Shown one piece after another: positions 1 to 35,029 of a stretch of 35,029 nt of DNA. Source of the stretch: an uncultured Bacteroidales bacterium (GTDB lineage Bacteria > Bacteroidota > Bacteroidia > Bacteroidales > Muribaculaceae); NCBI GenBank assembly GCA_946412245.1, contig CAMKGM010000031.1, forward strand, positions 1-35,029, written 5' to 3'. A program made the translations under genes and the position numbers. A model generated the notes under the pieces. The model searched no databases. It worked only from the letters and a program-made list of their open reading frames with translations, and had not been told where the DNA came from. How positions within the stretch are numbered: position 1 is the first letter of the stretch; each line of letters starts with the position of its first letter.

Positions 1-1
1 C

Positions 2-628
2 CACGACCACGAGAAGCTGGCCCACTATGCCAACGCCGCCACCGACATCGAGTTCCGCATGCCCTTCGGCTTCAAGGAGGTCGAGGGCATCCACAGCCGC
101 ACCGACTTCGACCTGAGCCAGCACGCCAAGTTCTCGGGCAAGAAGATCCAGTATTTCGACCCCGAGCTCAACGAGAGCTACACGCCCTACGTCATCGAGA
201 CCTCCATCGGCGTCGACCGCATGTTCCTCTCTGTGATGTGCTCCAGCTACGAGGAGCAGCAGCTCGAAGGCGGTGATACCCGCGTGGTGCTGCACCTGCC
301 CAAGGCACTGGCTCCCGTGAAGTGCGCCATCCTGCCTCTGGTGAAGAAAGACGGCATGCCCGAGAAAGCACGCGAAATTATGGATATGCTCAAGTTTGAC
401 TTTGCATGCCAGTATGAGGAGAAGGACTCGGTGGGCAAGCGTTATCGCCGGCAGGATGCTATCGGCACCCCCTTCTGCATCACCATCGACGGTCAGACTG
501 TTCAGGACAATACCGTGACACTGCGCGACCGCGACACCATGCAGCAAGAGCGTGTAGCCATCAGCGAACTGCCCCGCATCATTGGCGAAGCATGCAGTCT
601 GAACAACCTGCTCAAGAAACTGGTTTAA
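2..628 (+). CDS. glyS: Glycine--tRNA ligase, C-terminal part (5' end outside window)
   Basis: This is the C-terminal part of the homodimeric class II glycyl-tRNA synthetase, which charges tRNA-Gly with glycine in the cytoplasm. The reading frame is open from base 2, so the gene starts upstream of the window and the ATG at 59 is internal. Visible are the catalytic-core segment FGFKEVEGIHSRTDFDL and the class II motif 3 around GVDRMFLSVM, followed by the anticodon-binding domain beginning near LHLPKALAPVKCAILPL and running to the end. The residues and the spacing match the eukaryote/archaea-like GlyQS form common in Bacteroidota. The next gene starts 40 bases downstream without an obvious terminator, so read-through into the FKBP gene is possible. 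Confidence 0.95.
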   Translation, partial: HDHEKLAHYANAATDIEFRMPFGFKEVEGIHSRTDFDLSQHAKFSGKKIQYFDPELNESYTPYVIETSIGVDRMFLSVMCSSYEEQQLEGGDTRVVLHLPKALAPVKCAILPLVKKDGMPEKAREIMDMLKFDFACQYEEKDSVGKRYRRQDAIGTPFCITIDGQTVQDNTVTLRDRDTMQQERVAISELPRIIGEACSLNNLLKKLV

Positions 629-668
629 ACCAAGTAGACAATTCCATCAAATAATAATAAACGGAACG

Positions 669-1223
669 ATGAAAAAATTCCCTATCATATTGCTGTTGTG
701 CATGCTTGCCGGTGGAATCTTTACCTCATGCCTCAAAGATGACGACAACAAGGACAGCAGTTGGTCAAAGGCAAACAGGGCCTGGCTCGAAGACCAGATG
801 AATCTCAAGGATAGTGAAGGTAAAAGCTACTACACCTCCATTGTTGCCCCTTGGGACAATGAAGCAAAGGTGCTTATGCACTGGTTTAATGACACCAATA
901 AGACGAAAGGTAATCTGAAGCCGCTCTATACCTCGACGGTTGACGTGAAATACTATGGCCGCTACTATAACGGTGCTCCGCTCGACTCGTCATACGCCCG
1001 CACCAGTCCGGCCGACAGTGTGTTCCGCACGAGGCTTAACGGCGGCATCATCACTGGGTGGGCCATCGCTCTCACTCGCATGCACATTGGCGACAGCGTG
1101 CGCGTGGTCATTCCCTACAATGTGGGTTATGGTACATCGGCCTATGGCACCGTAAAAGCCTACTCTAACCTCGAGTTCGACCTCAAACTCGTAGGCATTC
1201 CTTACTACGAGGCCAAGCCTTAA
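669..1223 (+). CDS. FKBP-type peptidyl-prolyl cis-trans isomerase, lipoprotein
   Basis: A 184-residue protein likely to help fold periplasmic or outer-membrane proteins by isomerising Xaa-Pro bonds. The N-terminus has a signal peptide ending in a lipobox-like FTSC with Cys21 as the predicted lipidated residue, so it should be membrane anchored. The C-terminal half, about residues 90-180, is an FKBP domain: V-x-Y-x-G-x-Y-x-x-G, then PLDSS (active-site Asp), GGIITGWAIAL (the Trp of the binding pocket), IPYNVGYG (pocket Tyr) and a final LEFDLKLVGI strand. Most pocket residues expected for an active isomerase are present. The N-terminal roughly 70 residues after the Cys are not recognised. Bacteroidota commonly carry several such lipoproteins near glyS, which is a family-level memory rather than something seen here. 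Confidence 0.88.
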   Translation: MKKFPIILLLCMLAGGIFTSCLKDDDNKDSSWSKANRAWLEDQMNLKDSEGKSYYTSIVAPWDNEAKVLMHWFNDTNKTKGNLKPLYTSTVDVKYYGRYYNGAPLDSSYARTSPADSVFRTRLNGGIITGWAIALTRMHIGDSVRVVIPYNVGYGTSAYGTVKAYSNLEFDLKLVGIPYYEAKP

Positions 1224-1253
1224 AGAGAATCATCAATTTCGGAGGTAACTACT

Positions 1254-2498
1254 ATGGAGTATGTTAACGCATTCTTGTCGATGCTTAATGCCATGTCGCC
1301 TTACCTGTTGCTGGGTTTCTTGATAGCAGGCATCCTCTACGCATTTGTGCCGGCACGGCTCTATTCTCGCTATCTGTCGGGCACGGGCATTAAATCGGTG
1401 ACAACAGCGGCAGCCATTGGCATTCCTCTCCCGCTATGTTCATGCGGCGTGTTGCCCACGGCCGTCTCGCTACGGCGTTCGGGTGCTTCAAGAGCCGCAT
1501 CCACCTCATTTCTCATAGCCACGCCACAGACCGGTGTCGACAGCATTGCCGCCACCTACTCAATGCTGGGGCTTCCCTTTGCCATCTTGCGGCCGGTCGC
1601 CGCGCTGGTGACTGCCATGTTTGGCGGACTCACTGTGGGCGCACTGGAGCGCAAGGGCGCTTTTGATAAAAAAGACGACTGTGCCGCCGGTGCTTGCGAA
1701 ACACAACCGCAGGCTCGCAGTCTTGGCGGAAAAGTGGTTCAGGCACTGCGCTACGGCTTCTTTGAAATGATGCAGAGCATAGGCAAGTGGCTCGTCATCG
1801 GGCTCGTTATCGCCACGCTCATCACCGTGCTGGTGCCTGACGACTTCTTCAGTACCTACGCTCGGTATAGCCTGCTCAATATGTTCATTGTCGTGGCCAT
1901 CTCGGTGCCCATGTATGTGTGCGCCACCGGTTCCATCCCCATTGCCGCGGCGCTCATGCTCAAAGGCCTTTCGCCCGGTTGTGCGCTGGTGTTGCTCATG
2001 GCAGGACCTGCCGCCAATGTGGCTTCGTTCTTTGTTGTGAACCAGGCTTTCGGGCGCCGTGCGACCATTACCTATATCGCTTCGATTGTAGCGGGAGCCA
2101 TAGGTTTCGGGCTGCTCGTAGATTACTGGCCCGGATTGCGCGAAACCTTCGTCAATGCTATGCCCCACATGCACCATAGCCACGCCATGGCGAGCGGATG
2201 GTTCAATATCGTGTGTAGCGCATTGCTCATCGCATTGTTGCTCGTTGCCATGTCGGCCAAGTATTTGAAATCTTATCAACTCAATAAAAACCAAACAAGC
2301 ACTATGAAACAATACAAGATTAAAGGAATGTCTTGCAACCACTGCAAGGCAAGTGTTGAAAAAGGCCTCGCCGCACTCGACGGCGTGACCGGTGTTGAAG
2401 TGGACCTCGCCAAAGGAATAGCCTATGTGGAAGGCGACTGCCCCGCACAGGCCATCATTGACAAAATCAATGACTTGGGGTTTGAATTTGTAGAATAA
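1254..2498 (+). CDS. SO_0444/ArsP-like metal permease fused to HMA domain
   Basis: A 414-residue inner-membrane protein. Residues 1-340 carry about eight hydrophobic helices with the permease signature PLPLCSCGVLPTAVSLRRSG (two Cys in CSCG) and a repeated half around YVCATGSIPIAAALMLKG. This is the pattern of the UPF0718/ArsP-type permease group annotated as Cu/Zn efflux (SO_0444 family). From Met351 to the end there is a heavy-metal-associated (HMA) domain with GMSCNHCK, a GMxCxxC metal-binding motif. A His-rich loop, HMHHSHAM, lies just before the last transmembrane helix and could also bind metal. An internal ATG at 2304 begins exactly at the HMA domain, so a free HMA protein could be made by internal initiation; that is inference. 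Metal specificity cannot be read from the sequence. It starts 30 bases after the FKBP gene. Confidence 0.88.
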   Translation: MEYVNAFLSMLNAMSPYLLLGFLIAGILYAFVPARLYSRYLSGTGIKSVTTAAAIGIPLPLCSCGVLPTAVSLRRSGASRAASTSFLIATPQTGVDSIAATYSMLGLPFAILRPVAALVTAMFGGLTVGALERKGAFDKKDDCAAGACETQPQARSLGGKVVQALRYGFFEMMQSIGKWLVIGLVIATLITVLVPDDFFSTYARYSLLNMFIVVAISVPMYVCATGSIPIAAALMLKGLSPGCALVLLMAGPAANVASFFVVNQAFGRRATITYIASIVAGAIGFGLLVDYWPGLRETFVNAMPHMHHSHAMASGWFNIVCSALLIALLLVAMSAKYLKSYQLNKNQTSTMKQYKIKGMSCNHCKASVEKGLAALDGVTGVEVDLAKGIAYVEGDCPAQAIIDKINDLGFEFVE

Positions 2499-2530
2499 TC
2501 TTTTAAACCAATATCAATAAATAACTTAAC

Positions 2531-4561
2531 ATGAAAAAAATCAAATTTACTGCACTCACTATTGCCGCAGTCTTTGCTACTATGACAGCATCAGCGCAAT
2601 CAACCATTCCCGCAGGAGTGAACCGTGCCGACATGGACCTCACCGTTTCGCCCGGTGAAGACTTTTTCCAGTATGCCGGTGGTGGTTGGATGAAAGCCAA
2701 CCCACTGAAACCCGAATATGCCAGCTACGGTATTTTCAATGACCTGGCCGAGAAAAATCGTGACCAACTTAAAGAACTCTTTGACAACCTGGCCAAGGAG
2801 AAGCACGCTCGCGGCACCGTGGGCCAGAAAGTAACCGACCTGTATAACCTGGCTATGGACAGCGTGCGCCTGAACAAAGAGGGCGCTACTCCATTGAAGC
2901 AAGACCTCGCTACAGTGCAAACCTTCAAGAAGGCTAACCTCACCCCGTTCTTGGCTAATCAGCACTTGTATCTCGCTAATCCGTTCTTCGGTATTGGCGT
3001 TGAGGCCGACCTGATGAACAGCGACATGAATGTGCTCTATATGGAAGCCGGCACGAGCGGCCTGCCCGACCGTGACTACTACCTGAACACCGATGCCGAC
3101 AGCAAGAAGATTCAACAAGCCTACATCGACTACCTCGTTAAGATGTACATGCTCGCAGGTTACAAGAAGGGTGATGCCAAGAAGGCCGCCAAGACCGTCT
3201 ACGACATTGAGTATCAGTTTGCGCAGGCCGAGATGAGCAAAGCTGAGGCTCGCGACTATACCAAGCAATACAACATCTTCACTCTGGAGCAACTGCAGGA
3301 GCGCTATCCCGCCATCAACTGGCGCCAGTACTTCGACCTGATGGGTCTTCCCTCAGCCAAGCAGGTGATTCTCACCCAGCCCAAGGTGATGGATGTGGCT
3401 CAGAAACTGATGACCACCTTGAGCGAGAAGCAAATCAAGGACTATATAGCTAAAGGTGTGATTGGCCGTGCAACCGGTACGCTGAGCGATGACTTCCGCG
3501 ATGCCAACTTCGAATTCTATGGCAAGATGCTCAGTGGCCAGCAGGAACAGCAGGCACGCTGGAAACGCGCCATGAACTTCCCCAACTCCATGTTGAGCGA
3601 AGCCGTGGGCGAACTCTATGTGAACAAGTACTTTGCTCATGGTAGCAAGGAGAAGATGCTCAAACTCATCGGCGACCTGCGCAAGGCTCTGGCATCACGC
3701 ATCGCTTCACTGACTTGGATGAGCGACAGCACTAAAATCAACGCCCTCGTTAAACTCAACGCTTTCACTGTGAAAGTGGGCTACCCCGACAAGTGGCGCG
3801 ACTACAGCAAACTCGACATTGATCCCGCCCTCTCGCTCTATGAGAACGTGAAGCGTGCAGGCTACATCGAGACTCGCCGCAACCTTGACAAGATGGACAA
3901 ACCCGTGGACAAGGAAGAATGGGGCATGCCACCTCAAATGGTCAATGCTTACTATAACCCCACCACCAACGAGATTTGTTTCCCTGCAGCCATTCTGCAA
4001 TCGCCTTTCTTTGATGTCAATGCCGACGATGCTACTAACTATGGCGCAATCGGTGTGGTGATTGGCCACGAGATGACTCACGGTTTTGATGACCAAGGCC
4101 GTATGTTCAATGCCGACGGCAACATGATTGACTGGTGGACTGCAAAGGACTCTGAGAAATTCACCGAGGCTGCCGAGAAACTCGCCGCACAGTTCGACGA
4201 AGTAATCGTTGTCAAAGATCAGCATGCTAACGGTCACCTGACACTGGGTGAGAATATCGCCGATCAGGGCGGTCTGCGCATTGCCTACGATGCATTCACC
4301 AAGACTCAGCAGTTTGTTGAGGGTAAAGAACTTGACGGTTTTACACCCGCACAGCGCTTCTACCTGAGCTACGGCCGCATTTGGGCTGAGAACCGCACTG
4401 AAGAATCCATTTTCCAACAGACCAAGAGCGACCCGCACTCGATTGGCCGCAACCGCGTGAATGTGACGCTGCGCAACATCGACACCTTCTTCGACGCATT
4501 CGGTATCAAGAAGGGCGACAAACTGTGGCGTGATCCCGCCGACCGCGCTATCGTTTGGTAA
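2531..4561 (+). CDS. pepO: M13 family zinc metallopeptidase (PepO/neprilysin-like)
   Basis: A 676-residue secreted endopeptidase of the neprilysin family, which cleaves short peptides. A signal peptide ending near TASAQS sends it to the periplasm or surface. The N-terminal peptidase_M13 lobe begins at NRADMDLTVSPGEDFFQYAGGGWM. The zinc site is complete: HEMTH with His513, Glu514 and His517, and the third ligand Glu574 with Asp578 in ENIADQGG. The substrate-binding NAYYNPTTNEICFPAAIL segment precedes it, and the protein ends in the family-typical W (RAIVW). The length is normal for bacterial M13. It starts 32 bases after the metal permease with no obvious promoter between them. A cluster of hairpins follows the stop codon. 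Confidence 0.95.
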   Translation: MKKIKFTALTIAAVFATMTASAQSTIPAGVNRADMDLTVSPGEDFFQYAGGGWMKANPLKPEYASYGIFNDLAEKNRDQLKELFDNLAKEKHARGTVGQKVTDLYNLAMDSVRLNKEGATPLKQDLATVQTFKKANLTPFLANQHLYLANPFFGIGVEADLMNSDMNVLYMEAGTSGLPDRDYYLNTDADSKKIQQAYIDYLVKMYMLAGYKKGDAKKAAKTVYDIEYQFAQAEMSKAEARDYTKQYNIFTLEQLQERYPAINWRQYFDLMGLPSAKQVILTQPKVMDVAQKLMTTLSEKQIKDYIAKGVIGRATGTLSDDFRDANFEFYGKMLSGQQEQQARWKRAMNFPNSMLSEAVGELYVNKYFAHGSKEKMLKLIGDLRKALASRIASLTWMSDSTKINALVKLNAFTVKVGYPDKWRDYSKLDIDPALSLYENVKRAGYIETRRNLDKMDKPVDKEEWGMPPQMVNAYYNPTTNEICFPAAILQSPFFDVNADDATNYGAIGVVIGHEMTHGFDDQGRMFNADGNMIDWWTAKDSEKFTEAAEKLAAQFDEVIVVKDQHANGHLTLGENIADQGGLRIAYDAFTKTQQFVEGKELDGFTPAQRFYLSYGRIWAENRTEESIFQQTKSDPHSIGRNRVNVTLRNIDTFFDAFGIKKGDKLWRDPADRAIVW

Positions 4562-4579
4562 CGAAATACTCACAAGCGA

Positions 4580-4612
4580 TTTTAACTCTTTGAGCCAAGA
4601 TAAGGGTTAAAA
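4580..4612 (+). terminator. A/T-rich hairpin after the M13 peptidase gene
   Basis: TTTTAACTCTT at 4580-4590 pairs with AAGGGTTAAAA at 4602-4612, with one T-G wobble and an 11-base loop. It is 19 bases past the stop codon. The sequence after it, TGTTAACAAA, is not a T-run, so termination is uncertain. Confidence 0.4.
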
Positions 4613-4619
4613 TGTTAAC

Positions 4620-4676
4620 AAAGTGCAGCAAATAATGCCGAAAAAAGCAAAAAAGGCATAAAATTTGCTGCACTTT
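4620..4676 (+). terminator. Long perfect hairpin, terminator or regulatory stem
   Basis: A perfect 14-base inverted repeat, AAAGTGCAGCAAAT (4620-4633) and ATTTGCTGCACTTT (4663-4676), encloses a second inner stem ATGCC (4635-4639) with GGCAT (4655-4659). The right arm ends in TTT and overlaps the TTTG (-33-like) box of the promoter of the next gene. It may end transcription of the M13 gene or act as an operator; the symmetry allows either. Confidence 0.55.
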
Positions 4677-4697
4677 CATTTCAATTGATTATATTTG
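4664..4697 (+). promoter_or_regulatory. Bacteroidota-type promoter for the gene at 4786
   Basis: TTTG at 4664-4667, a 22-base spacer, then TATATTTG (TAnnTTTG) at 4690-4697. Transcription would start around 4704, leaving a leader of about 80 bases. The spacer is slightly longer than the usual 19-21. Confidence 0.6.
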
Positions 4698-4785
4698 CAA
4701 CGCTACTTGCGGTCATAGCCTCAAGTGACACAACACATTAAAGAAATATTATTGACAATAACCAACCTATTTAAAAGAAACGATT

Positions 4786-5319
4786 ATGAAAAAAATTCTC
4801 TTTCTGCTCATAGCAGCACTGCTGCTCGGCACTGGTTCAATCGACGCACAAAAGGCTCGCAAAGGTAAAGGCAAGGCTAAAGCTAAAACCACTGTTGCGG
4901 CTCCCGCTAAAATCACCAATTTCACCGGCACTTATCAGAATAGCTATAGCGACGGCATCGGCGGCATGGTTACCGACTATTTGGCTGTGAACTTTGACGA
5001 AGCCACCGGCACCGCTACCGGCACCTATAAGAACGAGTCAGGCGACCTCAAGACTTTCAGTGGCAAACTTGTGAACGGCCGCTTGGTGTGCACATTCGAT
5101 GAGGATGGCGACACCTTTGCCACGATGCACTTCTACGATGCCAATACACTGAAGCTCGAGGGCTTCACCGGTACCTTTAAACGCACCGGCAGCGAGTACA
5201 AGGCTATTGAGCCCGAAGTTCAGCAGGCAGTAGAGCCCGCCGGCAATGTAACTATAGAGGAAGCAGCTGAGCAGGTGCGCAAAGCCGCAGCAGCCGGACA
5301 GCCCATTCCAACCCGCTAA
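4786..5319 (+). CDS. Secreted protein of unknown function with Lys/Ala-rich N-terminus
   Basis: I do not recognise a named family. The 177-residue protein has a signal peptide (cleavage likely near IDAQ, about residue 21), then a strongly basic low-complexity stretch rich in Lys, Gly and Ala (about residues 22-44). Residues 45-135 look like a small beta-sheet domain with repeated TGTY or TGTF turns (FTGTYQNSYSDG, GTATGTYKNESG, FTGTFKRTG), reminiscent of small lipocalin-like or META-like beta barrels, but I would not assign it. The C-terminus is acidic and Ala-rich. It has its own promoter and a strong downstream terminator, so it is probably transcribed alone. The start at 4786 gives the signal peptide MKKILFLLIAALLLG. 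Confidence 0.8.
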   Translation: MKKILFLLIAALLLGTGSIDAQKARKGKGKAKAKTTVAAPAKITNFTGTYQNSYSDGIGGMVTDYLAVNFDEATGTATGTYKNESGDLKTFSGKLVNGRLVCTFDEDGDTFATMHFYDANTLKLEGFTGTFKRTGSEYKAIEPEVQQAVEPAGNVTIEEAAEQVRKAAAAGQPIPTR

Positions 5320-5329
5320 ATTTCAACGA

Positions 5330-5357
5330 TGACGTTTCGGCTCGGCCGGAAGCGTCA
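5330..5357 (+). other. GC-rich hairpin downstream of the gene ending at 5319
   Basis: TGACGTTTC near 5330 pairs with GGAAGCGTCA ending at 5357, with one T-G wobble. It lies 10 bases after the stop codon and upstream of a stronger terminator. It may protect the 3' end of the transcript. Confidence 0.35.
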
Positions 5358-5372
5358 CCTTGACAACACAAG

Positions 5373-5411
5373 CGGCGTGCACTGAACAAAAGTGTGCACG
5401 CCGTTGTTTTT
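5373..5411 (+). terminator. Rho-independent terminator
   Basis: CGGCGTGCAC (5373-5382) and GTGCACGCCG (5394-5403) form a perfect 10-base stem with an 11-base loop, followed by TTGTTTTT. It is the clearest intrinsic terminator in the window and closes the 4786-5319 transcript. Confidence 0.85.
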
Positions 5412-5524
5412 AGAGGCTGTGTCAATAGCGATAATTAGTGCACTTCGTGGTTCTCACGCGTCAGTGTGGCACGTTCATTTTGATACACTTTCTTAAGGAA
5501 AAATAGCCTCATCGCCCGCCCACG

Positions 5525-5556
5525 TTTGCATTCAACAAATTTATTTCATAACTTTG
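5525..5556 (+). promoter_or_regulatory. Bacteroidota-type promoter for the gene at 5589
   Basis: TTTG at 5525-5528, exactly 20 bases, then TAACTTTG at 5549-5556: a full match to the sigma-ABfr consensus. Transcription would begin near 5563, about 26 bases before the ATG at 5589, which supports that start. Confidence 0.75.
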
Positions 5557-5588
5557 TAATCGAAGTATAAACTCTAATTTTGAGCATA

Positions 5589-6164
5589 ATGAAAAGGCTA
5601 TTATCATTCACACTGTTGCTCGCGTTGGGCACCGCTCTGGCCGTTGCTGCCGGCAACAAGCAGATGGAACGCATTCGCGCTATCTATAACGACGTTCACG
5701 AGCATATCAACATGAGCAAGATGGAACCCATGATGACCAACCAAATGAGCATCGATATTGATCAAATGTATCCCGGAAGCGGACCTCATAAGGAGCACAT
5801 TACTTTCTATTTCACCTGCCTCGACTTCAATGAAGATGACCAGTGCGAAGACGGCAGCATCAACTGGCAAAGCGAACTGAATTTCGTGACTCAGAGCTTC
5901 AATATAGGCGCGCATGAGTACTATTGCGAGTATCTCTACGATCCTGAGACCGGCGACCCGCTATTCGCCCTGTTTACCTACGATGACGATGAGACCGGCC
6001 AAAAGCAGTCGGTGCGTTATTACTTCGACAAGGGCAAACTCATGCAGACCATTCCCGCCAAGATTAGCGACGAGTGGCCCACCAATGTCAATGATCGCCT
6101 CTATAACTTCAATCACCTGAAGGAAATCTTCAATCAGGTGATATTGGGTAATCCGCTCATCTGA
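5589..6164 (+). CDS. Secreted protein of unknown function (191 aa)
   Basis: I do not recognise a family. A signal peptide (MKRLLSFTLLLALGTALAVAAG) is followed by an acidic, aromatic-rich domain with many Asp, Glu, Tyr and Met residues; an N-terminal helix (KQMERIRAIYNDVHEHI) is followed by alternating strand-like segments such as HITFYFTCLDF, EYYCEYLYDPETGDPLFALF and SVRYYFDKGKLMQTI. Two internal Cys could form a disulfide. The ATG at 5589 is preferred over an in-frame TTG at 5580 because it gives a normal signal peptide and suits the promoter at 5525-5556. The OmpH/Skp gene starts 41 bases downstream with no terminator, so the two, and perhaps the porin after them, look co-transcribed; a role in the envelope is inferred only from this. 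Confidence 0.75.
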   Translation: MKRLLSFTLLLALGTALAVAAGNKQMERIRAIYNDVHEHINMSKMEPMMTNQMSIDIDQMYPGSGPHKEHITFYFTCLDFNEDDQCEDGSINWQSELNFVTQSFNIGAHEYYCEYLYDPETGDPLFALFTYDDDETGQKQSVRYYFDKGKLMQTIPAKISDEWPTNVNDRLYNFNHLKEIFNQVILGNPLI

Positions 6165-6205
6165 CACACCAATCATTTAAAAACAATCATAACACTCACA
6201 TAAAT

Positions 6206-6712
6206 ATGAAAAAGACACTGCTCACACTACTTATCGTCGCGCCGTTGTGCTTGATGGCGCAAACCGCCAAGATTGCTCATGTTGACGTGAAGGCCATCTA
6301 CAATGCCATGCCTGAGAAAAGTCAGGCGCAAGACCAACTCCGGGCTTTCTCGCAACAGTACCAGGCTGAGTACAACACCGTGCAAGAGGAATTTAACAAG
6401 AAGTTTGCCGACTACCAAACGCTCGCTGCCGATGCTGCGACTCCCGCCACCATCAAGGAGCGTCGCATGCACGAGATTCAGGAGAGCGACCACAAGATTC
6501 AGCAGTTCCTCAACAAAGCCGAGGCCGATATTGCCGCCAAGGAAAAGGAACTGAACGCGCCCATCATGAAGAAGATTAACGATGCCATCAAGGCTGTGGG
6601 CACCGAGGGAGGCTACACTTATATTCTTGACATCTCCACTACGCCCGTGGCCTACTATGGCCCTAACGCCATTGATGTTACGCCCCTGGTCAAAGCCAAG
6701 CTGGGTCTGTAA
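6206..6712 (+). CDS. OmpH/Skp family periplasmic chaperone
   Basis: A 168-residue homologue of Skp/OmpH, the trimeric periplasmic chaperone that holds unfolded outer-membrane proteins. A signal peptide (MKKTLLTLLIVAPLCLMAQ) precedes the family start TAKIAHVDVKAIYNAMPE. The middle, about residues 40-125, is a long charged coiled coil (QDQLRAFSQQYQAEYNTVQEEF... to AAKEKELNAPIMKKINDAI), the tentacle of the fold. The C-terminus returns to the beta body with YTYILDISTTPVAYYGPNAIDVTPLVKAKLGL, typical of Bacteroidota members. Here it sits before an outer-membrane barrel gene (45-base gap), which fits its role, rather than next to bamA as is often seen. Confidence 0.92.
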   Translation: MKKTLLTLLIVAPLCLMAQTAKIAHVDVKAIYNAMPEKSQAQDQLRAFSQQYQAEYNTVQEEFNKKFADYQTLAADAATPATIKERRMHEIQESDHKIQQFLNKAEADIAAKEKELNAPIMKKINDAIKAVGTEGGYTYILDISTTPVAYYGPNAIDVTPLVKAKLGL

Positions 6713-6757
6713 ACAACTTACTTCCTTCATTGTGGAAGAGATGAAATTCCTGCTAAA

Positions 6758-8104
6758 ATGATACGAGTTTACAATAGGCATTATAGACGGTTGCTGAAGA
6801 GCGCGCTGATGGCGTTCATCTTGTTGCCATGCACTGCAATCGCTCAAGATCAAAGCGAGGAAGTTCAAGAGAAAAAGAATGTGTTCTCGATTGACGCTGA
6901 ATTGCTGACTCGCGGTGAAATCAGGAGTGGCGGTCTCGCTAATGAGGGCGTTGACGAGGATGAGAACATCGCCAAGTTCATTTTGGAACGAACCCGACTG
7001 GGTCTTGACTACGAGCGCGACATCCTGAAAGCGCACATCACGGCACAGCACAGTGCGGTGTGGGGGCAAGCCGGCAAGGGCTCACTGAACATCTACGAAG
7101 CGTGGGCGCAGCTGAAGGCACATAATGGCCTGTTTGCCAAACTGGGACGCCAGGTACTGAGCTATGACGACGAACGCATCATAGGCTCCAACGACTGGGC
7201 TGTGACGGCTCTGTCGCACGATGTGCTGAAGTTGGGCTATGAGGGCCACGGCCACAAGGTTCACGCGATTTTCGCCTATAACCAAAACAGTGAGAGCGTG
7301 AACGGAACTACACTATATCTGAATGGCGACAAACCTTACAAGACGATGCAGACGCTGTGGTATCACTACGACTTTCAGAAGATTCCGCTGGGTGCGTCGT
7401 TGCTGTTCATGAACATGACTGTTCAGGGAGGAAAAGAGTCAGATTTGAAAGCGCAGTTCAATCAGCAGTTGCTTGGTGGCTACGCGAAGTATGACGATGG
7501 TCGGTTTGGCGTTGAGGCATCATATTATCGTCAAATGGGTAAGGCCGAGCAAGGCATCAAGCTGAAGACCTGGATGGCGAGTGCTCGAGGCACCTTCTCA
7601 CCGAACGAAAAATGGCGCTTGGTGGGCGGCTATGACGTGTTGAGCGGCGACCCGAAGTTTCCTGTGCCCGGTCAGGGTCAAATTGGGCTTGTGCAACACA
7701 AGGAGATAAACGGCTTCACGCCGGCCTACGGTTCGCACCACAAGTTCTATGGCGCGATGGACTTCTTTTATGTGACAACCTACCATAACGGTTTTACTCC
7801 CGGCCTTCAAAACATGTATGCCGGTGTGGAGTTCAGTCCCGTCAAGCCGTTGAAGTTGGGCACAACCTATCACTATTATAGCACTGAAACGAAACTTAAC
7901 AACTTGGGCAAGAAGCTTGGTCATGAGATAGAGTTCACGGCCTCATATGATGTACTGAAAGAGGTGAAAGTGTCGCTGGGCTACACCTTCATGGCCGGTA
8001 GCAAGACAATGGAAGCGCTTAAACGCGTGGATCACGAGCGCAACCTGCACTGGGCCTGGCTGAACGTGCTGATTCGTCCGCGATTCCTGTCGGTGCGCTG
8101 GTGA
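6758..8104 (+). CDS. Alginate-export-family outer-membrane beta-barrel
   Basis: A 448-residue predicted outer-membrane barrel of the alginate_exp/AlgE-like group. After a signal peptide with basic N-region (cleavage near TAIAQ, about residue 29) the sequence is an array of amphipathic strands ending in aromatic residues. Family-typical segments are FILERTRLGLDYERDILKAHITAQHSAVWG, IYEAWAQLK, FAKLGRQVLSYDDERIIGSNDW, HHKFYGAMDFF and a C-terminal strand region LNVLIRPRFLSVRW. In Bacteroidota these proteins are usually uncharacterised porins, so alginate transport should not be assumed. It is the last gene of the apparent 5589-8104 transcript. A run of a ten-base repeat begins four bases after its stop codon. 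Confidence 0.8.
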   Translation: MIRVYNRHYRRLLKSALMAFILLPCTAIAQDQSEEVQEKKNVFSIDAELLTRGEIRSGGLANEGVDEDENIAKFILERTRLGLDYERDILKAHITAQHSAVWGQAGKGSLNIYEAWAQLKAHNGLFAKLGRQVLSYDDERIIGSNDWAVTALSHDVLKLGYEGHGHKVHAIFAYNQNSESVNGTTLYLNGDKPYKTMQTLWYHYDFQKIPLGASLLFMNMTVQGGKESDLKAQFNQQLLGGYAKYDDGRFGVEASYYRQMGKAEQGIKLKTWMASARGTFSPNEKWRLVGGYDVLSGDPKFPVPGQGQIGLVQHKEINGFTPAYGSHHKFYGAMDFFYVTTYHNGFTPGLQNMYAGVEFSPVKPLKLGTTYHYYSTETKLNNLGKKLGHEIEFTASYDVLKEVKVSLGYTFMAGSKTMEALKRVDHERNLHWAWLNVLIRPRFLSVRW

Positions 8105-8108
8105 TTTA

Positions 8109-8137
8109 GTTATCAGTTATCGGTTATCAGTTGTCAG
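8109..8137 (+). repeat. GTTATCAGTT-type ten-base repeat tract
   Basis: Three imperfect copies of a ten-base unit (GTTATCAGTT, ATCGGTTATC, AGTTGTCAG) lie just after the porin stop. The reverse complement of the same unit family (CTGATAACTG, CTGACAACTG) fills the gap before kamE at 31393-31437. Confidence 0.7.
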
Positions 8138-8198
8138 ATGGATGGGTTTAGAGATATTAATGTTTAACGAGTTATAGATAATGAGAATTGCTTGAGTT

Positions 8199-10400
8199 AT
8201 GTCAAGAATGTCCAATCAATTCATCAGTTTCTTTAAGTCACACGGCAAGTTGAGTCTGGTGGTGATAGGCGTGGCGTTGTTGCTTGAGGTAATCTCGGCA
8301 GTGCAGTATCTCTACACTCGCAACATCATGCGCGATGAGCTTGAGGACCTCATGGGCAAGGAAATCACGATGAAAGCCATGCTCGTAAAGGGAATGCTCA
8401 ACTACACCGAGGGCGTGCTGAATAGCCATGCCGACGCCATCTGCGACGACTTGGTTCAGCCCGACTCCATCTATGACCACCTGCAGTGGCTCACTCATGT
8501 GAACAAGCATTTCTCTGGCGTGGGGCTTGCGTTTGTGCCCGGTTATTACAAGGACAGAGATTATCTGTATGAGCCGTGGACCTATCGCGACGAAAATATG
8601 CCCGACACTGTGCTTTATGGGCAACTGGGCAGTGCGGAGCATGACTATACAAAACTGGACTTTTATTATCAAACCGTGTCTAAGGACGCTCCCTACTGGG
8701 CTGAGCCATATCTTAATTATCGTGGAGCCAAAGGCTTGGTTACTACCTATGCCATTCCCATTCATGACAGCAAGGGCAAGGTGGCGTGTGTGGCAGGTGT
8801 GGACTTGTCGCTCAGCTGGTTGAGCGACACGTTGAATCAGCGTCATTCACATGAGTCTTCGTTCAGCCTGTTGCTCACTGAGAACGGTGAGTTGATTTCT
8901 CAACCGTCGTCAAGTCATCCCAAGTATGCCGACTTTGACAATGCTATAATGCTGATTAATGACTCCACGGTGTCGCGTCACAAAACCAAGTCGGGCCATT
9001 TCACTTGCATTGAGTTTAAGAGCGAGATTGACGGCTCAACGGCCTATGTCTACTATGCTTTCATGAAGGGCAGGCCCCACTGGCAGTTGGCCATTGTGTG
9101 CTATGACAAGGAAGTGTTCGATGCATTATACTCGATGCGTCATCGCGTGTTCCTGCTGATGCTGCTGGGTGTGGCATTACTGGGTTATATCGTGTACCGA
9201 TTTTTGAAAGGAAACAAACAACTTGCCGATATTGAGATGGAGCGTCAGCGCATCGACAGCGAGTTGCATGTGGCTAAGCGCATCCAGAGCGAGATGCTGC
9301 CCGGCGAGGAGATGACGCAAGGCGGCGTGACGCTGTCTGGGCGTCTGATACCTGCCCGCGAGGTGGGTGGTGACCAGTATGACTACTTTGTGCGCGACGA
9401 CAAGCTGTTCTTTGCCATAGGCGACGCAAGTGGCAAGGGAGTGCCGTCGGCTTTAGTAATGTCGGTATCGCACTCGCTGTTTCGTGCCATTGGTGCTCGC
9501 GAGAGCCATCCCGCACGCATCATGCATTTGATCAATGAAGCTGTATGTCAGGGCAATGAGTCGAATATGTTTGTGACCTTCTTCATAGGCGTTCTGGATT
9601 TGCCCACTGGCAAGCTCCGCTACTGTAACGCAGGCCATGACACGCCGTTGCTGGTGAAGGGTGAGGTAGAGAAGTTCCCGGTGAAATCGAATTTGCCGCT
9701 GGGCGTGATGAACGACTGGTTTTTTGAGGGAGAGGAGACGACGCTCGAGCCGGGAACGACGCTATTGCTTTACACCGACGGCCTAACCGAGGCGATGGAT
9801 GCGCAGCACCGTCAGTTCGGTCTTGAGCGGGTGTGTGAAGTGTCGAAGAATCATGCTGATGCCGAGCCAAGCCGATTGCTCAGTGACTTGATTGCGAGCG
9901 TTCGCGCATTTGTGAAAGGCGCCGAGCAGAGCGATGACTTGACGCTGCTGGCAGTGCGCTACAGTCCACAAGAAGTTCACTTTGAGTTGCAGGAAACACT
10001 CACCGTGCAGAACGACGTGAAGCAGGTCACGCTTGTGAACGAGTTTGTCAAGAATGTGGCCCAGCGAACCGGCTATAGTCCTGAGCAGGTGAGCGGCATT
10101 CAGCTGGCCATTGAAGAAGCCGTGGTGAATGTGATGAACTATGCCTATCCTGAGGGAGAAACGGGCGAAGTTGAGATACAAGCGGCGGCTTCAGCCGATT
10201 TGCTGAGATTTAAGGTGATAGATAGCGGTATGCCCTTTGCCCCGACTGATGCGCCCGATGTGGACACTTCGCTGAGCGCCGAGGAACGTCAGATAGGTGG
10301 GTTGGGAATCTTCCTGGTGCGCCAAATGATGGATGTAATCAACTATGAGCGCATCGACGGCAAGAATGTGCTGACACTCACTAAGAAACGTAATTGTTGA
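8199..10400 (+). CDS. Membrane sensor / SpoIIE (PP2C) phosphatase / GHKL ATPase fusion
   Basis: A 733-residue regulator of the partner-switching type. TM1 spans about residues 18-39, followed by a periplasmic Cache-like sensor region (about 40-310, with the Cache-type segment YAIPIHDSKGKVACVAGVDLS) and TM2 at about 317-336. After a short helical linker comes a SpoIIE/RsbU phosphatase (about 350-590) with metal-binding Asp392 (GGDQYDY), Asp409 (GDASGKG), Asp527 (YTDGLTE) and Asp579-Asp580 (DDLTL). Residues 600-733 form an RsbW/SpoIIAB-like HATPase with N-box Glu639 to Asn644, G1 DSGMPF and G2 GGLGIFL. Phosphatase and kinase-like domains are thus opposed in one chain. The likely substrate is the STAS protein encoded 82 bases downstream. 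No TAnnTTTG promoter is seen in the short upstream gap. Confidence 0.92.
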   Translation: MSRMSNQFISFFKSHGKLSLVVIGVALLLEVISAVQYLYTRNIMRDELEDLMGKEITMKAMLVKGMLNYTEGVLNSHADAICDDLVQPDSIYDHLQWLTHVNKHFSGVGLAFVPGYYKDRDYLYEPWTYRDENMPDTVLYGQLGSAEHDYTKLDFYYQTVSKDAPYWAEPYLNYRGAKGLVTTYAIPIHDSKGKVACVAGVDLSLSWLSDTLNQRHSHESSFSLLLTENGELISQPSSSHPKYADFDNAIMLINDSTVSRHKTKSGHFTCIEFKSEIDGSTAYVYYAFMKGRPHWQLAIVCYDKEVFDALYSMRHRVFLLMLLGVALLGYIVYRFLKGNKQLADIEMERQRIDSELHVAKRIQSEMLPGEEMTQGGVTLSGRLIPAREVGGDQYDYFVRDDKLFFAIGDASGKGVPSALVMSVSHSLFRAIGARESHPARIMHLINEAVCQGNESNMFVTFFIGVLDLPTGKLRYCNAGHDTPLLVKGEVEKFPVKSNLPLGVMNDWFFEGEETTLEPGTTLLLYTDGLTEAMDAQHRQFGLERVCEVSKNHADAEPSRLLSDLIASVRAFVKGAEQSDDLTLLAVRYSPQEVHFELQETLTVQNDVKQVTLVNEFVKNVAQRTGYSPEQVSGIQLAIEEAVVNVMNYAYPEGETGEVEIQAAASADLLRFKVIDSGMPFAPTDAPDVDTSLSAEERQIGGLGIFLVRQMMDVINYERIDGKNVLTLTKKRNC

Positions 10401-10405
10401 CACAA

Positions 10406-10428
10406 AAAATGCCGATTTATCGCATTTT
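10406..10428 (+). other. Small A/T-rich hairpin between the SpoIIE and STAS genes
   Basis: AAAATGC (10406-10412) pairs with GCATTTT (10422-10428) around a 9-base loop, ending in T residues. It could act as a weak attenuator inside the operon; no promoter motif is visible in this 82-base gap. Confidence 0.35.
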
Positions 10429-10482
10429 AGAGAAGATTCACATGAAGAATAATATAAATTACTAACAATAAATGACATCATT

Positions 10483-10785
10483 ATGAAGACTACGATTAAA
10501 GAAAATGACGGCAAACTGCTGGTGGCTCTTGTGGGCGAACTGGACACTGCCGCCGCTGCAGGAGTGGAGCAGGAACTGCAACCCTTGTACGAGAATGAAG
10601 ACAAGGACATTGTGTTTGATTGCGAAAAACTTGAGTATATCGCATCGAGCGGACTGCGCATCTTGCTGTCAATACTCAAGAAAGCTAAGTCGCATGGTCA
10701 CACGGTGACGCTGAAGTCAATGAACGACGACATCAAGAATGTGTTCAAGATGACAGGCTTCATCAATCTGTTCAATTTTGAGTAA
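10483..10785 (+). CDS. STAS-domain anti-sigma factor antagonist
   Basis: A 100-residue single STAS domain like SpoIIAA/RsbV. Such proteins are phosphorylated on a Ser by a partner kinase and dephosphorylated by a SpoIIE-type phosphatase; the unphosphorylated form binds the kinase or another target. The core LVGELDTAAAAGVEQEL (first strand and helix) and the phosphorylation loop IASSGLRIL are present, with Ser55 or Ser56 at the modified position. The C-terminal NVFKMTGFINLFNFE is typical. It lies between the SpoIIE fusion and the NRPS gene, only 25 bases before the latter, so it is surely co-transcribed with the NRPS. No sigma factor gene is in the window, so the downstream target is unknown. 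Confidence 0.93.
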   Translation: MKTTIKENDGKLLVALVGELDTAAAAGVEQELQPLYENEDKDIVFDCEKLEYIASSGLRILLSILKKAKSHGHTVTLKSMNDDIKNVFKMTGFINLFNFE

Positions 10786-10810
10786 TTACGAATATCTATA
10801 GTCTATATAT

Positions 10811-13800
10811 ATGAAACAGTCAGCTCCTCTTTTACAGGTACAAAACGGGCTCTATGTGGAATGCGCTGCTCATCAGGGAGAGCCGTGCTACAATTTGCCC
10901 TATCTCTATGAGCTCGACGGTAGCCTTGACGGTGAGCGGTTGTGTAGAGCGGTTGAGAGTGCCATCAAGGCCCATCCCACGTTGTTCACGCGCATTTCGC
11001 TCAACGACGAAGGCGAACCCATGCAGACGATAGACCTTGACAATGAGCAGTGGTCGCTTAGCGTGGAAGAGATGGACGACATTGAACCGCTGAAGTCCAC
11101 TTTCATTCAGCCGTTTGACATCAATAGCGATCGTTTGTTCCGCCTGCGCTTGGTGCACAGCGGCAATCATTATTATCTGTTTTGCGACTATCATCACATC
11201 ATCGTTGACGGCACGTCAATGAGCATCTTGCTGCACGACATCGAAAAGGCTTATAATGGCGAGCCCATTGAGAGCGAACAGGTGAGCTTGGCGCAATTGG
11301 CGCAAGAAGAGCGGGCATTGCGTGAGCAACCTGTGTATCAAGAGGCCAAGCAATGGTATGCTCAAAACTTTGACTGCGGCGATACCTTCACACAGCTGTT
11401 GCCCGATCTCGACGACCCGGTGCATGCCGAGGACAGCATGGTTCGCGTGCTGCAGGTTGATATGGCTCGGGTCGATGACTACTGCAAGAGCAACGGGGTG
11501 TTCAAGAGCAACTTCTTTACAGCCGCTTTCAGTTACCTGCTCGCCAAGTATAATAATGAGCAGGAATCGCTCTTTACCACAGTTTATAATGGTCGTAGCG
11601 ATAAGCGGTTGTCGCGCATGGTGGGCATGACTGTGAAGACCCTGCCTGTCTATGGTAAGTTCACGCCCGACACTCGTGTGCTCGACTTCCTGAAAGGCCT
11701 TCAGGACCAGATGAGCGGTTGCCGCAAGCACGACATCTATAACTACAGCGATGTGCTCAACGACCTGAAACTGCAGACCAATGTGATGTTTGCATGGCAT
11801 GGAATGCTGTTTGCCGACGAGCAGATGGCCGGCAAGCCCATGAAGACGATGAGGCTTTGCAATAGCTACCTTGAGGCATCGCTCTATCTCAAGACCTTTA
11901 TACTCAATGGCCATTATCATGTGAAAGCGGAGTATAACAGTAACGAGTATTCGTGTGAGCTCATCAGCCAGTTGCTGGAGAGCTACGAGGCCGTGGTTGA
12001 AGGCTTCTTGAGCTGTGAGTCGCTGGGCAAAATTGCCATTGCCACGCCGGCGCAGCAAGAGGTGCTTGACGGGTTTAATGCGAACGATGTGGACTATGAT
12101 GCGACACAGACTATCGTGAGCCTATTCAGCCGTCAAGCTGTCGCCACGCCCGGTAATGTCGCGGTAGTCTATAAAGACAAAGCCTATACCTATGCTCAAG
12201 TAGATGACCTGAGTAATCGCATAGCCGCCGCAATAGCCCAACGTGGGCTGGGGACTGAGGATGTGGTGTCGGTACTGATTCCGCGTTGCGAGTGGATGAC
12301 AATTGCCTCACTGGGCGTACTCAAAGCCGGTTGTGCCTATCAGCCGTTAGACCCCAGTTATCCGCCTGAACGTCTGAACTTCATGATGAAGGATGCCAAT
12401 GCCAAACTGCTCATTGCCGACGAGCAGTTACGCCCTATTGTAAATGAATATGAGGGCGATGTGCTGACTACTGCCGAGTTGCCCATGCTACCACAACAGC
12501 CTGCTCCTCAGGTGAACATTACGCCTGAACAACTGCTCATTCTGCTCTACACGAGCGGCTCGACCGGTGTGCCCAAGGGCTGCCAGTTGACACATGGCAA
12601 TCTGGTGGCATTCTGTCACTGGTATCATCGCTATTACGACCTCAAGCCTGAACATCGTGTGGCAGCCTATGCCAGCTATGGCTTTGACGCGTGCATGATG
12701 GATATGTATCCCGCCATTACATGTGGTGCCGCAGTTCACATCGTGCCTGAGGAAATTCGTCTTGATTTGATTGCACTCAACGATTATTTTGAAAAGAACA
12801 ATATCACTCACTCGTTCATGACCACGCAAGTGGGTTACCAGTTTGCTACCGGCATAGAGAATCACTCGTTGCGCCATCTGTCAACCGGTGGCGAGAAACT
12901 GGCATCGCTCACTCCACCTGACGGTTATACCTTCCATAATGGTTATGGCCCGACCGAGTGCACAATTTTCACCACCACGTTTCCGGTAACGAAATGGCTG
13001 AAGGATATTCCCATTGGCAAGCCGCTTGATAATATGCGACTTTACATAGTCGATGCGCAAGGGCACCGCATGCCGGTGGGTGCCGCAGGCGAGTTGTGGG
13101 TGTCAGGCCCTCAGGTGAGCCGTGGCTATCTGAATCGTCCTGAGAAGACTGCTGAGGTCTACATTGACAATCCGTTCACAACCGAGGAGAAGTATCGTCG
13201 TGTGTATCGCACCGGCGACATTGTGCGCTACCTGCCCGGCGGCAACATTCAGTTTGTGGGCCGTCGTGACGGTCAGGTGAAGATACGCGGATTCCGCATT
13301 GAGCTGAAAGAAGTGGAAGGCATCATCCGTCAGTTCCCCGGCATTAAGGATGCTACGGTGCAGGCCTTTGACGAGGAAGGCGGTGGCAAGTACATCGCGG
13401 CCTATGTGGTGAGCGATAGCCCTGTGGACATCGATGCGCTCAATGAGTTTATCCTTGGAGAGAAGCCGCCCTATATGGTGCCCGCAGTGACCATGCAGAT
13501 TGACGCCATACCGCTCAACCAGAATCAGAAAGTGAACAAGCGCGCGTTGCCCAAACCTGAAAAGAAGGCGGCTACAGTCGAGGAGGTGAATGCCCCCATG
13601 AACCTGCTGGAGCAGGAACTGCACGACATGGTAGCCAAGATTGTGGGTAGTAGTGACTTCAGCATCACCACGCCACTGGGGTATGCAGGTCTCACGTCCA
13701 TCTCGGCCATTAGGCTTGCGGTGCAGGTGAACAAGCGCTTTGGCGTGGCACTGGACTCTCGTGCGCTCGTCAAGTCGTTCACGCTGCAGGCGGTGGAGAA

Positions 13801-16800
13801 CGAGATATTGCGCAGCTACATGGAAGGTGGGGCAGGGCAGGCCGCCGGAGAAACACAACAGGCTGAACTGACGGCTGTTCCGCTGTCGTATGCCCAAACG
13901 GGTGTCTATTTCGACTGCCTCAAGAATCCGGCTTCTACCATTTATAATATACCCTATTTGCTCACTTATCCGCAAGGTGTCAAAGCCGAGCGGCTTGCCG
14001 AGGTGGTAAAACAAGTGGTGGCATGTCATCCCGAACTGAATGTGCACTTCATCACCGAGGGTGAGGCCATTGTGCAGACTACCGTCGATGCCGCTCCCGT
14101 GGTGGTGCCGCTCACCTCAATGACCGATGAGGAATTGGTGACCTACAAGAACGAGTTCGTCAGGCCCTTCAACCTGCAAAAACCGCCCCTCTATCGGTTT
14201 GAGGTGGTGACCACTCCCGCTGGAGTGCATTTGTTGCTGGATGTGCATCACTTACTCTTTGACGGCGCATCGGCTGACTTGCTCATACGTCAAATAAGCG
14301 CTGTGCTTGAGGGTGGAGAGGCATCGAACGAGACCTATTCCTACCTCCACTTCGTCAACGACCAGCGTGCTGCTGAAGATACCGAACAATTCAAGCAGGC
14401 AGAGCAGTTCTTTGCCGAGCGGCTGAGCACTTGCGAAGGTGCCAGCGAAATTCCGGCCGACCTGCCTAAGAGTGCTGAGCAGGGTTTCATAGGCGAGGCG
14501 GTGTGTGCAGTAGACCATGACGAGGTGGCCGACTTCTGCCGCAAGCAAGAAGTGACACCGGCCCATTTGTTCCTGGCCGCCACATCCTATGTGGTGTCGC
14601 GCTACACCAATAACCGCGAGGTGTATCTGTGCACGGTGAGTAGCGGCCGTTCTAACCTGAAGATTGCCGACACCGTGGGCATGTTTGTCAACACATTGCC
14701 GCTGGCTGTGGACATCAAGGATGTGACAGTTGCCGACTTCTTGCATGAGGTGAGCGATAACTTCAACCAAACGTTGAGTCACGAGGACTATCCGTTTGCC
14801 CGCATTGCTGCCGACTACGGTTTCAGGCCTGCTATCGCCTATGCCTATCAGGTGGGCGTGCTGTCGCAATACACGGTCAATGGACAAAATATCGCGCAAG
14901 AGTTGCTGGAACTCAATGTGCCTAAATTCAAAATCAACATCAAGATTGAAACTCGCGGTGTGGTGGTTCAGTTTGACGATTCGCTCTACTCGGCTCGTCT
15001 TGCCGATGCCATGGCGCAAAGCATTGTGGAGGTGGTCAAACGCATGGTGAAGCAACCCGGCGAACGGGTGAGAGCCCTCTCCATAGTCAGTGCCGCGCAA
15101 GAGCGCGAACTCGAGGGCTTGCGTCAGGTGGGTACCGGCGACGCTCCGTTCAGTCTGTTCCACGACTGCATAGGGCACTTTGCAGCCGTTCAACCCGAGC
15201 ATGAGGCGTTGGTGGCCATTGACGGCAAGTTCACTTATAAAGAAATGGACGAGGTGACCACCCGCATTGCTGCCGCTTTGCAGCAGCGAGGCGTGAAAGA
15301 GCGTGATCGTGTGGCGCTACTGTTACCACGCACCAGCCGACTCATTTTGTCGCTCTTCGGTGTGCTGAAATCGGGCGCGGCCTACATTCCTTGCGATCCT
15401 GAGTATCCTGCTGACCGTGTCAAACTCATTCTTGAGGACAGCGAGGCGCGATACATTATTACTACAGCCGACCGCATGGACACTGTACCGTCGGAGAAAG
15501 CCATTGATGTTGAAGATCTTATTGCTTCACAGGCACCTTACCGCAAACCGGAGATTACGCCCGATGACCTGGCCTACCTTATCTACACCAGCGGCTCTAC
15601 GGGCCGTCCTAAGGGAGTGATGCTCAGGCATGAGGGTATCTGTAACTATCTGTATGGCCATCCCGCCAATGTGTTTGCTCATGCGGTGATGACCGATGCC
15701 ACTCGCGTGCTGAGCGTGACGACCATCTCGTTTGATGCCGCCCTGCAGGACATCGGCATGGCTTACTACAACGGCAAGACACTGATTGTGGCTACCGAGG
15801 AGCAGGCCAATAATCCGCTCGACCTGGCTAACCTCATCAAGGAACAACGCATCAACATGGTGAGCGGCACTCCTTCACGCTGGCTCACTTGGCTCACCAG
15901 TGACGACTTTGCCAAGGCTATTGCCAATATTGCCATTGTGCGTGCCGGCGGCGAGAAATTCAGCGACCAGTTGCTGGAGCAGTTGCGCAAAGTGACCACG
16001 GCTCGCATCATGAACTGCTATGGTCCCACTGAGATTACCGTGGCCTCTAACAACAAGGAACTTACTGATGCCCCATTGGTGACCGTAGGCAAACCCCAGC
16101 TGAACGTCAAGGAGTTTATCGTCGATGCCGACGGTAACGAACTACCCGTGGGCGTGGTGGGCGAACTCTACATTGGTGGCCGTGGCGTGGCGCGAGGCTA
16201 CAACAACCTCGATGAGATGACGCGCGAACGCTTTGTGGACTATCACGGCACACGCATCTATAAATCGGGCGACTACGCCAAGTGGCTACCTGATGGAGAT
16301 GTGGTGATTTTGGGTCGCACCGACCACCAGATAAAACTGCGCGGCCTGCGCATTGAGCTGGGCGAGATTGAGAATGTAATGCTCCGTGTTGATGGCATTG
16401 ACAAGGTGGTGATTATGATTCGCAAGATAGGCGGTAAGGAGCACCTGTGTGCCTACTACACAGCCGACCGTGAGATTGCTCCTGAAGACCTCAAGGCTGA
16501 GATCTCGAAGAGTCTTACACAATACATGGTGCCGACGGCCTATCGCCAACTTGACAAGATGCCGATGACTCCTAACGGCAAGACCGATGTGAAGGCGTTG
16601 CCTGAACCCGAACTGGCTGTCACCTCGGCCTACGAGGAACCTGTTAACGATACCGAGCGCACCTTCTGCAACATTTTTGCCGACATCCTGCAAATGGATA
16701 GGGTGGGGGCTACCGACAACTTCTTTGAACTTGGCGGTACGTCGTTAGTGGTGACCCGCGTGATTATCGAAGCCGACAAGGCCGGGATGCATGTGGCCTA

Positions 16801-18103
16801 CGGCGATGTGTTCACCAATCCCACGCCGCGCAAACTGGCCCGCCTCATCACCGGCGAGGGCGTGAACGACGATGCCGACGAGGTGACCGACTTTGACTAT
16901 GAACCCATCAACAAGTTGCTTGCCGGCAACACGCTCAATGCCTTCCGCAAAGGTGAGCGAGGCCGGTTGGGCAATGTACTGCTCACCGGTGCTACGGGTT
17001 ATCTGGGCATTCACATTTTGCGAGAACTCATTGACTCCGACGCTACCAACATCTACTGCCTGGTGCGCGGCAAGGATGCCGAGAAGGCCGAGAACCGCTT
17101 GCGCACACTGCTCTACTACTACTTTGCCAACGCGTTTAAAGACCTCTTTGGCACGCGGCTGCACATTGTGGTGGGCGATGTGACGAGCGACTTTGAGAAT
17201 GCACAATGCTCAATGCACAGCGCACAATCTTCGCCCTGCACCTTAGGCAATGCCAATATTGACACGGTGTTCAACTGTGCTGCTATCGTGAAGCACTTCA
17301 GTGAGGGCACTGAGATTGAGGATGTGAACATAGGCGGCGCGCGGCGATGTGTGGACTTCTGCCTCGAGCATGACGCTACGCTGGTTCACATTTCTACTGC
17401 CAGCACTCGTGGTTTGTGGGCAGGTGAACCCAAAGCTGATGTATTCACCGAGCAGCGCCTCTATATGGGGCAGTTCCTGGGCAACAAGTACATCTACTCA
17501 AAGTTCATGGCCGAGCGACTTATTCTTGACGCTGTTGCCCGCAAGGGTCTCAAAGCCAAGATTATGCGTGTGGGTAACTTGGCGGCACGAAGCACCGACG
17601 GTGAGTTCCAAGCCAACTTTGCCACCAACTCGTTCATGGGCCGCATCAAGGTCTATAATATGCTGGGTTGCTGTCCCTATGCCATGCGCAACAAGCGTGT
17701 TGAGTTCTCGCCTATCAACGAGGTGTCGCACGCCATCGTGATGCTCGCTACCACGCCGCGTGAGTGCTGCGTGTTCCATCCCTATAACATCCACACCCAG
17801 TTCCTGGGCGATGTGCTCATGGGCTTGAGCAGTGTGGGCGAGGGAATACGTTTTGTGGAGCAGGAAGACTTTGAAACGGCGATGGAGACGGCCAAGGCTG
17901 ACCCGGCCAAGGCCAAGCAGATGGCCAGCTTGCTTGCTTATCAGGACATGGCTCATGGTCAGAAGACCACCGATGTGACCCGCGACAACGACTTCACGAC
18001 GCAGGTGCTCTACCGCTTGGGCTTCGCCTGGTCGCCCACCTCATGGGACTATGTGGAGCGCATGCTCACCGCCATCAGCGGCCTGGGCTTCTTCGACCTG
18101 TAA
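10811..18103 (+). CDS. Two-module NRPS with N-terminal condensation and C-terminal reductase (C-A-PCP-C-A-PCP-R)
   Basis: A 2430-residue cytoplasmic assembly line. C1 (about 10-420) has HHIIVDG (His128, His129, Asp133). A1 (about 440-920) has YTSGSTGVPKG at 580-590, NGYGPTE and YRTGD. PCP1 has its phosphopantetheine Ser963 in the variant loop AGLTSISAI. C2 has HHLLFDG (His1146, His1147, Asp1151). A2 (about 1460-1930) has YTSGSTGRPKG from 1592, NCYGPTE and YKSGD. PCP2 has Ser1978 in LGGTSL. The NAD(P)H-dependent thioester reductase (about 2055-2430) has GATGYLG at 2060-2066 and catalytic Tyr2227/Lys2231. By family knowledge this order gives a dipeptide aldehyde, N-acylated if C1 takes an acyl donor, which may cyclise to a pyrazinone if the amine is free. 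No phosphopantetheinyl transferase gene is in the window. Eye-aligned specificity codes are D-A-M-F-S-G-G-I-F (A1) and D-A-Q-S-V-A-C-V-A (A2); I recognise neither. Confidence 0.95.
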   Translation: MKQSAPLLQVQNGLYVECAAHQGEPCYNLPYLYELDGSLDGERLCRAVESAIKAHPTLFTRISLNDEGEPMQTIDLDNEQWSLSVEEMDDIEPLKSTFIQPFDINSDRLFRLRLVHSGNHYYLFCDYHHIIVDGTSMSILLHDIEKAYNGEPIESEQVSLAQLAQEERALREQPVYQEAKQWYAQNFDCGDTFTQLLPDLDDPVHAEDSMVRVLQVDMARVDDYCKSNGVFKSNFFTAAFSYLLAKYNNEQESLFTTVYNGRSDKRLSRMVGMTVKTLPVYGKFTPDTRVLDFLKGLQDQMSGCRKHDIYNYSDVLNDLKLQTNVMFAWHGMLFADEQMAGKPMKTMRLCNSYLEASLYLKTFILNGHYHVKAEYNSNEYSCELISQLLESYEAVVEGFLSCESLGKIAIATPAQQEVLDGFNANDVDYDATQTIVSLFSRQAVATPGNVAVVYKDKAYTYAQVDDLSNRIAAAIAQRGLGTEDVVSVLIPRCEWMTIASLGVLKAGCAYQPLDPSYPPERLNFMMKDANAKLLIADEQLRPIVNEYEGDVLTTAELPMLPQQPAPQVNITPEQLLILLYTSGSTGVPKGCQLTHGNLVAFCHWYHRYYDLKPEHRVAAYASYGFDACMMDMYPAITCGAAVHIVPEEIRLDLIALNDYFEKNNITHSFMTTQVGYQFATGIENHSLRHLSTGGEKLASLTPPDGYTFHNGYGPTECTIFTTTFPVTKWLKDIPIGKPLDNMRLYIVDAQGHRMPVGAAGELWVSGPQVSRGYLNRPEKTAEVYIDNPFTTEEKYRRVYRTGDIVRYLPGGNIQFVGRRDGQVKIRGFRIELKEVEGIIRQFPGIKDATVQAFDEEGGGKYIAAYVVSDSPVDIDALNEFILGEKPPYMVPAVTMQIDAIPLNQNQKVNKRALPKPEKKAATVEEVNAPMNLLEQELHDMVAKIVGSSDFSITTPLGYAGLTSISAIRLAVQVNKRFGVALDSRALVKSFTLQAVENEILRSYMEGGAGQAAGETQQAELTAVPLSYAQTGVYFDCLKNPASTIYNIPYLLTYPQGVKAERLAEVVKQVVACHPELNVHFITEGEAIVQTTVDAAPVVVPLTSMTDEELVTYKNEFVRPFNLQKPPLYRFEVVTTPAGVHLLLDVHHLLFDGASADLLIRQISAVLEGGEASNETYSYLHFVNDQRAAEDTEQFKQAEQFFAERLSTCEGASEIPADLPKSAEQGFIGEAVCAVDHDEVADFCRKQEVTPAHLFLAATSYVVSRYTNNREVYLCTVSSGRSNLKIADTVGMFVNTLPLAVDIKDVTVADFLHEVSDNFNQTLSHEDYPFARIAADYGFRPAIAYAYQVGVLSQYTVNGQNIAQELLELNVPKFKINIKIETRGVVVQFDDSLYSARLADAMAQSIVEVVKRMVKQPGERVRALSIVSAAQERELEGLRQVGTGDAPFSLFHDCIGHFAAVQPEHEALVAIDGKFTYKEMDEVTTRIAAALQQRGVKERDRVALLLPRTSRLILSLFGVLKSGAAYIPCDPEYPADRVKLILEDSEARYIITTADRMDTVPSEKAIDVEDLIASQAPYRKPEITPDDLAYLIYTSGSTGRPKGVMLRHEGICNYLYGHPANVFAHAVMTDATRVLSVTTISFDAALQDIGMAYYNGKTLIVATEEQANNPLDLANLIKEQRINMVSGTPSRWLTWLTSDDFAKAIANIAIVRAGGEKFSDQLLEQLRKVTTARIMNCYGPTEITVASNNKELTDAPLVTVGKPQLNVKEFIVDADGNELPVGVVGELYIGGRGVARGYNNLDEMTRERFVDYHGTRIYKSGDYAKWLPDGDVVILGRTDHQIKLRGLRIELGEIENVMLRVDGIDKVVIMIRKIGGKEHLCAYYTADREIAPEDLKAEISKSLTQYMVPTAYRQLDKMPMTPNGKTDVKALPEPELAVTSAYEEPVNDTERTFCNIFADILQMDRVGATDNFFELGGTSLVVTRVIIEADKAGMHVAYGDVFTNPTPRKLARLITGEGVNDDADEVTDFDYEPINKLLAGNTLNAFRKGERGRLGNVLLTGATGYLGIHILRELIDSDATNIYCLVRGKDAEKAENRLRTLLYYYFANAFKDLFGTRLHIVVGDVTSDFENAQCSMHSAQSSPCTLGNANIDTVFNCAAIVKHFSEGTEIEDVNIGGARRCVDFCLEHDATLVHISTASTRGLWAGEPKADVFTEQRLYMGQFLGNKYIYSKFMAERLILDAVARKGLKAKIMRVGNLAARSTDGEFQANFATNSFMGRIKVYNMLGCCPYAMRNKRVEFSPINEVSHAIVMLATTPRECCVFHPYNIHTQFLGDVLMGLSSVGEGIRFVEQEDFETAMETAKADPAKAKQMASLLAYQDMAHGQKTTDVTRDNDFTTQVLYRLGFAWSPTSWDYVERMLTAISGLGFFDL
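17195..17248 (+). repeat. In-frame low-complexity segment inside the NRPS reductase domain
   Basis: Residues 2129-2146 of the NRPS, rich in Ser, Ala, Gln and Cys, lie between the GDVTSDF strand and the NIDTVFNCAA strand of the reductase Rossmann fold. The DNA from 17198 is built of near-repeats such as AATGCACA, ATGCTCA, ATGCACA and GCGCACA, unlike the codon pattern on either side. It is in frame and adds no stop. Confidence 0.6.
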
Positions 18104-18128
18104 TAACAGTTAAAAATACTGCAATATA

Positions 18129-18167
18129 AGGGTGTGGCATAATAATTTTGTGTCACACCCTAATTTT
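18129..18167 (+). terminator. Rho-independent terminator after the NRPS gene
   Basis: AGGGTGTG (18129-18136) and CACACCCT (18154-18161) form a perfect 8-base stem followed by AATTTTA. It lies 26 bases past the stop codon and ends the SpoIIE-STAS-NRPS transcript. Confidence 0.75.
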
Positions 18168-18181
18168 ATGGCGATATTCAA

Positions 18182-18516
18182 AATTATTGTTGTCCGATAA
18201 AAGATTTTAGGCACACTGCAATCCATTATGCCTGAGTTGTTTAAATGTTTTTTAAAATATTGAGCTTACTATGAAGCCCGTCAGGGCTGGGTAGATAATA
18301 GGCAGGTGGTGGAGCGAAGCGCAACCCCTGTTTTAAGGTGATATTCAATATAATTAGCCCCATCAGGGGCGACAGATAAAAAACTTGATTCACATTCTGC
18401 CGTCCCTACGGGACTAATGTTGTATATGCCTAACTGACAGGGGTTCTCGCCTGCGGCTTTACCCCTGCCTAGGTTCTTGACAGTCCTAACGGACTTTTAA
18501 TCGGACAACAATAATT
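18182..18516. mobile_element. 335-base inverted-repeat element with multiple hairpins (MITE-like)
   Basis: The ends are perfect 17-base inverted repeats (AATTATTGTTGTCCGAT at 18182-18198 and its complement at 18500-18516). There is no open frame of note inside. At least five small palindromes follow each other: AGCCC/GGGCT at 18275-18288, GCCCC/GGGGC at 18357-18370, GTCCC/GGGAC at 18402-18414, CAGGGGT/ACCCCTG at 18438-18467 and AGTCC/GGACT at 18482-18495. No clear target-site duplication is visible. It may be a non-autonomous transposable element or a dispersed structured-RNA repeat. It fills most of the 551-base gene-free gap between the NRPS and the ATPase gene. Confidence 0.6.
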
Positions 18517-18563
18517 CATAATCTGTGTTTTTGAGGCATTTGTTGTGTTTTTCTTCAAGATTA

Positions 18564-18595
18564 TTTGCGGATTTCAAATCTTTGCTATAATTTTG
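18564..18595 (+). promoter_or_regulatory. Bacteroidota-type promoter for the ATPase gene
   Basis: TTTG at 18564-18567, a 20-base spacer, then TAATTTTG at 18588-18595. Transcription would start near 18602, 53 bases before the ATG at 18655. Confidence 0.7.
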
Positions 18596-18610
18596 CGGTT
18601 AAGAAACGGT

Positions 18611-18635
18611 TGTTTCGGAAACAGATGTTTCGGAA
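18611..18635 (+). promoter_or_regulatory. Possible operator: repeated TGTTTCGGAA in the ATPase leader
   Basis: TGTTTCGGAAACA at 18611-18623 is a perfect 6+1+6 palindrome, and TGTTTCGGAA is repeated directly at 18626-18635. Both copies lie just downstream of the predicted transcription start. They could bind a repressor or shape the leader RNA. Confidence 0.4.
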
Positions 18636-18654
18636 CGAATAATGATTAATTCTT

Positions 18655-19974
18655 ATGAGATTTTTTGACCGAGAAATAGAAATTAAACGATTAAGGGAGA
18701 TACGGCAGATATCGACCAGTGCAGCGCAGTTTACTGTAATTACAGGGCGTCGTCGCATTGGCAAGACTTCGCTTGTGCTTGAGGCTTTTAAAGACGAGCC
18801 TTTCCTTTATTTCTTTGTTTCGCGCAAAGATGAAGCTGAACTGTGCATTGACTACTGCAATGAGATATCGCAAAAACTCAATATACCCATGCTGGGCAAC
18901 ACCAACAGGTTCGCTCAAATCTTTGAGTTTATAATGCAACTGTCTCAAGAGCGTCCCATTACATTGATGATCGATGAGTTTCAAGAGTTTATCAGGGTAA
19001 ACCGTTCGGTGTATAGCGATATGCAACGCATTTGGGACTTGAACAAGCAAGCGTCTCACCTTAACCTGATTGTGTGTGGATCTGTCAACTCGTTAATGAA
19101 CAAGCTGTTTCGTGACCACAAGGAATCGTTGTTTGGACGCAATACCGGTATGATGTCAGTTAAGCCTTTTGCTCCCGCAGTCCTGAAAGAAATTCTTCAT
19201 GAAAAATGTCCTGCAGCAACCAACGAAGACCTGCTTGCGCTCTATTTGTTCTCGGGAGGAGTGGCAAAATATGTCGAGAGTTTCATGGACAACAGCGTTT
19301 TTACATGTGATGAGATGATCAGTTTTGTGACACAAGAGGGATCGCACTTTATTGATGAGGGCAAATTGCTGCTGATTGATGAGTTTGGCAAAGACTATGG
19401 TGTGTACTTCAGTATTTTGAGCCTGATTGCCCAAGGTTATAACACACGCAACCAGCTGGAGGACATTCTCAAAAAAGACATTGGCGGCTATTTGACGAAG
19501 CTTGATAATGAGTATCACATGTTGAGCAGGCGACAGCCCCTGCTGGAACCTACTTTCAATAAAAGAGTGAGATATGGCATTGATGACAATTTCTTGAGGT
19601 TCTGGTTCCGTTTCATGTATAAGTATAACTATATGATAGAAATTGGAGCCCATGAGAAATTGAGAGAGATTGTGGCCCGGGATTACAATACCTATAGTGG
19701 TTTTGTTCTTGAAAAATATTTCAGAGATTTGCTGATAGAGCAACACCGGTTTACCCAACTTGGATACTGGCACGACAATCATGGCAATCATGAGATTGAT
19801 ATCATCGGCATCGACGAGTTGAATAAACGCATTGATTTCTATGAGGTGAAACGGCAAGCGCGGGCCATTAACATGGGTGTGCTGAAGAGCAAGGCTGAGG
19901 AATTCTTCAAGATGCACAAGCACTTGAGCTACTACACTGCCGACTATCATGCTCTAAGCATCGATGATATGTAA
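18655..19974 (+). CDS. AAA ATPase with C-terminal DUF234/PD-(D/E)XK nuclease-like domain
   Basis: A 439-residue cytoplasmic protein of the archaeal-type ATPase family. The Walker A motif GRRRIGKT is at residues 31-38 and Walker B LMIDEFQEF contains Asp107-Glu108. A central helical region follows (winged-helix-like GYNTRNQLEDIL, GGYLTKLDNEY). The C-terminal part matches the DUF234 pattern, with ARDYNTYSGFVLEKYFRDLL and a nuclease-like core: Glu380-x-Asp382 in HEIDIIG, then Glu397-x-Lys399 in FYEVKR. The cellular role of these proteins is not established; they are patchily distributed and often sit in variable regions. It is more AT-rich than its neighbours, has its own promoter, and separates the NRPS from the MATE gene, which suggests a later insertion. 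Nuclease activity is inferred only from the motif. Confidence 0.85.
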   Translation: MRFFDREIEIKRLREIRQISTSAAQFTVITGRRRIGKTSLVLEAFKDEPFLYFFVSRKDEAELCIDYCNEISQKLNIPMLGNTNRFAQIFEFIMQLSQERPITLMIDEFQEFIRVNRSVYSDMQRIWDLNKQASHLNLIVCGSVNSLMNKLFRDHKESLFGRNTGMMSVKPFAPAVLKEILHEKCPAATNEDLLALYLFSGGVAKYVESFMDNSVFTCDEMISFVTQEGSHFIDEGKLLLIDEFGKDYGVYFSILSLIAQGYNTRNQLEDILKKDIGGYLTKLDNEYHMLSRRQPLLEPTFNKRVRYGIDDNFLRFWFRFMYKYNYMIEIGAHEKLREIVARDYNTYSGFVLEKYFRDLLIEQHRFTQLGYWHDNHGNHEIDIIGIDELNKRIDFYEVKRQARAINMGVLKSKAEEFFKMHKHLSYYTADYHALSIDDM

Positions 19975-19985
19975 TTGCCATCATT

Positions 19986-20017
19986 TTTGCTAGTATCAAT
20001 ATTAATTTGTTACTTTG
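19986..20017 (+). promoter_or_regulatory. Promoter for the MATE gene
   Basis: TTTG at 19986-19989, a 20-base spacer, then TTACTTTG at 20010-20017 (one mismatch from TAnnTTTG). The start of transcription would fall near 20024, downstream of an in-frame TTG at 20015, which argues for translation from ATG 20036. Confidence 0.55.
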
Positions 20018-20035
20018 TACAAAAGCATTGAACTT

Positions 20036-21364
20036 ATGGGCGAAAAAAGTATACATAAGCAGTTTTATGGCTATCTGTGGGCGTTCATTCTGGTAGCGCT
20101 CTCGGGTTGCTTGGGCAACGTGGTCGATGGCATCATTGTGGGCAACCTGATTAGTGCCGACGGCGTGAGCGCCATCAACTTGTCAAAACCCATCAACCAG
20201 TTCATCTTCACGCTACACCTGCTCATCAATGCCGGTGCGGGAATGCTGGTGGCCTATGCGCTGGGTCGGCAAAACATAGGCGAGGCGCGGCAATTCTTCA
20301 CGCGTGCGCTCACGCTCAGCACCGGCATCGGACTGTTGCTCACCATTTTGGGTGGCATCGTGTTTCCCGGTCAGGTGGCACGCTTGCTGTGCAATAACGA
20401 GCAATTGCTCCCGCTTGCCAGGGACTATATGCAGGTGTTGCTGCTTGGTAATCCGGCATTCATCGTGATGTGGGGTCTGTCGACCATGGTGGGTGTTAAT
20501 GGCAGTCCTAAACTGGTGTCGCTTGCCGTGATTGTTGACAATGTGGTGAATCTGCTGCTCGACATCGTGTTTATCCAGGCATTTGGCTGGGGCATCACCG
20601 GTTCGAGTGCCGCCACGGTGGTGGGGCATTTGGTGGGCATTTCCATTTTGCTCACGCATTGGTGTAATCCCGAAAATCGCCGGCTCAAATTGCAATTTGG
20701 CGGAGGCGGAGTGCTGGCCTCGTGGCGTCGCATCGTGTCGCAGGGTGCACCGCTGGCGGTCGCGTCAATCTGCCTCACCTTGCTGCTGCTCAGTGCCAAT
20801 ACCATCGTGCTGTCTACCACAGGCCGCACGGGCATCTTCGTGTTTGCCCTATGCATGAATTTGTTGCAGGTATACAATCTCTTCCTTTCGGGCACCTGCC
20901 AAACACTTCAGTCGCTCGGTGCTCGCCAGGTGGGCAAGCGCGACGAACAAAGCGTGCGCGCTGTGATTCGCAAGGGATTCCGGTTCATCACCGTGGCCAT
21001 GGTGGTTACTTGTCTGCTGGTATGGGTTTACCCCGAGGGCATCGCGCGTCTGTTTGGTTGCGACGATCCCGCTGTGATTACCGAGGCCAATCACGCGTTG
21101 CGCGTGTTCGCCCTCAGTTTCATCCCATTCTGCTACATCTATGTGCTCATGATTGTGTACAAACTTTATGGCCACCACCGCATGGCGCTATTCATCTCGT
21201 TCGCCTTGTCGCTCACGGTGATTCCCGTGCTGTGGGCCATGTCGCAGTGGGCGCCCAAAGCCATCTGGTACAGCTATCTCGTAGCTTATGTGATCGAGGC
21301 CATAGTCATCTACATCCTGCACAAGTCGGCGCATATCCAGTTCAAGCTCAAGACCGACAAATGA
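20036..21364 (+). CDS. MATE family efflux transporter
   Basis: A 442-residue inner-membrane exporter with about 12 transmembrane helices, of the multidrug and toxic compound extrusion family, which uses Na+ or H+ gradients. Family signatures are the N-half LSGCLGNVVDGIIVGNLISADGVSAINLS and AGAGMLVAYALGRQNIGEARQFF, and the C-half LSGTCQTLQSLGARQVGKRDEQSV. The chosen start, ATG 20036, gives MGEKSIHKQFYGYLW; the upstream TTG at 20015 lies within the promoter. Substrate cannot be predicted. Its position two genes after the NRPS makes export of the NRPS product a reasonable hypothesis, weakened by the intervening ATPase gene and by its own promoter. It converges with the GntP gene, with only 43 bases between the stops. 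Confidence 0.92.
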   Translation: MGEKSIHKQFYGYLWAFILVALSGCLGNVVDGIIVGNLISADGVSAINLSKPINQFIFTLHLLINAGAGMLVAYALGRQNIGEARQFFTRALTLSTGIGLLLTILGGIVFPGQVARLLCNNEQLLPLARDYMQVLLLGNPAFIVMWGLSTMVGVNGSPKLVSLAVIVDNVVNLLLDIVFIQAFGWGITGSSAATVVGHLVGISILLTHWCNPENRRLKLQFGGGGVLASWRRIVSQGAPLAVASICLTLLLLSANTIVLSTTGRTGIFVFALCMNLLQVYNLFLSGTCQTLQSLGARQVGKRDEQSVRAVIRKGFRFITVAMVVTCLLVWVYPEGIARLFGCDDPAVITEANHALRVFALSFIPFCYIYVLMIVYKLYGHHRMALFISFALSLTVIPVLWAMSQWAPKAIWYSYLVAYVIEAIVIYILHKSAHIQFKLKTDK

Positions 21365-21407
21365 TGCGGCTTGAACTCGCTACAGGCAAAATAAATTAGA
21401 AATAGAA

Positions 21408-22760
21408 TTAGAGGAAAATGGCTGCTGCCAGCGCTATGAGGGCGATGGCTGTGAGGCCCATAATGAGTGTCATGAGCGTCATGGAGCGGTAGCCGTCGCG
21501 CGCCTTGATTCCGCCAAAGCCTGTCACTACCCAGAAGTAGCTATCGTTGGCGTGCGAAACCGTCATAGCGCCGGCGCCAATCGCCATCACCACAAGGGCG
21601 GCGGCAAGCGGACTTGTGAAGCCCAGTGCGCTCATCATCGAGCCCGAGTCGCTGAACATGCCCATCATGCTTGCTGTGGTAGTGATGGCTACCGTCGATG
21701 AGCCTTGTGCCGACTTCAGAATGGTGGCTATGATAAAGGGGAAGAGCATGCCCAGGGTCTTGAGCGAGTCGCCGAAATCCTTGATGATATCGATAAAACC
21801 ACTTTCCACAATCACATTGCCCAGCACGCTGCCGGCGGCGGTGATGAAGATGATGGGTCCTGCCGTCATCAGGGCTTTCTGCGTGATGTCGTAGAACTTG
21901 CCGGTCATCTTCTGCTTCATCAGCAAGGGAATACAGCAAAGCAGCGCAATCATCAGGGCGATGGTGGGTTTGCCCAGGAAGGTGAAGGCATCTGATAGGG
22001 TAGGTGGCAGGTTCACGAGCGACGCCACGCTGCCCAGTGCCATGAGCACAATGGGAACCACAATGGGCAGGAACGACATGGCAGCATTGCACCGGGTTTC
22101 TTTCTCAGTATCAGTGATTTCGCTCAGGGGCTCGGTAGTGGAGATGCGCTTGCCTATCCACCCGGCAAAAAAGTAGGCGGGAATGAGCGACAGCAGCGAG
22201 ATGACTGCACCCAACCCGATGATTAGCAACAGGTTGTTTTCCAACCCCATCATTCCTGCAGCAGCTATGGGTCCCGGAGTGGGTGGAATGAACACATGCG
22301 AGGCAAACAGACCTGCAGCCAGTGCCAGCATGAGGGCTGCAGGTGATGCGCCCGACCGCTTGGCGAGCGATTTGCCTATGGGGCTCACGAGCACAAAGCC
22401 ACTGTCGCAGAACACGGGAATCGACACAATCCACCCGATGAGCATCATGGCAAGTTGCGGATGACGTTTGCCCACCACGCGCTCCACGGCACGCGCCAGT
22501 GCAACAGCACCGCCGGTGCGCTCCAGAATGTTGCCGATGAGCGTGCCGAAGATGATCACAAGGCCGATGCCTGTGAAAATCGACGAGAAACCTTTGCCCA
22601 GCACATCGGGTATCTTTACCAGAGGAATGCCCAGCAAGATTGCCAGCAGCAGGGCGGTGCCCAATATCGACAAGAAGGGGTGAATCTTGAACCGTGCTAT
22701 TGCTACAATCATGAGGGCAATAGCTGCGCCAAATAGTAGTATTGTGCCAATCGCTGTCAT
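21408..22760 (-). CDS. GntP family gluconate/organic-acid permease
   Basis: A 450-residue inner-membrane protein with about 12-14 transmembrane helices, of the gluconate:H+ symporter (GntP/GntT) family. Signatures are IPVFCDSGFVLVSPIGKSLAKRSG and FASHVFIPPTPGPIAAAGMMG in the first half, and GSSTVAITTTASMMG and VSHANDSYFWVVTGFGG in the second, all conserved in the family. Length is normal. Members move gluconate, glycerate or related hydroxy acids; the substrate here is unknown, and no gluconate kinase is nearby. It is transcribed divergently from the lysine operon across a 200-base gap, and read-through is limited by a convergent MATE gene. Confidence 0.92.
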   Translation of the reverse strand: MTAIGTILLFGAAIALMIVAIARFKIHPFLSILGTALLLAILLGIPLVKIPDVLGKGFSSIFTGIGLVIIFGTLIGNILERTGGAVALARAVERVVGKRHPQLAMMLIGWIVSIPVFCDSGFVLVSPIGKSLAKRSGASPAALMLALAAGLFASHVFIPPTPGPIAAAGMMGLENNLLLIIGLGAVISLLSLIPAYFFAGWIGKRISTTEPLSEITDTEKETRCNAAMSFLPIVVPIVLMALGSVASLVNLPPTLSDAFTFLGKPTIALMIALLCCIPLLMKQKMTGKFYDITQKALMTAGPIIFITAAGSVLGNVIVESGFIDIIKDFGDSLKTLGMLFPFIIATILKSAQGSSTVAITTTASMMGMFSDSGSMMSALGFTSPLAAALVVMAIGAGAMTVSHANDSYFWVVTGFGGIKARDGYRSMTLMTLIMGLTAIALIALAAAIFL

Positions 22761-22826
22761 AGTTTTTATGATTGTATGGGGTTAGATGGCTGTTGAAGTC
22801 TGTAGCACGGTTGTCGTCGTGCACTG

Positions 22827-22834
22827 CAAAGATA
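22827..22834 (-). promoter_or_regulatory. Probable -7 box of the GntP promoter
   Basis: On the minus strand this reads TATCTTTG (TAnnTTTG), 67 bases upstream of the start codon at 22760. The nearest TTTG upstream is 25 bases away, too far for the normal spacing, so the upstream box is not convincing. Confidence 0.5.
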
Positions 22835-22907
22835 CAAAAAAGCATTGAATTATTATCTACAAATAAAAAAAGGGTAGGGAAAGGGTGATTTTCTCATTAT
22901 TTTTCAT

Positions 22908-22915
22908 TAACTTTG
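22908..22915 (+). promoter_or_regulatory. Promoter (-7 box) of the lysine-fermentation operon
   Basis: TAACTTTG matches the Bacteroidota -7 consensus; the upstream -33 region, GGTG at 22884-22887 with 20-base spacing, is weak. The leader would be about 40 bases, too short for a lysine riboswitch. It is the only good promoter seen for the genes from 22961 to the end of the window. Confidence 0.65.
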
Positions 22916-22960
22916 CAGATTAAAGAAATTAACTGATATTATTCCAAAACATAAACACTT

Positions 22961-23611
22961 ATGAATAAACTCGTAACATTAGAGCAGGCCGTCGAAAAAG
23001 TGAAAGACGGCATGACAATCATGATTGGCGGCTTCCTGGGCGTAGGGAGTCCTACTCAAATTATCGATGCCATCGTTGAGAAGGGCGTCAAGGACTTAAC
23101 TATCATTGCCAATGATACCGCCTACGACGAGGTGGCACACGGCAAGCTGGTGACTAACCACCAGGTGAAGAAAGCCATCGTATCGCACACCGGTACCAAC
23201 AAGCAGACTGCCTTGCAGAAGAACGAAGGCACGCTCATCGTGGAGTATGTGCCTCAGGGTACACTGGCCGAGCGCATCCGTGCGGCAGGCGCAGGTCTGG
23301 GCGGCGTGCTCACCCCGACAGGCATGGGCACCCCCATTGAAGAAGGCAAACAGAAGGTGAATGTTGATGGCAAGGACTACTTGCTCGAGAAACCCCTCAA
23401 GGCCGACATCGCTTTCTTGCGCGCCAACATTGTTGACGAGTTCGGCAACATGGTGTTCTTGGGAACTACCAACAATTTCAACCCGCTGATGGCAACCGCC
23501 GCCGACTATGTGGTGGTTGAGGCCGAGAAGCTGGTGAAAGTGGGCGAAATCAAACCTGAGTGCGTTCACGCATCGGGCATCTATGTTGACGGCATCTATG
23601 TCGAAAAATAA
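22961..23611 (+). CDS. atoD: Acetoacetate/butyryl CoA-transferase, alpha subunit
   Basis: A 216-residue alpha subunit of a heteromeric 3-oxoacid CoA-transferase (family I). In lysine fermentation this enzyme moves CoA from butyryl-CoA to acetoacetate, releasing butyrate and giving acetoacetyl-CoA. The N-terminal KVKDGMTIMIGGFLGVGSPTQIIDAI is the family nucleotide-loop region, and VEYVPQGTLAERIRAAGAGLGGVLTPTGMGT is the other signature. Length is normal for AtoD-type subunits. It is the first gene of the operon, with the beta subunit found 8.7 kb downstream at 32274, an unusual separation. Substrate choice is inferred from the neighbours; acetate or propionate could also be acceptors. Confidence 0.92.
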   Translation: MNKLVTLEQAVEKVKDGMTIMIGGFLGVGSPTQIIDAIVEKGVKDLTIIANDTAYDEVAHGKLVTNHQVKKAIVSHTGTNKQTALQKNEGTLIVEYVPQGTLAERIRAAGAGLGGVLTPTGMGTPIEEGKQKVNVDGKDYLLEKPLKADIAFLRANIVDEFGNMVFLGTTNNFNPLMATAADYVVVEAEKLVKVGEIKPECVHASGIYVDGIYVEK

Positions 23612-23623
23612 TCATTGACAACC

Positions 23624-24010
23624 ATGGAATACAGAACAAAAATCAGACTGCGCATGAGCGCAAAGGACGCCCACTATGGCGGCAATCTCGTGGATGGAGC
23701 TCACATGGTTCACCTGTTTGGTGACGTGGCTACCGAACTTCTCATTATGCGTGACGGCGACGAAGGCCTATTCCGAGCTTATGACAGCGTCGACTTCTTG
23801 GCACCCGTCTATGCCGGCGACTATATCGAAGCCGAGGGCTGGATTGACAAGGAAGGCAACACCTCACGCCACATGCAGTTCGAAGCCCGCAAGGTGGCCG
23901 TTTCGCGTCCCGACATCTCGCCGAGCGCAGCCGACATTCTCGATGAGCCCATCGTGGTGTGCCGTGCTTCAGGCACTTGTGTAACCCCCAAAGATTGCCA
24001 AAGAAAATAA
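23624..24010 (+). CDS. kal: 3-aminobutyryl-CoA ammonia-lyase
   Basis: A 128-residue hotdog-fold enzyme that removes ammonia from L-3-aminobutyryl-CoA to give crotonyl-CoA, the step after Kce in lysine fermentation. The Kal signature is clear: [36 protein letters not shown], then [22 protein letters not shown] and [11 protein letters not shown]. Size is as expected. The ATG at 23624 is used rather than an in-frame TTG at 23615, as the latter would add only MTT and is a rare start. It follows the CoA-transferase alpha gene by 12 bases and precedes kce by 8 bases, so the three are translated from one message. Confidence 0.93.
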
Positions 24011-24018
24011 TACCGGAT

Positions 24019-24852
24019 ATGGACAAGCTGATAATTACCGCCGCCATTTGCGGCGCTGAAGTGACTAAGGAACAGAACCCTAATGTACCTTATACCGTTG
24101 AGGAAATCGTGCGTGAAGCCAAGTCGGCAGTCGATGCCGGTGCCGCCATCGTGCACCTGCACGTGCGCTGGGACGACGGCACTCCCACTCAAGACCGTGC
24201 CCGCTTCCAGGAGTGTGAAGAGGCCATCCTCAAGGTGTGCCCCGATGTGATTCTCATCCCCTCGACCGGCGGCGCTGTGGGCATGACACCCGATGAGCGA
24301 CTCCAATCGACCGACACTACTCCGCTGCCCGAGATGGCAACACTTGACTGCGGTACCTGCAACTTTGGCGACGAAATCTTCGACAACACCATGCCCACCA
24401 TGCGTGCCTTTGGCAAGCGCATGATGGAGCGCGGCATCAAGCCCGAGTATGAGTGCTTCGAGATGGGTCATCTCGACACCATCCTGAACATGGCTCGCAA
24501 GGGCGAGGTTCCCGGTGCTCCCATGCAGTTCAACTTTGTGCTGGGCGTTCCCGGCTGTACTCCCGCCACGGTTGCTAACCTGTGCTGGCTTGTGAACGGC
24601 ATTCCCGCAGGTTCCACATGGACCGTGACCGGTGTGGGCCGTCATGCCTTCCCCATGGCAGCCGCTGCCATCGCTATGGGCGGTAACGTGCGTGTGGGCT
24701 TTGAAGACAACCTCTACCTCTCGAAGGGCGTGCTCGCCAAGTCTAACGGCGAACTCGTGGAGAAAGTGGTGCGCATCGCTAAGGAACTGGGTCGACCCAT
24801 CGCCACCAGCGACGAAGCCCGTGAAATTCTGGGCCTGAAACCAAGAAAATAA
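24019..24852 (+). CDS. kce: 3-keto-5-aminohexanoate cleavage enzyme
   Basis: A 277-residue zinc enzyme of the BKACE (DUF849) family. It condenses 5-amino-3-oxohexanoate with acetyl-CoA and releases L-3-aminobutyryl-CoA and acetoacetate. Zinc ligands His46 and His48 (VHLHVRWDDGTPTQD) fall at the numbers described for the Cloacimonas enzyme, and Glu229 in GFEDN corresponds to its Glu230; Glu14 in the substrate site is also present. The start at ATG 24019 (MDKLIITAAICGAE) gives this numbering and the normal length; a longer frame from 23959 would overlap the kal coding sequence by 50 bases and is rejected. No frame damage is seen. Confidence 0.95.
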   Translation: MDKLIITAAICGAEVTKEQNPNVPYTVEEIVREAKSAVDAGAAIVHLHVRWDDGTPTQDRARFQECEEAILKVCPDVILIPSTGGAVGMTPDERLQSTDTTPLPEMATLDCGTCNFGDEIFDNTMPTMRAFGKRMMERGIKPEYECFEMGHLDTILNMARKGEVPGAPMQFNFVLGVPGCTPATVANLCWLVNGIPAGSTWTVTGVGRHAFPMAAAAIAMGGNVRVGFEDNLYLSKGVLAKSNGELVEKVVRIAKELGRPIATSDEAREILGLKPRK

Positions 24853-24886
24853 CTTCATTATTAACTCAATAAACTATAGAACAACT

Positions 24887-25960
24887 ATGCAAAAACATGG
24901 TAACCGTTTCGGTACTCACCGAGTAATTGAGCCCGTGGGCGTGCTGCCGCAGCCTGCTAACAAGCTCGACAACAACATGGACGAAATCTATGACAACGAG
25001 ATTTTGATCGACGTGCAGACCCTGAACATCGACTCTGCTTCGTTCACCGATATTCACAACTATGCCAAGAGCCAGGCCAAGAATCCTGACGACGAGGCCG
25101 AGGTGATGGAAGAAATCAAGAAGGAGATGTTCCTGAATGTGGAACTCCAGGGCAAGCACCGCAACCGCCGCACCGGTTCTGGCGGTATGTTGCTTGGCAC
25201 CGTTGAGAAGATTGGTGACGCACTGAAGGGCAAGATCGACCTCAAGGAAGGCGACCGCATCGCTACGCTCGTTTCGCTGTCACTCACCCCGCTGCGCATC
25301 GACGAAATCCTGAACATCAAGGCCGATGTTGACCAAGTTGACATCAAGGGTAAGGCTATCTTGTTCGAGAGCGGTATCTACGCTAAGATACCCGATGACA
25401 TGCCCGAGAAGCTCGCTCTGAGCGCACTCGACGTGGCCGGTGCTCCCGCCCAGACCGCTAAACTGTGCCAGTATGGTCAGAATGTGGTAGTGCTCGGTGC
25501 CGGTGGCAAGAGCGGTATGCTGTGCTGCTACGAGGCTAAGAAGCGCGTCGGTGTGACCGGTAAGGTGATTGGTCTGGCCAATAGCCCCAAATCAACCAAG
25601 CGCATCAAGGACCTGGGCTTCTGCGACGTGGTAGAGAGCGTTGCCGGCATGACCCCCGTTCAGGTTTATGAACTGGTGAGCAAGCTGACCGACGGCAAGA
25701 TGGCCGATGTGACTATCAACTGCGTGAATGTTCCCGACTGCGAAATGACTGCTGTGCTCTGCACACACGACGACGGTGTGGTTTACTTCTTCTCAATGGC
25801 CACCAGCTTCACCAAGGCTGCTCTGGGTGCTGAGGGTATCGGTGCCGACACCAACATGATCATTGGCAACGGCTACACCAAGGGCCACGCCGAGTTCACG
25901 CTGCAGGAACTGCGCGAATGCCCCGAGCTGCGCAAGATCTTCGAAGAACTCTACGCTTAA
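24887..25960 (+). CDS. kdd: L-erythro-3,5-diaminohexanoate dehydrogenase
   Basis: A 357-residue NAD+-dependent dehydrogenase that oxidatively deaminates 3,5-diaminohexanoate to 5-amino-3-oxohexanoate and ammonia. The family features are the N-terminal NRFGTHRVIEPVGVLPQPA and NEILIDVQTLNIDSASFT, the HRNRRTGSGGMLLGTV region, and a Rossmann motif VVVLGAGGKSGML with the Gly-rich loop from Gly204. C-terminal SMATSFTKAALGAEGIGADTNMIIGNGY is typical of Kdd. Length is normal. It lies 34 bases after kce. A stable hairpin lies in the 75-base gap between it and kamA. Confidence 0.95.
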   Translation: MQKHGNRFGTHRVIEPVGVLPQPANKLDNNMDEIYDNEILIDVQTLNIDSASFTDIHNYAKSQAKNPDDEAEVMEEIKKEMFLNVELQGKHRNRRTGSGGMLLGTVEKIGDALKGKIDLKEGDRIATLVSLSLTPLRIDEILNIKADVDQVDIKGKAILFESGIYAKIPDDMPEKLALSALDVAGAPAQTAKLCQYGQNVVVLGAGGKSGMLCCYEAKKRVGVTGKVIGLANSPKSTKRIKDLGFCDVVESVAGMTPVQVYELVSKLTDGKMADVTINCVNVPDCEMTAVLCTHDDGVVYFFSMATSFTKAALGAEGIGADTNMIIGNGYTKGHAEFTLQELRECPELRKIFEELYA

Positions 25961-25977
25961 TCTCAAAACCATGACGG

Positions 25978-26009
25978 TAGCGATTCACGCCTTAGGGCGT
26001 GTGTCGCTA
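25978..26009 (+). other. Intercistronic hairpin between kdd and kamA
   Basis: TAGCGA (25978-25983) with TCGCTA (26004-26009), and CACGCC (25986-25991) with GGCGTG (25996-26001), form a two-part stem with a 2x2 internal bulge and a TTAG loop. There is no T-run after it, so it is more likely a processing or stability element than a terminator. Confidence 0.6.
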
Positions 26010-26035
26010 TCGCCTTACTGATAAACAACCCTATT

Positions 26036-27322
26036 ATGGCTGAATCAAGAAGAAAACAAATGTTCCCTGACGTGACCGACGAGCAGTGGAACGATTGGAT
26101 CTGGCAAGTCAAAAACCGCATCGAGACGCTCGATGACCTGAAAAAATATGTGGCCCTCACTCCCGAGGAGGAAGAAGGCGTGAAAAAGACCCTGTCGACA
26201 CTGCGCATGGCCATCACTCCTTACTACCTGAGCCTTATCAACCCCGATGATCCGCACGACCCCATTCGCCGTCAGTGCATCCCCACAGGGCTTGAGACAC
26301 ACCAGGCCGATGCCGACCTGCTCGACCCGCTGCACGAGGACGAGGATTCGCCCACACCGGGTCTCACACACCGTTATCCCGACCGTGTGCTGTTCCTCAT
26401 CACCGACATGTGCTCGATGTATTGCCGTCACTGCACCCGTCGCCGTTTTGCCGGTCAAACCGACAACGAGTGTGGCATGGACCGCATCGAGAAGGCGCTG
26501 GAGTACATCCGCAACACTCCCACCGTGCGCGACGTGCTGCTCTCGGGTGGCGATGCCCTCATGGTGAGCGACAAGCGCTTGGAATACATCATCTCGGAGT
26601 TGAGGAAGATTCCTCATGTGGAGATTGTGCGTTTGGGAACCCGCACTCCGGTGGTTTGCCCCCAGCGCATCACTCCCGAGTTGTGTGCCATGCTCAAGAA
26701 GTATCATCCCATTTGGCTCAATACCCACTTCAATCACCCCAACGAGGTGACTCCCGAGTCGACCCGCGCTTGCGAGATGCTCGCCAATGCCGGTATTCCC
26801 CTGGGCAACCAGAGTGTGCTGCTGCGCGGCGTGAACGACTGCGTCCATGTGATGAAACACCTGGTGCAGGAGTTGGTGAAGATTCGCGTGCGTCCGTACT
26901 ATATTTATCAGTGCGACCTGTCGATGGGTCTGGAGCACTTCCGCACTCCCGTGTCAAAGGGCATCGAGATTATCGAGGGACTCCGCGGCCACACTTCAGG
27001 CTATTGCGTGCCTACCTTCGTGGTCGACGCTCCCGGTGGTGGCGGCAAGACTCCCGTCATGCCTCAGTACGTCATCTCGCAGGCTCCCGGTAAGGTGGTG
27101 CTGCGCAACTTCGAAGGCGTTATCACAACCTATACCGAGCCCACCGAGTATCACAGCGAGTGCAACTGCCCGGAATGCCAGGCTGAGCGTGCCCGTAAAG
27201 AGCAGGTGGCGGCCGACAAGGCTGTTGACGGTGTGATTTCACTGCTCGAAGGCGAGCGCATGAACATTGAGCCCAAGGCGCTGAAGCGTCATGAGCGCAA
27301 CGAGGTCCGTAACAAGAACTAA
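26036..27322 (+). CDS. kamA: L-lysine 2,3-aminomutase (radical SAM, PLP)
   Basis: A 428-residue radical S-adenosylmethionine enzyme that converts L-lysine to L-beta-lysine, the entry step of the pathway. The 4Fe-4S motif CSMYCRHC has Cys126, Cys130 and Cys133, and the PLP-binding lysine is Lys338 in [10 protein letters not shown]; both are one residue off the Clostridium subterminale numbers. The [11 protein letters not shown] and [18 protein letters not shown] signatures are present. The Cys-containing C-terminal tail (ECNCPECQ) is the zinc-binding extension of the family and is followed by a charged tail. The ATG at 26036 lies 26 bases after the intercistronic hairpin. Confidence 0.96.
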
Positions 27323-27336
27323 TCATAGCAATGGCC

Positions 27337-27367
27337 GGTGAAGGTGCTTGTTTGGGTGCCTTCACCA
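27337..27367 (+). other. Hairpin between kamA and kamB
   Basis: GGTGAAGG (27337-27344) pairs with CCTTCACC (27359-27366) around a 14-base loop; flanking GGC and GCC could extend the stem after a mismatch. T-rich sequence follows but not a continuous run. It could reduce read-through from kamA into the genes downstream. Confidence 0.5.
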
Positions 27368-27396
27368 GCCTTTGCTCTTATTATAATTAAGGTGTT

Positions 27397-28404
27397 TTGC
27401 CCTTCATCAATGAAATATTGAAATACAGCAGTCTTTCCATCGTGGGACTTGAAAAGAACACGGGGAAGACCGAGTGCCTAAAATATGTGCTCAATCGCAT
27501 GCCGGTGAACACGCGCCGCATCGCTGTAACTTCAATAGGTATTGATGGGGAGACGGTCGATCAGGTGACCCGCACGCAGAAACCCGAAATCGTCTTGCCG
27601 CAAGGCATGTATTTCGCCACCAGCGAAGCGCACTACAAGTTGCGTCGGCTCGTCTCAGAACTGGTGGATGTGAGCGACGAGAATACATCGCTGGGGCGCG
27701 TGGTTACCGCCAAGGCGCTCACCGCAGGCAAGATTCTGCTCTCGGGTCCACCTTCAGCCACTGGCTTGATCAGGTGGATGAACCAGATGCGACGCTTGGG
27801 TGTAGACCTGACGATTATCGACGGTGCCTTGTCGCGATTGAGTTCGGCATCGCCCGCCGTGAGCGAGTCGATGATATTGGCCACCGGCGCAGCCTATTCG
27901 GCCAACATCAACACGCTGGTGCAGAAGACAGCCCATGTGGTGCAACTCATCAACCTGCCACTTGCCGATGAAGGCCTGCGCAACACCTTTGGCGCACTTG
28001 ACAAGGGCACTTGGTGGCTTGATGACGAGGGCACTCTGAACGAACTCAGTTCTGTTACCTCGCTATCGCAAAACATCCGTTTTCAGGGCATGGAGCGATG
28101 CCGCACCCTGTTCGTGGCAGGCGCGCTGGTCGATAGCTTCATTGAGAAGGTGAGAAAGAACAAGGACCTGAAGCACGTGGAGATTGTGGTGCGTGACTTT
28201 ACTCGCATCTTCGTCTCTCCCCAACTGTTCAGGCTGTTTGTCAAGGGTGGCGGGCGAGTCACGGTGCTGCACAAGAGCAAACTCATCGCTGTCACGGTCA
28301 ATCCCACCTCGCCCAGCGGCTATGTGCTCGACTCTGACATTTTGTGCGAGAAACTTTCTGAAGCCATTGAGCTTCCCGTATATGATCTTTTAAAAAATAA
28401 ATAG
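27397..28404 (+). CDS. kamB: KamB-like lysine 5,6-aminomutase reactivation protein
   Basis: A protein of about 335 residues matching the KamB family, encoded with KamC and thought to reactivate the B12-dependent lysine 5,6-aminomutase. The N-terminus has a P-loop of the type seen in MobB-like NTPases, IVGLEKNTGKTE with Lys24 and Thr25. A central IDGALSRLSSASPAVSESMILATGAAYS and a C-terminal HVEIVVRDFTRIFVSPQLF can be seen. The start is a problem: the frame is closed by a TAA at 27388 and holds no ATG before the P-loop, so translation must begin at TTG 27397 or TTG 27418, or else the assembly has a one-base error near the out-of-frame ATG at 27410. The stop codon touches the kamC ATG (TAGATG). 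Confidence 0.82.
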   Translation: MPFINEILKYSSLSIVGLEKNTGKTECLKYVLNRMPVNTRRIAVTSIGIDGETVDQVTRTQKPEIVLPQGMYFATSEAHYKLRRLVSELVDVSDENTSLGRVVTAKALTAGKILLSGPPSATGLIRWMNQMRRLGVDLTIIDGALSRLSSASPAVSESMILATGAAYSANINTLVQKTAHVVQLINLPLADEGLRNTFGALDKGTWWLDDEGTLNELSSVTSLSQNIRFQGMERCRTLFVAGALVDSFIEKVRKNKDLKHVEIVVRDFTRIFVSPQLFRLFVKGGGRVTVLHKSKLIAVTVNPTSPSGYVLDSDILCEKLSEAIELPVYDLLKNK

Positions 28405-29766
28405 ATGCAACTGAAAAACGTCATAGACTCTCCCAGTGGACTGCGATTCATGCTCGACAAGCTTGAATTGCAATCGGGTTTTGCCCGTCGCAGTCTGCTC
28501 GACATGGAGATGTTCACCGACACTGCCGCCATTCAAGGCAGCTATGACGTGTTGCGTCATTTCGCGCGTTTCCTGGAAACGACCGACCGGGCGCGTGTCA
28601 CAACATTGCTTTTCAAACTGCAGGCACTCAAGGACATTCGCACCACCATCAAGAATCTTGAGCAACATGCCACACTTGACGACATTGAACTCTTTGAGTT
28701 GAAGCATCTCGCCATACTCGCTGTTGATGTCAAGAAGTTACTGACTGAGCATGGCATGGAGCGAGTGGTCGAAATTCCCGACCTTGACAAGGTGGTCGAC
28801 ATCCTTGACCCCGATGGGTTGAAGATAGCCACCTTCTACGTCTATGACTCCTATTGTCAACAACTCAAGGACCTGCGCGTGCAGATGCGTCAGCACCCGG
28901 AGTTGCAAGACGAGTTGCTGCTCGAGGCGGGTGAGCTTGAACTTGAAGTGCGAACTGACCTCAGCAAGCAGTTGTGTGCTTTTGCCCCTGTCATCCGACA
29001 GGCGCTCACAGCCCTGGCACAAATCGACATTTACCTGGCCAAGGCTGCGCAAATGAAACAGATGGGGCTTTGCTTCCCCGTCATCTCAACCGATGGCACG
29101 ACCCGTTACCGTGGCCTATTCCATCCGCAGGTCAAGGAGGCCCTTGAGGCTAATGCCCGGCAATTCCAGCCGGTGGATATCTCCTTTGACCTGAAACCCA
29201 CATTGATAACCGGAGCCAACATGGGCGGCAAGACGGTCGTGCTCAAGACCGTGACGCTATGCCAGTATCTGTTCCAATTCGGTTTCGGTATCCCCGCCAC
29301 CAATGCGGTTATCGATGTGAAGTCACAAGTGTTCTTCTGCATCGGCGATGAGCAGTCGGTCGAGAAAGGCCTGTCGTCGTTTGCTGCCGAGATGAGGAAC
29401 ATCGATGCCGTCATCAAGGCATCGCGTAAAGAACGAAAACTATTGGCGTTGATCGATGAGCCGGCACGAACCACCAATCCCACCGAGGGTGCCGCGCTCG
29501 TGGCTGCCCTGCTGCAGGTGCTGGCGACTGCCGACATGAGTCTCATCCTTACAACGCACTACGATATAGAGCCTGGCGAAGCCCGCTGCCTCAGGGTGAA
29601 GGGCTTTGAAGATGGCGTAATGAACTACTCGCTCATTGAGGTTCACGACGGCGAGGTGCCCCATGAGGCCTTGAACATTGCCGAGGCCTTAGGCATTGAC
29701 ACGCAGTGGATTTCACAAGCGAGAACCATGATTGACATCCATGCGAAAAACAACCGATTACTATAA
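28405..29766 (+). CDS. kamC: KamC-like MutS-family ATPase (lysine 5,6-aminomutase reactivase)
   Basis: A 453-residue ATPase with a MutS-like C-terminal domain: Walker A GANMGGKT at 270-277 and Walker B LLALIDEPARTTNP with Asp351-Glu352, then TTHYD as the switch His region. The first 250 residues are helical, equivalent to the MutS lever/core region, and the mismatch-recognition domain is absent. In lysine-fermenting bacteria this gene sits beside kamD/kamE and is taken as an ATP-driven partner of KamB that restores inactivated aminomutase. This function is from family annotation and context; a DNA-repair role is unlikely. It starts directly at the kamB stop codon and is followed by kamD after 20 bases. 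Confidence 0.88.
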   Translation: MQLKNVIDSPSGLRFMLDKLELQSGFARRSLLDMEMFTDTAAIQGSYDVLRHFARFLETTDRARVTTLLFKLQALKDIRTTIKNLEQHATLDDIELFELKHLAILAVDVKKLLTEHGMERVVEIPDLDKVVDILDPDGLKIATFYVYDSYCQQLKDLRVQMRQHPELQDELLLEAGELELEVRTDLSKQLCAFAPVIRQALTALAQIDIYLAKAAQMKQMGLCFPVISTDGTTRYRGLFHPQVKEALEANARQFQPVDISFDLKPTLITGANMGGKTVVLKTVTLCQYLFQFGFGIPATNAVIDVKSQVFFCIGDEQSVEKGLSSFAAEMRNIDAVIKASRKERKLLALIDEPARTTNPTEGAALVAALLQVLATADMSLILTTHYDIEPGEARCLRVKGFEDGVMNYSLIEVHDGEVPHEALNIAEALGIDTQWISQARTMIDIHAKNNRLL

Positions 29767-29786
29767 TATATTAATGACATAATACT

Positions 29787-31343
29787 ATGCAAAAAAGCAA
29801 GTTAGGACTAGATTTTGACAAAGTTGAATATGCCAGAGGCCTGGCCAAGGGCATTGCGCAAGACGTTCAGACCTTTGTGGAGCAATACACCACAGTGGCT
29901 GTGGAGCGCACGCTGTGCCGCCTGATGGGCATAGATGGCGTGGACGAGAACGAAGTGCCACTGCCCAATGTGGTGGTGGAGGCCCTCAAGGACAAGAGCG
30001 TGCTCAGCGAGGGTGCTTTGTTCTTTATTGCCAATGCCATGATCCAGACCGGACTCAAGCCGCAGCAGATTGCTGAGAAGGTAGCAGCCGGCGAACTTGA
30101 CATCACCAAGGTGGTGACGACTGACCAAAAGCAGATTGCCGCTGTGTTGCAACCCGTGATTGACGAGAGCATGGAACGCATCCGTGCACGCCGTTCACGC
30201 CGCGAGCACTATCTTGAAACCATCGGCGAGGGTCCCAAGCCCTATCTGTACATTATTGTAGCAACCGGTAACATCTATGAAGATGTGGTGCAAGCACAGG
30301 CCGGTGCCCGACAAGGCGCCGATGTGATTGCCGTGATTCGCACCACGGGCCAGAGTCTGCTCGACTATGTGCCTTACGGCGCTACCACCGAGGGCTTTGG
30401 TGGAACCTTTGCAACACAAGAGAACTTCCGCATCATGCGCAAGGCGCTCGACGAGGTGGGCGAGGAGCAAGGCCGCTACATCAGGTTGTGTAACTACTGC
30501 TCGGGTTTGTGTATGCCCGAGATCGCCATCATGGGCGCTTTCGAGGGTCTTGATGTGATGCTCAACGATGCTCTCTATGGCATCCTGTTCCGCGACATCA
30601 ATATGCAGCGCACGCTCGTTGACCAGTACATGAGCCGCATCATCAACGGTTTCGCCGGCGTCATCATTAACACGGGCGAGGACAACTACCTCACCACTGC
30701 CGATGCTGTCGAGGCTGCGCACACCGTGCTCGCATCTGACCTCATCAACGAGCAGCTTGCCCTCATGGCAGGTCTGCCCGAGGAGCAGATGGGTCTGGGG
30801 CATGCCTTTGAGATGGATCCCATGCTCGAGAACGGCTTCCTGTTGGAGCTTGCTCAGGCTCAAATGACTCGCGAAATCTTCCCGAAGGCTACGCTCAAGT
30901 ACATGCCTCCCACCAAGTTCATGACCGGTAACATCTTCCGCGGTCACATCCAGGACGCGTTGTTCAACATGATTGGCATCTGGACCCATCAGGGCATCCA
31001 GTTGTTGGGTATGCCCACCGAGGCTATCCATACCCCCTTCATGAGCGATCGCTACCTCTCAATTGAGAACGCCAAGTACATCTTCAACAACATGAAGAGC
31101 ATCGGCGAGGAGATGGAATTTGTGGAAGGCGGCATTTGCCGCAACCGTGTGAAGGAAGTTCTGGGTAATACCATCAAGTTGCTCGAAGACATCACCAAAG
31201 AAGGCCTGTTCACCGCGCTTGAAAAGGGTATCTTCGGTGACGTGAAACGTCCCAAAAATGGCGGTAAAGGCCTTGAGGGCGTGACCATGAAGGGCGAGAA
31301 TTACCTGAACCCATTTATCGAGTTAATGAAAGGAAAACGTTAA
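29787..31343 (+). CDS. kamD: Lysine 5,6-aminomutase, alpha subunit
   Basis: A 518-residue PLP/adenosylcobalamin-enzyme large subunit. With KamE it converts L-beta-lysine to 3,5-diaminohexanoate (and D-lysine to 2,5-diaminohexanoate). The sequence has the expected N-terminal accessory helices, the TIM-barrel segment YLYIIVATGNIYEDVVQAQAGARQGADVIAVIRTTGQSLLDYVP, and the barrel end LGHAFEMDPMLENGFLLELAQAQMTREIFP. Length is normal for KamD. The gap to kamE (96 bases) is filled by an unusual repeat tract. Confidence 0.96.
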   Translation: MQKSKLGLDFDKVEYARGLAKGIAQDVQTFVEQYTTVAVERTLCRLMGIDGVDENEVPLPNVVVEALKDKSVLSEGALFFIANAMIQTGLKPQQIAEKVAAGELDITKVVTTDQKQIAAVLQPVIDESMERIRARRSRREHYLETIGEGPKPYLYIIVATGNIYEDVVQAQAGARQGADVIAVIRTTGQSLLDYVPYGATTEGFGGTFATQENFRIMRKALDEVGEEQGRYIRLCNYCSGLCMPEIAIMGAFEGLDVMLNDALYGILFRDINMQRTLVDQYMSRIINGFAGVIINTGEDNYLTTADAVEAAHTVLASDLINEQLALMAGLPEEQMGLGHAFEMDPMLENGFLLELAQAQMTREIFPKATLKYMPPTKFMTGNIFRGHIQDALFNMIGIWTHQGIQLLGMPTEAIHTPFMSDRYLSIENAKYIFNNMKSIGEEMEFVEGGICRNRVKEVLGNTIKLLEDITKEGLFTALEKGIFGDVKRPKNGGKGLEGVTMKGENYLNPFIELMKGKR

Positions 31344-31348
31344 ACCAA

Positions 31349-31437
31349 GTTTTCAGTTTCCGGTTCTTAGTTGTCAGCAGCAGCTGCAAGAACTGACAAC
31401 TGATAACTGAAAACTGACAACTGATAACTGATAACTG
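31349..31437 (+). repeat. Ten-base repeat tract with hairpin, between kamD and kamE
   Basis: The right side (31393-31437) is about four and a half tandem copies of a ten-base unit (CTGACAACTG, ATAACTGAAA, and so on) and ends two bases before the kamE ATG. The left side (31349-31377) carries the opposite strand of the same motif, GTTTTCAGTT and AGTTGTCAG. AGTTGTCAG at 31369-31377 pairs perfectly with CTGACAACT at 31393-31401, so the two sides can fold into a hairpin with a loop of 15 bases holding CAGCTG. The same repeat family occurs at 8109-8137. Confidence 0.7.
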
Positions 31438-31439
31438 TT

Positions 31440-32228
31440 ATGAGCGAAGGATTATATTCAATGGAAGCTAAGGATTTTGACAAAACCTTAGACCTATCAA
31501 AGATAAAGCCGTATGGCGACACGATGAACGACGGCAAGGTGCAGCTCAGTTTCACTCTGCCCGTGCCTTGCGGAGCCGAGGCTGTGGAGGCCGCCAAGCA
31601 GATGCTGCGCAAAATGGGCCTCGAGAACCCCAGCGTGGTCTTCTATAAGGAACTGACCCCCGGTTTCACCTTCTTCAACTGCTATGGCAGCTGCACACAC
31701 ACTGTCGATTATACTACCATCTATGTGCCCAAGGTGGAATCGAACACCATGGATATGTACACCACCGACGAGTACATCAAGGAGAACATAGGCCGCAAGA
31801 TTGTGATTGTGGGTGCCTCAACGGGCACCGACGCACACACCGTGGGCATCGACGCCATCATGAACATGAAGGGCTATGCCGGCCACTATGGCTTGGAGCG
31901 CTACGAGATGATTGAGGCTTATAACCTGGGTTCACAGGTGCCCAACGAGGAGTTTATTGCTAAGGGCATCGAACTCCATGCCGACGCCCTGCTGGTGTCG
32001 CAGACGGTGACCCAGAAAGATGTGCACATCAAGAACATGACCGAGTTTATCGAACTCATGGAGGCCGAGGGCCTGCGCGACAAGATGATTTGCTGCTGCG
32101 GCGGTGCGCGCATCACCCATGAGTTGGCCAAGGAACTGGGCTTCGATGCCGGCTTCGGAATGAATACCTATGCCGACGATGTGGCCTCGTTTGTGGTTCA
32201 AGAGATGGTGAAGCGAGGCATGAAATAA
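31440..32228 (+). CDS. kamE: Lysine 5,6-aminomutase, beta subunit (cobalamin- and PLP-binding)
   Basis: A 262-residue small subunit of the aminomutase. It binds adenosylcobalamin through a Rossmann-like domain and holds PLP on a lysine. His133 in TDAHTVG is the DxHxxG cobalt ligand, and Lys144 in MNMKGYAGHYG is the PLP-binding lysine; both have the same numbers as in the Clostridium sticklandii enzyme. The remaining B12 pocket (LLVSQTVTQKD, CCGGARITHELA) is also present. An N-terminal dimerisation region precedes it. No ribosome-binding sequence other than the A-rich repeat tract lies before the ATG, so the tract may affect how much KamE is made relative to KamD. Confidence 0.96.
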   Translation: MSEGLYSMEAKDFDKTLDLSKIKPYGDTMNDGKVQLSFTLPVPCGAEAVEAAKQMLRKMGLENPSVVFYKELTPGFTFFNCYGSCTHTVDYTTIYVPKVESNTMDMYTTDEYIKENIGRKIVIVGASTGTDAHTVGIDAIMNMKGYAGHYGLERYEMIEAYNLGSQVPNEEFIAKGIELHADALLVSQTVTQKDVHIKNMTEFIELMEAEGLRDKMICCCGGARITHELAKELGFDAGFGMNTYADDVASFVVQEMVKRGMK

Positions 32229-32273
32229 TACTGAGATTATTAACACTATTAATTAACATAAAACCATACAACA

Positions 32274-32933
32274 ATGGATAAATATCAAATAAGAGAAGTT
32301 ATCGCAAAGCGTGCTGCCAAGGAGCTGCACGACGGAGATGTTGTGAACCTGGGTATTGGTATTCCTACCATGATTCCAAACTATTTGCCCGAGGGCGTAT
32401 CGGTTACACTGCAGACCGAGAATGGTGCCATGGGCATGGGTCCCACACCTGCTGAGGGTGCTGAGGACAAGAACCTGATTAACGCCGGCGGTGGCTACAT
32501 CACCCTCAATCCCGGTGCTTGCACATTCGACTCGGCAACTTCGTTCGCCATCATTCGCGGCGGTCATGTGAACGTGTCGTTCTTGGGCGCACTGCAGGTT
32601 GACGAGAAAGGTAACCTGGCTAACTGGATTATTCCCGGCAAGATGGCTCCCGGCATGGGTGGCGCAATGGACCTCGTAGTGGGTGCAAAGCGTGTGATCT
32701 TGACCATGGAGCACACTCAGAAGGGCAATCCCAAGATTCTCACCGAGTGCACACTGCCTCTCACCGCAGCCGGCCAGGTGAACATGATTATCACCGAGAT
32801 GGGTGTGATGGACATCACTCCTGAGGGCATCGTGTTGCGCGAGATTCATCCCGAGTTCACCGTTGAGCAGGTGCAAGCTGCCACGCAGGCTAAGCTCATC
32901 ATCTCGCCCGACCTGAAACCCATGGACATCTAA
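32274..32933 (+). CDS. atoA: Acetoacetate/butyryl CoA-transferase, beta subunit
   Basis: A 219-residue beta subunit of the heteromeric CoA-transferase, the partner of the alpha subunit at 22961. Catalytic Glu49 lies in [10 protein letters not shown], which forms the covalent CoA thioester. The sequence is otherwise normal: [49 protein letters not shown] and a long Gly-rich [24 protein letters not shown]. It lies 45 bases after kamE and 16 before crt, so it is close to the genes that make butyryl-CoA rather than to its own alpha subunit. Confidence 0.92.
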
Positions 32934-32949
32934 TAAATCCTGAAAGGTC

Positions 32950-33729
32950 ATGACAGACTACAATTTTCTGAAGGTAGAGCGTCACGACGCGGTGACTGTG
33001 CTGAAAATTTCGGCTCCCAAGTCGCTCAATGCGCTCAACTCAACCATTCTCAAGGAACTGGGCGACTTTGTGGCTAACATCGACCCCGCTACCCGCGTGC
33101 TCGTCATTACCGGCGATGGCGAGAAGTCGTTTGTGGCCGGTGCCGACATCTCTGAGATGGCTAACCTCAATCAAGGCGAAGGCTACAAGTTCGGAGACCT
33201 GGGCGAGGGTGTGTTCCGTGCTATCGAAACACTGCCTATCCCCGTCATCGCTGCCGTTAACGGTTTCGCGCTGGGTGGAGGCTGCGAACTTGCCATGGCT
33301 TGCGACATTCGCATCGCTTCGGTCAAGGCTAAGTTTGGCCAGCCTGAAGTGGGATTGGGCATTATTCCCGGTTTCTCGGGCACTTACCGTCTGCCCAAGC
33401 TCATTGGTCAGGGATATGCCAAGGAGATGATCTATACCGGCAAGGTGATTCGTGCCGACGAGGCTCTGCGTGTGGGGCTGGTTAATGCCATCTATGAGCC
33501 TGAGGAACTGATGGACAAGGCTCTTGAAATGGCGCAGGCTATTGCCACTAAGGCTCCCCTCGCCGTCCAAAAGGCCAAGCAGAGCATCAACGAAGGCTAT
33601 GACCTGAATGCCGACCAAGCCATTGAGCTCGAGAATCGTCTCTTTGGCGAGTGCTTTGCAACCACCGACCAGAAAGAGGGCATGGCCGCCTTCCTCGAGA
33701 AGCGCAAGCCCGATTTTAAAGGAGAGTAA
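32950..33729 (+). CDS. crt: Enoyl-CoA hydratase / crotonase
   Basis: A 259-residue crotonase that interconverts crotonyl-CoA and 3-hydroxybutyryl-CoA in the cytoplasm. The oxyanion-hole segment FVAGADISEM, the catalytic Glu in GGGCELAMACDIRIAS, and the second Glu in FGQPEVGLGIIPG are all present; the following segment is FSGTYRLPKLIG instead of the more usual GGTQRL. Its place next to hbd shows the cell can also make crotonyl-CoA from acetoacetyl-CoA. It starts 16 bases after the CoA-transferase beta gene. Confidence 0.94.
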   Translation: MTDYNFLKVERHDAVTVLKISAPKSLNALNSTILKELGDFVANIDPATRVLVITGDGEKSFVAGADISEMANLNQGEGYKFGDLGEGVFRAIETLPIPVIAAVNGFALGGGCELAMACDIRIASVKAKFGQPEVGLGIIPGFSGTYRLPKLIGQGYAKEMIYTGKVIRADEALRVGLVNAIYEPEELMDKALEMAQAIATKAPLAVQKAKQSINEGYDLNADQAIELENRLFGECFATTDQKEGMAAFLEKRKPDFKGE

Positions 33730-33770
33730 AAACAGAAAAATATCATTTACATTAAACGTTTTATAAGACT

Positions 33771-34607
33771 ATGAAAATTTGTGTTATTGGAACCGGTACC
33801 ATGGCAAAAGGCATCGTCAAGGCTTTCGCAGCCAAGATGCCTGTGGTCATGAAGAGCCGCACGCAAGCCAGCCTCGACAAGGCCATGGCTTCAATCACTA
33901 AGGGCTATAGCAAACTGGTTGAAAAAGGCAAAATCGCTCAAGAAGCTATGGATGCTATGCTCGCTAACATCTCTACAACGACCGACTATGCAACCTTCGC
34001 CGATGCCGACCTGGTTATCGAGGCTGCCGTCGAGAACATGGAACTCAAGAAAGAGGTGTTCAAGGAGCTTGACCAAATTTGCAAACCCGAGACTGTCTTT
34101 GCTACCAACTCATCTTCGCTCTCAATCACTGAGATTGCCGCTTGCACAAGCCGCCCCGCTCAGTTCATTGGCTGCCACTTCTTCAACCCGGCCGACCGCA
34201 TGGCACTCGTTGAAGTAATCAAGGGCCAGCTCACCAGCGAAGAAACCGCAAAGATGATTGTGGACCTGACCACTGAGATTGGCAAGACTCCCGTTCCCGT
34301 GAACGAGGCTCCCGGCTTTGTGGTGAACCGCATCCTCATCCCCATGATCAACGAGGCTGTGGGCATCCTGGCCGACGGCATTGCCAGTGCTGAAGACATC
34401 GACAAGTGCATGATGCTGGGCGCTAACCATCCCATGGGCCCCTTGGCACTGGCCGACCTCATCGGTAACGATGTGAACCTGGCTATCATGGAGGTGCTCT
34501 ACAACGAGTTTGGCGATCCCAAATATCGTCCTCACCCGCTGTTGCGCAAGATGGTGCGTGCCGGACTCCTTGGCCGCAAGACCGGCGAAGGTTTCTATAA
34601 GTATTAA
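33771..34607 (+). CDS. hbd: 3-hydroxybutyryl-CoA dehydrogenase
   Basis: A 278-residue NAD(P)+-dependent dehydrogenase between 3-hydroxybutyryl-CoA and acetoacetyl-CoA. The Rossmann loop is GTGTMAKG, where most homologues have GAGTMGxG, so the third Gly is Ala. Later signatures are regular: [13 protein letters not shown], the catalytic His in [32 protein letters not shown] and [18 protein letters not shown]. Length is normal. It precedes the acyl-CoA dehydrogenase gene by 64 bases. Confidence 0.94.
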
Positions 34608-34671
34608 TCAGTGAGCGTCCGAAACGCAAGCACTTTACTCTGAATTTTAAAACAAACTTAACATATAAATA

Positions 34672-35029
34672 ATGGATTTTAGTTATTCAAAGACAGAACA
34701 ACTATTCCTGCAAATGATTCGTTCATTTGCTGAGAATGAAGTAAAGCCTTTGGCAGCCGAAGTCGATGAGCAGGAGCGTTTCCCGCTGGAGACTGTCCAA
34801 AAAATGGGCAAGCTCGGTTTGATGGGTATTCCTGTGCCTGAGCAGTATGGCGGCGCTGGGGGCAACGTCCAGATGTATATCATGGCCGTTGAAGAACTCT
34901 CCAGAGTGTGCGCCACTACCGGCGTTGTGCTCTCGGCTCACACCTCTTTGTGCATCGCTCCCATCATGGAGCACGGCACCGAGGAGCAGAAGATGAAATA
35001 TTTGCCCAAGCTCGCTTCGGGCGAGTGGA
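34672..35029 (+). CDS. bcd: Acyl-CoA (butyryl-CoA) dehydrogenase, N-terminal part, cut by window end
   Basis: The first 119 codons of an FAD-dependent acyl-CoA dehydrogenase; the rest lies beyond the window. The N-terminal helical domain reads MDFSYSKTEQLFLQMIRSFA, then VKPLAAEVDEQERFP, KLGLMGIPVPEQYGGAGG and GVVLSAHTSLCIAPIMEHGTEEQK, typical of short-chain enzymes. From context it reduces crotonyl-CoA to butyryl-CoA, probably with electron-transfer flavoprotein (etfAB) encoded just downstream. The leader before ATG 34672 is A-rich with no promoter motif, so the gene belongs to the lysine operon. Confidence 0.92.
   Translation, partial: MDFSYSKTEQLFLQMIRSFAENEVKPLAAEVDEQERFPLETVQKMGKLGLMGIPVPEQYGGAGGNVQMYIMAVEELSRVCATTGVVLSAHTSLCIAPIMEHGTEEQKMKYLPKLASGEW

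Follow-up and report, generated by a model that had tools for sequence, protein, structure and literature searches.

The window analysed here, a stretch of 35,029 nucleotides, contains a gene for a two-module non-ribosomal peptide synthetase (NRPS) preceded by genes for a SpoIIE/GHKL membrane sensor and a STAS protein, which raises the question of what such a partner-switching module controls when no sigma factor is noted within the block. The original prediction held that these three genes adjoin on one strand, with gaps of 82 bases (SpoIIE-STAS) and 25 bases (STAS-NRPS), that a MATE exporter follows, and that the module may control the synthesis or activity of the NRPS product itself. The coordinates of the four genes, all on the + strand, were confirmed, and the exporter is present downstream of the NRPS, but not directly, as an ATPase/DUF234 gene and an element with inverted ends intervene:

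5580-6164, gene upstream of the OmpH-like gene
6206-6712, OmpH-like gene, upstream of the porin gene
6758..8104, + strand, outer-membrane beta-barrel (porin) of AlgE type, counted as the fifth block member
8199..10400, + strand, membrane sensor with dCache, PP2C (SpoIIE) phosphatase and RsbW-like GHKL kinase domains in a single protein (Pfam)
10483..10785, + strand, single-domain STAS protein of SpoIIAA/RsbV type (Pfam; NCBIfam ant_ant_sig above cut-off)
10811..18103, + strand, two-module NRPS, C-A-T-C-A-T-R, with terminal reductase (Pfam and motifs)
18182-18516, element with 21-bp inverted ends, between NRPS and MATE
18655..19974, + strand, AAA ATPase/DUF234 gene between NRPS and MATE (Pfam ATPase_2, DUF234)
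20015..21364, + strand, MATE exporter (Pfam MatE)

The AlgE-type barrel and the ATPase gene were absent from the earlier description of the block.

The block begins earlier than first described, the barrel gene (6758-8104) being a member of it. According to fold comparison its product is an 18-strand outer-membrane barrel of the AlgE fold, with MOMP and OprD-type porins nearly equal to AlgE in score among the matches listed; a porin profile compared with PDB sequences gave nothing at E 0.01, and fold comparison alone gave matches. The OmpH-like gene and the gene at 5580-6164 were rejected as members, having no listed tblastn match in 20 relatives' loci, most of which include about 3.5 kb upstream. 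Both may have a promoter in common with the porin gene. Related to this, two overlapping matches to the Bacteroidetes-type promoter consensus lie at 5525..5582 (+ strand), a possible promoter for the genes from 5580 through the NRPS; across the window this motif occurs 4 times, where 0.52 occurrences would be expected, and never between 5583 and 18563. Downstream, the ATPase/DUF234 gene was judged an insertion and not a cluster member, with no listed match to DUF234 in the 20 relatives' loci, and its presence between NRPS and MATE means that insertions do occur at this locus. In the nearest relative (L031) the NRPS is followed by the MATE gene.

The synthetase (10811-18103; 2430 aa) has the two-module, reductase-type organisation expected of it, with two condensation, two AMP-binding, two PP-binding and one NAD_binding_4 stretches, forming two complete modules that end in a domain for reductive release; the motifs HHxxxDG (twice), TGATG and YIYSK are intact. 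Its carrier-reductase part matches 6vtj (2e-87) and the reductase of AusA, 4f6l (3e-44), and AusA, likewise a reductase-terminated two-module enzyme, is also its best NCBIfam match, at 1139.5 bits and hence below the cut-off of 2500. Besides this low score, the enzyme differs from AusA in its PP2C and STAS neighbours, and the AusA layout is without the extra N-terminal condensation domain of the NRPS studied here. Because a condensation domain comes first in the latter, which lacks a loading module, its product would be an N-acyl dipeptide aldehyde. The adenylation codes, read through a GrsA residue map that we assume to be correct (module 1, D-A-M-F-S-G-G-I-F; module 2, D-A-Q-S-V-A-C-V-A), weakly suggest an aliphatic residue and then an aromatic one. 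Dipeptide aldehydes of the gut are described in PMC12327764.

The sensor protein (8199-10400; 733 aa) combines a dCache/PDC sensor with a SpoIIE-type PP2C phosphatase (PF07228, 5.4e-52; 177 bits, cut-off 25) and an RsbW-like GHKL domain of predicted activity (PF13581 HATPase_c_2, 9.7e-28; 97 bits, cut-off 27.4), which scores below the NCBIfam RsbW equivalog cut-offs. Its phosphatase and ATP-site motif residues are invariant across the alignments, its AF2 model has a pLDDT of 85.8, and the closest solved structures among the matches listed are Rv1364c and the SiaA PP2C. The fold of the dCache domain resembles that of ligand-binding chemoreceptor domains. The STAS protein (10483-10785; 100 aa; PF01740, 6.7e-18) carries Ser55, which is present in 109/109 aligned STAS matches and is the likely phosphosite.

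A PP2C phosphatase, a GHKL kinase and a STAS protein with a conserved serine are also the components of the Bacillus RsbU/RsbV/RsbW and SpoIIE/SpoIIAA/SpoIIAB systems, but here the kinase is fused to the phosphatase and no sigma gene is seen within the block. The module was not filed as a sigma-B-type system because no separate RsbW-type anti-sigma kinase was found in the genome (G000), where the SpoIIE-fused domain is the only one above the PF13581 cut-off. Rv1364c of Mycobacterium tuberculosis, compared by description only, is not known to carry a membrane-bound dCache sensor like this one. The favoured analogy is a sigma-free partner switch like SypE-SypA of Vibrio fischeri, in which, according to PMC4517449 and PMC8256260, kinase and phosphatase also occur in one protein, with a single STAS output encoded in the locus served and no sigma factor known as target; in the window, too, both domains are in a single protein and the STAS partner is in the same locus. 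On the other hand, SypE carries a receiver domain (PMC12826045), whereas the protein described here is a dCache membrane sensor with no receiver (REC) family among its Pfam matches, and the syp locus leads to a polysaccharide instead of an NRPS product accompanied by MATE and porin. Another related system is the TciK-TciR control of indigoidine in Vogesella, where an RsbW-like protein affects the output of the synthase IgiD; that system consists of a histidine kinase and a receiver-RsbW protein and has no RsbV homologue (PMC12826045). IgiD is an NRPS.

Whether the module belongs to the NRPS at all was addressed by co-occurrence. SpoIIE, STAS and condensation domains are each found only at this locus in the 3.17-Mb, 98% complete draft genome. 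Among 198 genomes of the family, a SpoIIE match is present in 18/18 with a full NRPS and in 6/180 without it (Fisher p 9e-21, only nominal because the genomes are related). By their coordinates, SpoIIE and NRPS lie 10 kb or less apart in 16 of those 18 genomes, the exceptions being G154 (52 kb apart) and G146 (NRPS on another contig). This linkage persists through altered gene order and is also seen in two genomes of other families. One STAS-only protein occurs in each of 20 SpoIIE carriers, and two congeners without NRPS and SpoIIE had no STAS match either. The original prediction had been staked on the conservation of SpoIIE/STAS beside homologous NRPS genes, and in this family it held. Because the linkage is kept in these 16 genomes, STAS has no match where both partners are missing and no other RsbW-like domain exceeds the cut-off in the genome, the comparison of genomes gives good support to the view that the NRPS locus, and not a sigma factor, is what the module serves.

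The block is real and beyond chance: chance adjacency was rejected on account of the co-occurrence and of a linkage that survives gene shuffling. That the genes are chance neighbours or hitchhikers could find some backing in the many sister SpoIIE-STAS pairs that adjoin other genes and in the inserted ATPase gene, yet it is highly improbable in view of the same genome counts and of the recurrence in other families. A single origin of the NRPS linkage was rejected, as supported branches force at least 11 of the 15 label changes that the SpoIIE tree requires. Neither the SpoIIE-STAS-NRPS linkage nor the MATE-GHKL fusion treated below was found described in titles and abstract starts of the open-licence literature, among the matches listed.

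Divergence is greatest in the sensor, with a mean identity of 40% against 79-83% for the A and R domains. This bears on a signal circuit in which the dCache domain would sense the exported product or its pyrazinone, STAS would control other physiology and the NRPS would be a signal synthase. Pyrazinone and pyrazine autoinducers are reported for Klebsiella oxytoca (PMC11480411), and the chemoreceptor-like fold would suit such a role; nevertheless, the divergence is the reverse of what one would expect if a conserved product were recognised by a shared sensor, and such a circuit is decidedly unlikely.

The point of action was approached through the exporter. The MATE protein (20015-21364; PF01554, 2.8e-31) starts, judged by eye, more likely at the ATG at 20036 than at the TTG at 20015; proteins 56-86% identical to it occur in other NRPS clusters. 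In four related NRPS clusters (L125, L137, L221 and L222) the MATE protein carries a fused RsbW-like GHKL domain (HATPase_c_2), and in L137 the SpoIIE protein is without a GHKL domain of its own while the MATE carries one. The L137 MATE is 38% identical to that of the window and 25% to that of L125, and the fusions as one clade were not rejected (p-AU 0.27). Because a G2-box glycine is missing from three of the four fused domains and the lid region deviates in all four, these domains may not be kinases. A search with a MATE-GHKL query at 1e-50, with up to 3 candidates scored per genome, matched 3/393 genomes of the order, namely the query's own (G460) and, through their NRPS-cluster MATEs, G000 and G550. 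As the exporter of some relatives bears a domain of switch-binding type, the switch may control export and not a transcription factor. MlaB is a STAS protein that acts on a transporter, and structures of it are among the weak matches to the STAS protein of the window; we know of no SpoIIE partner of MlaB, and the Mla transporter is of the ABC type, whereas here it is a MATE. PMC7367683 treats MlaB as part of the ABC transporter and as its regulator.

Sister SpoIIE-STAS pairs without an NRPS are often found upstream of transporters. In an exploratory comparison, picked after viewing the loci and with a base set that contains the tested genes, the first downstream gene is polytopic in 16/55 non-NRPS SpoIIE loci against 78/886 genes (p 3e-5). 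These 16 cases represent three families: six close ABC-type relatives (only L175 scanned), five Na+/H+ exchangers (all scanned) and five CitMHS (assigned by similarity). Extended to every operon mate in the non-NRPS loci, the count was 23/207 against 57/819, with p 0.058 only, and a transporter theme at that level was discarded. Other pairs are followed by an AraC-type regulator gene (L126) or a WYL-domain gene (L154), which would fit transcriptional control, with STAS acting through an unlinked regulator (another type of anti-sigma or a DNA-binding protein) on transcription of the locus. Such a regulator might target the lone putative promoter that precedes the porin gene, and control of this type is the canonical role of STAS proteins according to PMC8256260. 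Nevertheless, such control leaves the MATE-GHKL fusions unexplained and lacks another RsbW-like domain above the cut-off in the genome, and it seems rather unlikely.

Direct control of synthesis, in which STAS would switch product formation by binding either the NRPS or the phosphopantetheinyl transferase that serves it, is unlikely as well. The STAS gene lies just upstream of the NRPS, and in L035 (G001) and L156 the order is SpoIIE-STAS-NRPS with no porin in between. Against direct control, SpoIIE-STAS pairs exist without an NRPS, beside transporters or beside the porin alone (six loci without a nearby NRPS: L034, L145, L147, L161, L194, which has no STAS match, and L209), and the GHKL matches examined include no protein that joins an NRPS to a GHKL or STAS domain.

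Export is favoured as the point of action because of the MATE-GHKL fusions and of the transporters downstream of sister pairs. Thus, of the suggestion that the module controls synthesis or activity of the product, the tie to the NRPS locus stood, whereas the comparative evidence moves the point of action towards export. We tentatively propose, at slightly less than an even chance, that the five-gene locus serves to synthesise and export a dipeptide aldehyde and is governed by a sigma-free partner switch of its own, which acts on export. Judging by the intact motifs, the dCache sensor would tune the PP2C phosphatase against the GHKL kinase and thereby the phosphorylation of STAS Ser55, and the switch would serve the NRPS locus with which it is seen to be co-inherited. 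Passage of the product across the inner membrane would fall to the MATE, and across the outer one to the AlgE-type barrel. The weakest step is that one STAS form would act on the exporter by docking to a GHKL-type surface, of the kind that some relatives have fused to their MATE protein. Export control is weakened by the absence of a GHKL domain from the MATE of the window, by the six loci above without a nearby NRPS, by L159 and L170, in which SpoIIE, porin and NRPS are present with no STAS match, and by the distance between NRPS and SpoIIE in G154 and G146. It is possible, if doubtful, that Bacteroidales SpoIIE-STAS pairs are a class of sigma-free switches whose STAS output gates transporters, here the product exporter, the MATE-GHKL proteins being covalent links between a STAS-binding domain and its target.

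The locus bears on STAS function where a sigma factor plays no part; the mode of action of SypA is given as still unknown in PMC4517449. The natural MATE-GHKL fusions name a candidate STAS target in a compact locus, and, if export is switched, GHKL tails on transporters adjoining STAS genes would provide a search rule. In that case, a phospho-switch that has an inner-membrane exporter and an outer-membrane channel of its own would give a gut bacterium control over the secretion of a reactive peptide aldehyde.

All the parts named in the original prediction (the SpoIIE, STAS, NRPS and MATE genes) were found at the predicted positions in the window, which is the entire contig C31 (35029 bases) of a draft genome of 3.17 Mb in 138 contigs, and the observation of a block has been confirmed and enlarged. 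In the SpoIIE protein an extracytoplasmic dCache domain precedes the PP2C phosphatase and RsbW-like GHKL domains. The STAS protein is made up of one domain only, and the NRPS shows the architecture C-A-T-C-A-T-R, in which the condensation and reductase motifs are intact. Between the NRPS and MATE genes there are a gene coding for an AAA/DUF234 ATPase and an element with inverted ends that looks like a miniature transposable element:

18182-18516: putative miniature transposable element, 335 bp long, lying between the NRPS and the ATPase gene; the inverted repeats at its termini measure 21 bp and are 95% complementary.

Genes of CoA-transferase, zinc-dehydrogenase and lysine-2,3-aminomutase types are located at 22961-27322, a set that resembles a lysine fermentation pathway.

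The N-terminal condensation domain, which has no loading module, suggests that the NRPS product would carry an N-acyl cap, and the reductase domain suggests that it would be an aldehyde. The adenylation codes, read with a GrsA-type residue map, weakly indicate an aliphatic and then an aromatic residue; of 22 orthologues (at least 68% identity), 21 share the code pattern of module 2, the exception being locus L144. Dipeptide aldehydes from gut bacteria have been described (PMC12327764). Over up to 15 hand-picked loci of the five-gene type, mean identity to the window is highest in the second carrier (89%), followed by the two A domains (80 and 83%), the reductase (79%), MATE (76%), STAS (66%), the porin (51%) and the sensor (40%). 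The reductase domain contains a short in-frame insertion (about 17200-17250), where 6vtj has a gap, and which among the aligned NRPS rows is common only to the window and its nearest relative, L031.

Matches to the Bacteroidetes promoter consensus were located at 4664, 5525, 5553 and 18564 (4 versus 0.52 expected), and the same motif gave no match between 5583 and 18563. This would be compatible with a single transcript extending from 5580 to include the NRPS gene, in which case a different promoter would serve the ATPase and MATE genes.

In the window's draft genome, no SpoIIE, STAS or condensation domain was found elsewhere. Full-length NRPS was found in 18 of 198 family genomes, all 18 with a SpoIIE match at 1e-30, and such a match occurs in 6 of the 180 remaining genomes: four are partial (G004, G092, G119 and G144), and G156 and G164 have a full SpoIIE match but a partial or divergent NRPS match. 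By coordinates, SpoIIE and NRPS lie less than 2 kb apart in 14/18 family genomes and less than 10 kb apart in 16/18 (4.7 kb in G101, 7.5 kb in G135); G154 has them at a distance of 52 kb, and in G146 they fall on separate contigs. STAS domains were counted over 22 genomes: the 20 SpoIIE carriers all have one in a frame of at most 183 aa (G079, G101 and G193 have an additional one in a larger frame), and none was found in the SpoIIE-less congeners G095 and G173. The linkage is kept in two genomes of other families, G460 (MATE-NRPS-SpoIIE-STAS) and G550 (SpoIIE end, then STAS-porin-NRPS-MATE). Besides, in a non-random sample of 80 named SpoIIE-profile loci, the best of at least 580 confirmed places, 20 carry NRPS within the sequence fetched (L191, whose match is weak at 24%, being left out), with STAS adjoining in 18 (exceptions L159 and L170) and the porin in 15. 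These relatives are Bacteroidales records, many from ruminant gut and bearing the labels Muribaculaceae, Prevotellaceae or Prevotella, and the window's host is accordingly regarded as belonging to that order.

In a quick tree built from 115 SpoIIE proteins, the window falls into a group of 42 rows (SH-aLRT 100), 28 with NRPS within 8 kb, seven with porin and without NRPS and seven with neither, the label being undecided for L030, L143 and L152 (short or end-cut contigs). All APH and CitMHS labels fall outside this group, together with nine NRPS rows. A minimum of 11 label changes on supported branches is needed to account for the NRPS linkage, which has thus been gained or lost repeatedly.

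The pair also occurs in other settings. In L034, L147 and L209, SpoIIE-STAS-porin is accompanied by a phosphopantetheinyl transferase gene, and the lack of NRPS and MATE genes in between gives the impression of a loss of both. In L138 (7749-19501), SpoIIE-STAS heads a row with LuxE, a LuxC/AMP-ligase fusion, an MFS transporter and a GNAT protein whose N-terminal part gives a weak GHKL-like match (26 bits; no Pfam GHKL match), possibly another aldehyde-forming pathway with exporter. In L121 the neighbour of the pair is a fusion of a STAS domain with an APH-type phosphotransferase (14211-15401), and unfused APH genes lie upstream of many other SpoIIE genes. In L173 (6814-14597), SpoIIE-STAS stands beside an APH-type gene and genes that by eye resemble RelA/SpoT-type and Tex genes, perhaps a more ancient arrangement of the pair in Bacteroidales.

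Among known systems, the closest working likeness is SypE-SypA, where a single protein likewise unites kinase and phosphatase, there is one STAS protein, and the genes lie within the locus that they serve. The window's system is outside the SypE family because a Pfam scan of its SpoIIE protein found no receiver domain; the closest solved structure to its enzyme part is Rv1364c. Neither a PP2C-STAS module to which an exporter and a porin belong nor a MATE-GHKL fusion appears among the literature matches listed. A precedent for the control of such a pathway by an RsbW-like protein is TciR, which affects indigoidine production (PMC12826045).

In the window's genome, the RsbW-like domain of the SpoIIE protein is the only one above the Pfam cut-off, so that a classical anti-sigma partner is lacking. 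Four related clusters (G460, G101, G194 and G026) have a MATE exporter joined to an RsbW-type GHKL domain, in G101 alongside a SpoIIE protein lacking its own GHKL domain. Seven GHKL proteins without a PP2C part were found among the ORFs searched in these and the other loci fetched: these four fusions, two free proteins (L178, L217) and the weak L138 match. In L178 (7378-7869) and L217 (8886-9470) the kinase is a separate small gene in an NRPS cluster, with a SpoIIE neighbour without GHKL.

Downstream of non-NRPS sister SpoIIE genes, the first same-strand gene is polytopic (at least six predicted membrane segments) in 16/55 cases versus 78/886 genes (p 3e-5), in a test picked after the loci had been inspected and on related, non-independent loci; where scanned, these genes code for Na+/H+ exchangers, CitMHS and ABC-2 types. 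The transporter count over all operon mates of non-NRPS loci reaches only p 0.058. Na+/H+ antiporter genes follow the porin in L145 and L147. Several observations count against exporter control: the window's own MATE has no GHKL fusion, a G2-box glycine is missing from three of the four GHKL domains in the fusions, the lid regions of the fused domains fall 2-12 alignment columns short of that in the window's SpoIIE, the porin occurs without NRPS in six loci, and no STAS match was found on the fetched stretches of L159 and L170.

A bold reading, less likely than not, is that SpoIIE-STAS pairs of Bacteroidales gate transporters quite generally. For the window, the original prediction of a module that controls the NRPS product itself holds in part, and export would be a likelier point of action of the switch than synthesis or activity of the product: the MATE-GHKL fusions, the polytopic downstream genes and the precedent of MlaB, a STAS protein acting on a transporter (PMC7367683), speak for transport.
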